DNA of 64,000 nucleotides from Warburgia ugandensis (Eukaryota > Streptophyta > Magnoliopsida > Canellales > Canellaceae), in the NCBI GenBank assembly GCA_035236585.1, contig CP141126.1, positions 71,215,414 to 71,279,413 on the forward strand. Direction: 5' to 3'. Shown piece by piece: positions 1-64,000 of the stretch. The position numbers and the translations under genes are program-made. The notes beneath the pieces were generated by a model, which saw only the letters and a list, made by a program, of their open reading frames with translations, had not been told where the DNA came from and ran no database searches. The stretch's first letter is position 1. The number at the start of each line of letters is the position of its first letter.

Positions 1-1443
1 GGATTAGGAATTGGATGGTTTAGATAGAGCTGATAGATACCAAATCATCTTCATGCCACAAGAGGCGCATGAGAAAATTATTAAGGAATTCTTTTTATTG
101 AGAAAGGAAAAACCAAAGGAATGTTGAAGAGGAAGGAAAAACCATAGTCGAAGTGGAACCTATGGAATGATGGGAAGAACAAATCTAGAAAAGAAACCAA
201 ATTTAGAAAGCCTGAATGGGAAGAAGAAAGAGGAAATCAAGAGGAGGAAGGATACTATAAATAGCACCAAGTAGGAAAAGGTTGGGGGAGGACAGAAGTA
301 GAACTATTTTCCATTGTGCAGCTAGTTGAGCTCCACTATGGAAAAACCCAAACTGTAAAGCTTCATCACAATAGCACGGGAAACTAGTTCTCTCTCTAGA
401 TTACGGTAGAAGAAAACCTGAAAGAGACCCATAGAATGAAGAAGAAAACCAAAAAGGGAGACTGAATCATTTCTCATCACTAACCATTCTCTTGTTCCCT
501 ATTCTCTTTTCCTCCTTGTTCACCTCCTTTGTCTCATCCATCATTGTCTTCTTCCTTTGCTTCTCATTACCGTATTCCCCTATTTTTAAGTATGATTTTA
601 ATGGTTTTTTCCACCTAATTTTCCCCATATTTTCCACAGATTTTTCCTTGATCTCTTCCTTCTACAAGTTTTATTTGTTTCATTCAAAACCTAATTTGGG
701 TTTTGTAAAAAATCCCACTCCTTTCCCATGTACATCATCTTTCCTTCAGCTTCTCTTCTTTGTTCGGTTAAAAGAAGGAAGTTTTAAGAAATTTTCCAGT
801 TTTGCTCTTGGAGTCCTATTTTAAATCCATTTGAGTCTCAGTTTTGTCTTTTCCCCTATTTTGTATTATTCTTATCCCTACTTTATTTTATCCCTTTCTT
901 GTTTTGTTCTCAAATTAGTCTAGGAATTAATTAATCCAATCCCATTTGATTAAAGCTTAATCGAATAAATAATTTAGCATTAACCAACAGGATTACTTTA
1001 GTCCCTGATATTCTTTTAATCATATTTCCAAATAATTTTTAGATCTTCATCTGAGGACAAATCTTAGCTGATCTATCAGTTTTGATCCTCATTTTGTCAT
1101 CCAAAAATTTGATCTAAGCTGTCCAAATCTAAATTTCTTTTCTTAGTCTAAATTACCAAATTTTTGGGAGATCTATTTTATTCAGTCAGAGAAATTAGTG
1201 AAGGCTGAATTGAGCAAGGAAAGTTAATTTTTTAGTTGTAGATTTATTTATTTTTTCTTTTTAGTTTAGAATTTTTTACTTTTCATTAATTCAATCATCT
1301 AAATTTTGATTTCATTATTATTTAATTTATAGATAATTAAATTTTATTCAAACTCTATTTTTAATAAGTTGAGTCTCTGTGGGATTGACCTGTACTTGCA
1401 TAAGTTATATAACAATAGCCCATGAACTTGCGGAAAACAACCA
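1..1443 (+). mobile_element. 3' part of an Athila/Tat-like LTR (runs off the window edge)
   Basis: This stretch resembles the LTR at 20681-22535 in the same orientation. Shared blocks include the GGAATTGGATGGTTTA motif near position 7 (near 20912 in the other copy) and the LTR tail near 1375-1425 with GTACTTGCATAA. A plant TATA box (CTATAAATAG, about 255-264) lies where a retroelement promoter is expected. The LTR ends near 1443. The primer-binding site that should follow is absent because a different repeat begins at about 1447. The 110-codon ORF at 492-824 lies in pyrimidine-rich LTR sequence and is not taken as a gene. Seen: the shared blocks. Inferred: the element class. Confidence 0.6.
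255..264 (+). promoter_or_regulatory. TATA box of the LTR
   Basis: CTATAAATAG fits the plant TATA consensus and lies inside the LTR upstream of a pyrimidine-rich leader. It is the presumed RNA polymerase II promoter of the retroelement. Confidence 0.5.
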
Positions 1444-1446
1444 ACA

Positions 1447-1750
1447 GCTATCTTTAAAAGCAATTTTTAAAGAAGGTTTTCTTAAACCATCTTAAAAAAT
1501 ACTTAAAAAGTGAATTATTAAGACAATTTCTAAAACCATCTTAAAAATTAATTTTTAAAGATGATTTTTGAACCGTCTTAGAAATTTAAGACCACTTTGA
1601 AAACCATCTTATTAGTTTAACTTTCTAAAATGGGTGGCTGGAAGACGATTTTGACACCATGTTAGATATATGCTTTCAATCGTCTTAAAAATACTCCAAT
1701 TAAGTAATGCTAGTTCTTTACTCCAATTTAATAGTGCTAGTTCTTTCTTG
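1447..1750. repeat. CACTA-like subterminal repeat block and short tandem duplication
   Basis: Short motifs ACCATCTTA/AAACCATCTT and their complement AAGATGATTTT/CGTCTTA recur in both orientations through 1465-1695, giving many small potential hairpins. This is the usual look of subterminal regions of plant En/Spm (CACTA) elements. At 1696-1750 a unit of about 28 bp containing AATGCTAGTTCTTT is present twice. No terminal CACTA sequence was recognised, so the family is an inference. Confidence 0.4.
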
Positions 1751-2222
1751 TATATCAAAATTTTCATTTTTGAAACTTGTCTTTGTTTTCAAGTACAAAT
1801 TTGCAACAAATTTTAAACTTGGATTTCAGCCCAATTCACCCCCTCTTTGGACCCAAGATATCTAACGAGAAAATAAGCAAATACATGAGAAAGGGCCGGC
1901 TTTGGAGGGAGTCTAAACCAGGTGGTCATTTGTAGCTATAAATCGGAATATCCGAATCAAAGCTTGGATAAACGGAGGAAACAAATTAAACATAACGCTA
2001 ATCCGGTGATTTTTGTTGCCTGATTCACTATTGTAGGCACACTTTTCAGTGAAATGGTCAAAGAATATTCTAGAGAGAATGAATTTAGAATGGAGGCATA
2101 TAGTTTGCCCAAAGGCATAGAAAACCTTGCTTAGACCACTTTTAGGTGTACAACCAGCTAGTATAAGCATTAACATGAAAATCATAAGACGGAAGCAAAA
2201 TCTCCAATACATTATACTTTGA
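1751..2222. other. Intergenic / probable 3' flank of the gene at 2223-2696
   Basis: No supported gene. A 99-codon minus-strand ORF (1913-2212) begins with a hydrophobic stretch followed by LAGC, which looks like a bacterial lipobox by chance. It lies directly downstream of the stop codon of the minus-strand gene and is more likely its 3' untranslated region. Confidence 0.4.
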
Positions 2223-2696
2223 CTACATGAAGCTAGACGAATGATTCACTTTATTCCTCTGGTTGAGATATCTTGCCAGGGCCCTTGATTGTGGAGAGTA
2301 AGGATCACCCCTTTCCCTTGCCTCTCTAAACATGGCTTCGGCTCTCAGAAGAGTCTCTTCCGCACTTTCGATCTGCTCTTTTGTCCAGAACACTACCTTG
2401 TCACCACCGCTCACATCATCAACCGCATCACTATCGGTAGCTCGACTTATGGGCTTTCGAGTATCCGCAAACTCGATCTCTGAGAGTGGAGAAGGCTTAT
2501 GATCATCGTAATAAACCTTGTTACCTGCTTCATTTTCTTCTTGCGCTCCGTCGATTGGCGAACCGTCCCAACCGACGCAGGTTACGTCTTTAAGTGTACT
2601 GATGGTGCTGGAGATGCAGGTCCTTGGCGAGAGTCGCAGGCCCATGCGGGCTACAGAGGACCATGACACCCGGCGTGCTAGAGCTTTGGATTGCAT
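2223..2696 (-). CDS. Conserved-looking hypothetical plant protein, 157 aa, possible organelle-targeted
   Basis: This is an uninterrupted ORF of 157 codons with base composition clearly richer in GC than the transposon-filled surroundings. The N-terminus (about residues 1-28) is rich in Arg, Ser and Ala with no acidic residues, as in mitochondrial or plastid transit peptides. The middle (about 40-90) is acidic and hydrophilic, with an YYDDHKPSPLSEIEFADTRK stretch. Residues about 105-135 form a charged probable helix (EQIESAEETLLRAEAMFREA). I do not recognise a named family and assign no function. The start at 2696 is the first ATG after the duplicated upstream region. A further exon cannot be excluded. 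Intactness amid decayed repeats argues for a real gene, though a recent gene copy is possible. Confidence 0.65.
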   Translation of the reverse strand: MQSKALARRVSWSSVARMGLRLSPRTCISSTISTLKDVTCVGWDGSPIDGAQEENEAGNKVYYDDHKPSPLSEIEFADTRKPISRATDSDAVDDVSGGDKVVFWTKEQIESAEETLLRAEAMFREARERGDPYSPQSRALARYLNQRNKVNHSSSFM

Positions 2697-2782
2697 TCTG
2701 CTTCTTCCTGACCAACTTTTTTGCTTGTTTAAGCTTTGGATTTTGATTGGATTCGGAGGAGTGCTTGCAGGAAGAAACGCCG

Positions 2783-2828
2783 TTGCCTTTAATTGTGATC
2801 CGCCATTGCCTTTAATTGTGATCCCCCA
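2783..2828. repeat. Two-copy 23-bp tandem repeat in the 5' flank
   Basis: TTGCCTTTAATTGTGATC occurs at 2783 and again at 2806, a period of 23 bp. It sits between the presumed start codon at 2696 and the larger 166-bp duplication, and probably falls in the 5' leader of the minus-strand gene. Confidence 0.7.
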
Positions 2829-2835
2829 ATTGTAG

Positions 2836-3167
2836 AAGGAAAGGTGTCATAGACTTTGTATGGCACATTCCAGCTGTTCATGGAGTCCGCTACAAAATGC
2901 TAGATGTTTCTAGCTCCTAAAGCCGAATACGCTTGTGGCTCCAGAAATAAACGAACTTTGTTATTTTGTAGAGTAAGGTATTTTGGTCGTTGAATCCCGG
3001 CAAGGAAAGGTGTCATAGACTTTGTATGGCACATTCCAGCTGTTTATGGAGTCCGCTACAAAATGCTAGATGTTTCTAGCTCCCAAAGCCGAATACGCTT
3101 GTGGCTCCAGAAATAAACGAACTTTGTTATTTTGTAGAGTAAGGTATTTTGGTCCTTGAATCCCGGC
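2836..3167. repeat. Tandem direct duplication, two 166-bp units
   Basis: Units 2836-3001 and 3002-3167 are directly adjacent and differ at only three positions by eye (C/T in CTGTTCATGG, T/C in GCTCCTAAAG, G/C in GGTCGTTG). The block lies 140-470 bp upstream of the minus-strand gene at 2223-2696, in the position of its promoter and 5' leader. The near identity implies a recent event compared with the decayed elements around it. Confidence 0.9.
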
Positions 3168-3356
3168 AGCGCACACGGTCAAGAGCGGATGAAAAATTCA
3201 GCACACTTTTCTTATGTAGGATGAAACTTTATTTTTCGATTTAAGTTATCCATTATGTTCGACGTAACTTAGATAGGCTACAGATTAAATTGGTGTCTTA
3301 GAATAATTTCAACCGCATTTTTTCGAGTAAAGAAATAAAGATCATCTACTTTTATT

Positions 3357-3514
3357 AAAAAAAAGAAGAAAAAAAAGCAGCCTAATATATGAAGCTTCCA
3401 CTAGGGTCTATACTGCACAATATTATCTTGCATTTTTGCAAGAGACTACTTTTACACTTCGAACTTGTGACATATAGGTCACACGGCAACAACTATACCA
3501 TTACGTCAAGGCTC
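3357..3514 (-). mobile_element. Au-type tRNA-derived SINE
   Basis: Read on the minus strand the element begins GAGCCTTGACGTAATGG. It carries RNA polymerase III promoter boxes in tRNA order: box A (TGACGTAATGG, plus 3498-3508) and box B (AGTTCGAAGTG, plus about 3456-3465). It continues with GTCTCTTGCAAAAATGCAAG and a diverged AGACCC.AGTGG block, and ends in GGCTGC plus a T-rich tail (3357-3376 on the plus strand). This order matches the Au SINE family known in many flowering plants. It is diverged from the consensus. No clear target duplication was made out. Confidence 0.75.
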
Positions 3515-4247
3515 TCGTTCAAAACTATCTATATTTATTAATTTTTTAAAAACCAAAACAAGAAGTTAAGAAAGTATGAACGTATCAATAAGTGAGTGCC
3601 TGGAAAATGGCATGCTTAACAGAAAAGGCAAATTTTTGAGAAAGATAGCCACCAGAGTCTTGGGGATTCTGGCAGGCGCCAGAAGTTCGAAGGGAGTGAA
3701 AGTTTGAATCAACTATCTGCCACTTATGGTTATCTAGTGCGCGGGTCATGCATGACGTTGGATTATAAAATCAAACCTATGGTTGGCCTATAACATAAGA
3801 AAATTCATTGCTCTTGTAATCAGGTGGGAAATCCGAATGCAAAAATCCAGCTTTAATGGAAAACAACGATTCGCATGAAATACTCCTGATTAGGGCCACT
3901 TAACAAGGATTGGCGTCTCACAGCCAAAATTAAGATTAAAAAATGAACGGTTTGGATATCCACAGTTGCTTGCTAGCGTAACGAAATTTAGCATATAAAA
4001 TTTACATGTGGCCTGTGGTCATGTTAGTCATAACTTTTATTGCTTCGTATATTTTATCTTAAGTAGTCTACATAATATTATTACGGAATACAGTTTATTG
4101 CACCTGTAACCTGTCTACTAGAGGATATTGCAGAGACTTAGGCCAACATAAGATAAACATTTGGAGATAAATGGTTAGAAAATTTGGATTATTCAGACGT
4201 AGAACCTGCTGGAGAAACCCCTACGATCTAGTTTGATCCACGAACGC

Positions 4248-4249
<2 letters not shown>
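3515..4249. other. Unassigned intergenic DNA
   Basis: No gene, RNA or repeat boundary could be recognised. Composition is AT-rich with scattered short ORFs only. Confidence 0.5.

Positions 4250-4321
<72 letters not shown>
4250..4321. repeat. (GA)n microsatellite
   Basis: A pure GA dinucleotide run of about 36 units. Confidence 0.95.
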
Positions 4322-4324
<3 letters not shown>

Positions 4325-5179
4325 TATCTAGTGTCTACCAATGTAAAAGGAACTCTTAATAAATAAAATTAAGGACAGGGCTCTCAATATGTTCCTTTTA
4401 ACCTAAATTTGTGGTGCTCATTGGACCTCACTAGTACTTTTTTAAATAATATAGTTGAAAATTATTTTTAAAAAATTATTTTAGAGGATTTATATTTAAA
4501 AAATATGTAAAATGGGAAGAGAAGAGGAAATTAAGAGAGAGAAAGATGGGATGGGAGCATGTAACATGTGGCACGCAGGTATGAAAATAAGGTTCTACTT
4601 GATTTCCTTTGTAAGGCATATAAACTATCAGTGATAACATTGGATGTGTGACGCACATGTTAAAACATTGTGTACAGTGAATCAAGTCTTTAAAATGATG
4701 TTTGACCTTCAATGTTAAATATGTTGTTTCACCAATACAAAAAAATAAGGACAGCTATGTAATAACATATTATTACTTTATGCTCAAACAAAAATCCATG
4801 AAAGTTAGATCTCAAGTTATAATAACAATTTCTTACTGTGGATAAAGCTACTCAAAAATAATTTAAAACAAAATTTATATAATATTTCTTTCGTAAATTA
4901 AAACTTTAGTTTAAAAGGCATATAGTCCTGTCATTTAATAGTTTAGGAAGATCATGTTTTAATTCTGTCTTATAAGTGGTCATCACCATCCTTAAGGGAA
5001 GAGTTTGGAGCTGGATATATCCCAAATTGGTTTGAATATGATTTGTAAAATGAAAATTGCTTTGAATAAGAAAATATGTTCTAATAAATTTACTTTCAAT
5101 AGTAGATAGCATAAAAACCCTAAACTTTAGTCATTTTTTCAAATATATCTTGGAATTGGAACTCTATTAGATGAACCTT
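4322..5179. other. Unassigned AT-rich DNA
   Basis: Only short chance ORFs, such as a 78-codon one at 4476-4712. No motif, repeat boundary or gene is recognised. Confidence 0.5.
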
Positions 5180-8077
5180 TGTTGAGAGTATTCCTACAAG
5201 TGCACAGTTAGTCAATTGTAATGTTCCAGGGTCGAATCCAATAAGAGGATATTGTATGGGTCTAAATCACTAAATTATTCTACTCAAATGATCCTAAAAG
5301 ATTTACACTAGAAAGATTACAAGGTAAGGTGATGAATGATGAAATGGATTAGATTTCTTTGAAATAAGGAAATAAACTATGATTGAAGGTTAGGATTAAA
5401 GATCACTTAGACTGCAATTATTTTCTTAGGATGTGGTTTCTTCGAAAATTTAACTTAAAAATCATTGATCATTAAAAACTAAATAGATTATCAAATCCTC
5501 ACTACAATTAATCGAGTATTAATTCCAAGTATTCATCATGAAAGATAATGAAATTGAATAAAAGAATTGTACTAAGGGCAATTCTATCTTTTTCAAATTG
5601 AAATAAATTTTAAATTAAAATGTCTAAGACATTTATGACATTAGAAATTAATTAGCAGTATTCCCTAATGTTATTCTAGGATCACTCTAATCTTAAGAAG
5701 AAAAAAAAAACTAGCCTAACCTAATTTTTAATTTAATATAAATTAATTAAATCTAAATTAAAGTAAGAAAATTTTAAACAAATTAAATTAAGTTGCAACT
5801 AAAGAAAAGAACTATCTTAAAACTATACTAAAATATCTACTTTTTGTTATTTTTTCACTTGCTTATTACAATGATTGAGAAAGAGAAAAAATACAAGGAA
5901 ATCATAGTAAAGATAAAAGAAAAATTAAAACCAAATATTTCTAGTTTTTGAGAATATTCTTCAACATGTCCTTAGCTCATCATATTTCAAATGTATTCAA
6001 GAATCACCATCTCAAATTTCACTAAAATCCTATAAGAATTCAAAGAGAAACCTACCTAGCAGTGCATGACTATAATTTTAGAGACTGTCATCAGCATTTT
6101 ACTTAGAAAAATAAACCTTTAACATTAGTGATTATTAGTGACATTGTCACATGCCAAATTGTTCTATACTTAATTACCTTCAAAACTAGATATTTTAGGC
6201 TAAAATAAAATAAGAATTTAAAGAGATATAAAAGTATTAAATCATAGGAGAGTGTCACTATCAATCAGCATTGTAGATTTTTCTGAGCATGATGATTAGG
6301 GGTACTTTGGCCAAAACTTCCACCACCTTATAGATTGAATTTTTCTTTAAAATGAATTTTCAGTGAAATTTCTTATTTTATCTAACTAGATATCAAGGAA
6401 TCCATCTATATGGTTAGATATTTTTGTAAAGCTAAAAGAGTGAAATATATTTAATATTGAATATGGTAGGCTCATCACAGATAGTAACAGTACATAAAAC
6501 ATACATGTTATTGTTGCCTTCAAGAAATCTCACCAAAAAATCAATGAAATTGTTAGAAACCAATGGTAACTTCTTCCTAAGCCTTAGAAGAATATTTCCA
6601 ATGGATTAGATCATTAAATATAAACAAAAACATGACTAAAATAAGGAAAATCCAAGGCTCTATTTTCTCTTGTAGTAACAATGAAAGAAAAGCAGGGATG
6701 AAGATGTTTTACTTTGCTCGGATCCTCCTCAGGAAAAATTCGTTTCACTTCTTCATGGGTGAGATTAGAGCACTACAAATAGTTTGGATCATTGATTATC
6801 ACCAAAATAAATGCTGGAAGGGAGAAATCTGAAACTCTATTATTGCATACCTATAGGGTAGCAGTAGTGAAACAGAGTTGGCAAAACTGTGAATTTGCTA
6901 TGCTTTCTCCCAATGGAAAATTTTAAAGAGATTAATAGAGAACTTTGTTCTAACTTCTCATTTGTTATATTTAACCTATAGCTCACTATCATTCATAGCA
7001 TTTGGAAGCTAGACTGTTTGTAACAGCAGGTGGAACAAAGAAAAAACACTTCCATGCTATGCTATGGTTGAAACTTCAAAACAGATGAAAGAGAGAGAGA
7101 ATGAGAGACATTCAATGAAAACTTTCTTTCTTTACTTGAAGCTCTTACAAAGAGAAATTACATGAAAATACAAGAAAAATAGTGAAGTAAATTGCTTATT
7201 ACACTAGTGGACTAAGAAGGAAAAGAAGTTTTTCTCTTCCCTCTAATTCTACCTCTTCTTCTTCCTCCTCTCCTCTAATCTTCATCTTTTGATCAAAGTG
7301 AAATGGTTCTAAGTGCTTTCTCTTCATAGCTTTAGTAGCTCTCACTTATCCGCAAAAAGTCAAGTTGCTAGCTTGCTTGTAACTAGCAACTCTCCATATG
7401 GCACATGGCAACAACATAAAACTATCATTCGTAACATCTCCACCCTTCATCCATCCATCTAAATTCAATTACTTAGTTTTGACTTAATCTTCATTTTATG
7501 AGACCATCAAGTGTAGTCCCTCATCATCACATGATATACTATACACTCCTTATCATCCATATGCTATACATATACATTCCCAACTTGTGGGCCCTTGAAG
7601 TGTAAAAGAATCAAGGATTGAGTGGAACACATGCATTATCTCCCACTTTCATACCATAGTGTGAGTGATCTAGGCTTGCATGAGCTTGGTGCTGGAATAG
7701 ATGAGTTGATCCTCAAAGACTTGGGCTTCTACTCCTTCAATTAATAAGATTTGTCAAAATTAGATTGATCTAAGCCGTCCATTTATAATTAAGTTTGATT
7801 GATGAGATAAAATGTTGATTGGCTTAATCTATGCACTTGGATCTTAACATATAACTTATAAAACATATAAAAAACTTAATTAATATTATTTTACCAATGG
7901 TTTTAAACATATTACCTTTGGATGATGATCAAACCCTAAAAATACATTGGATTATGGTTAGCTAGAGATTAATCAATTAAGTACAAATCCATCATAGGAG
8001 TGTATAAATGATCAATCTCATGCACTAAAACAACACAAAATTTAGGAATTTTGGTTATAAAATTAAGCACTCAACGC
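5180..8077 (-). mobile_element. Athila/Tat-like LTR, probable 3' LTR (minus strand)
   Basis: On the minus strand the LTR starts at about 8076 with (C/T)GTTGAGTGCTTAATTTT. This resembles the LTR starts at 20309 (minus) and 20681 (plus). It ends near 5180 after TTCGACCCTGGAACATTAC and TGTGCACTTGTAGG, the usual tail of this class. A G-rich polypurine tract (GGTTGGGGGGTG, plus 8077-8088) abuts the start, and no primer-binding site follows the end, so this is a 3' LTR. Its start is closer to the 20681 LTR than to the 18108-20309 LTR, so the pairing with the latter as one element is uncertain. Confidence 0.6.
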
Positions 8078-8088
8078 ACCCCCCAACC
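8077..8088 (-). other. Polypurine tract before the 3' LTR
   Basis: Minus-strand GGTTGGGGGGTG directly precedes the LTR start. Such tracts prime plus-strand DNA synthesis in LTR retrotransposons. Confidence 0.6.
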
Positions 8089-9894
8089 AGCATTTTGGTA
8101 GGCCTAAGCAAAGAATGCAAAAACCATTTTATTAAAAAATTATCATTTTCATAAGTAATCATAGTTGCATTTAGCCTATGCAATGAGCCCTTGAACCCTT
8201 AGGTTACCCTTAGTAGATGAGTTAAGCATTGTGAGGGTTTGCATTGAATTTACCTACAAAATTTAAAAAGAGTTCAATTCCTAAGTTTATCTCAGAGAAT
8301 TCTCATGTATTAGTCTTCAATAACTTTAGTAAGCTAATAAGAATAGATGAAATGCTCACAACCCTACTCATATGCTAAAGATATTCATTTAAACTTGTAT
8401 CATAGATTGTAGTGTGTGTACAATTAACATATAAATAACCATTGACTTCTAAGTAGATTATTATTCATAATTTCATCAAAAATACGTTTTGGCCTCAAAT
8501 CTCATAGTTTTAATGTACATGTAGGAATAAAGCTCTCAAAAAAAGGGTCAAAAGTGTCTCTCAATTATATGAGTAGAGTTTTGAAATTCTAATTCCTCAC
8601 ACATATTTGAAAGAAGAAAGGTACTAAGGAATTATTCTAATCCTTTTAGAAAATCATGTTATTACCAATAGAAATTCAAGCAATATCACACCCTCATTTC
8701 TACCTATTTACTTCCCATCAAGGCCATATATAGACTAGGATCAATAGGTCTTTATCTATGATGAAACATAGGCTAAGGATAAGGTGATGAAAAGATCTTA
8801 ACTAGGATAAAACATAGGCTTAGGACAAGTTTAGAAAAGAAGGGTATAAGGATTTCAAAGGTTCAAAATTGTATAGAGGTCTTCAATGAATGTCTGTTAG
8901 GACAACTTTTTCTTTTGGGGTTGTACTTAAAGTGAATTTCTATTTCATATTTTTGTCTTTCTCTTTCAATTTCAATTTTTTCACTTTTTTTTATGGAAGA
9001 AAGACTACTCATTTTTCTCACCTCTTTAACTTTTTGTCCTTTTTTTTTTGAACTTTTACTAACTGTACCCATTTTGACAATGGGTAATGGATATTTGTTT
9101 TACAAGCTTGTTTTGGGTTATGGTAAATGGGGTTAAGAAAGAAAAGGCTTGATAATAGGCTCAAAAGAGCTAACTAATGGTATGATATACTAGGTAGGCT
9201 TTATATCTCTAGGCTTAGCAAGGATGACATATATCTTTTCCTAGGTTTTCTAAAGCCTATTAGATTTAATAAATTTTTTGGAATTAAAGCTATTACTCCT
9301 ATTTATTCTTGATGTTTAACTAAAACAAGGATAACAAGATCACACTAAGTTATGTATGTTGAAGAAACTGTAAAATTACTTATAACGCTCTAAAAGAAGG
9401 TAGTCTCTAAATCTCACTTAGTTATAGGTCTCCACTGATTTTCTTCAGGGTCTCTAAGTCATACCTCTCTATTAGTCTTGATTATGTGCTATGTGTAAAT
9501 AGTTTATGAGAATTAACTTTCATAAAATGCTTCAACACATGAATGATACACAAAACTAATCATATGCCTTCCCATTAAGATATGAAAATAGTGGAATTAC
9601 TAAATTATGAACATCTTATTCTCATCATAGTAAGGGACTCTACCTTAAAAGTTTTTTTTTTTTTTTTTTCAAAAGAAAACAAACTTAAGAAAATTCAAAA
9701 TCCTTATATGCATCTACACCCCCAACCTGAATGAAACATTGTCCCCAATGTTTGAAAACATAGGATCCTATATGAAAATTTAGTGATGTAGACTTTAAAA
9801 CCCTGGGTTGCCTCCCAGTAAGCACTAAGTTTAATGTCTTCAGTTGGACTTTAACAATTGAATTTACAATGTGTAAGATAGGCATTCAGCGGAT
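8089..9894 (-). mobile_element. 3' internal non-coding region of the Athila/Tat-like element
   Basis: Two landmarks typical of the 3' internal part of this element class are visible on the minus strand. One is CTTACTGGGAGGCAACCCAG (plus about 9803-9822). The other is ACATTGGGGACAATGTTTCA followed by GGTTGGGGGTG (plus about 9722-9754). A block at about 8160-8250 is also found, in the opposite orientation, at 63482-63560. No reverse transcriptase, RNase H or integrase sequence is present between the protease remnant and these landmarks, so pol is deleted or was never carried. Confidence 0.55.
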
Positions 9895-10190
9895 CAAAGA
9901 TAGATAATGGTAGTAGAACTTGTGGAATTAAATCTTCAATTATGTTGCAAGAATCATCAAGATCTAATTATTGATGGTTGACATTGAGCTCAACTTTCAT
10001 ATTGCCAAAGGATAATTATAATACACCATTTCTACAATTTATGATTGCATTGGACATCGCTAAGAATGGACGTTCAAGAATCACTGAGATTTGACTGTTG
10101 GGGTCTACTACAGGTTGGGTATCTAGGACAATGAAATCGACAAGGAAATAAAATTGGTCCACCTATATTAATACATCATCAACCATACCA
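9895..10190 (-). pseudogene. C-terminal part of a retrotransposon protease (retropepsin)
   Basis: Conceptual translation on the minus strand gives GMVDDVLI, then VDQFYFLVDFIVLDTQPVVD, then NSQISVILERPFLAMSNAII. This is the standard sequence following the retropepsin active site in Athila/Tat Gag-Pro proteins. Stops interrupt it. The preceding half (ending in RSIKIP) lies at 14575-14796, and the 4.2-kb LTR at 10192-14415 separates the two halves. The reading frame then runs into the non-coding 3' region without an RT domain. Confidence 0.8.
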
Positions 10191-12046
10191 CTATGACACT
10201 TTGGGTTTTTCATGAAATTTTTTCGTGTTTATTTCTAAAGATAGCACCTCTAAATTTTAAAATACAAAAAAACAATGGAAAATTTTTGTTTGAAATTCAT
10301 TTTCCCAAAAGCCCGGATGTCACCTTTATGTTGACACTATACATACATATATATATATATATCGTTTTCTAGAAGATAGAAATTCATTTCTTAAAATAGG
10401 ACCCATCCAATGGTTCACTATACAGCCCCTATAACATTATATTAAATGTCCAATATCACAATTCAAATGACTAACCACACAATACAAAATCTTTAATAAA
10501 ATGTGTACCTAACTGCAGGAGTATAGTTGCTAGATTCCTCTTCTTGTGTATATCTTCTCCTATCTATTTGTATCTAAGATATTGTAAACATAAAACATTT
10601 ACAACATCTCAGCAAGCTATGCTTGGTAAGGGAGTTTAAGAAACATGCTAAATATTAAGATACATTAATTATTCCATAGTAATTAGAGTATTTATTTTCA
10701 TAGCAATTTTATTGAATGGGATTTACTATATGTTTCACATTTCAATAATCCATTTATAAACCACATATCTACATATTTCATAATCATTAACAATCCATTG
10801 ATGAATCAATTATTAGCATGTTTCATAATTGTTGATATCTACATGTTTCATAATTATAAGTAATCCATTGATTTATCAAACATCTTTAATTATTATTTGT
10901 TATCTAAATAAATTAATCCAATTCCATGAACCATACTCTCCATAACAGTTCTACTCATTCATACACCCATATAAAACTTATATGGAACTGCGCCCGCAAT
11001 CATATACATTTAGCATATGTACACATATATGGAAATTGTTAAAAGACATACAAAATTATGAATATAATTAGTAAGTCTCCAAATCTATATCCCCAGACTA
11101 TACTGGGTTTCAAAATCATACCCCTCCTCATGTGAGGTTCATAATCATTCAGCCTTTGTTGGTATATTAGTATAATCCTCATGCCCTTCACTATACAGGG
11201 TCCACAATCTTTCAGACACTGCTAGGAAAACAACATAAGGCATATCATCATGCCATATCATATAAGCATCTCATAATTCCATCATATAAGCACTATAGTG
11301 CATCAAATATAAGGACTACTATGCCGCATTCTAAATATGTATAGCACACCCAGATAACTACATAATAATCCATTGATACCAATTGTGGAAATAACAAAAT
11401 CTATGTTTGCATGAGGGAACCATGGTTGTTATAGTGGTAGCCTTCCCATGATTGTCCCACCCAATGTTTAGCCTCTCATTGGGCATGGTATCCATCATAT
11501 AATAAATTTCAGAGAGCGGGTGGCCAAACCCTACAACTCTCCTAACATAGCATCCCCAGGCCTATGCCTGTCTAAAACAAAACTCTCAGGCCACCATGCC
11601 TGGATGTAAAATAATCATAATAGTAGGTAATTCACCTGTCCATTTATTTCATAACAAGAATAACATCCTCACATATTTGGTGATAACCCACCAAGAATGT
11701 ATCCTACAAACCTAGACTCATACATCATCAATACTGACATGGTACCCATGTACCATAAACATAATTTCACAATTCACATATATGATGTACAAGTCATAAG
11801 CTTTAGTTATAACATGCAATTCATTTAATTACATTATTTTCATTACTACAATTTAAAGCATGTCGAATATAAATCATACCATTTGAGTTTCATAACATCT
11901 GTAAGCAGAAATAAGATCATGTTTAGAACATGCATCTTATTATTTAGACATGATGTCTAAAATTTCCACCTACTTCGTATGACGTGCTTATTCGATTCCA
12001 CTAGCTTTAATCGCCCTCTTCTTCATGACCCACCATGCACTTCAAT

Positions 12047-12235
12047 ATTATTCAAGTAATTCAATTGAGTTAGAATGCACACAACTACTATAGCAACAAA
12101 AGAAATAAAACATATTTTAAGATAAGCAACTTGCCTTCTTCCCTCTATTGCAAGCTTTATGGCAATACCAATAGCTTTTATGCTGATAACCATTAGTGAA
12201 TTCATCAAAGAACAGATGCCCAAGTAAACTAATAT
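12047..12235 (-). pseudogene. NIPA-like: Captured fragment of a NIPA-type magnesium transporter gene
   Basis: 63 codons without a stop read ILVYLGICSLMNSLMVISIK, then AIGIAIKLAI and so on to CILTQLNYLNN. Plant NIPA (DUF803) magnesium transporters carry a stretch of the form YLGICSLxGSLxVMSVKAxG then GIAxKLT..G and QLNYLN. The hydrophobic spacing matches two membrane segments of that family. Only this piece is present, with no start codon or rest of the transporter. It follows the ATP synthase fragment by about 115 bp on the same strand. Function as a transporter is excluded. Confidence 0.7.
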
Positions 12236-12351
12236 GTTTATGAAGATTTCATAGACATCAGTGGAGGATTCTCACAATGCATGATATTTTCTATTTCCAA
12301 GCATGGATAGATTTTCATTGGGAAACTAATTCTAGCATGAATGTCATTGCC

Positions 12352-12591
12352 ATCTAGATGGGCAAAGGTGGTTGAAGGTGTTGGATCTGTCAGGTCATCA
12401 GCAGGAACATAAATAGCCTAGACTGAGGTAATAGAACCCTTCTTTGTGGTGCTAATATGTTCTTGCAAGCCTTCAAGATTAGTCACCAAAGTTCGTTGGT
12501 AACCAACAGTAGATGGAATATGACCAAGCAAAGTAGACACTTTAGAATTTGCTTGGGTGAAGCAGAAAATGTTGTCAATGAATAACATGAG
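12352..12591 (-). pseudogene. ATP2-like: Captured fragment of mitochondrial ATP synthase beta subunit
   Basis: 80 codons read [19 protein letters not shown], then [30 protein letters not shown], a stop, then AIYVPADDLTDPTPSTTFAH and LD. This is the catalytic-domain stretch of F1-ATPase beta ([40 protein letters not shown]). The FTQAN and [10 protein letters not shown] residues match the mitochondrial protein rather than plastid AtpB (FVQAG, TSTKEGSITS). One in-frame TAG replaces the conserved Gln before AIYVP. Sequence after residue 80 diverges. The fragment is fused in frame to the RAPTOR fragment upstream. Confidence 0.9.
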
Positions 12592-12750
12592 CTGAGGAAG
12601 GCAGACTTCAACAGCCACATCCCAGGCATCCCACATATGGTGCTAATAAGTTGGAGGCAACCTTGGAAATGAAACTGGAGAATAATTAGTAGCTCGCATA
12701 ATCTGCTAAGCAAGTAAGAAATTTTGGAACAAACTGGCAACCAATAAACC
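12592..12750 (-). pseudogene. RAPTOR1-like: Captured fragment of RAPTOR (TOR kinase partner)
   Basis: 53 codons read GLLVASLFQNFLLA, stop, QIMRATNYSPVSFPRLPPTY, stop, [17 protein letters not shown]. Plant RAPTOR proteins contain the corresponding stretch LLVASLFRNFLLAERIMR ... [25 protein letters not shown]. Both stops sit at Glu or Gln codons (GAG or CAG to TAG). The last codon (CAG) joins directly and in frame to the ATP synthase fragment, so the junction is inside what are coding exons in both donor genes. RAPTOR recruits substrates to the TOR kinase. This 53-residue relic cannot do so. Confidence 0.85.
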
Positions 12751-12759
12751 CTTTGGTTT

Positions 12760-13286
12760 ACAACCCAATGTACGTCTAAGTCCTTATAACAGATCTCATA
12801 AGAGTGGCACCTTCTCCTAACAAAACCTTCTTGTTTGTATTGTGCCCTTGGCCACAACACTTTGCCATAAGCAATCCCCAAGTCCACTCAACCATTCATG
12901 CCCAAACTCTTCAATTCCTAGTCAAATAATGGGGAAACTGATGACCCATTCATAGATTCTAACAAAGAGTCTCTTCTGTTCCTTGAAAACCCATTTAACT
13001 TAAACCCCATTCTGTTTGATTCCGGAGACCCAGAATCCAAACCACTACAACTGGGATTTAAAGCCTTCCTAGTGCTCTTAACAAAAGGCTCTAAGCTACT
13101 GAGAGAGGGCTCTTTCCTTCCTTTCATTCTCTTCGTGACTTGTCCCAAACTATTCCGTTCATCATTCAAGAAGGAACCACATTTCCTCTTCAAACCAACA
13201 TCTTCTCCCCCTTAGAAGTTCTAGATTTTTTAAGGGGATTTCTTAGATTTATCAAGAGTATGAGATTTTTCTTCACAATCTTCCAT
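12760..13286 (-). pseudogene. Captured coding-like fragment of unidentified gene
   Basis: From an ATG at 13286 a single minus-strand frame reads MEDCEEKSHTLDKSKKSP, three stops within eight codons, then GLKRKCGSFLNDERNSLGQV, KGRKEPSLSSLEPFVKSTRK and so on to NGSSVSPLFD. It then runs with isolated stops to about 12760. The Lys/Arg/Ser-rich, low-hydrophobic character is that of a nuclear protein. The pattern KKS...KRK...RKEPSLSSLEP loosely resembles the N-terminus of plant Enhancer-of-polycomb-like proteins, but this is weak. It lies immediately before the RAPTOR fragment in the same orientation. Confidence 0.4.
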
Positions 13287-13700
13287 CCACAAACCCCCTA
13301 ACAATAGAAGAAAAATGAAAAAACCATATTTTTAACTTCCATCATACATTTTGCACATATTGAAACACTAATTTCATATCTGAGATCGATATTTCCACAC
13401 CACTTTCCAAAAAGACCCAAAATTGGAAATTAGAACATATGTTAATCGATCAACGCCATTTTTATGAAAGTAATAGCAAGATCTAAGCTGCTCATGGAAG
13501 AAGAATGAAATCAATCATTAAAAAACCAGAAAAATGCATACCTATATTTGAATCATTCGAAAATAACGCTATTTGCCATCATTGTTGCTGACGAACTCCA
13601 TCTTTTTTGGCAACCCAAAAACCCCCGCCTAGCTCTTCTTGTTCGGCGTGACTGGGTTTTACCCACGCATAGATCTCCCTACTCCTTTCTTCTTCTCTTC

Positions 13701-13749
13701 CTCTTCTTCTTCTTCTTCTTCTTCTTCTTCTTCTTCTTCTTCTTCTTCT
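13701..13749. repeat. (CTT)n microsatellite
   Basis: About 16 units of TTC/CTT. It yields poly-Arg, poly-Lys or poly-Phe ORFs on the different frames, which are artefacts. Confidence 0.95.
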
Positions 13750-14415
13750 CCATGTCAGGTTTTTCCTTGATTCTGTTGGGTTCATGGCTGCCGGGTTTCT
13801 TCGTTTGAGAACAAATCATACGATCTATTTTTGGAAAGCCACTAGTGGGTGGCACTATCAAATATGGCCCCTCCTTTTATTATTTTCTTTTATATTCTTC
13901 TTTTCCTTTAATTAATTCATGTTTGTTGTTAATCATGATGTTTTTTCTCATCATTCCTCCCAACATGCTTTCAAACATAAGGCATGATTCCTACACATGA
14001 TGTTTTACTAACATCTAATTATCATCAGACCCATATTTCTGCTAGTGGGGCTGACTGGTACAATTACCAAATTACCCTTCGTAAGAAAATTAGCGATTAT
14101 ACTTCCGAACTCCGTTTTTAGCAATCTTAGTGTCGTTGAATTCGTATCAATGAGTAGAATCCAAATTTTATAATTTCAATTTTATGTTCTTAGTTTTTTC
14201 TTTATCTTTTAATTATCCTATTGCCTCTAACTTCGAAGCCCCATAACTTCCTCATTCGAACTCTATTTTCAACATTCTTTAGCTCTTTGGATTCCATTTT
14301 CTGAGTACTATCTAATGGTGTGAGTTTTAGTGCCAAATTATTATCCTATCAAAAGATATACTTCTTGCAAGCTCATAACCTGATCATGGAATAGTAAAAT
14401 TTTAGGGTTGTTACA

Positions 14416-14574
14416 ATCTTACCTCAGAGAAATTTGTCCTCAAAATTTTTAGGGTCATTACATTCTTCCTTCCGTAGAGAATTTCATCTTTGAAATCATT
14501 TTTCATGATATCTTTCCAACAACTCTAATAATATTCTCATCTCATTGTAAATTTAAAGTCATATCATTACTTCA
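14416..14574 (-). mobile_element. 3' internal end of the gypsy-type element, with duplicated polypurine/LTR junction
   Basis: On the minus strand two similar modules lie in a row. The first has GAAATTCTCTACGGAAGGAA then GAATGTAATGACCCTAAAAA. The second has GAGGACAAATTTCTCTGAGG then TAAGATTGTAACAACCCTAA. Each looks like a purine tract followed by an LTR start of the TGTAA.GACCC type. The LTR could begin at either. The second was chosen as the boundary because it corresponds to the solo LTR end at 53778. Confidence 0.5.
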
Positions 14575-15331
14575 AGGAATCTTAATTGATCTATAGGCTA
14601 ATTGTAATGTGGCGTTGGTTGGCTTAAGCTCACCAAGCCCTAGTTGCTCATAGAAAGAATATGGAAACAGATTAACACTATCCCCTAAGTCAAGTAATGC
14701 CGTATTTATTACATGATCTCCTATAATGCAAGAAATTGTAGGATATTCTGGATCTCTAAATTTTGGTGAGGTCTTGTGTTGAATTAAAGAGCTCACCTAC
14801 TCAGTGAGGAAGGTTGTCTTTTGTACATTCAACATTCGCTTTGTAGTTCAAAGCTCTTTAAAAAATTTGGCATAAGAAGGAATATCTTTTATAGCATTAA
14901 GTAATGGAAAATTGATTTGTACATGTTTAAACACTTCCATTATCCCATTAAAATTTGTTCCTTTCTTAGCCTTGTTGAGTAATTGAGGGAAGGGAGCTTT
15001 AGGAACATAGGGTGCCTCCACTATAGGCTTAGAATGAGTAGGAGATGTTTGTCTAATCTCTTTCTAATGTGTTTTGGTTGCCTCTTTCTCCTCTACAGTT
15101 TCCTTAGCCTGACCTACTTTGTTATCAATCTGACCATCGCTCCTAAGCGTGGTTATAGACTTAGCATGCTCATGAGGCTTAAGGTTTTCAGAACTTAACC
15201 CTATCTCACATTGGCCCTCAGGGTTGGGGATGGGTTGACTAGAGAACTAACCCTTTCCTTTATTATGTAGTTCAACTCACAATTGGCTTACCTACATCTC
15301 TAACTTGGCTATGTCTTGAGAGTTGACATTG
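14575..15331 (-). pseudogene. Gag C-terminus and N-terminal half of retropepsin (Athila/Tat-like)
   Basis: Minus-strand translation, with stops and frame slips, gives [12 protein letters not shown], then VEAPYVPKAPFPQLL, INFPLLNAIKDIPSYAKFF, then SSLIQHKTSPKFRDPEYPTI. The protease follows: ALLDLGDSVNLFPYSFYEQL then GLGELKPTNATLQLAYRSIK. In intact relatives the catalytic triad reads LDLGAS, so the Asp is retained and the Ala is changed to Asp. The sequence breaks off after RSIKIP at about 14575 and resumes at 10190, beyond the inserted LTR. Confidence 0.85.
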
Positions 15332-15645
15332 GCTCATATTGGCGATGTTATTGTTGCTGTAATAAAAGAAGCAGTACCCAATATACCTCTCGAAAGATCA
15401 GAAGTGGTCAGAGCTGTAATTGTACATACATGTAAAGAACTCAAACATGACAATGGTATGATAATGGGATATGATGACAATGCAACGGTTGTCATTGATC
15501 AAGAAGGAAATCCAAAAGGAACTCGAGTTTTTGGCGCGATCGCGCGAGAATTGAGATAGTTGATTTTCACTAAAATAGTTTCATTAGCTCCTGAGGTAGT
15601 ATAAATACTAGTAGATGAAATCATTCTATTATAGGGTATCTGAAT
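15332..15645 (+). pseudogene. rpl14: Nuclear plastid DNA insertion (NUPT): rpl14 fragment and 3' flank
   Basis: From about 15332 the plus strand encodes [20 protein letters not shown], then [20 protein letters not shown] and on to [17 protein letters not shown]. This is plastid ribosomal protein L14 without its first roughly 35 residues. A TAG at 15557 replaces the Gln after ELR. Beyond it the frame continues LIFTKIVSLAPEVV to a TAA at 15602, which is the normal L14 C-terminus. Other changes (VRT to VHT, KRD to KHD, IIRYDD to IMGYDD) show nuclear decay. Sequence after the stop still looks like plastid spacer to about 15645. It lies inside the decayed gag gene. Confidence 0.93.
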
Positions 15646-16863
15646 TTTGCAACTAGTGTAAGGCCTATTTAATTTCATCATTATCTTTTGTAATTTTTTC
15701 AAGCATGGTATGGATGTTTTCCTCTAAAGATGGTTTCTTTTGTTGTTGAGGTTGTTAAAAGCCAGGTGACTGTTGGGGGATTGTAATTCTAAGAGAAAAG
15801 TTTTGGACAGAGAAATTTATAGATAGTCCCCCTTGGTGGTTATTCTTTGACGAAGACAAATTGGGATGCCTAGCCCATCTAAGGTTGTAGGTCTCAAAAT
15901 ATGGATTTTCGCTAGGTTGGTGATATGCATTCAATTCATTCGCTTTGTCAATAAGATAGTTGTTCAGCACTCAATTTGATGGACAAGATGAGGTGAAATG
16001 GGCTGGGCTAGAACATATAGCACAAACCTCATGTGGAGGTTTTTGGGACAAAGTAGCAGCCATGAAAGTTTCAAATATTATTTCAAGTTTGTCCATTCTT
16101 CCACCTAATTTTTCAACTACAGAGTCAAGTTTATGGGATAGATCAATATACACTCTTATCTCATGGAGACTTACTTTCTTAGTGGGCTGGTTGGTTCTTT
16201 CTCTCCTATTTGAATAATCTTATTACTAAGAATTATTAGCCACTATTTGAAAGAACTCCCATGCCTCACTTTCATCCTCTAGCATGAGGGTCCCTCCACT
16301 CACTACATCTACCATTTGTCTATTTTTAGGCATCAATGCCTTGTAAAAGTATTGAACCTGCTACCATTTCTCAAATCCATGATGAGGGTATTTTTGTAGC
16401 AAATCATTCCACCATTCCCAATATTCCTAATATTGGTCAACATCCCTCTATTTGAAATTGATAATTTCATGATGCAGGTCATTTGTTTCATGAACAGGGA
16501 AGAACTTATTCATAAACTTCTTAGACAATTGGTCCCATATATGGAACCTACTTCCAAGGAATTAAGCCATGACTTGGCTTTGTCCTTAAGTGATAACCAG
16601 AATAGCCTAAGCCTAATAGAATCATCCAAAAAATTTTGGAGCCTAAATGTGGCACAAATATCAGTGAACTCCTTGATATGTAGGTAGAGGTCTTCTCGAT
16701 TTCGGCCACAAAAAGTAGGGACTAATTAAATGACTCCCAGCTTTAACTCAAACTGGTCAGCATTTGTGGCAGGTAATGTTATGTAGTATGGGGTACTAAG
16801 TTGTAGAGGTGCATAGAAATCTCTAATTGTTTGGTGCTCAATCTTTGTTGCTGGTTTAGCCAT
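15646..16863 (-). pseudogene. Decayed gag gene of Athila/Tat-like retrotransposon
   Basis: From ATG at 16863 the minus strand reads MAKPATKIEHQTIRDFYAPL. After stops it reads LVPTFCGRNREDLYLHIKEF, then LRLFWLSLKDKAKSWLNSLE, WDQLSKKFMNKFFPVHETND, and YPHHGFEKW with VQYFYKAL. This is the retrotransposon Gag capsid-like domain. A CCHC zinc knuckle (CAICSSPAHFTSSC) lies at about 15980-16030, followed by a PSENPYFETYNLRWARHPNL spacer. At least five stops interrupt it. The plastid rpl14 insertion cuts it at about 15645 after LNRPY. Confidence 0.88.
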
Positions 16864-18080
16864 GAGGATAGGAACTAGCTTTCTTTTGCCATGTCGTTTG
16901 ATGCGTCACATCTCTAGGTCTAAAGGTACTAGCTCTGGGTTCTTAGATCAATGCCCTTGCATAAACTTTTCTAATCTAAAATTTTCTAATCTAAATGCTA
17001 ACTCTAACACTATGTGATGCATAAACAAAAGCCATAGTCAAATAATCCTTAGGCTAATAAGCAGCAATATGTTGACTTTCTTAAATTTGTGAGGGGACAA
17101 TGCTTTTAAATTATCCTAATCTAGTGCTCCTCCTCTCTTTTAGATTTGACTATTGCTTACTAGTTAGGTTTTGTGCAAGGTGGTTAATACAATCCTCATA
17201 TAAGGAGGTGTTTAGACCTCAACAAACATCAATAGAAGGCATGGGAAAATCACTTGGATTTTAAGACACCCACTATAACTATGGTAAGTAGAAGCCACTG
17301 GAGTGATAATAGATTATGTCAATGTAAGATGGTCCTACGAGCATGTGATGGCCCTATAGGTCTCTTCTAATTAATTTTAGATTAATTTGAAAGGTAGGGT
17401 TGCATGCTTGTGGTGATTATCCTAGTTGGGCCAAGGATTGGTGATGAAATCCACCCTTGATCTTATGGGGTCGGGTGCCCTTACTAATTAATTTTCACAC
17501 TCCATGGCAATTTGATCAACATATAAATCACCTTAAAGATTAAACGTGCCCTAAGAATGCAATTGAAAGCAATAAACTAATGCAAAATCCTAAAAATGCA
17601 ACAATTATCAAAGATGCTTTTTATATGCAATTATACTACTAACCAATGAAAAATTAATCTAAATGCAAACCCTAATCTATGAAATAAAAAGACTGAGGGT
17701 TACTTACAATGGGGTTTCTAATGAAGATTAAGTGTGGGCCACCTTATCCCACACTTGCCCTGTATTATACAACCATTTTAAAATTCAAATGGAAACTGCA
17801 AATTACAAAGGAGCCTCATTAAAAGATTCACTCAAAGATCCACTTGCCAGGAAAGTGGGAAAATTTCTATTTTGATGAAGATACATTTGCCAATTTTCTC
17901 CACTTTCCAATTTCTTGAAAAAGAAAATTAGAAATATGTACCAAATTTAGGACACAGGGTGATTATGCACGAAGAAATTTGAAAAATGTACCTAAAAATG
18001 TCTAAAATACTAAAAGTATTTAATTCACAATTTTTTTTTTGAATATTTTAAATTAAATTTTATGAAAACTCTATTGCGAA
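16864..18080 (-). mobile_element. 5' leader of the Athila/Tat-like element
   Basis: This 1.2-kb AT-rich region lies between the primer-binding site and the gag ATG and has no coding signal. Long leaders are usual in this lineage. Confidence 0.55.
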
Positions 18081-18098
18081 TCCCTGGCAATGGTTCCA
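18081..18098 (-). other. Primer-binding site (Athila-type)
   Basis: Minus strand TGGAACCATTGCCAGGGA resembles the TGGCGCCGTTGCCGGGGA primer-binding site common in Athila/Tat-like elements. It is placed just after the LTR end. Confidence 0.75.
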
Positions 18099-18107
18099 AA
18101 AACTTGT

Positions 18108-20309
18108 TGTATCTTTTGCAAGTGCAGGGGCTATTATAGGATAGCATGGCCAAGTATGGGTCGATCCCATAGGGACTCACTTTAAGAATTTGGAGTTTTA
18201 ATAAAATTTAATCCTTCAAAAATTAAAATTAAATGACAAAATGTAATAGAAAGTGTAATTAGACTTCAAATGTATCTAATCAATGAAAATTACAAAGGAC
18301 CAATCCAAAAGGACAAAAGTTTAACTAAAAAATAAGAAAAATCTACTTCCCTAGCTTAGGCAAAGTCACTTTCTTCAAATTTGTTCTCATAAACTTTGAT
18401 CATCCTTAATTAGCCTCTTTTTAGTGCTTCTAATTGATGATCCACCGGATGGATTAGGCAGATTCCAAAAATTCCAAGAAATCTGGGCTAAATAAGGATT
18501 TTGGGATTTTAACAATTTAGATCATCTTTTAGAGTTTAGATTAAGGATAAAAAATGTTAAACAAGCTAAGGAATGTCATAAGAATGATGTCTAAAAATTA
18601 ATTGAAAATATGATTTGAAATAGAGGAGAAATTGAGAATTCTTGTTGGTTAAGGCTAACTCGTTGATTAGGTTAAGCCTTAATTGAATCATTTCAGATTA
18701 TGCACTTCCTAGTTAACAAAATGAAGATAAAGTAAAACTAGAATGTGGACTGGGACACAAAAGGAATTAAATTGGGAATGCATATGGAATTATAATTAAA
18801 TGCAATGGCTAAAATTGGAATTTGAAGGAAATTTTTTTAGATTTTAATGGAAACAAAAACTTGACTATGAAGGATGAAAAAGCTAGTAACAAAGGAGGAG
18901 AAGAAGGGAAGAGGAGGAAGGAGGAAGACGTGGGAAAATCCATGTTGGATTTTCTCCATTGACGACGTCGGTGTTATTGGAGATGACGGAGCTGAAGGAA
19001 ACAACCAGTGTCGGTGATGCACAGATGGGGAGCTTAGGAATAGAATCCAGTCTGGGTAGTGGGCTGTCAATGATGATCGACTTGTTTGGCCAGTGCTGGA
19101 CTAGTGCAATGAATTGAATGGAGCAGGATGGCCGATGCTGTGGGGTGATTCCGGGCTAGGCTGTTCGATCGTGACAGATAGGGGAGAGGGTCTAAGGTGT
19201 CGAGATGTAGATGATCAAGAGGCTGGGAAGATTGCCAGCTTCAGTGATCTGTTTGATGCGGGCAAGTAGGGTAGTGAAGCATGGAGCAAAAAGATGGTGA
19301 GAGGGGCTGGGCATGTAGGAATTGGGATGAACAAGTGGAGCTTGGGTTGCCGGTGTGGTGAATAGGAAACCAAGAGATAGATGAGAGAGAGAAGGGAGCT
19401 GAAGGAGAGAAGAGTGAAAATTGTTTCAGTCTATGCGATAGAAACAAAGAGAGACTGAGAGAGGGAAAGTGAGTGCTGGTTTGGCTGAGAAGGAGAAAAT
19501 GATGCAAGGTATGGCATCGTGCCTAATGCAATTAATAAAACAAAGAAGAGAGGGAGAAGGGTAGTGGTTGGGCAAGGCAAGGCAGTGGATGGTGTCATGC
19601 TGTGTGTGAGAAAACTAGAGATAAAATGATAAACAAAATGGAAGAGAAAGGGTTTGATGGGGAACTAATGGAGGTATGGAAGGAATGATGATAAACATGA
19701 ATGGGAAAGAATAAGAAAAATGACGAAGAAACAATGCAAGCAATGGAAAAACAAAACAACCATCCCTCGTACAGTCCAAAGGGTGATCCCCCACTACGTC
19801 AGATGGGACTGTTCTTTTATAGCAGTCCTTCAGTTTCCTCTTTGGTTTCCTTCCCTTTTTGTTTTCACCCCTACTTTCCTTATGGGGAAGAGATAGTTTC
19901 CCACTAGGAATCTTCTATCCCCTTTCCAACTATATCTCTTAGTTAAGAATTCCTATCCATGATCTTCTTTTCTTTAACTTTTAAGAAACTGTCCCATCTT
20001 GCCTTGTGATTGATCTGGTTCAATCAATGTCCTTTACGATGATCTGTATCTTTGAAATCCAATCTGAACCATCCAAGCCTAATTTTGGTTGATCTACAAT
20101 ATATTAGACTAGATCAAAGTCATCTAATCATACATTAAGTATCTAATTAGCTCAGATGATCATCTAACCATTAATTTTGACAATTTATGGTTGGATATGA
20201 AATTTGAGCTAAATTTCATATTTTATCTAAAACTCATCAAATTGGTGAGTTAGATGATCAAATTAAATGCTAAATTAGGGGTCTTTTGGCCAAATTTAAA
20301 CACTTAACA
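18108..20309 (-). mobile_element. Athila/Tat-like 5' LTR (minus strand)
   Basis: The LTR starts TGTTAAGTGTTTAAATTTGG at 20309 and ends near 18108. Its tail (GGGATCGACCCATACTTGG, then CCCCTGCACTTGCAAAAGAT) has the usual form of this class, and the primer-binding site follows at 18098. Length is about 2.2 kb. Small ORFs inside (77 and 88 codons at 18837-19507) are Ser/Leu-rich chance frames. This is the 5' LTR for the gag-protease region at 16863-9895. Confidence 0.75.
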
Positions 20310-20680
20310 TTTTCCTACCTTTAAACTTATCTAGATTGATCTAACCAATACAAAATTTTCATGCATAGGCAAGTTGGATTAGATTACATAATTTATGTTA
20401 CATTATCATCAAAGTCAATGAGGCTTAGCATAAGATCATGGCATTAAAATTTATTTTTTTAAAAACAATAAGTGAATTTGTCAACAATTTTTCATCATTC
20501 TATTAGGATATTGTATTGAGAGAAAGAAGTAATTGGGGATAATACTTTACTTTGTTTCAAGAGAAGAATTACAAAGCAAATCATTCAAACACACACAATC
20601 TTAAATCTAATTGCCAGGCAAAGGGAAAAGCAACAACCCAAACATACAATCAAGGGTGCTTCAAGAAAGATGTTGACTTG
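20310..20680. other. Spacer between two divergent LTRs
   Basis: 371 bp of AT-rich DNA lies between the starts of the minus-strand LTR (20309) and the plus-strand LTR (20681). Nothing is recognisable in it. Confidence 0.5.
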
Positions 20681-22535
20681 TGTTGAGTGCTAAATTTTGA
20701 CTAAAATTCCCTCAATTTAGCATCTAATTATATCATCTAATCCATTAATTTTATAATTTTATATTAAATACGTAGTTTAGCTCAAATTGATCATCTAACC
20801 ACTAATTTGGAAAATTTTAATAGTTAGATGATCATCAGAGTTAATCAAATGATTAAATCTTAGTTCAAATGATCCTAATTGATTTTTATATGTTGCACAC
20901 AAACTAGATGGGAATTGGATGGTTTAGGTCTAGTTGAATGGTGCTAGATCATCTTAAAAGGCAAGATGGAATGGTTTCTAATGGAAGACTAAGAAGGAAT
21001 GGGAAGCCGGTGAAGCTATGTTGTTCTTTCAAAAGTGGAAAGCATGCTATTGTGGAGGAGTTGAATATAGTTTCTATCTTTAGAGGGGAACTCGTAATAG
21101 GAATGCCCAAAGAAGGAGAAACCATACTTATATGTGGAAAGTGAAGAAGAAAGAAAAAGGCTAAACCGTGAGATCTAAACTAGAAGGCCGTGAGCTTTAA
21201 AAAAAGAGGAAGGGAGAATTGGGGAGGTTTGTAGACCAAAGGAAAACTTGAATTGGAGACCATAGAACCATAAGAAGGAAGGAGTGAAAAGGAAGTGAAG
21301 AAGCTAGCTGCACCGTACAAGAGAGATCAAAGGAAAAACAATTGAACCATAGCCATTTTTTTTTCCAGCCATCTCCCTTCCAATCCTCTCCCTACCAAGT
21401 ACGCATCACTGTAGGCTTCCATCTCTATTCATCATCTCTTTCTCATTCTTTGCCATCATTCTAGCTTCTTTCCCACTGTTGTTCACTAGTTTTCATTCTA
21501 ATTACCTACCATTCTACTCCTCATTTCAGTCTTCACTATTATTCATTCCAGCCTCTCTTCTAATTGGTTTTTTTTTTTTTTTCCTTTAACATTTAAGCCT
21601 CTATTCATCACTACTATTTTAGTCATTGTATTGATAAAAAAAAATTCATGTTTCTTTATTGATCTTAATCAAAACCCAAATTGGGTTTCACCAAAATCCC
21701 TTTTCCCCCTTCATTTCAAAGTTTCAAAATAGATAGGGAGCTATTTGATAGCTCCCTCTTGGTTAAGGTTGAAGAAGGAAGAGTTTTAAACCCAAAAATT
21801 CCAAAAAATGCCCATGGTCCCTCTTCTTTAATTTCATTTGTATTCCCAATTTGTCCTTTTCCCTATTCTTTTTTATTCCTATTCTATCTTATCCTTCTTC
21901 ATGTTCCATTGTATCTCCATTTATCCTATTCTCAATTAATCCTTTAGCATGGCTATTCCAATTCCTCATTGATTAAAGCTTAACTAAATCAACAGTTTAG
22001 CTTTAACCAAACGGAATAGTTTCATTTTTATCCTTTTTCTTTTCATATTTTCAATTAAAGTTCATATCTTCTTCTTAGCACATTTTATAATTAATCTAGA
22101 GGGTCTACTCCTAAATCTAAAGTAAAAAAATCAATCTATCCAATCTTGATTTTTTGCATCAATCTATATCATTAGATTTTTAGAAGATCTTCATAATCTA
22201 GTCATTGAATCATTAATCAGAGACTTGAGCGATGGATTGATGAAGGGTGTTCAACTTGGATGTGATCAGAATTGAACAATCTTGCTACGATCAAGCTAGA
22301 GAAGTGGATTTCAATTGATATTTTATTTAATTTTTTGTCTTTTGAATTCAAAATTTTGTATTTTTGTTAAATCAATAGATCTAAGTTTTTAGTTCATTGT
22401 TATTTAATTTTAGCAATTTTTGGTAAATAAAATTTTATTTAAACTTCATTTTCATTAAGTCTAATCTCAGTGTGATCAACCAGTACTTGCATAAAATATG
22501 CTACAATAACTTGTACACTTGTGAAAATTAATCAA
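20681..22535 (+). mobile_element. Athila/Tat-like 5' LTR (plus strand)
   Basis: It starts TGTTGAGTGCTAAATTTTGA and ends after GTGTGATCAACCAGTACTTG and TTGTACACTTGTGAAAATTA. A decayed primer-binding site follows. It is the same family as 1-1443, which shares the GGAATTGGATGGTTTA block and the tail. ORFs of 68 and 88 codons (20938-21144, 21681-21947) are inside the LTR and have no recognisable domain. Confidence 0.75.
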
Positions 22536-22540
22536 ACAAG

Positions 22541-22563
22541 TTTTTCTCACCATTTTTGGGGAC
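22541..22563 (+). other. Decayed primer-binding site (Athila-type)
   Basis: TTTTTCTCACCATTTTTGGG then GAC corresponds to TTTTTGGCGCCATTGCCGGGGAC with substitutions. Position and flanking AACAAG agree with the sites at 18098, 43479 and 58221. Confidence 0.6.
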
Positions 22564-23010
22564 GTGCAAAGGAGTTTTCATAAAATTTAACAAAAACCAA
22601 AAATCTCAAAAATAAAAAATTTAGAAATTGCATAATCAAAAATAAAAACCATTTTTAATGCATGATCATTTTATTTCTTGAAATTTTGTACTTGCTGCTA
22701 TTTTTTTATTTTGTAGAAAATTGGAAAAAGAGAAACTCATGGAGGATCTCAATTAGGATAGCTAAATTTTTGTTTTGAGTGAATTTTCATGATGATGCAT
22801 TGTATTTTTTATTAGTTGTAATTCATTTGAAAGGGTTGCAATAATACAAGTCAAGGGTGGACCATCATAACCTAGAAGTAGAGGTAGAATATAAATGGTC
22901 TCATCCTTGTGCTAGAAGATCTTATCCAAGACTTCATTACGAGTAGTCCTAACTCCTTATAAGTCCTAGATTAGGGTTACATAATTATAATAAATTTGCA
23001 TATATAGATA
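22564..23010 (+). mobile_element. 5' leader of the plus-strand Athila/Tat-like element (truncated)
   Basis: It contains a block at 22830-22945 (GCAATAATACAAGTCAAGGG then TGGACCATCATAACC) that is also present in the leaders at about 43755 and 58360. No gag follows, because the element is interrupted by other insertions from about 23011. Confidence 0.55.
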
Positions 23011-23106
23011 CACTACTACACAGGGGGCTTTTAAAGTCAAGTAAAACTAATAAAAGAAGTCCCTTAATAAACGACTTCTATTGAGCCAACTTGAAAAGTT
23101 GATAAC
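23011..23106 (+). mobile_element. Possible CACTA (En/Spm) terminus
   Basis: CACTACTACACAGGGGGCTT begins a segment with inverted short motifs (AGAAGTCCCTTAATA / ACGACTTCT), as in ends of plant CACTA elements. It abuts the truncated chromovirus LTR at 23107. A CACTA-type transposase remnant lies on the far side of the chromovirus, which fits one CACTA element split by the later insertion. This is inference. Confidence 0.4.
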
Positions 23107-23783
23107 TAGTACGCCCTAGGGACTGTCCCTGGTTCTTTTGTGGCTCCCTAGAGCCCCGTTTTGCATGGTTTTTCATGCAAAAATTTGGGGAACTCATCCT
23201 AAGACTAAGGGGGAGATGGGTTTGGAGGGGTTTTTGGCATACCTAGTTCGTGGCCGGGTTTTTTCCATGTTTTCTCCTCTTGCCTACCTCTCCATGATGT
23301 GTTTTTTCCAAGCTTTTGGGCTGCCATTAGAGGCACCTAGGAGCTCTATTTATAGAGCTCGAAGAGGGTTCTGGAGGGGGTTCTTACCACCACGGAATGG
23401 CAGTGGAGAAACCTCCAGAATGGCGATGGTTTCTCCCCTGCACACCTCTGTTCTAGAACCCTCTAAGAGGTTTGGGAAGAAGAGGGGTGCCCGTATCAAA
23501 ACGGGTCCCTGTTTTTCTCAGGCCAAATCCGTTTTTAATTTAAATTACACTTTTGCCCTTAAACTTCAAAGGGCTATAACTTACTCATTTTAACTCCGAT
23601 TTGAGTGATTTTGGTCTTGTTGGATTCCTATTTCTGAGACGCACCTAAGGTACTAGTCTTAGGACCAACTTTCTGGGTCCATTCAGGGTGAATAGTGAAA
23701 TGACCAAAATACCCTTATCTCCAAAAAGTGAACTTTTCATTACTAACTTGGGATTTCAATGTTACAAAAATGGAGTCATTACA
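23107..23783 (-). mobile_element. Truncated 3' LTR of the chromovirus
   Basis: The sequence matches 30188-30867 closely. It starts (minus) TGTAATGACTCCATTTTTGT at 23783 and stops abruptly at 23107, about 1.85 kb short of the 5' LTR length. The TATA box (minus CTATAAATAG, plus about 23349-23358) is retained. The 151-codon plus-strand ORF at 23138-23593 recurs in the other LTR copies as antisense sequence and is not a gene. Confidence 0.88.
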
Positions 23784-23796
23784 TTCTTACCCCCTT
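23784..23796 (-). other. Polypurine tract of the chromovirus
   Basis: Minus-strand AAGGGGGTAAGAA directly precedes the LTR start TGTAATG. Confidence 0.75.
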
Positions 23797-23818
23797 AGGG
23801 GAATTTTCCCCCCAAAAG

Positions 23819-25450
23819 TCAAAAGATCTTGGGGTACTTTTCTCGCATTTCTGACTCCGGTTCCCAAGTCTCTCCTTCCATGTGCGCATTTCTCCACAAA
23901 ACTTTGACTAAGTGTATGTCCTTGTTCTACAACTTCTTACTCTTACAATCCAGAATCTCAACTGGTCTCGTCTCTAGCTTGAGATCCTCCATCAACTCTA
24001 TGGGTACCTGGTTGATGACATGAGCAGCGTCAGGCATGTACCTCCTTAGTATAGATATATGGAATACGTTATGCACTTCAGATAGCTGAGGGGGTAGTGC
24101 AATCCTGTAGGCCACTTTTCCCACTTTCTCCAAGATTTCAAAAGGTCCTATGTAACGCGGACTAAGCTTGCCTTTGATACCGAACCGCATAATTCCTTTA
24201 GTGGGAGATATCTTCAGGAAAACGTGCTCTCCTATGTCGAATTCTAATGGTCTCCTCCTTTGATTAGCATAGCCCTTTTGCCAGCTTTGAGCTGTGAGGA
24301 GTCATCTCCTTATGAGTTTGACCTTCTCGGCGCATTGCTCCACCAGCTTGGACTGGAGCACCCTAGACTCTCCAACTTCAATCCAATTGGTGGGTGATTG
24401 ACAGGGTCTCTCATAGAGCACCTCGTATGGAGCCATGCCAATGCTTGACTGAAAGCTGTTGTTGTACGCGAACTCTACTAGCGGTAGGTTTTCATCCCAG
24501 CTTTGCTTCCAATCGAGGGCACAGGTTCGCAACATATCTTCGACTATCTAGATCATGCGCTCTAATTGTCCATCGGTCTATGGATGGAAGGCTATGCTAA
24601 AGTTCAAGGAAGATCCTAAGGATTTTTGGACTGACTTCCAGAGTTGTGAAGTGAAGCGGCAATCCCTATCTGAAGTGATACTAAGGGGTATGCCATGTAA
24701 AATCACTATCTCTTTGATGTATAGCTGAGATAGGCTGTTAGTGGATTGGGTATGGCGTATAGGAAGGAAATGGGCTATCTTAGTCAATCTATCAACAATT
24801 ACCCAGATCATGTCATGACCCTTAAAGGTCTTGGGTAACCCTACAATGAAGTCCATGGTAATATGGTCCCATTTCCATTTGGGCAACTCAAGGGGTTGTA
24901 ACTATCCCACAGGTCTTTGATGTTTAGCCTTTACTTGTTGACATGTTAGACACTTTGCCACAAATTCCCCTATGTCTCTTTTCATACCATCCCACCAATA
25001 TTGTCTCTTTAAGTCTTGATCCATCTTAGTTCCTCCTGGGTGTATAGTATACTTAGACCGATGATCCTCTTTTAAGATTTCTTGTCTTAATTCTTCATTA
25101 GTCGATACCACTAATCTTCCTTGCATGTAAACGCTACCATCTTCCCCTTTAGTAAACCCTGGTTTTCCTATGAAAGCTTGTATATCTAGATCTCCTTTCT
25201 GTTCTTGCTTAACCTTTTCATTAACAGCCGACTTTATCGTTAGTCCTGCCATAATGATCTTGCTCTTACTTATGTCTGGTTTCCACGTTATTACTTCTTG
25301 TAATAGCTTCCATCTCTTAGTCAATAAACTTGCACACATCCCTTGGGTTTTTCTACTTAATGCATCAGCTACCACATTAGCTTTTCCAGGGTGATAATGA
25401 ATGGAGAAGTTATAGTCTTTTAAGTATTCCATCCATCTTCTTTGTCGCAT
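23819..25450 (-). pseudogene. Chromovirus integrase and chromodomain (with end of RNase H)
   Basis: The start reads MRQRRWMEYLKDYNFSIHYH then PGKANVVADALSRK, the RNase H end. The HHCC zinc finger follows (H..YTIHPGG ... CLTC). The DDE core has Asp in TMDFIVGLP and in TSDRDCRFTS, and Glu in TDGQLERM. After VEFAYNNSFQSSIGMAPYEV come RYIGPFEIL with VAYRIALPP and VHNVFHISILRRY. A C-terminal chromodomain (VKVLWRNAHMEGETWEPESE then MREKYPKIF) ends at a TGA at 23819-23821. Stops occur after RPVG (replacing a codon at about 24899), after FHP, after ERMI and after LIRR. The catalytic residues themselves are preserved. Confidence 0.92.
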
Positions 25451-26560
25451 GTTTAAGTCTTGTTGGGAAAAGATATATTTAAGACTCTTATGATCTGTAA
25501 AAACTTCAAACTTTTCCCCATATAAATAATGTCTCCAAATTCACAAGGGAAAGACTATGGCCGCTAATTCCAAGTCATGGGTGGGGTAATTGACTTCATG
25601 CTTCTTGAGTTGCCGAGAAGCATAAGCAATTACCTTCCCATGTTGCATAAGTACGCAGCCTAGTCCTTGTTGTGAGGCATCGCTGTATATCTCAAATTTG
25701 CCACTTCCTGAAGGTAAGGTAAGAACAGGTGCTGTAGTTAACTTTCTCTTTAGTTCTTGGAATCTTTCCTCACATTTATCAGTCCATTCAAATCTTGTGT
25801 CTTTCCTGGTCAGCTTAGTTAGAGGTAAAGCAATTCGTGAAAAACACTCGATGAATCTCCTGTAATATTCGGCAAGTCCTAAGAAGCTTCTTATTTCTGT
25901 GACTGTCTTAGGTCTTTCCCATTTCTGTACTGATTCAACCTTAGCGGGGTCGACTGCTATGCTATCTTGAGAAATAATGTGTCCTAAGAAATTAACCTTT
26001 TCCAGCCAAAACTCACACTTACTGAATTTTGCATATAACTTGTGTGCTCGTAGGGTGCTTAATGTTATCTTTAGATGTTCCTTATGGTCTTTAGGAGTTT
26101 CTGAATATATTAAGATATCATCCACAAACACTATGATGAATTTATCTAAGTACTCCTTTTACACCCTATTCATGAGGTCCATAAACGCGGCTGGAGCATT
26201 AGTTAAACCAAAGGACATCACTCTGAATTCATAATGACCATATCGAGTCCTGAAGGCTGTCTTGGGGATATCTTCTTCTCTAACTCGAAGTTGATGGTAC
26301 CCAGATTGTAGATCAATTTTAGAAAAGACTCTGGCTGACTGAAGTTGATAAAAAAGATCATCAATTCGGGGAAGGGGATACTTATTCTTATTGGTGACCC
26401 TATTTAGCATTCGATAGTCTACGCACAATCTCATGGAGCCATCCTTTTTCTTAACAAAAAGGACTGGAGCTCCCCACAGAGATACGCTAGGTTGTATGAC
26501 CCCTTTGTCAAGTAGTTCCTGTAACTGGGTCTTCAATTCTTTTAGTTCTGCAGGAGCCAT
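25451..26560 (-). pseudogene. Chromovirus reverse transcriptase and RNase H
   Basis: The RT starts [20 protein letters not shown] and contains [20 protein letters not shown] and YHQLRV. The catalytic FVDDILIYSE motif comes after a TAG that breaks the frame following LMNRV (26159-26161). RNase H follows (KFEIYSDASQQGLGCVLMQ, DLELAAIVF, FTDHKSLKY) with another stop before IWRHYLYG. Upstream, a TGA at about 26558 separates it from the protease, where relatives have Arg (CGA), so a CpG decay event is likely. Confidence 0.93.
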
Positions 26561-27289
26561 TCAGTAAGGAGCTTTGGAAATGGGGGAAGTACCAGGTATA
26601 AGGTGAATGATAAACTCAATTTCTCTTGGCAGGGGGAGACCTGGTAAATCCTCAGGGAATACGTTAGGAAATTGTCGAACTACCTCGACATCCTCTAGCT
26701 TTAGTTGGGGACTCTTGACAGATTCAATCTTGGCCAAGAAGAAGGGGCATCCCTGAGCAATGTGCTTAACTGCTTTCATGGCAGAAATAACACATGCTCT
26801 AGAATAATCCTTTCTTCCTTGGAGGGTGAAAGTGATACGTTTATGGCGGCAATCAACAAAGGCTTGATGAAAGGCTAGCCAGTCCATATCTAGGATGATG
26901 TCAAAGTCATTCATATCTAAGTGAATAAGATTGGCATGTAGCAAATGATCTTTGCCCAAAACGGGGACATCTTGGAGATAAGAATAGGTGGGAAGTGCCT
27001 GCCCTACAGGAGTCATAACTTCTAGAGTGAAGTCCAGGTCCTGTGGTATAATGTCCACGGTTGATGCAAACTCCCGGGATATGAAAGAATGAGTGGAGCC
27101 TGTAACGAATAGAACTTTAGTAGGTGTATCATAGATAGAAAGAATACCTTCCACTACTGCATTTGAAGCCTGAGCTTGACTAGAAGTGAGGGCAAAGACA
27201 CGTCCTTGACTCCTTGGAACCTGATCTTCTTTATGCTCTTCAACTTTCCTTTTAGGACAATTACTAGTAAAATGTCCTAATTCTCCCAA
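26561..27289 (-). pseudogene. Chromovirus protease with second zinc knuckle
   Basis: The frame begins with the end of a CCHC knuckle (GELGHFTSNCPKRK); its first cysteine pair is damaged (CYSWEN). The retropepsin region reads TKVLFVTGSTHSFIS, where active enzymes have an Asp before (S/T)G, so the catalytic Asp is replaced by Val. The linker to RT carries VRQFPNVFPEDLPGLPLPRE. Confidence 0.88.
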
Positions 27290-28196
27290 CTATAGCAAGC
27301 GATGTTGAAAGTGGGACATGGTTTGCCTGAATGATTCCTGTTACACCTAGGGCATGTCTTCTAGTCTGGCCTTTTTCCTTTGTTTTCAAATGACTTCTTG
27401 AAAGGTGGCCTGGGTCCAGATGACTGAAATGGTCTCTTTCCTTTATTTCTCATGGTGTTGATGTTCTTAGTTTCCTTCATCGCTTGATTCCTTTGATAAT
27501 CTTTTTCGTATAGGGAGGCCATCTCTACGGCTTTGGCTGCGGTGGAAGGTTGGAAACCTAGAACTCTATTCCTGAGTTCTGGGTTGAGCCCATCTACAAA
27601 TATTTCTACCGCATCTCCCTCATCAGCACAAGCACGTGGTGCAAATCTTTGGAGGCTGATGAATCTATTTTCGTACTGTTGGATAGTCATGTTTCCTTAT
27701 TCTAAGTCCATAAATTCCTTTTCTTTCTATTTTCTTACATGTTTAGGATAATATTTGTCATTAAAGACCTTTTTAAACTCTTCCCATCCTATTGTTTCTC
27801 GCTGGTCAAAATAAGTCCTTTCCGCTGTTTCCCACCAAAAGGTAGCCTCTCCCCTAAACACAAATGTGGCCATGGGTACCTTTCTTTCTTCAGCTATGTT
27901 CATGGCTTTAAATATCTTTTCAATATCAATTAACCATTTTTCAGCTGTAGATGCTTCATCTTCTCCTGTGAATGAGGGAACTAATTTCTGAAACCTTTCT
28001 AACTAAACCTCAGTCCTATCTATTACTTTATCAGGGGAAGTATCTCAGGTGGTAGGGTTTGTCTTTGACTACTCATGTATTGTCCCATATGCTGTAAAAA
28101 TTGCTGGAATAATTCAGCCATCCCATTGCCCAACCCAATCGAGTCCACTGGTGGGACTTCAGGTCTTGGAACATTGCTTCCTTTCTTTCTAGGCAT
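27290..28196 (-). pseudogene. Chromovirus gag
   Basis: From ATG at 28196 (MPRKKGSNVPRPEVPPVDSI), after a frame slip near the TAATAG stops, the gag domain reads KLVPSFTGEDEASTAEKWL, then KIFKAMNIAEERKVPMATFV, GEATFWWETAERTYFDQRET and NDKYYPKHVR. It continues MTIQQYENRFISLQRFAPR and FVDGLNPELRNRV. A first zinc knuckle (CPRCNRNHSGKPC) follows. Several stops are present. Confidence 0.9.
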
Positions 28197-28323
28197 CTGT
28201 AAATCATAAGGTAATTCACAAGACCTTAGTATGTGTTATCCTATTACCCCTTACTCTTTCATGGATGAAACTTGATTATAAGTTATTCTCCTCATAACTG
28301 GGCTGTGAGTAACATCAAACCAC

Positions 28324-28336
28324 GCTCTGATACCAA
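28324..28336 (-). other. Primer-binding site (initiator tRNA-Met type)
   Basis: Minus strand TTGGTATCAGAGC follows the LTR end directly. This is the common plant primer-binding site complementary to the 3' end of initiator tRNA-Met. Confidence 0.9.
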
Positions 28337-28337
28337 C

Positions 28338-30867
28338 TGTGACGACTCGGGTTTTTTTATGATGCAAATTTAATAGAAAGGTGAGATCTCTTGTTTAAGA
28401 AATATAAAATGCATGAAATTCTTTTGGTTTTGAAAAGCAATCTTTCGTATAAAACCCCGAGTGTCAAAATACATTTTCAAATCATATAGCCATAGCATAG
28501 TTTTAAATTGACTCTATTCCCAAGAAAGTGTTAGTCACAGCCTCAGCTACAGAGAGTAATTACAATTAAGTATCATTCACTAAAAGATAAGGTAGGGGTT
28601 TACTTACTGGCACTTAGTTTGGACGTTCTCTATCACGGGTCTGTCGCTGTATATCCTGCCCTTAAGTGTTTACTTTGTGTCTAAAAAATGTTGAGGATTG
28701 GGTGAGTATATACTATACTCAGTAGGAGTCCATCATTACTAGTTTTACAATGCATGCTATGTTTAAAATTATATGCTCTTTAAAACATGTGCATGTTTGA
28801 ACACTCATGTTCAATATCGATATTAAAAACCATTGTCGAATTGGAATACTGACGACTTAAAGAATCGCATAATCCAAATCGAAAGTATCATATATATCAT
28901 AAACATAATGATATGCATAAGATGCTCAACTGAATCCAACTCATGGATATGTGGTATAGTCGACCATCCTCATATCATGCCATATGAAATGCAAGTAAAT
29001 CCTCAAAAACATAGGGCCCACTATGCCCACAATCTCCTCGCCATGTGGTCCCCGGGTACTTGGGGACACTAGGTCATAGCCTCCACGGGGCATATGACAC
29101 CTCGACCTAGTGCCGTGACACCAGTGGTAACCCCCTGTACCACATGCAGTAGACGTAGGGACATGCCTTTTTTTTTGCATGGTACCCTTTCCACCTAATA
29201 GTGGTAAAGGCTAAGAGGCCACCCCAGACCTCTCGGCATAGTACCCACGAGCTTACTAGCCCAAATCATATACGATCAATCAAGCAAAAACTTCTTTTTC
29301 AAAACCTATCCTCTTTGGGTACCTCACAACTGCCTACCCAGCATCTTTTGGGCACTCTAGCGTCTTTTGGTAACCCTCAAGGACATGCAACTTTTCAAAA
29401 CTCAATAACCACAAATCATGCAATTTATGCAATTGTTTGCAAAACATGTCTATGCATAATGTATTTATCATATGCATGCTGAATTCATTTAAAAAATTAA
29501 GTCATGCTAAACAAGTCATATAACTTATACTTAAAACATGCATTCTCAAAACAATCATGGGCCCTTTTTAAAAGTCTAGTAGCGATAGAGCACCTACCTG
29601 GTTTGGTCATGCTTACCCCCTTGTCCTCGTACACTCTTGCTCATAGTTTAGAGGAACAAGGTTAGCTTGGCCTATTTCTATAGGTTTTAGAATGGTTGAT
29701 CTCACTACTTAGGCATTAAGGGTTCATTCCCATGCCATGGGTCTCCTAAGGTCCTAACTGGGCCTTGGTATCATCAGGTTTACAAAGGTTTAGTGCCCCG
29801 CGCCACTACCATAGTTTAAGGGTCATACCCACCTTAGATAGGGCCTTGATTAGGTATTTTATGGTCTAGGTGTGTCCGCGTCGTTGATACAGACACAACG
29901 CCTTTCGTGGTGCCTCAATCGGAGCCCTAGAACTCAAGTTATGGGCATTTTACTCTCAAGTGTACATATAAGGCCCATACGAGGTGGAAGCCCGGGATGC
30001 TAAAGCGTCTGCATCAGCGGCGTGCGCCCCAGAGGGCACGTCTGCAGACACACCGGGCTTTCGCCCGTCATTCTCAATTGCGGGCACGTCCACGGACGCC
30101 CTCATCGGGTTTCCACAATGCACAAGATGCGTTTTGGTTTGACAGAGACCTGAGCATCCTATGGACGCCCTCGTTCGACCTTGTCAAACTAGTACACCCT
30201 AGGGACTGTCCCTGGTTCTTTTGTGGCTCCCTAGAGCCCCGTTTTGCATGGTTTTTCATGCAAAAATTTGGGGAACTCATCCTAAGACTAAGGGGGAGAT
30301 GGGTTTGGAGGGGTTTTTGGCATACCTAGTTCGTGGCCGGGTTTTTTCAACGTTTTCTCCTCTTGCCTACCTCTCCATGATGTGTTTTTTCCAAGCTTTT
30401 GGGCTGCCATTGGAGGCACCTAGGAGCTCTATTTATAGAGCTTGAAGAGGGTTCTGGAGGGGGTTCTTACCACCACGGAATGGCAGTGGAGAAACCTCCA
30501 GAATGGTGATGGTTTCTCCCCTACACACCTCTGTTCTAGAACCCTCCAGGAGGTTTGGGAAGAAGAGGGGTGCCCGTATCAAAATGGGTCCCTGTTTTTC
30601 TCAGGCCAAATCCGTTTTTAATTTAAATTACACTTTTGCCCTTAAACTTCAAAGGGCCATAACTTGCTCATTTTAACTCCGTTTTGAGTGATTTTGGTCT
30701 TGTTGGATTCCTTTTTCTGAGACGCACCTAAGGGTACTACTCTCAGGGCCAAATTTCTGGGTCCAGTTAGGGTGAATAGTGAAATGACCAAAATACCCTT
30801 ATCTCCAAAAAGTGAACTTTTCATTACTAACTTGGGATTTCAATGTTACAAAAATGGAGTCATTACA
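28338..30867 (-). mobile_element. 5' LTR of the chromovirus (2.53 kb)
   Basis: It runs (minus) from TGTAATGACTCC at 30867 to CGAGTCGTCACA at 28338. A TATA box (CTATAAATAG, plus 30429-30438) lies about 430 bp into the LTR, followed by a CpG-rich segment (about 29990-30180). ORFs within it on either strand (for example 29997-30329) have no relatives beyond other LTR copies. Confidence 0.92.
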
Positions 30868-31319
30868 TGTGCTTTCTTGGGAAAGAATGTCCTAAAAAAT
30901 CTAATTAGAAAGATATGATCATGTCATCTATTTGTATAAAATTTATAGTCAAGTGGAACCACTTACAATGCAAGAAATAGTTTGTGCAGTACTTTCATCT
31001 AAGAACTTGTTGTCAGTATGACCCACCAAAGGAACCATCTTCTAGAGGATGGAGAAATCAATGGGTTTTGTAGTCCCAACTTTCTTTTGCTGTCAAACAA
31101 AGACACTATAGTTAGAGAACAAAATGTATATAACTATAGTAGCATTAATTTGAGAGGGATAAATTATCACAAATGCTTACTTCGCACTCTTCTAAATGAG
31201 CATAGCCCAACCTAGACAGGTGGTGCTGCATATTTGTTTCAGGCACATTTCTATGTCTCACACTCTTTGCCTGTACATTTGTACATATGTAATCAAGTGC
31301 AATAATTAGATTTTATATA
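30868..31319. other. Unassigned DNA right of the chromovirus
   Basis: No recognisable domain; it contains a 65-codon plus-strand ORF at 31018-31215 of unknown worth. It may belong to the CACTA-type element whose transposase remnant follows. Confidence 0.4.
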
Positions 31320-31977
31320 TAATTAATTAAATGAAACATTGTTTCTGCACATTCCTCAAATTCAGTGGACATGCGGTTTTGTACAAATGCATTCCACTCC
31401 TCCTAGTCAATGACATTGGAGTAAGTGGAAAACATTGTGTATGCCCTTGATGAATCATTGACATATGGAGCTATCTAATTGTGAACAAGGTAGTTCTTCC
31501 ATTTTCTCCATTACTCACCAACTCCTTGCAATGCACGCATCTTCTTGTTATCAGGCACGTCAAAGGCAATCTACAAAGTACACAACAAATTATTATATTT
31601 GAAAATATTGTATGTTATAAATTTTATAATACATGTTATTAATGTTTACCTAGCTTCACCATTTCCCATATTGAATTTTTTGTCGAGGATGGAACAAGTA
31701 TCCAGTCCTTAAATATGATAGGAATCATGCTTCTTACTATATAGTAGAGGAAACTACTATAAGAGGCTACACTCACACCTATCTATTGCTTTCTACTATT
31801 GTATTGGATAGTTTCTTTAATTCCTTTAGACTTTCTCTTAATAACCTTTTCCTTTGTTGTTCACCCTCTACCCTTTCTCTTTTGAGTAATGCTCATGTTG
31901 GCCTCTTGTTTATGCTCTTCATTTTGGTCCTAATCTTCATTTTAATGTTCTTCTCATTCCATCATTATTACAAATAA
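31320..31977 (-). pseudogene. CACTA-type (En/Spm, plant transposase family) transposase remnant
   Basis: Minus-strand translation gives MIPIIFKDWILVPSSTKN with SIWEMVKL. After a possible 79-bp intron (31571-31649, GT-AG on the minus strand) it gives IAFDVPDNKKMRALQGVGE, stop, WRKWKNYLVHN, stop, IAPYVNDSSRAYTMFSTYSN. This is the W..WK..L block of plant En/Spm-type transposases. Highly charged Lys/Arg/Glu-rich sequence lies at 31786-31977. The exon phases do not join cleanly, so the copy is decayed or the splice points are misplaced. Confidence 0.7.
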
Positions 31978-32054
31978 GAACACAATGATATTAGAACAAT
32001 GATATAAAAAAGGCCATGTTATTCATTTAAAGAAAATGAATTGACATGACATAT

Positions 32055-33562
32055 GCAGCAAACAAATAAAAAATAAATCATATAAAACATGCATGAAAAA
32101 AAAACTTTCTAAAGTATTAATATTTATAAAATTACTTTCCTAAAACCAAACCCAGAAACTAACTAAACTATTCTGAAGACGCAACAACTTTAAGCAATGA
32201 AACCTAAACCTAACATAACATGCAATTTATAACGACTCTTACCTATTGTAATAACCATTCACATTCCACCACACATTAACGTTTACTTAGGATATAAATA
32301 AAGCAATGTTAACTTGCACAATTCTAGCCATTACATAGCACATGTATATACACCTTCATTTGCACTCATATAAACACTACTTGAACAATTTAGCTTTTTG
32401 TAAGCATGCAACTATACTACCATTTGACAGTCAAGAGATACATCTTAAAGCATTCACTAGTAAACTTGCATGTATGTTTTGTTGCATCTTGTTCATGCCC
32501 ATTTCTAAAAACACATTATAAGTCATTCTTATCAAAATGATCAAGCGTGTACTATGACCACCTATTGATTAGTTTTGAGAGTTTGAGTTAGATTGGTTGA
32601 TGCTTCTAGTCTACTTTAGGTCAAGTATAACATGTCTTCTATTTTGGATTTATGTTCCCTTAGGTGTAGTATTACATCACTCATTTTCTTTAGCATGTAA
32701 TGCTTTTAGCCTAACGGTGTAAAGCCATGTATTAGTTCTCCTCATGAAGTTACCTTTAGGTCACTTTTCCTTAGGATTTGTATTGCTTAGTTAGCTAGGT
32801 CCTAGTCAACATTGTTTGCATTTTTGTCATGGCCAAACACCACCCAAATGGGGCATGATCCTAAGCATCAAAATTTTGTTTTCCTTGCGGGACTGTGTGC
32901 TCCAAGATAGTCCCCCACTTTGCTAACATTTGCAAGTATTTTACCCTTTTGAAAGATAGCTTAGTATGTTCTTGATTTAAATTAAAAGCAACTAGCATTA
33001 AAGTCTCCACATTCTAGCATACACATGCATCATTGTTTACTCATTTTTCCTACTTGAAAATACATTAATTTTCTGTAGAAACAAGCATGTATTTGCTTCA
33101 GTTTTAGTCGCTCTATATTCATGAGAACGTAATTACCACTTGTCCTCAAGCACATACACACACCCATCTTTTGTTTTTAAACACAGTTAGGTGAAATGGA
33201 GCTATTAATTCTTAAGTTAATCAATGGTGTTTAAAAATCTTGAGTGTCTTGTTTCTTTTCTAAAAATAAAGATTTTCAGAGAAATGAGAGCTACATATCT
33301 ACCAAAAATACTCATTCGAATGCAATGACCTTGATAAACATATTTTAAGTTAAATATAATAAAGGAGACTCTGTCTCCATCCATTCACATAAACACGACA
33401 AACAAACCAAAAGCAAATCAGATAAAGGATGCATGAAAATATAAACTTGCTTAGTATAGATATTTGTAAAATTAAACATAAGGAAAACTAAACCTGGAAA
33501 CTAACTAAAGTACTATTCTAAAGATGCAAAAACTTTAAGCAATGAAACCTAAACCTAACATA
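32055..33562. repeat. Direct repeat pair of about 165 bp, 1.34 kb apart
   Basis: Segments 32055-32217 and 33397-33562 are clearly alike, sharing CTTTAAGCAATGAAACCTAA and GAAACTAACTAAA. No TG..CA ends or target duplication were found, so whether these are terminal repeats of a small element is open. The DNA between has no coding signal. Confidence 0.65.
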
Positions 33563-34179
33563 GAGCAATTAAACTTATCAATGAATGCAACCTCTAAATA
33601 TGGACTAACAATACAATTAAAACATGCAATTAAAACTTAAGAGGAGTTCAATTGCAATGCACATATCATAGAAAATGATAAATTTCAAGTAATTTTGAAG
33701 TTCAAAGCATAACATAAAAGAGCCATCGGGAAATGGAGTTATTCATTGTACACACACCCATCTTTTAATTAGTTTTGGGTTTTTGCCTACATGTAGATTA
33801 AGTATTAGGATCATATCTGGGGGAGACTCTGGTAAAATTTATAAAGGTATTTATAAAGCAAGATTCCTAATTCAAAAATTACATTAGGCATAAGAATTGA
33901 ATTTCATACGTGATATTGAAATATCTATACTAGGGATTTCAATGCTCACTCGCAGAAGAGGAAACCGCTTTTTACTCTATTTTTCATCCTCTTTCTTATA
34001 TTAACTTAATTTTGGGTCATTTTCTATATATTAGATTATAATTTTAAAGGGGATAAAATCAAATTTTAATTACATGGAAATTAAGTTTCATGAAAACAAC
34101 CTCCCTCTAAATTCAGAAATTGGATTTAAGACTATCAAATTTGGAATGTACCTGTCAATACAATTCCAACAACACTAAT
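33563..34179. other. Unassigned AT-rich DNA
   Basis: No gene or repeat boundary is recognised. A short block at 33745-33765 (CACACACCCATCTTTT) repeats one at about 33160. Confidence 0.4.
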
Positions 34180-37100
34180 TTTGCATAAAACAGACATCAG
34201 AGTAGGAAATTGTTGGGATTTTACTAATCAAGGGGGTCAAAATTGATGTTGACACCCCCAGCGGCTTGACACATTACCCTTCCCTCCCGATCTCCCCTTC
34301 CCTAGCCCCTGCACCACTTGGTTCATCTATAGGTAGCCCCACCTACTAAATTTTTTCTCCTCTGATGATGTGCATGAGGTTTTCCCTGTTTTCTTTTCTC
34401 CTATGATGAGATCGACTAGAACCCTTTTCCTTGTTGGGTTTTTCAAAAAATATCTCCGCTCCCTGGAAATCACCCCTTTTTTTGCTCTAATTTTCCTCCT
34501 TCGAAACCCCATCATAGGAACACTAGCTAGGTTTCCACCAACGACATAGGGAGGCCACGATCTGGCCTTTTTTTTTTCCTCTATTCACCCATGACAGGCA
34601 GGAACTTGATCAGCCTGGTGTCCCACTCCCTCTCCGGCCGCTCGAGTGGTTTTCCTCCCTACCGTCTTACCTTTCTTCCACCATTCTAACAGGCCATGGT
34701 GGGTTGGCAAGTTAAGACCCCACCCTTTCCACCCTCTGTGTTCTTCTCCTCCCCATCGAGTTCAAGCAAGGGATGACTAGACAGGCACCAGTCATCTTCC
34801 TTCTCTTCCTCTATTTCCCCCTTTCACCTGGCAAGTCAAGACAAGTCGACTTGCCGAGTCAACTCATTTTGGGGAATGGAGATGAACCAGTACACTCCCA
34901 TTTAACCCTTGAACTTCAACCATTGATTATGACCAATCTAGGAAGGATCTCAGAGATCTGAGATAACCCTTGCTATCCTAGCAATGTGTCGAACAATACC
35001 TATCTTCCATTTATCGATCAGGAAAGATCTAATCATCAATTTGACCAGACCATTGATCAGACTTCAAATCATCTAATCTGAGATGATCTAACATTAGTTT
35101 TGGATCTAAATAGTCCATTATGATCCTCACAAAGTGTAGATTAAAATCCATGCAAGATATTTTGGATCTTAAATATCTATGTAGATGATTTAACAGATCT
35201 TGATCAATGACTAAGATCAACTGAAGATCCAGGTATGAAATTGGATCTAATTTGATGATTCAAACCATTTAGAATTCTTAATTGGATTAATTAGTTAGAA
35301 TTCCTAAATTTTTAAGTGATTTGGGACAATCAGGTGAGGATCTTTCATGAGATCAGCATAGATATCTAATGATCGGGCACAGTTGAGGCAATCAGTGGAC
35401 CATCCAATCAAGCAGACAGCTGAGTGTCATTCAAATTGATTAGTACAAGGTAAGATTGCTATCTTAATCAATTGATGGGTTAATTTGAATGTGATTAGAT
35501 AAAGATAGAACATGAACTTCATATAATAATGCTTGATTCATTAGCTTAAATGATAAATTACCTAAGATTGATGTGATCTAAGCTTAATAGCTCTAAAATA
35601 TGCATTGATATAATTAAGGACTAGATGGTTATGAGTGGACCCAATTGAGTATGATTTGAATTATTATCTGTTTAAGGAAGGTCATGCCTTGAGATTTCAT
35701 GACTGAAAAACATTGGGTAGTCTTAAACGTGATGTATTGGGATACGAAAACAGAATGTTGTGTAATTAAGAATCTAAGTTAGATAAATTGGATTCTAAGT
35801 ATGACTAAATGTGGCATGTATCCAGGTGATGGGACTATGGTGGACTGAACTAGAGTTGGGTTTGACTAAATTGGGGGGTACAAACAAGTACTACATCGTC
35901 TAAGGTAGGTGATTACATTTAATAATTTCTTAATTTCATGGATCATGACATCTCTACTTGAAAACTTCATTTATTATAGTGGTTGTAGTATGGATTTTAT
36001 GTTCTATCATGTTTTTTTAAGACTACCTTCATCATGCATGATTGACATTACACTATCTTTACTCCACCTGATTTATACCTCGTTTTCAATGCATGATTAT
36101 TGATGTATTAGGACACCTCATTGACTTAATCTTCTTGAGATGGATTACGTATGGATTTTTTATACTAGATTTTGTGTTTTTATCATTTTATGATAGGTGT
36201 TTCTACCTTGTGGATGCTATGCTAGGAGGGTCGTAGGGTTGGTCACCTGCCCTCTGAAATTACACATTATAGACACCACCCTGACAATGGGTACCATGTG
36301 CGGTTTGTGGTAATCATGGGCAAGACACTCATAAATGTCTAACCAACTTCCATGCCTCAGCAGACACTAGTCTCCCATTTTGGTGTCAATGACGAGCAGC
36401 GATGGTTTATACCTCAGAGTGGTTGCCAATGTAGCATAGCAATCCATGCTCTTATTCTGTATGCTCATATGGTATGATACATTGGGTGAAGCCTATGTGG
36501 GCGGCCAGATGTGGATGGGCCTATGGGCTGAGCGAGCTACAAGTGATGAACCCTGGATATCTGAACCTACCCACAGCATGATGATGCACCCTAAGGGGTG
36601 ATTGTGCCATGGGAAGCCCTAAAAGGAACAAGCGTGGGGAAAAGGTATGAATACTCATGGCTAATTATGTGAGGGACGTAGTTAGTTGTGTGCCCTATTG
36701 TTCATTACATGCATTCATGCTTTGATATGATGGATTTGTTTATATTTAGCTTTACCAGCTTCTTAAGCACACATTATTCATGTTATGCATGCCATGGTAT
36801 GTGGTTTATGATACTTCTACATTTTATGAGAAAAATTATATCCTCATTAGTTATTGTATTTGATTCAGACTTCTTACTATTCAGGCATCGTTTCATTATT
36901 GATATTTGATGATTCAACCTTTTATATGAATGTTTCACATCCATGAGCCTTATCATAAACCTTGATCTTTATACGTCAAATTTTCTATTTCTTTATTTGA
37001 TATTAAATGTGGTCACCTACACAAGCGATTGCATGTTGAGGCATTGCATTGGTTTGCAATGCTTCAGATATAGAGAGTAGCAGCAAGTTTGACATGCTGA

Positions 37101-37677
37101 CAGAGTAGGCAAAAGTGATGGTAGTTTCTAGTGAAGTATTGAAAATATTTTTGAAACTCTAAGGTTTGTTCAAACCTAATTTCAGCTATAGCTAATGGAT
37201 TATATTTTAGTATGAATTATTTTGTGACCTAGGTGTAAGCATATGTATTCACATTGGATGTCATGGTTGTGTATGGACAGAACTTGGGTAATGTTATCAT
37301 ATCATTATTTTCTTATCTACCATTGGAGTATATGTTTTAATTGAGTCTTGTATTTGATTTGGATGGATGGGTAGGGAGACTAAGTCTCCTAAGTGTCATG
37401 TCATCTTATTGTATTTATTAGGTGATTTTTGTATCGCACGTGTGATGTGCAATGGTCCAAAATACAGAGGAGACTCTGTTAGACTTTTGTTAGAAATGGG
37501 ATATCATTTCATTATTAAATTTATGATTTTGTGGTTGTGTGACTCCTAAGATTTTGAAATAAATGCTTTTTATTTGAGTTTTTGTTTTTGGTCGATTTAA
37601 AAATCAAAATTTTAAAACAAGAATCCTGACACATTTTAAAAATTATTATTTTATTGTTGTGAAAACCAGTGGTGTCT
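34180..37677 (+). mobile_element. Gypsy-type LTR (plus strand), relative of 10192-14415 and 49253-53778
   Basis: The block at 36205-36330 (GGATGCTATGCTAGGAGGGT, GGTCACCTGCCCTCTGAAAT) is the reverse complement of the landmark at 11480-11560 and 50190-50300 in the two other LTRs. The 3' end at about 37677 is followed at once by a primer-binding site. The 5' end could not be fixed and 34180 is an estimate. ORFs inside are short and unrelated to known proteins. Confidence 0.6.
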
Positions 37678-37682
37678 CGGTT

Positions 37683-37695
37683 TGGTATTAGAGCC
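37683..37695 (+). other. Primer-binding site (initiator tRNA-Met type, one change)
   Basis: TGGTATTAGAGCC, against the usual TGGTATCAGAGC, directly after the LTR. Confidence 0.8.
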
Positions 37696-39739
37696 TGGGT
37701 TTACTTGATCACAACCATTCCAGCAAATCCAAAGGTAACATACAGCCCATTGATTGAGGTAGTTTCTAAATATGAGTTGCAGAGACAACTCATATGAGAT
37801 ATTGAGGATTGGGAAATGGATGAAGCCATTGAGGCTGATAAATTTTCTTAGAGAATATGAGACCTTAATCCTCGTATGAGCATGAGGAAATGCACATTTA
37901 GGGAAAGTGTGTGATTCTTACAATATAGAATCTAAATAGAAAGTATAATTGATAATTTCTAATGAGAACTTTATCTATGATAGAAGATCTATTCACAAGG
38001 ACAACTCTATGACAGTTCAAGTCCTAAATTGGATGGTATGTGTAAACATGTGAAAGGCATAATGACTATTGTATGACAATAGTGAGATAATAATGAATAA
38101 GGGTTAGGAATGATAACAATCAAAGAGACCTTAGGGAAATTCAAAGAAATTTTAGTGTTAGTCAAATGGTGGTCGAATGAATTGAAGAACAAAGTTATGG
38201 TATAGAGAAAAATCATTGAAAGTGTGATAGAATAAGATTTTAAATGTTCTATGGGGGGAATATTTGATCTAAGGTGAAAACTAAGGACTTTTTATATATA
38301 CAAAAATATTGATAGCCGGTCATCAATTAGAAGTAAATGCTTATGAATTATTCTAAGGATTTTATTTACGGTTTGGAGATAGATAACATTTGGAGGATAT
38401 AACAACTATTTTACGATAATAGTTAGCAATAATGATGTGAATCAAGCAGTGCGTAAAGGATGATATCAAACAATCTCCTAGTTAGTGGAAGGGATGATAG
38501 AAAGGTTAAATTTAAATATCACACTATATATATGAGTATTTGATCAGATTGGTTATTTGATTTTAAATTAGAGGCATCTATCATATAATGTGAATCAAGT
38601 AGAGAGAGATACTTATTAAAGTAGATATTTGGAAAAGATATTGCTATGAGAATAAGGTGAGATAAAAATTAAGGAGTTCTTTAACTTATAAAAATATTGA
38701 TATCAGACATCAATGGGGAGTAAATACTTATAAATTGTTCTTGGGGTTTTAATTATGATTTGAAGTGCATATTGCCTGGAGGGCACGACAACTAATTTAT
38801 AAAAATGATTCTTGAATAGTAATGATTTTGTAATGAATCAACTAGGAAGAAGATGAAGTGAATGAGGTAAGATGAAATTGATTATAACTTATTGGCATCC
38901 AACAATGATAGAGATGATAATGTGGTTTTTGATGACTAGGGAAGTGTTATAAAAGATTAATTTCATTGAGTGTGAGATTGAAAGAGTTGTAAATGATTTT
39001 GATTGATATGACCATGAAATAATTCGTTAGCTAAAGGTAATGGAATGGTGGAGAAGAGGACACCGAAAATATAATTATGAGAATTCTAAGGATGGTTGTT
39101 TGAGAGGACGTGTTACTTTATCGCTGAGACTTTTATCTGAAAGGTCCTTAGGAAGGCCTGTAATAATTGTATCTTGGGATACTAAGAGAGTTTGCCACTT
39201 TGCAGCGAAGAAATTTGATGGTTCAACTGTATTGAATCAGTATACACAGTTGAGGAGACTTGCCCCTAACTCCTTCACCATAAAGAAGGAGACTGTGGAT
39301 AGATTGTAATATGTTGACACTTGTATTGAGGAATCAGGTAATTGTGGCGCATTCTACACTGGTGGCGAGGTTGCAGACATAACTTCTATGTAAAGAGGGA
39401 TTCTCTTAGGACCAGGGCTAACCGTAGAGACTCATACACGAATAATTTAAGTCAACCCAGTAAGGGCAAGAGACCCTTTCATCAATATATTTACAGAGGT
39501 CACTAAACCAGCGACATTTGAATAAGCAGTATTGAGATGCGAATAAGAGGTACATTAGGTGCAAGGATAGGTACTTGGAAAATTATGCCCTAAAGTTGGC
39601 ATGCCACAGCAGCAATGGTAATAGCATCAGTAGCCACTATTATAGTAGCAACTCTTTTAATGTCTAGATGGTGGAGAGCCAGGGTATTCCTCTATAGATT
39701 GTCCCACAAGACAACAAGTCGAACAGAGTTACATTGGAG
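37696..39739 (+). mobile_element. Decayed internal region of the gypsy-type element
   Basis: About 2 kb follows the primer-binding site with no recognisable gag or pol domain. The longest frame (89 codons, 39040-39309) has no motif I know. Either the coding region has decayed past recognition or this is a non-coding (LARD-like) internal region. Confidence 0.4.
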
Positions 39740-40230
39740 GGGCCTTAGTCTCTGACTTATTTTGTTTCAGAAGAAAGATCATATACAAATGCATCCATTA
39801 TATGTGATTTGAGGTTCAATTAAAAGCTTCCCAAGTTGGTGGAATGTTGCATGCATGCATGCATGAGAAGTCTGCTACCCTTATTTTCTTATAAAGGTAC
39901 CCCCTTTAGTGCAGATAAGGTCAAGGTTGTGTTGAATATGATCATTCATGTGGTTTCATCGATAGGATTAAGCATAGATGGCCTAGATGTTCTTCAGGTT
40001 TTCCTATCCAAAACGCTTCTCTTCCTTGATTATCTTGTAGTCCATTTTTTTTTTTCAACCAATAGAATTCAAGGTGAAGAACATGTTTTCTTGCTAGCAG
40101 AATACATTTTTCTCCTGAAAAAAAAGTGGAGGGTAATCCACGGACACAATCTCTAGCAATATTCATTTAAGCTTCAATCCTTTTCATGGATTTTTCTCTT
40201 TGGTCCATCCTTGTTTAAGTGAGTTCTCAT
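39740..40230 (+). repeat. Direct repeat shared with 63620-64000 (retroelement 3' internal or flank)
   Basis: 39846-40230 and 63625-64000 share long blocks in the same orientation, for example TGCATGCA.G.GAAGTCTGC, TCATCxATAGGATTAAG and GCxAGxAGAATACATTTTTC. In the 63-kb copy this follows sequence matching the 3' internal end of an Athila/Tat-like element (63482-63560 against 8160-8250). Confidence 0.65.
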
Positions 40231-40624
40231 TGGGTGCTTTAGGATGTCCATTAGCAAGGGTAGATCTTTGTCATTTAATGTGATATATATAGAAATATAT
40301 ATACATACCTTTATATTTAGTAAGTTTTAGTCTCAACAATCACTTAAATATCACTAGTTAGAGTTAATTCAACATTTTTTCAAGTCTAGGGTACAAATAA
40401 AAAAAATGCAAAAATTATAATTTTACCCCTGAAAGAGTAATTTTACCTTCCAAGCTACATTGTGGACCCATACATGCCAATCATAGAGTTAAAGAGTTCA
40501 GAATGATCATTGGATGTCAAAAATAAAGTCAAAGTAATCAAGAAACACAAATAGAACATAAAGCCTTATTTATTCAAAGTAGGGTGTTCATACAAGTAAG
40601 GTGGCAAAACTTCCCATACAAACC
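40231..40624. other. AT-rich DNA before LTR; LTR start not resolved
   Basis: No coding signal. The LTR at 40625-43473 may begin within this interval, because only the part shared with 47785 onward could be delimited. Confidence 0.4.
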
Positions 40625-43473
40625 TACATGCATATTACCAACTTGAGAAGCTAATAAATGAAGCTCAAAATAACATAAAATGAGATCATACACAATGGGA
40701 GCTTTTGAATATAACAAGTTAGAAAATTGGGGCTTGTAGAAGACTTTTTTCTTACTTTTTCTCTCCTACTCAACCAAAGGAATGGACACCTAAGGTGGAG
40801 CACAAAGTTTCCATGCAAAGGTGGAGATTCTAACTCAATTCCAAGTGGAATACATGAGGAAATAAAGAAGATTAGATGAGAAAAATGAGGAGAAGAAGAG
40901 AGATATGAGAAATCTATGGCTACAACCATCTTACATTTAAAACACTTAAAGGTCAAAATCTACCCTAGATGGATATCCTAAGCAGCCAATGAAGACACAC
41001 AATCAAGTAAGCATGGATGAAGAATAGGCTAAATTGCAATGAAGACCAAAGTGAAAGTCTATTGGTGGAAAGTTATTAAGTGGATTGCCTACCTATTTTC
41101 AGGGAAGAAAAGATCCCTACTTTGAAGGAAAAAAGACATCCCAACTATGTGGAATGCTATTGGGTAGAATAAAAATATGGAAAAACCTAAATTAGATAAG
41201 GAAATCTTTAAGAAATCTAGGCCATCTGCTCTAGCGTAGTCCAATCCAACAATGGAGAGTAAAAAATATTTAAAAGAATATCTATTTGGATAAGATTGCT
41301 CCAACCAAATCTCATCCATTCAAGAAAAGATGATGATAATCTAAGGGCCAAGGATGAAGCACTGAAAAGTTAGAAAAACCTAGACACTTGCCCTTGTTGA
41401 AAGTCAAATCAAGTCTTAAAGTGAAAGAGATATTTACCTTTCCTTAACATCCAATGGTACACATTCAATTCAAATTTCAAAATTCACTTAGTCTCCCATA
41501 GTTTCCATGCCTTGTCCCCTTAACCAATCTCTAAATCCAAACCAAATCCCATCTACCCTAGATTTTCTCCTAACGTTCCTCCTTCCCTCCCTCTTAAGCT
41601 ATATAACCTTTCCTATACTAACAAAACCTTGTTTCCTACCCCAACTCATTGCCAAACTCCATTCCAATTCAAATACCACCATCCACTTGTATTCCATGCT
41701 TCTGACACTCTCTCTCCCCTTCTCATCATCCAAAACATCTCAAACATCCATCCTTTCTTCCTTTAAATACTGACCTTCCATCCCTAGGTCTTCAACTCTT
41801 AAAACTTTGTAAATATGATGTAATGAAGTTGGGAAACATATCCTCTACCTTTTCTTAGAGTTCAAGAGCCAAAACAAGGGAAAATAAAGGGAGGATGATC
41901 ACCTTCTCTGAAGCTTCCTTCATGCATTAATGTTCAAATCCCATGAAGTAACAACAAAGGATGTCAACCCTAGGCAATTTCCCTTCTTTTCCCCTCTTTT
42001 TTACTTTCTTTTGTTTTATTATTCCTTCTACCATCCCCATACTTGCACATATTCTCCCCCATATAGCTTCCTTGTCTTGTTTGCATGCGTACTTCATATT
42101 GCAGTTGCTTGTAGTTTTCTTTTCTTTTTCTAGTTTTGTAATCATAAAGTGTAATCATCTTAGGAAGCATATTAGTTACATGACATATCCCTATCTTGCA
42201 TTCATGTTTGAATTATGTGCACACATAAAAGCATCATAGTTTGTGTGGCCTTTAGATTTGCATGCATCTTTCCCTTCATCTCATTTTCATTAGGCACACA
42301 CACGCACACACATGATCTTGTTGTTTGATTCCCATGCATAGTATTTTCCTTTACATGTTTTACACACCATTCATCTTTGGTGCTTCCACCATAGTTTCAT
42401 ATACTCTAGGAATTGCACACATTAAACCCTCTTCATCTCCTTTCTCATAAACTCACTATTCTCCTTTCCACACTTCTAAAAAGCATACATGCATCCTTTC
42501 TTCACTTTGCATACATGCCTTCACTCTTTTCTCTTGAATGCTTCCATTCCATTCTTACCTTACCACCTTAAGTTCCATGCACCACTATTCTCTATCATAC
42601 ACACACCCTTCACTTCCTTCCATTCAATGCACACACACTTTGCTCTTTCACACACACTCTGAAGCCAAGCTAAAGGCTTCATCTTGAAGGGGAAGATCAC
42701 TTCAATGAATAAGTACCTATCTCCTTACTTCGTCTCCTAAGGTTGGAATTTGGTGATTCCTAATCCATGGCCTACTATCACCCTATTAGTTTTCCTTTTA
42801 TTCTAATTCTTTAAGCATCCTCTATGATTGACCGTAACTTAAGGATGAATTACCTGTAATCCCTTCCTTACCTCTCTCCATAAGGGCTACCCTCTTTTCT
42901 AAGAGTTTCTAGCAAGGAGATTCACAAATTTGTTTTACACTTTCATTCCATACCTTCTTTTACTTTTTTTAGTGGGTGGTGATCTTTTAGAAAAGGTGTT
43001 AGGTTCCTCTTCTCTTGGATGCCTTAACACTTCATTCCTAAGGATTTTTGGATTATATTTTGACTTAAGTGCTGTAGCATATTCGGTTAAGGGGAAGAGA
43101 ACAACTTAGTGGTAACTTTAGTGTATTTTAGGTTGAAGAGAACTTTTTGTCTTTATTTCATTACTTTTCATTAGTCCTTTAATTACATGCTTTTTCCTTA
43201 CTTTACTTGTCCTTGATTGCTAGCCTTATTTCCTTGTTCAATTTCATTTCTTAAATTATGTCTTAGATTCTTACTTTCCTTTCATTGTTAAATGCCTTAG
43301 TTACAATGTTTACTTTTATTTCCCTTAAAATTCCTTAAATTCATTTCCATGGATCGCAAAAGTAACATAACCAAAGTTTTAATTAACTCTATTAATCATA
43401 GAGTCCTCATGGGATCATCTAGTATTTGTCGATTCTATTCTCCAATTGCACTTGTTGTAATAAGTATGACACA
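40625..43473 (+). mobile_element. Athila/Tat-like LTR, 5' copy
   Basis: The sequence runs parallel to 47785-49252 plus 53779-55758: CTTACTTTTTCTCTCCTACT near 40750 and 47913, CCCATATAGCTTCCTTxTCT near 42057 and 53798, and TCATAGAGTCCT near 43397 and 55675. The tail is followed by a primer-binding site, so this copy serves as a 5' LTR. Enclosed ORFs of 70-106 codons are pyrimidine-rich frames without domains. Confidence 0.7.
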
Positions 43474-43478
43474 ATAAG

Positions 43479-43503
43479 TTTTTAGCATCATTGTCAGGGA
43501 CTT
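43479..43503 (+). other. Primer-binding site (Athila-type)
   Basis: TTTTTAGCATCATTGTCAGG then GACTT follows the LTR, corresponding to TTTTTGGCGTCATTGCCGGGGAC. Confidence 0.7.
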
Positions 43504-44118
43504 ACAACGTAGTTTAATTAAGATATAGGTTGTAATGCTTTACCACTTGTCATGGATTATGGTTGCATATAATAAGTTTGCATACTTTCCTTATTCCTGA
43601 TGGATTTAAACTTTCCTTTTGATTCATGTAGGAATTTAGTGGAGAATAATGACTTGGAGAAGGACTTTGGATAGTTTCTACTTTTTATATTTGAGTGGAT
43701 TGTAGTGCAGAAATGCTTCTAAATTTTTATAAAATGTGATTCATTTGAAAAAAGAAAAGGATTATAATAATATAGGTCAAGGTTGGATCGTCCTAACCTT
43801 GAAGAGGAGGTGGCATGTACATGGACCCACCCTTGTACAGGAAGACTATCCTAACTTCTTCCCATTTCTTAAATTAGGTCTCATTGTTAATTTAGTTGCA
43901 TTTGGATGGTACTATAGAGCACATAGCAAGCATTTTCTTACTTGTTGCATTCTAAGGTTTGCATTAGATTTACTAACTTTCTTGCATATTAGGGCACATT
44001 TACATGCTTTAAGGTGAATATATGTTGATCAAACTACGTGAGAATGCTTTAATGAATTAATAAGGGCACTTACTCCTACAAGATCAAGGGTGGATTTGAT
44101 CACCATCACTTGGCCTAC
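43504..44118 (+). mobile_element. Non-coding leader of the Athila/Tat-like element, left part
   Basis: It includes the leader block near 43755 (ATAATATAGGTCAAGG) and, at its end, GATCAAGGGTGGATTTGATC (44084), which recurs at 58710. A solo LTR interrupts it at 44119. The last five bases (CCTAC) pair with CCCAC at 47074 as the target duplication. Confidence 0.65.
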
Positions 44119-47073
44119 TCTAATGACTCCATTTTTGTAACCTTGAAATCCCAAGTTGGTAATGAAAGGTTCACTTTTTGAGATAAGGGTATTTTGGTCA
44201 TTTCACTGTTCACCTTGACTAGACCCAGAAATTTGGTCCTTAGAAGGGTACCCTTAGGTGAGTCTTAGAAAAAGGAATCCAACAAGACTAGAATCACCCA
44301 AAATGGAGTTAAAATGAGCAAGTTATGGCCCCTTGAAGTTTAAGGGCAAAATGGTAATTAAATTTAAAACACATTGGCCTGAGAAAACAGGGACCCGTTT
44401 TGATACGGGCACCCCCTTCTTCCCAAACATACTAGAAGTTTCTAGAATGCCAATGTTCAAGGGGGGAAACCACCTCCATTTTTGAGGTTTCTCCACCGCC
44501 ATTCCATGGCGGTGGAAACCCCCTCCAGAACCCTCTTTAGGCTCCATAAATAGAGCTCTTGGACGCCTCCAATGGCAGCCCAAAACCCTAGGAAAAACTA
44601 ATCTTTGAGTGGCAGGCAAGAGGAGAAAACATGAGAAATACCCAGCCACGAACTAGGTACGCCTTAAACAACTCCAAACCCATCTGCCCCTCAGTCTTAG
44701 GTTGAATATCCCCAAGTTTTTGCATGAGAAACCATGCAAAACGGGGCTCTAGGGAGCCACAACAGACCCAGGGCAGATGCTTGGGGCATTCTGGTTCGAG
44801 AGGGTTGAACCAAGGCATCCCAAGGACGCTTGGTCACCACAGAACCAAAACGCGCCGAATGCCTTAAAGGCAAACCAACGGGCGCGTCCACGCAACGAGA
44901 AAAGTGGTGGAAAGCCCAATGCGTCGACAGACGCACCCGTTGGTTTGCCTTTAACGCATTCGGCGCATTTTGGTTTTGTGGTGACCAGGCATCCTTGGGA
45001 CGCCCTGGTTCGACCCTCTCGAACCAGAACGCCCCAAGCATCTGCCCTGGGTGGCGAACGCCGCTGACGCAAGATGCGTTAGCGTCCCGGGCGCCCGCCT
45101 CGTGTGGGACTGCTATGATGACGCCGTGCATTCTGTGTAAGTAGAACGCGTAGCTTGATTGCACCCAGGAGCGTGCGACCGCATGTGTGGGCCAGTCGCC
45201 GCTCGACTGGGACGCAGGTGCGTCCCGGGAGCGATGATACAAGGCCATTTTGGACCTTCTATGTACTCTGAACACTAAAATGCCCATCACTTGAGTTTTA
45301 GGACTCTGATTGAGGCGCCACAAGAGGCGTCGTGTCCGTATCGACAGCGCGGACACATCCAAACCATAAAATACCTGATCAAGCACCTATCTAAGGCTAG
45401 AATGACCCTTAAACTATGGTAGTGGTGTGGGGCCACTAAACCTTTGCAAACCTGACTATACCAAGGCTCAGTTAGGGACCTTAGGAGGACCTTAGGCATG
45501 GGAATGAAACCTTAATGCCTAAGTAGTCAGGTAAACTATTCTAGAACCAATAGAAATAGGCCAAGCTAACCTCTTTCCCCTAAACCATGTCCAGGAACAT
45601 ACAAGGACAAGGGGACTAGCGCGACCAAACCAGGTAGGTGTCCTATCGCTACTAGACTTTTAAAAAGAACCCATGATGCTTTGAGAATGCATGTTTTGAG
45701 TCATGGTTGCTTTTCTAATGCATGTTTTAAGTTTTTAAGTTACATGTCCTGTCTTTATGCATATATCATATAAACTTATGTTACATCCTTATGCACATGA
45801 CCTGTTTAGCATGAGTTGATTTCATAAATGAACTTAGCATGCATATGAAAAATACATTGCGCATATATTGCCAAGACATGTGTTACATGCATAGAATGTT
45901 TTTGAAAAAAGGATTCTTGTCTGCATGATAAGTGTAGCCTTGGCCGATGAGGGTAGGTTGATGAGGGCGGGCCGATGAGGGCGGACCAGAGAGAGCTAAC
46001 AGGCTTCTAGGCTGGCAGGCTTCTAAGCTGTCAGGCTTATAGGTAGCGTTATGATTTTGAATGCGATACTAGCATGAGCAGATTTTATGCATTGCATGAT
46101 TTGCGATGATTGATCTTTAGCTTTATCTTTATATGCTTTTGGGCTAGTAGGCTCATGGGTGCTATGCCGAGAGGTTCGGGGTGGCCTCCCAGCCTCTACC
46201 ACTATAGGTGGAAAGGGTACCACGCCAACAAGGCTTGTCCTTACTTTGATTGCTGAGTTGTAACGAGGACTACCACTGGTGTCACGGCACCCGTCGAAGT
46301 GTCATATGCCCCGTGGAGGCTATGACCAAGAGTCCCTAGGTACCCGGGGACCACACGGCGATGAGGTCATGGGCATAGTGTGCCCTATGTTTTTGAGGAT
46401 TTACTTGCATTGCATATGGCATGACATGGGTATGGTCGACCATAGATCCATGAGTTGGATTCAGTTGAGCATCTTATGCATATCATAGTATATTTTCATG
46501 ATATCTATGTTACTTTCAACTTGGATTATGTGATTCTTTAAGTCGTTAGTATTCTATTTTGACAATGGCTTTTTATATCGATATTGAACATGAGTGTCCA
46601 AACATGCACATGGTTTAAAGAACATATGGTTTAAAACATAGCATGCATTGTAAAACTAATAGTGATAGACTCCTACTGAGTATAGTGTATACTCACCCAA
46701 TCCTTAATATTTTTTCAGATACAAGTAAACACTTAAGGATAGGATACACCCGTGACAGAGAACATCCAATTTAAGTACAAGTAAGTAAACCCCTACCTTA
46801 TCTTTTAGTAAATGTTACTTGATTGTAGTTACTCTCTGTAGCTGGGGCTGTGACTAACACTTTCTTGGGAATAGAGTTGATTTAAAACTATGCCATAGCT
46901 ATATGATTTGAAAATGTGTTTTGACACTGGGGGTTTCTAAAATGAGTTTAAATGAAAAGATTTTTCTGCTGCATTGCATTGTTTTTAGAAAATGATTTTC
47001 AAATGAAGATGCATCCCGCCTTAGGAAGTAGATATTGCATTTAAAAATGTATGGGAAAACCCAAGTCGTCACA
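44119..47073 (+). mobile_element. Solo LTR of the chromovirus family (2.96 kb)
   Basis: It starts TCTAATGACTCCATTTTTGT and ends CCCAAGTCGTCACA, the mirror arrangement of the LTR at 28338-30867. There is no internal region. The flanks are CCTAC / CCCAC, a 5-bp target duplication with one change, and the host sequence resumes as in the undisturbed relative at 58741. It carries a TATA box (about 44545-44554), a CpG-rich segment and a large inverted repeat. Mutual overlapping ORFs of 96-229 codons on both strands here are by-products of the inverted repeat. Confidence 0.88.
44771..45047. repeat. Large inverted repeat, 118-bp arms with 41-bp loop
   Basis: The left arm 44771-44888 is the reverse complement of 44930-45047 at 108 of 118 positions by hand count. 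Nine of the ten differences are transitions and about six fall at CpG dinucleotides. The arms include GGGCAGATGCTTGGGGC and TTGGTTTTGTGGTGACCAG. The related LTRs at 28338-30867 and 59448-62016 show only a single-arm-like or no counterpart. Confidence 0.9.
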
Positions 47074-47784
47074 CCCACCTAGGTTAAACATCACCTTATG
47101 ATCATCCTTAAGCTCGATAATTAATTTAAAATTGACTTAGAAGAGACACATAGCAACTGATGAGTTCATAGGACACTCTTAGAAGGAAGTGACGTATTAC
47201 CACTACAATTGCACCTACTTGATCAACTATGTTGGTATTTAAATGACTAGCTCTAATCACATGCTATCAATTAGATCATCTACAACCAACTAAGGATGAT
47301 GTGAAGTGTTTGATGAAGTATGATCTAAAAGGTAAGCAATAAGGCAAGTGCTAAAGAGAGGAGGAGATTCCTAGGTTAGATGTAACCTAAAAGCTACTCT
47401 CCCATAAAGAAAGTGGAGACAAAGAAACCATTCATCTTGTTTGTCATAGGTTTAGGATTCTATTGAGTGTCCATTTTTTTCTTTTTTGTGCATTATTTAG
47501 CATTTAGGTTGCATTATCTACTTTACGCTCTCCTAGAGCAGATAAAGAAAAAAAAGGTACTCTTTAGTTGTATATAATGAATATCTTTTGTTGTATATAA
47601 AGTTGAGTCAACTTGGACAAGGGTTACTTACTCAAGTAGATCTACTTAACTCTACCTTAGATATGTCCAATGATGTACAAAAAAAAAGCCACTTTCTTTC
47701 TATTTTACTTCACAACCCCTTAATTATGAAGATAGATTGAGATAGGGGACACTCCCAATCTATAATAGAACTTCTTGACCAAGC
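47074..47784 (+). mobile_element. Non-coding leader of the Athila/Tat-like element, right part
   Basis: It continues the leader after the solo LTR. 47100-47330 parallels 58790-58990 (ATAGGACxCTCTTxGAAGGA, GCTGGTATTTAAAxxAxTAG). Beyond 47450 nothing is recognised. With the solo LTR removed, the internal region between the two LTRs is only about 1.2-1.9 kb and has no gag or pol. Confidence 0.6.
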
Positions 47785-48052
47785 ATACATGCATATTACC
47801 ACCTTGGGAAGTTTCTTAAGGAAGCATAAATCACATATAATAAGACCATATATAATCGAAGCTTCTGCAATAAAATAAGTTAAATGATCAGGTCCCATAG
47901 AAGACTTTTTCCTTACTTTTTCTCTCCTACTCAATCAAAGGAATGGACCACCTAAGGGGGAGGATGAAATTTCCATGTGAAGGTGGTGATTCCCACTCAA
48001 TTCCAAGTTGAATACATGAAGAAAGAAATATGATTGGATGAGAAAAATGAGA

Positions 48053-48056
<4 letters not shown>

Positions 48057-48143
<87 letters not shown>
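48057..48143. repeat. (GA)n microsatellite
   Basis: About 43 pure GA units. The matching site of the sister LTR (about 40893-40905) has only a few GA units. Confidence 0.95.
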
Positions 48144-48146
<3 letters not shown>

Positions 48147-49252
48147 AAGGGAAATCTATGATTCAAAACAATATTACTTTTCAAGCACTTAAAGGTTAAG
48201 ATCTACCCTTGTAGGTGCATATCCTAAGCAGCTAGTGAAGACACATTCGAGTAGATATGGACCAATAATAGGCTAGATTGTAATAAAGAGCAAAGTGAAA
48301 GTCCATTGGTGGAGAGTTATTAAGTGGATTTCCTACCAATTTTCAAGGAAGGAAAGATCCCTAGTTTCAAGGAAAAAAGATATCCCACCTATTTGGAATA
48401 CTATTGGTTGAAAGAAAAATACGGGAAAACTTAGAGTAGATAAGGAAATCTCTAATAAATCTAGGCCATCCACTCTAAGGCAGCCCAAGAGAACTGTGAA
48501 GTGTAAAGAAGATCTATCTGGATAAGATTACTCGAACCAAATTTCATCCATTCAAGATAAGATAATGATAATCCAAGGGATAAGGATGAAACATTGGCAA
48601 AAAACCCTAGAACACTTAGCCCTCATTGAGAGTCAAATCAAGTCTTAAAGTGAAAGAGATATCTACCCTTCCTTAACATCCAATGGTTCACATTCAATTC
48701 AAAATTAGAAAATCAACTTACTCTCTTATGATTTCCATGACTCCCCCCCATCCAATGTTCAAATTCAAATCAAATCTGACCAAACCCCTAAATTTTCTCC
48801 TAATCTTACTCCTTCCTTCCCTACTAAGCTATCAGCTTTCCTATCCTAACAAAGCCTTCTTTCCTACTCCAAACTTCATTCAAACATCCACTTGTATTGC
48901 ACCCATCCCACTCTCTCTCCTCTCCTTCTCATCATCCAAAACATCACAACCTTCAATCCTTTCTTCATTTAAATCCTAACCTTCCATCTCTAGGTCTTCA
49001 ACTCAAAAAACTTTGTAAATGTGATTTAATGGAGTTGGAAAACCTATCTTCTACCTTTCCCTAGAGTTTAAGAGCCAAAATAAGGAGAAATAGAGGGAGG
49101 ATGCTCACCTTCACCCAAGCTCCCTTCTATCATCAATGTTCAAATCCCATGAAGTAAAGGCAAGGTCGTCAACCCCAACCAATTTCCCTTCTTCTCAACT
49201 CTTTTTACTTTCTTTTCTTCTTCCTTCTTCCATCACCATGCCTGCACATAAT

Positions 49253-52200
49253 TATGACGACCCGGGTTTTTGAAAACATGATTTGTAAAGTATTTTGAAA
49301 GGCAGGGCCCTTAAGTGTGTAAAATTTTTTCGCAAAACAAAGTAGCAGAAATTCTTTTCTTTAGAACTTGTTTTGAAAACCCAAGTCACCACTTCATACA
49401 TAACATAAGTACAATTTGTGTACAAAATAAAATTTCATTGAAGGAATATACTTTTATTAAACTCCAGGATCCATCCAGTCGTTCACAGTACAGCCAAATC
49501 TAGTACAATACTTGTCCAAATTACATAATCCAAAACTCAAGCTCACCATACAATAAAACTTTAAACAAATAAAAATACATGTCTTCATGGGTTTACCTTG
49601 AAGATTATTCTCTTCAAGTCTCTTATAGTCTTCAACTCCTAACTCTCCTTCCCTGAATCTGAGATATTGCAACAAGTACAATATCTCAGCAAGCAATGCT
49701 TGGTAGGGGATTCAAGAAACATAATAATTGACAATGTAATTCCAATACTTCATAATCTCAATATCCTTGAACATACTCTTTACTTTGTAAGTTATGTATA
49801 TCTATATACATACATACCCTTCATGGGTAAACCAGTTAAATTCGTGACAATAGTCAAATATCACTCCCAACTAAGCTAATTAATTCTCTTCATTTTGAGA
49901 ATTTAGTATTACAGCTAATCGCATACTGGGAATTTCCCTTCTTAGGAAACATTGGTAATATACAATTACCTAGCATTTCATTATGCTATAACATAAGGCA
50001 TTTCACTATGCCTATTCCTATATGCATCATAGTGCAAAATAATTAGAAAGGTTGCTATGCTGCAGTCTGATCCGTACTAGCGCCCTTGGATAACTGCCAT
50101 GTTCACCATTGATACCACGGTGAAAAATATTATGTCACTGTCCGTATGGGGGGGCAAGACTTTCACAGTGGTGGCCTTCCCATAATTGCCACCACCCGAC
50201 TTTTAGCCTCTCATTGGGCAAGGTATCATCATATCATCAAATTTCAAGGAGCGGGTGGCCAAACCCTCATAACTCCTCTAGCAATAGCATCCCCTAGGCT
50301 CATGCCTATTAAAACAAACTCACAAGCCTCCAAGCTTGTATGTAAAATAGATTTCATATATATCAGACCATATGTCTCTTTACTTAGGGATCAAATATTT
50401 TCTAGTTCTCTAATTACTTATAGTTTAGTCCTTAACCATCTTATAGGTATTTGGTTAGATCATAAGGTTTTCAAGAGATTCAGTACAAGTATTATCATTA
50501 CTCTTGTCAATATAAGATCATGAGTAAAATCATGTATGTATTCATCAAATCCTCCTACCTTTAAGGATTGATCTCTTTTTCCCAATCTTCCATGATCCTG
50601 ACTAATATATGTAATCTGTACATCCATACGTATTGTCAATATATAAATTATGAACAATCCTATTGATCACTAGATCTGATGTTTAGAATGATCTTTAGAT
50701 CATTCATATCTAAGTATTTTTCTATCTCAAAGTCTTTGTATGTTCATCTCTTTGAACTTGATCTTTCATAGATCCTTTGATTGACAATCTACACATGTTG
50801 ATAAAGATCAAGGTCCTAGATCTTCTATCATCTAATTCTTCTTTGATCTAAGTTCAGTTCTTGGATCATCCCTATGGAGGATGATCTTGGTGTTCTTCCT
50901 TGAATCATCTTTGATCAACGGTTTGGATTATCTAATCTAATGAACTATAACAAGTATACTAATAAACATGCATACTAAGTACAATATAGTGTTCTTATTC
51001 TTATTGTTCTTGATCATCCAAGATCTAATGGATCTTGTTTGATCATCCTTATCTTACTTACTGTTTTTATTAGGGTTAGGTAATTTACTAACCTTTTATG
51101 CTCTTATTATTATTATTCAACCAGTTAATGTGCTGGTTGAAGGTAGCTTATTCAAGCCTAAATTTAGACTGCTCCTCTTATTTCCAATTGGCTAAGGCTT
51201 ACTAGCTGAATAGGTGAACACAAAGTGGTTACTTCAATCCTCATGTAAGGAGGCGTTTAGACCTCACAAATGTCAACAGAAGGTAGGGGAAGAGCGAGGC
51301 TCTATTAGATAACCCCCTTAACCACTATGTTCATCATTCACTAGAATGACCATAGCTCAACCTTTCATAAGGTTCCTATAAGTATGTTTACCCTAAGTTC
51401 TCTTTCTAATGGATTTAATTAAGTCCATGAATATTTATAATGTCATTCATGGGGTTTATTATTCTTTTCCTAATTTGGGCCAAGGATTTGATAATCCTTA
51501 TATTGTCCTACTAACTATAGCGCTTACTAATTAAGTCCAAAGTATTCCATTCTTATTTGTGTAATGAAACTCTACTTTCCCATTAGAATAAATTTTTGAT
51601 GTTTTATGTTCTTTATCTCATAACAAGTAGATCTACTACTAACATTCAACCATAAATGAATTATAAATTTAAAGCATAAACTACCTAATTTAACATTCAA
51701 TGAAAATGAGGCAAGGTACTTAAATTAAATCTAGCACCTTATGATTAGAATGAAACACATATCATACTAAACTCTAAATGTTATACTAGCATGCTTTATA
51801 ACATAATAGTATAAAATGAAACTAATTACATTTACATTTTTAGAAACCTTTACTTATGATCCAACCATTTGATCTTAGATCTTTTCCTTTGATTAAGGAT
51901 TTTAGTTAGATTTAGGGAATTTTCTCTATTAAGGTCAAAAGATCATATTGATCTATTTTTGTCATAATCTATCCATAATTTCCTTGGATTTCATCATATA
52001 AACATTTATTCTTTCCATCCCAAGGATCTGGTCACACTTGATCTCATTGATCAAGTGGGTCCCTTTGTATTTTTAGGGTTTTTCTACCATAAAGGGTAAA
52101 TCCCTTAATATATCTCATATCTATCCAATTTAAACATAGATATCACTTTATGTAAGTAGTATATCATTATTAAAACATGTTTCTAAGATTTGATCATCTC

Positions 52201-53778
52201 AGATCTTGAAAATCTATGTAATTGGAATCTTATTTCTTTAATACAGAAAGCTTTTACTGAATAACATGTATTTTTTTTATTATTCCATAAGAAAATAGAG
52301 GTTTCAAGCTTTCCATAGCATCTTCCAATCTCAATTTGGAGTTCAGATGACTCCGGAATTGAATCGGGAAGTTTACAATCTTCCTATGGCCTGTATTTGA
52401 TCTGGGCCCAGGAACGGACGGCCCAGATCATTCGGGCGAAAAACTAAACCAGGCAGACCTAGTCGGACGCTTCCGCTGCGCTAAAATGTCAAAGCACCCG
52501 CACGGGACATCCATGGAAGCGCGCGGGACATCGTTCGTCCGATCTGGAGATCGGACAATCCGTTTGGACCATCCAATCGATCCCTTCTCAATTGATGGAC
52601 CAAAACTGCTCAGATCTTTCTGAAACTTCTACCCTAGGGGTTTTGGACCATTCTGGATTGATTGGTGGAGTCATATTTTTCATCTGACACTCCATCATCA
52701 TGAATTAAGGGTTCTGTTGTTTACTTTATTTTTACCTTTTTATTACCAAAATTAATTACAGTAAAATAAAAATTACATAAAACAATACTAAAAATCTATG
52801 AAAAGGATCTTCACTTACTTGATTGGAGAGAAAACCTCATTTATATGCCCAATTTAAAAAAATACCTTGTTGATGAAGATGTAGCCTAAAATTCAACTTT
52901 CTTGCAAATACCGTTGTTTGAACCGTTGGATCTTGAAATTTCTTTGGGGGTTTTGTAGAATAGATATGTTGAGAAGTTTTGGACGGTGGAATTGATCAAA
53001 TTAGATTTGGAACAGAGTGCTTAATTGATTTTAGGTCTCTTATTCCAATCTAAAAAGAAACATAAGTTGAAAAGAGATCTAACTCTTAGAAATTTTGGGT
53101 TTTTGGGGAGGGATTTAGATCTAATTTTTCAAGGAGATTGAAGAGAATTTTGTGGGGATTTTATGAGGATTTTTGGGGTTGTATTTATAGGCATTTTGGG
53201 TCTTTTTCCATGATTATAATATGTTATTTTTTTAATATAAAATGGCATGAACGTCTTCAATGCTCCCATGCCTAATTTTTCTTCCCCATGACTAACTGAT
53301 CTTTGTTGACCCATGTTTCACATGGGCTGCTGATCAAATTGGTTGTTGGGGACGTGGTGGTCCCCATGTGGGCCCCACATGGTGTAAAAAGTCCGTTTTA
53401 CCCTTTATGCATAAAATTTTGGGTTTTATTCCCATGATCTCGGATTTGAGTGTACTTAGTGGCGTTGGATTCATATTTCTCAGTACATTCTAAATTTTGA
53501 TGTTTCATATTTTGAATTTTGGGTAAAATTACTATTTTACCCCTTTTGTCCAAGAAATGAAAAACTTAAGGATTTCTCATCCGAATTCAAAATTTGTCAT
53601 GCTTACAGTCATTTTGAAGGGTTTGCTAAGTTTAATTTCAATTTTACATGTCTTATGATTTGATTATACTTTTATAAAATGTATATTTTAAATAACCCTA
53701 ATATTTGAGCCCGAAATATCTGAAACTCAAACTTTATTGATTTTTCTCAATCAATTTACAAAAATTGGGGTTATTACA
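49253..53778 (-). mobile_element. Solo LTR, 4.5 kb, gypsy type, with perfect target duplication
   Basis: It begins (plus) TATGACGACCCGGG and ends GGTTATTACA. It is flanked by ATAAT at 49248-49252 and 53779-53783. Joining the flanks restores the sequence of the sister LTR near 42047. Landmarks shared with 10192-14415 fix family and orientation. No internal retroelement domains and no gene fragments are seen. A GC-richer segment at 52380-52570 is noted. Longest ORF 125 codons, without a domain. Confidence 0.85.
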
Positions 53779-55758
53779 ATAATCTCCACACATCTCCCAT
53801 ATAGCTTCCTTTTCTTGTTTGTACACATCCTTCATCTTATAGATGTATGCACCATACGTAGTTGCTATTAGTTTTCTTTGATTCTTTTCTTTGTAATCAT
53901 AAAGCATAACCATCTTAGGAAGCATCTTCGTTCCATGTAATTCTCATGATTCCCTTCTCATAACTATATCTTGCATTCATGTTTGAATTCCACACACACA
54001 TAAAAGCATCTTCTCAAGTACATGCAATTATCTTTTTTCATTTATCATGTTTCACTTGGTTTGCGTGCATCTATCTAAGGTTGTAAGCATCCTATGTTTA
54101 AATCCTTCATGCATTCTTTGTCATGTTTTCATACACTTGCATGGTTTTTTATCTTTTATGGTTACGTACGTTCATCATAGTTTGGATGGCCTTTACCTTT
54201 ACGTGCATCCTATCCTCTTCTCTCTTCAATTACACACACTCACACTCAATATTTTTGTTTGATTTCCATGCATAGTTTATTTTCCTTTACATATTTTACA
54301 CACCATTCATCTTGCATACTTCCACCATAGTTGCATAAAATGTTAGGAATTGCACACATCATATCCCCTTCACTCCTTGCTCCTTAACTCACTATCCTCC
54401 TTTCCACACTTCTAAAATCATGGATGTGTCCTTTCTCCACTTTTTCATACATGCCTCCCACTCTTTTCTCTTGTATGCTTCCATTCAATTCTCCCCTTAC
54501 CACCCTTAGTTCCACACACCACTACTCTCTCTCTCTCTTACACACACTTCACTCTTTCACATGCATGTTTAATTCTTCCTTTCTTTTTTATTTTTTTTTC
54601 TTATGGAATTTGGAATAAAGGATAAGGACATATGCCTTGTACCATTCAATGGAAACAAGGAGTCTTTCCTATCTTAGATTAAAGTGTTGAGAGAATCATA
54701 AATCTAACCATAAAGCTACTCCAACTCCTAACAAAGGGCTTCATGTTTTCTCCTTACTTCATTTCCTAAGGTTAGAATTTGGTGAGTACTAATCCAATGG
54801 CCACTATCTTCCTTTTAGTTTTTATTTTATTCTAGTTCCTTCTTGACGTAGGAATCCTTCTATATAACTGCTCCTAAGTTAAGGATGAATAACCTCTAAT
54901 CCCCTCTTTACCTCTCTCCTTAAGGGCTACCCTCTTTTGTAAAAGGTTCTACCAAGTAGATGCACATATTTGTTTTACACTTCCATTCCGTACCTTCTTT
55001 TACTTCTTTATGTGGCTGGTGATCTTTTAGGAAAGATTTTAGGCATCGCTTCTCTTGGCTGCCTTAGAACTTCATTCCTAAGGATTTTGGATAAGATTTG
55101 ACTTGATAGGTTGTGGCATATTGGGTTATGGAGATAAGAATAGCATGGTGGTAACTTTTGCATGTTTTGGGTTGAAGAAAAGTGTAGAAGCTCCTATTGA
55201 GTGACATAATATGATGGCCCTACAATAGAATTCAAGTGCAGATTTGAAGGACTTTTACTTACTTTCATTTACTTTGCTTATGTACAAATGCTTGTAAATC
55301 AACTCAATTAATGAGAAGTTCTTCTTTCACTTTCTTTATTTAGTTAGTCTCTTTTTTCCTTAGTTAATTTCTCTTTTTAGTTGTTTAATCCCTTGCTTTC
55401 TTAGTTAATTCTTTTCATTAATTACATGTTTCTTTACTAACTTTATGTATTTATTTCCTTAGTTTTCATTTGTCCTTTAATTACATGTTTATTTCCTTGC
55501 TTTGCTAGTTCCTTGTTTAATTTCCTTTCTTGCTTTGTCTTAGATTCTTACTTTCCTTTCATTGTTAATTGCCTTAATTATAATGTTTTCTTTTCTTTCC
55601 CTTAAAATTCCTTAAATTCATTTTCTTGGCTAGGCTAAAGTAACATAACCTAAGTTTTAATTAACTCCAATAATCATAGAGTCCTAAAGGTATCAACCAG
55701 TATTTGTTGATTCTATACTTCATAGAGCTGTGAACTTGCAGTATTAATTAAGTCATAA

Positions 55759-56077
55759 TAGAATGGTTCAAAAGTAAGCATGAATGATGCCATAGATTTC
55801 TCATAAATTATCTCTCCTCATCATATTTTTTCCCTTTATTTTCTCCTTATTTTTCTCACATAAAAATGTGGAATAGAGTGTGACTCATGACCTTGCATAG
55901 GAAAATCATGTGGATCCTTAGGTGATTCCCTCTTGACGTGTAATCAGAGAGAAAGTGAATCGAAGATCTTCATATGGGCTCCAATTTGTAGCATATTTTG
56001 TTTGAGAAAATTTTCAAATGCATGTGTATCCATTGCATATGATTTGAGGTTTACAAGGTCATGGAATGTGTGAATGT
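55759..56077. other. Spacer between two plus-strand LTRs
   Basis: 55990-56065 is loosely like 39775-39845 (GCATATGATTTGAGGTT against ATATGTGATTTGAGGTT). Otherwise nothing is recognised. Confidence 0.4.
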
Positions 56078-58215
56078 TGTTAAGGGTCCATTATTGTATA
56101 AATTACTCTCATTTAGCATGAATTTCATATATTTTTAGGACATTATTTAGAAATTTATATAAATAATATATCATTTAAAATGTTTACAATCTAGCCATAA
56201 TTTGGTAAATTTTTAGATAAATGATTATATGAAGTAAGTGTGTGTATAGCACTAATTTGGTTGTTTTCTTTGTTTTGTAGGTGGTTGATCACGATCCAAG
56301 TGCTTAGATGAAGCATATCAATATCCTAGATCTTTGATCAAGATTAGATTGAAATTGATAGCTTAGATCAATCCAAATTATCTAGATTTAAATTAAGAAG
56401 CAAGGACTACAGTTCACACATCAAGCATTAAGTCCAAATCATGCACATAAAAGAATTGAGAATGCTAAGGGATTTGTAATGTGGTGCTGTCTATGTTAAA
56501 TGATTCAAAGTGGAAAGGATGAAGAGAGAGGAAATAGTTTCCTGGTAGGAAACTAAGTTTGATTTAGAATTCTTTAAAGAAAAGGAAAGAAAATGGAAAA
56601 GGCAATTGCTAAAAATTGAATTCAATTTGACTTTCCATTAACTATACATACCAGATAAAAGATGGAATGAAAGGAAAGGCTTAAAAATTCCAAGAAAAAT
56701 AGAGGTTGAAGAATACAAATAATGCGTAGGCTAGTGAATAAAGGTACCTTGCATATCAGTTCTTGCTTTGATGTTTGAAAAAAGTCTCTAAAATTTGGAT
56801 AGAAGACAACAGGGAAAAGAAGACCTAAGTGTTTTATTTTCAAATTTCATCCCAAATCTTATAACTTGAATTGATTAAATTTAGTTACGTATTATTGTTC
56901 ACATGAACAGTAACAATGAGTTACTTAAGTTATGCACCTTTAGATTGGTTTAATTCTTTAGTTTTTGAATGATCTAATCTTTTCATTATGTTTTTATTTG
57001 AGTTAAAAAGAGTTTCATATATTTTTTTGAAATTTAATGGTGGAATTTGTTTAATTTTATGAAATAATATTGAAATGTGTTGTTGTGCAGGTTGGTGGCA
57101 AATTGACTTATGTTTGTGATTGAATATCTTAATATCTATTATCTTGATTAAACTCTAACCATAAAGTAAACTTATTGATATTAAATTGTTCTAGGTACCA
57201 AGTTTCATTAAAAAATTCCATCACAAAGTAGGGCAAATCAGTGGCCAAAATAAGTGAAATCTTCATAGATTCAACTATTCATGAATTGTAAATAGAGATT
57301 GGATTAATCATGGATTTTTACTAGGGATAAAATGACTGCTTAGCTAGTGTCACAGGCAAGCATCAGTGCATGACCATTTTAATTATCCACTACTTTTTAA
57401 TGACACTCTCTCACTTGCAGACATAGTGATAGGTGTTGCTCTGGTATTTTAATTTGAAAAAAAAAAATATATCTGTGAATAGGATCTAATGCATGACACA
57501 TCAGAGAATATTATGGGCTATCTAAAATATAAAAAAAATATTTACAAAGTAGTTTCCTTAATTAGAAAGTTTTATTTTTAGAAATTCTTATTTATTTTTC
57601 ATAAATTCTAGAATTAATTTAAAAATCATGATAGGCCTTTTTTCCCCCCTAGGATTAAAGTAACGTTACTTTTAGTTTAGAAACACCAATTATGAAATTT
57701 TCAAAGCTATAATTGCCTTAAGAAATTAATTTTGGAAATTAAATTAGTTTGAAAAAGACGTAATTTTATCCTTAGTATAATTCTTTAATTTTGTTCTATT
57801 CCTTTAAAAAATGGGTGCTTCGATTTGATATTTCATCCATTATAGTTAGGTTTTACATAAAATGCTTAGAATTTGATGATTTATGTAGGTTTTTTAATGT
57901 TTAAAAATTTCTAAATTAATTTTTCAAAGAAATATTTTTTGAGATGGTAATTGAAGTTTCAATTCAATTCTTGAGTTATAAAAGAAGATAAATAAATGGT
58001 GGATATCATTTAAAATAAGTGATCTTTAATCAATACAATTTATGTTAGATTAAACATCCAATTGAAAAATTATCATTTTTCTTTAAGTTTGCATTTGTTT
58101 CAAGATAATTACTTTGAATCAACTTTGGTGCTTTATTTTCTCACTATATTATTTTTGTGGGTTAGACCTTGCATGATATTGCAACTGACTATTGTGCACT
58201 TGTATGTAAACTCAA
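56078..58215 (+). mobile_element. Athila/Tat-like 5' LTR
   Basis: It starts TGTTAAGGGTCCATTATTG with TTTAGCATGAA downstream, as in the other LTRs of this class. It ends after TTGCATGATATTGCAACTGA and TTGTGCACTTGTATG. A good primer-binding site follows. Confidence 0.75.
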
Positions 58216-58220
58216 ACAAG

Positions 58221-58245
58221 GTTTTTGCGCCGATGTAGGGGAGGT
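58221..58245 (+). other. Primer-binding site (Athila-type)
   Basis: GTTTTTGCGCCGATGTAGGG then GAGGT, close to TTTTTGGCGCCGTTGCCGGGGA. Confidence 0.8.
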
Positions 58246-59113
58246 GATGGTGTGGCTAAAGTACCATCAAATTAGGATTTTCCTTTTTCTTAGTTTTCCT
58301 TTTCAATGGAATTGTAGTGAGGACAACTTGTATTTGAACTTTAATCATAAATAAGAAGGCTATAATAATACAGATCAAGGGTAAAACCTTTATTTCATGG
58401 AAGTGGAGGTAATTTGAAAATGGTTTACCCTTGCACAAGCAGACTTGAATCCAGGATCCACTATAAGGTCTACCTCACTCATTTCCTTTCTCTGTTTAGG
58501 TTTTGCATATTAATTTAGTTTTGCATATTTGTTTGGTAGCTTAGTTGCATATAAATAGCACTCCTCTTTAATTGTTGCATACTTTTCTAAGTTTACATTA
58601 GTTTATTATTTCTTCTCGCATTATAGACACATTTATTTCTTTAAGGTGATTTATATGGTCGTCAAACTACCATGGAGTGTGAAAATTAATCAAAAAGGGC
58701 ATCCAACCCTATAAGATCAAGGGTGGATTTTATCACCACCACTTGGCCCACTGGGGATAATTAGCACATGTGCATAACCTACCTTCCAAATTAATTTAAA
58801 ATAAATCATGAAGGTCATCATAGGCTCGTAGGACCCTCTTGGAAGGAGGCGACCCATTACCACTCCAGTGGCCCCTGTCTAACTGATAGTGCTGGTATTT
58901 AAACAATTAGCTCTACCAAGATATTCAATAACTAAGATCCCCTACAGCTAGCTGACGAGATGATCCTTCATGGACAAATAATCCTCTCTTTGATGCAAAT
59001 GATCCTTCATGTAAAAACAAGTGGAGGATAAGTTTCATCAATTTATACACTACACGAGAAGAAAATTGCTCAATTAGAAGCCCAATTAGAAAAGACACAC
59101 AATCCATGCCTAA
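58246..59113 (+). mobile_element. Non-coding leader of the Athila/Tat-like element
   Basis: It carries the same ordered blocks as the leader at 43740-44118 plus 47074-47330: TATAATAATACAGATCAAGG, GATCAAGGGTGGATTTTATC, and TAGGACCCTCTTGGAAGGAG. No coding signal. Confidence 0.65.
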
Positions 59114-59452
59114 ATTGAAGGACATGATGTCTCAAAGGCTGTTACTATTCTTCATAGTGCTAAAATAATTGAGAAATCTAGTCCTAAAAATGTTAAAATA
59201 GTACTGAAATCTATTAGGAAAAAAGATAAATTTATTGATAAGGAAAACATCCCATCCACTAAGTCATATGATATCCTCACACTGTTTCCAAAAAGGCTGC
59301 ACCCAATTCCAACAATTGTATCTAATTATGAGAAACACCTTAGAGATATATTTGATAACTTGCCCTATAATAAAATTCAAAATTCAAAATTAGAAGATCA
59401 ATTTCTTCACCCTTCTTTTTTAGTGGCCTATGGGGCCCATTTAGTATTGTGA
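59114..59452 (+). CDS. Unidentified open frame inside the Athila/Tat-like element
   Basis: A stop-free stretch of about 111 codons without an initiating ATG at its head reads IEGHDVSKAVTILHSAKIIE and KSIRKKDKFIDKENIPSTKS. It then runs DILTLFPKRLHPIPTIVSNY to YGAHLVL, where the solo LTR supplies the terminal stop. It is rich in Lys, Ile and Ser. No family was recognised; it is neither the standard gag nor pol. It lies between the leader and the 3' internal landmark, so it may be an element-specific ORF or another captured fragment. Confidence 0.35.
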   Translation: MEGHDVSKAVTILHSAKIIEKSSPKNVKIVLKSIRKKDKFIDKENIPSTKSYDILTLFPKRLHPIPTIVSNYEKHLRDIFDNLPYNKIQNSKLEDQFLHPSFLVAYGAHLVL

Positions 59453-62016
59453 CGACCCGGGTTTTCCCATGCATTTTTAAATGCAATATCTAATTCCTAA
59501 GGTGGGATGCATCCCTATTTGAAAACCATTTTTATAAAAACAATGCAATGCAGCAAAAAATCTTTAGTTTTAAACTCATTTTCGAAAACCCCGAGTGTCA
59601 TTTGTTTCACAACAACCAAAGTAGTTTTTGAAAAACTTCAGAAATCATAAATATTTTTCCTAGGTCTATCCAGTCACAGCTCACAGCCCAACTGTAAATA
59701 AATACAAATACATGTCCAAAGGGTAGAGTGTTTACTTACATGTATAATTGTCTCCTTTTGATTTTTCTTACTACTAACATTTCCTGAGGCATCTTCTATT
59801 CGTGAATGGAGCTGTCCTGAAAAATATTAAGGATTGGGTGAGTACATACTATACTCAGTAGGAGTCTATCACTACTAGTTTTGCAATGCATGCTATGTTT
59901 AAAATCATATGCATGTTCGAACAACCATGTTCAATATCAATATTAAAAACCATTGTCGAATCAGAATACTGACGACTTAAAGAATCGCATAATCCAAGTC
60001 GAAAGTATCATATATATATATCATAAACATAATGATATGCATAAGATGCTCAACTGAATCCAACTCATGGATATCTGGTATGGTCGACCAACCTCATGTC
60101 ATGCCATATGCAATGCAAGTAAATCCTCAAACCATAGGGCCCACTATGCCCACGACCTTGCCGCCGTGTGGTCCTCGGGTACCTGAGGACACTCGGTCAT
60201 AGCCTTCATGGGGCATATGACACATTGACCCAGTGCCGTGACACCAATGGTAGTCCCCTGTACCACATGCAGTCGACGTAGGGACATGCCCTTTTTGGGT
60301 GTGGTACCCATTCCACCTAATAGTGGTAGAGGCTGGGAGGCCAACCCAGACCTCTCGGCATAATGGCCACGAGCTTATTAGCCCAAATCATATAAGATCA
60401 AACAAGCGAAAACCTCTTTTTTCAAAACCTATCCTCTTTGGGTCCCTCACAACTTCCTGGCCCTCACAACTGCCTACCCAGCATCTTTTGGGCACTCCAG
60501 TGTCTTTTGGTAACCCTCAAGGACATGCAATTTTTCAAGAACTCAATGCTCACAAATCATGCAATATATGCAATTGTTTGCAAAACATGTCTATGCATAA
60601 TGTACTTGTCATATGCATGCTGAATTCGTTTATAAGATTAAGTCATGCTAAACAAGTCATATAACTTAAACATGCATTCTCAAAACAATCATGGGTTCTT
60701 TTAAAAAGTCTAGTAGCGATAGACCACCTACCTAGTTTGTCGTCACTTAGCTCGTGTTCCTCTTGCAGATGAGTCCTAGAGTACCTTTATGACTCCTGTA
60801 TATCATTTAAACATCAAAATTGGATTTTTAGTGTTATGACGTCACAGAAAGGTCAACTTTTGTTTATGCGGGCCCTGCGCCCACAGTTCCCAGGACGCGC
60901 GTGTGCCCTAGTAGACTAGGACTTGCACCCATATGTCATGCGCGCCCGAAGGCCGCACCAGGGAGTGCGTTCCCACTCGCACATGCATGCCCAAGTAGCA
61001 TGCTTCAGCACATGTCCCAGTCAACGTCCTGCGAATGCATCTTTGACGCAGGCGGGTCGCGTCTTGGTGCCCAGGATGCCCTGCGCATCCTGGACGAGTT
61101 AAAAGCCTACCGCACGCTTGCGCACGCACGATGGTGGCCCCAGGGGACGCATCACTCCTGTGCATCATGGGGTGCATCCCGTGACAACTGGTTTTGGATG
61201 GGTTTCAGAGGAAACCCGTCTTCTCCAGTTTCCACAGCATTTCCCCAGTCGGAAAACACCCAGATCTGGCATGGATCTAGGCAGGGAAGAAGGGAAATTA
61301 AATAGGAAGGGGTGGGGGGCTTACCTGGGTGGTCTGGGAGAGTGTTCATCGCCGATGGGTGCACCTATTCTTCACTCTGAAGCTCCTACTTGCCGGAAAA
61401 CTCGAAGAAGGGAAAAGCCCACCGTTCTGGTGCGACCAGAGGAAGAAAGGGGGGAAAGAAGAGAGGAGGTGAAGAGATGTGATTGGCTGGCCTGGGATGA
61501 CTCTGGCCTAGTCAGAATTTGTAGGGAAACTAGCTTGAGATGGGTTTCCGATTTTGCCGAAAACCCCAGTCCCAAAATGGCTGAAAATTTTGGGTTTTGA
61601 AGAGAGGGGATTATGGGCTTTTTATAGCCTTGCTATGGCGGTGCTGCCAATGGCGGTGCCGCCATTGGCGGTGGGGAAAATCTCTATAAACTAGGGTTTC
61701 TGGAGAAATCTAGAGGAGGAAGATGACGGGGTGCTGTTATCAAAACGGCCCCTGCGTTTTCTATCTTTTTCGTTTTTAATTCAAATTACAAAAATGCCCC
61801 TAATCTTTAAACAGCCGTAACTTCTTCATACGAACTCCGTTTTTGGCGTTCTTTGAAGAGTTGGATTCCATTTTTTGAGTAGAATATAATGGTACCAAGT
61901 TTCATTACAAATTCCTTCATTTACTATTTTAAATAAAGTAAAATATTTAACACAGTTTATTTCCCATAGAATGTCCAATTTTTGTTAAAAATAGCGTAAA
62001 TTGCTCGGGCATTACA
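59448..62016 (-). mobile_element. Solo LTR of the chromovirus family, diverged (2.57 kb)
   Basis: It begins (plus) TGTGACGACCCGGGTTTTCC and ends GGGCATTACA, parallel to 28338-30867. Flanking bases are AGTAT / TGTAT (4 of 5 equal). A TATA box (minus TATAAAAAG, plus 61618-61626) and a CpG-rich segment (60870-61200) are present. No internal domains. ORFs of 121-160 codons in 60299-61600 on the plus strand are antisense to the LTR and have no domain. Confidence 0.85.
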
Positions 62017-63619
62017 TGTATAGCACCTAAGGAAGTTTCGAAATCTATAAGTTTTTCCTCTAAAATTTTACCATCTATAATAATCATGTTCCATTTTTTT
62101 CAGAACTTTCCTTTTCTATATCTCCTATTTTTTCATTTCTCAATGCATTTTGTCATCATCATATTTTGATAAATGTTGAGGATAACGTTTCACTTAGGCT
62201 GAGGGGTATAGCATTCTGGTGAATTCTAGTCCTTTTTTAGTTGCTTTCCTATATTATTTTAATTTTTTTTTAAAAGAATAAAAATAAGAAAATTGAGCTA
62301 TTTTGAAAAGCTTTTTGAGTTTTTAGGTCAGTTCCTATACTATGATGAGAATTGGATTTCTAAAGTATAGTCTAGCTAATTTTAGCTTACTGATGGAATT
62401 GTACATGATTAATTTATCATTTTACTCATTTTCTAAAGTATTCTAGGAAAGCTAAATTGTAGATCACATCAATACAGACAATTGTACATACGTTGTCCAC
62501 ATTAATAAGTGGTTATAACATAGAGATCCTGAACAAATTAACATTGAGACATAAAGCCTACCAGATGTAATTTTGCCACTATTTATCCAAATTGAACCTT
62601 TCATTATAGCCATTTCTTTATTAAATTTAAATTATCCTTTACCTATATTAACTTAGTATAAATTATCCATTATCTATTTTCGTAGAATGATAAGTTATGG
62701 ATGAATGAAGATATACTTTTTAGTTGCAACAAAAGTAGAAAAGTAAATATTGAAAGAGAAATGTTCTTCAAAGAGATTCAAAAGCGTCGAAAAGAAATAA
62801 AAAATGCTAAAAACATTGAAGAATGGAAAAAATGGAAAAAGAAATATTCACTTTAGTACAAAGTAAAGAAGAATTGGAACTTTAGTAGAAGGCCTCTACT
62901 TATTTTTGAAAATTTTTGAATACCCATTATACCCTTTCTTTTGTAACCTATCGTAATCCTACATTTTGTCCCACTTAAAGACATTGATTATAGGAGGAAT
63001 ATAGTCTTATTGAGGATATGAATGGACAGGATTTAAAAAGTAATATGTAATATGTATTCAAAGGTAATTACATCTTATCCTTTCTAAAGGGATCAAAAGT
63101 AAATTCCTTAGTAACTCCCCTTTTTCATGATTATATATGAGATAAATTTGCTTTTATTGACTCTGCTCACATAATTAAAAGAGATATATAATGTGAGAGT
63201 TTTATTTCTAAGTATATGTCATTAGTGACAATTAAGGTTAAAACATATTTCATATGGAGTTCAAAAGATATAGTCTACTTAGAGATAAAGATTACTACAT
63301 ATGTGGACTATACACACACACACACTCTCTGAGACATGCCCCTAATTAAAATGTATTTTAGCATATGGGTAGCATTTTAAATTTATTATTCAATTTTATT
63401 AGTATGCTATAGTTGATAGATTTATAAGGAAAAAGTAAGAGTTGACTTAAATGATTTTTGAAATTTTGTGGCTGTATTGACTACAAACCCTCACGAGGCT
63501 TAACTCATCCACTAATGGTAACTTAGGGGTTTAAGGGCTTGTTGCATATGCTAAATACAATCATGAGTACCTATGAAAATGGTAATTTGTATCACTTTTT
63601 ACAAACAAAAAAAAAATTT
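62017..63619 (+). mobile_element. 3' internal region of the Athila/Tat-like element
   Basis: The landmark AATGTTGAGGATAACGTTTC then ACTTAGGCTGAGGGGTA (62173-62208) corresponds to the ACATTGGGGACAATGTTTCA...GGTTGGGGGTG landmark of the minus-strand element at 9722-9754. 63482-63560 parallels 8160-8250 of that element. No RT or integrase is present anywhere between the 58221 primer-binding site and here. Confidence 0.55.
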
Positions 63620-64000
63620 CACATGCATGCAAGGGAAGTCTGCCACCCTCATTTTTATAAAGGCACTCTCTTTAATATGGATAAGGTTGATGTTTTGTTG
63701 AATATGACAGTGCTTGGGGTTTCATCCATAGGATTAAGAATGGATGGCTTGATTGATTTTTCTTGAACTTTTCCTATCCAAAACTCTTCTCCTCCTTGAT
63801 TCTCTCCTAGCCCACTATTATGTTCTCCAACTAATAGGATTCAAAGTGAACAACACATTTTCTTGCTAGGAGAATACATTTTTCTCCTTGAAAAAATGTT
63901 GTGGCAGCCCACCAAATAAATCTCCACCAATAGTCATTCAGGCTTCATTCTTTTGCATGGGGTGGTCTCATTAGTCTATCCTTAATTAAGTGAGTTCTCA
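63620..64000 (+). repeat. Direct repeat partner of 39846-40230
   Basis: It shares the blocks listed for 39740-40230 in the same order and runs off the window end. Confidence 0.65.

Follow-up and report, generated by a model that had tools for sequence, protein, structure and literature searches.

A decayed mosaic of host-gene fragments within a long retrotransposon LTR of Warburgia ugandensis

Host sequences in described LTR elements

Two plant LTR elements, described here as they appear in the available portions of the sources cited, are closest to the locus under study. GmaRetroS15, a TRIM element of soybean, contains exon-only fragments of three host genes in its internal region (PMC4717578). 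Segments of three host genes were also transduced into one LTR element of maize, Bs1 (PMC13317346, PMC4717578); these are exons only (PMC4717578), and a review states that the chimeric gene is both transcribed and translated (PMC13317346). The locus was found in a window of 64 kb, by which the whole stretch of W. ugandensis DNA analysed is meant. It resembles GmaRetroS15 and Bs1 in the presence of fragments of three host genes in one LTR element, but the pieces of GmaRetroS15 lie between two LTRs with target site duplications, whereas those of the window lie inside one LTR. The captured pieces of Bs1 are likewise said to be located between its LTRs. No such arrangement was found in the window, where the mosaic is enclosed by the homology blocks of a single LTR. 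In addition, the chimeric gene of Bs1 is expressed, whereas the mosaic is interrupted by stop codons.

Host-like sequence in the LTR itself has a precedent in the TRIM element Cassandra, whose LTRs include a sequence resembling 5S rRNA (PMC4717578, PMC12786077). Both cases represent sequences similar to cellular genes inside an LTR, but in Cassandra this is one RNA gene, as opposed to several protein genes here. In the barley element BARE-2, the LTR was altered by template switching (PMC13317346, PMC1950507), a process to which the foreign LTR sequence is tentatively ascribed here as well; the donor of BARE-2, however, was another retrotransposon and not host genes. The template-switch model has been described (PMC1950507), and a 2026 review lists transduction, abnormal template switching and transduplication and cites Bs1 and BARE-2 as cases (PMC13317346). 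Gene mosaics are often carried by DNA transposons (PMC4290129, PMC6431247). Helitrons, Pack-MULEs and CACTA elements similarly contain multiple host gene pieces side by side, but they have ends of their own, none of which were seen here.

The available portions of the literature searched, mostly papers free of subscription, contained no account of an LTR harbouring several protein genes. An earlier note on this DNA had called the capture of three or more genes in an LTR unusual. This holds for the position inside the LTR, but not for multi-gene capture by LTR elements as such, which is already published, in the accessible source for an internal region (PMC4717578).

The carrying LTR and its insertion site

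The mosaic is located in an LTR of about 4.2 kb on the minus strand (10192-14415), which starts with TGTAACAACCC at 14415 and ends with ...GTGTCATA at about 10192. A related LTR without the mosaic is present at 49253-53778 (minus strand). It is a solo LTR with the 5-bp target duplication ATAAT (plus strand), recognized by eye, and it splits a repeat whose sister copy is intact near 42052-42055 (42051-42055) of the same window. Blocks 10192-10678, 11240-11613 and 14072-14183 of the carrier match 49253-49754, 49973-50349 and 53398-53513, respectively, in the same order, with an identity of 62-74%. The blocks flank the mosaic on either side and add up to about 970 of the 4224 bp of the carrier. 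These are three of the six matches between 9500-15000 and 48500-54500, selected at E 2e-9 or better; the remaining three have E-values of 0.1 or more. The ordered blocks on both sides identify the carrier as an LTR of about 4.2 kb, and together with the position of the pieces downstream of a TATA-like sequence they bear out part of the interpretation in the earlier note, namely host gene pieces of one orientation inside an LTR. No alignment to the related LTR was obtained for the middle of the carrier, 11614-14071 (2.46 kb).

The carrier has a U3 block, 14207-14339, in common with both LTRs of a Ty3-type element at 23104-30868 (minus strand), namely 30622-30755 (70%) and 23539-23671 (68%). The LTRs of this element, of about 0.68 kb, are 97% identical and form the closest pair of LTRs when the window is compared with itself. 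Its gag, protease, RT, RNase H, H2C2 and SH3_Tf2-1 domains exceed the Pfam cut-offs, while Chromo and rve (integrase core) stay under them. The shared U3 indicates that the carrier is the LTR of a Ty3-type, chromovirus-related retrotransposon.

The carrier is not a clean solo LTR. Its start is preceded by an internal-region-like remnant of about 160 bp (14416-14574, minus strand), in which two polypurine-tract-like/LTR-start junctions occur at a spacing of 47 bp (TGTAACAACCC from 14415 and TGTAATGACCC from 14462), as would be expected of the 3' end of an internal region; the TG start is preceded by polypurine-tract-like sequence, as judged by eye against the junction of the young Ty3-type element. 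The carrier is best described as a truncated insertion, consisting of this polypurine-tract-like remnant and the LTR, nested in another retroelement. A protease-like frame of the latter, recognized by eye on the minus strand, is split by the insertion into a first part at 14575-14796 and a continuation at 9971-10189. Neither part gave a Pfam match; a gag match is present on the same strand at 16334-16546 (Retrotrans_gag, E 2.1e-8). By eye, no clear 5-bp target duplication was seen at 10191/14575, and the window yielded no second copy of the carrying LTR. The interrupted retroelement also contains inserted plastid DNA at 15320-15559 (plus strand), between its gag and its protease-like part; 76 residues there match L14 of the chloroplast ribosome (E 1.9e-38, chain 4v61_BM).

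A TATA-like box is present at 13888-13894 (minus strand), 520 nt into the carrier; the corresponding position is 589 nt in the related LTR and 430 nt in the young LTRs, the boxes of the two long LTRs being hand-picked from five pattern matches in the carrier and six in the related LTR, while each young LTR has one match. If the box acts as a promoter, the mosaic at 12047-13286 would be transcribed in sense. Downstream of the box, 13542-13870 (minus strand) is purine-rich and leader-like and includes a run of (GAA)n. The observed/expected ratio of CpG is 0.13 in the chimera versus 0.33 in the entire LTR, and this depletion indicates decay. Taken as sequence, the locus represents a real but decayed mosaic of host gene pieces, situated in a long LTR and probably within the portion that is transcribed.

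Gene fragments of the mosaic

The presence of RAPTOR, ATP synthase beta and NIPA pieces on one strand, with 53, 80 and 63 codons according to the earlier note, was confirmed by Pfam and PDB matches, with 54 codons for RAPTOR. The minus strand carries every piece and is also the strand of the carrying LTR, as had likewise been stated. The RAPTOR fragment (12589-12750) comprises 54 codons with two stops and matches residues 374-427 of PDB chain 5wbi_A, 'Regulatory-associated protein of TOR 1', which we take to be the Arabidopsis RAPTOR chain, without gaps (E 2.5e-21). PDB chains named 'Regulatory-associated protein of mTOR' gave E-values of 1e-20 to 1.3e-20. The matches of RAPTOR and ATP synthase beta were obtained with the minus-strand translation, in which stops were replaced by X.

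The RAPTOR piece is directly followed, with no base in between and in the same frame, by a fragment of mitochondrial-type ATP synthase beta (12349-12588), comprising 80 clear codons and one stop. HMMER aligned 98 codons from 12588 to 12295 without gaps (E 1.7e-37; best PDB chain 6rd4_X, 130.7 bits), but the final 18 are weak, and the count is therefore given as 80, to 12349. The two pieces together contain 134 codons and three stops, with no frameshift. PDB chains named mitochondrial gave scores of up to 127.0 bits and those named chloroplastic 116.4-116.7 bits, so that the assignment to the mitochondrial type is good but not absolute, given that some protist chains named mitochondrial scored 116.6-116.7 bits. 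Chloroplast atpB was considered as the donor and is disfavoured by the lower scores of the chloroplastic chains.

The fragment of the NIPA magnesium transporter (12047-12235) contains 63 codons and no stop; its match to Pfam PF05653 (E 4.3e-16) exceeds the curated cut-off, and PDB NIPA2 was matched with E 1.4e-7. It is separated from ATP synthase beta by 113 bp (12236-12348), in which a weak ATP synthase beta-like tail extends down to 12295. The RAPTOR and ATP synthase beta matches being ungapped and the NIPA piece unbroken, no intron-like break is seen inside the pieces, and each could be a single exon.

The E-values of 2.5e-21, 1.7e-37 and 4.3e-16 rule out chance similarity for the three named genes, and the three host gene pieces are confirmed. 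As an account of the mosaic, chance has a negligible probability, nothing speaking for it in the named genes; it is possible for the candidate fourth fragment considered below. Six-frame Pfam analysis of 10191-14580 revealed ATP synthase and NIPA, as well as Ribo_biogen_C under its cut-off (E 0.16). The RAPTOR piece is missed by Pfam even in the carrier, and the silence of Pfam on further gene pieces is accordingly no proof.

The same analysis of the related LTR (49253-53790) detected neither ATP synthase nor NIPA, the only match being Golvesin_C under its cut-off (E 0.059). The absence of NIPA from this LTR rests on the Pfam analysis, while that of RAPTOR rests on tblastn, since Pfam fails to detect it. 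No second significant copy of RAPTOR, ATP synthase beta or the candidate fourth fragment was found in the window by tblastn. These results agree with the earlier statement that the related LTR is devoid of the pieces. An exact-pattern scan of viral contigs for the RAPTOR/ATP synthase beta junction and for an LTR motif gave zero matches each, which is expected for plant DNA and hardly informative.

The earlier note had also named a nuclear-type coding fragment. A reading frame of 178 codons with five stops, starting with ATG at 13286 (MEDCEEKSH...), is indeed present upstream of RAPTOR at 12752-13286 (minus strand), but a credible match was found in none of Pfam, NCBIfam and PDB; HisG_C (E 0.31) is under its cut-off. 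The 3-base periodicity of windows 12840 to 13320 is 0.38-1.55, inside the background (90% quantile 2.0), while values of up to 2.55-2.82 were obtained for ATP synthase beta and NIPA; periodicity is not decisive for this fragment, because the windows of the true RAPTOR piece are low too (0.8-1.67). The reading frame suggests that a fourth gene piece is perhaps present at 12752-13286.

An intron-like stretch with an AG/GTATGC donor, a TTTTTCTTCTATTGTTAG/G acceptor and 44% T is found at 13298-13541 (minus strand) and stops 11 bp short of the ATG of the candidate fragment. Scored with ad hoc splice-site weights, the acceptor is the best in 11500-14300 and belongs to a score class with 5 members on the minus strand of the 64 kb, and the donor is the third best in 11500-14300, in a score class with 89 members. 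The stretch may be an intron of the fourth gene or LTR sequence. Past NIPA, a donor-like site at 12033 and an acceptor-like site at 11898 were observed on the minus strand. With these sites, the entire mosaic could be read as one exon flanked by two introns.

Possible origins of the mosaic

Capture at the RNA level, in which template switches brought the pieces into the transcribed LTR portion and decay followed, is the best reading, held with slightly less than even confidence. A long chromovirus-related LTR of the Ty3 type would have gained the three identified gene pieces, and probably a 5' portion of a fourth gene, downstream of the TATA box, in the part of the LTR that becomes the 5' end of the RNA. 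During the synthesis of strong-stop DNA, the first short cDNA, reverse transcriptase would have jumped from the element RNA to packaged host transcripts and then back; in a variant of this route, a single jump to an already chimeric transcript, followed by the return, would be sufficient. Template switching would join sense, exonic pieces, and the strong-stop product would be copied into both LTRs, from which any doubling and spread of the pieces might follow.

The sense orientation of all three identified pieces relative to the LTR fits the copying of mRNA. The direct in-frame junction of RAPTOR and ATP synthase beta, the unbroken pieces, the LTR blocks on either side, the upstream TATA-like box and the CpG depletion are also in line with this route, as are the negative searches for DNA-transposon ends described below and the precedents of GmaRetroS15, Bs1 and BARE-2. 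Orientation and frame nevertheless lend this route weak support, as three genes would share one orientation by chance in about 1 of 4 cases (1 in 8 for all sense), and a shared frame has a chance of 1 in 3. The 113 bp between ATP synthase beta and NIPA count against the RNA route, as does the presence in the window of a single copy of the mosaic and of its LTR. A retained intron at 13298-13541 would point to DNA or unspliced RNA as the source and argue against a wholly spliced one.

The same intron-like stretch favours the landing in the LTR of a DNA transposon, a Helitron, Pack-MULE, CACTA or similar element with gene pieces collected beforehand, the ends of which have since decayed; this origin is considered rather unlikely. 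In the portions of the sources available, several gene pieces are common in such elements, with up to nine in maize Helitrons (PMC6431247), captured fragments are reported for 60% of maize Helitrons (PMC4290129), and both exons and introns are carried by Pack-MULEs (PMC4717578). The lack of alignment between 11614-14071 and the related LTR fits an insertion into the LTR equally well. However, no ends of such an element were found. Terminal inverted repeats (at least 12 matches) with an exact target duplication of 2-10 bp were represented by 0 candidates around the mosaic, a strict threshold that also gave 0 in 10 shuffles preserving single-base composition only. A Helitron-type CTRR 3' end with a hairpin was found 0 times in 10000-14600 versus 6 times in the whole window; the hairpin and inverted-repeat rules were set ad hoc, and decayed ends could escape them. 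The direct contact of RAPTOR and ATP synthase beta, with no intervening sequence, also argues against this origin.

Patchwork repair would mean that this LTR, once inserted, suffered a double-strand break that was patched with scraps of host DNA or cDNA, and that it never moved with them. The single known copy and the shortness of the scraps are consistent with repair, as is the plastid rpl14 piece at 15320-15559 in the neighbouring retroelement, which shows that other DNA does enter the locus. The common orientation of the three identified pieces, two of which share a frame, argues weakly against repair, and on balance it seems improbable.

Exonic pieces in sense orientation, the first of them with an ATG, would also be expected of a dead chimeric retrogene, i.e. 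a chimeric transcript inserted in the LTR by LINE-type retroposition. By eye, no poly(A) was seen past the end of NIPA, and 11900-12046 and 13287-13400 share no exact direct repeat longer than 8 bp, a length reached in 95 of 300 shuffles that likewise kept single-base composition only. The intron-like stretch at 13298-13541 speaks against it as well, and such a retrogene is very unlikely.

Under the preferred reading of RNA-level capture, a more far-reaching role can be proposed, namely that of the LTR as an exon-shuffling device. Pieces of multiple host mRNAs would be joined within R/U5 during strong-stop synthesis, placed under the promoter of the element, copied to both LTRs as reverse transcription dictates, and spread as a multi-gene module; this could give rise to chimeric transcripts or to small RNAs directed at RAPTOR, ATP synthase beta and NIPA. 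This proposal is doubtful. The present copy, which is truncated, nested and interrupted by stops, most likely has no current function.

The significance of the locus depends on other copies of the carrying LTR. If these bear the mosaic, it would follow that host mRNAs can enter first-strand reverse transcription and become fixed in an LTR, and core genes, e.g. RAPTOR, might be targeted by small RNAs arising from it. Pieces fixed in this way would double at each transposition and could be transcribed from the LTR promoter. If the copy is single, the locus merely adds to the decayed mosaics of plant regions rich in repeats.

Other repeats of the window include a tandem duplication of about 166 bp at 2836-3168, the units of which are 98% identical, and a stretch of the neighbouring element, 17127-17247, that is 76% similar to 51169-51291 in the middle of the related LTR.
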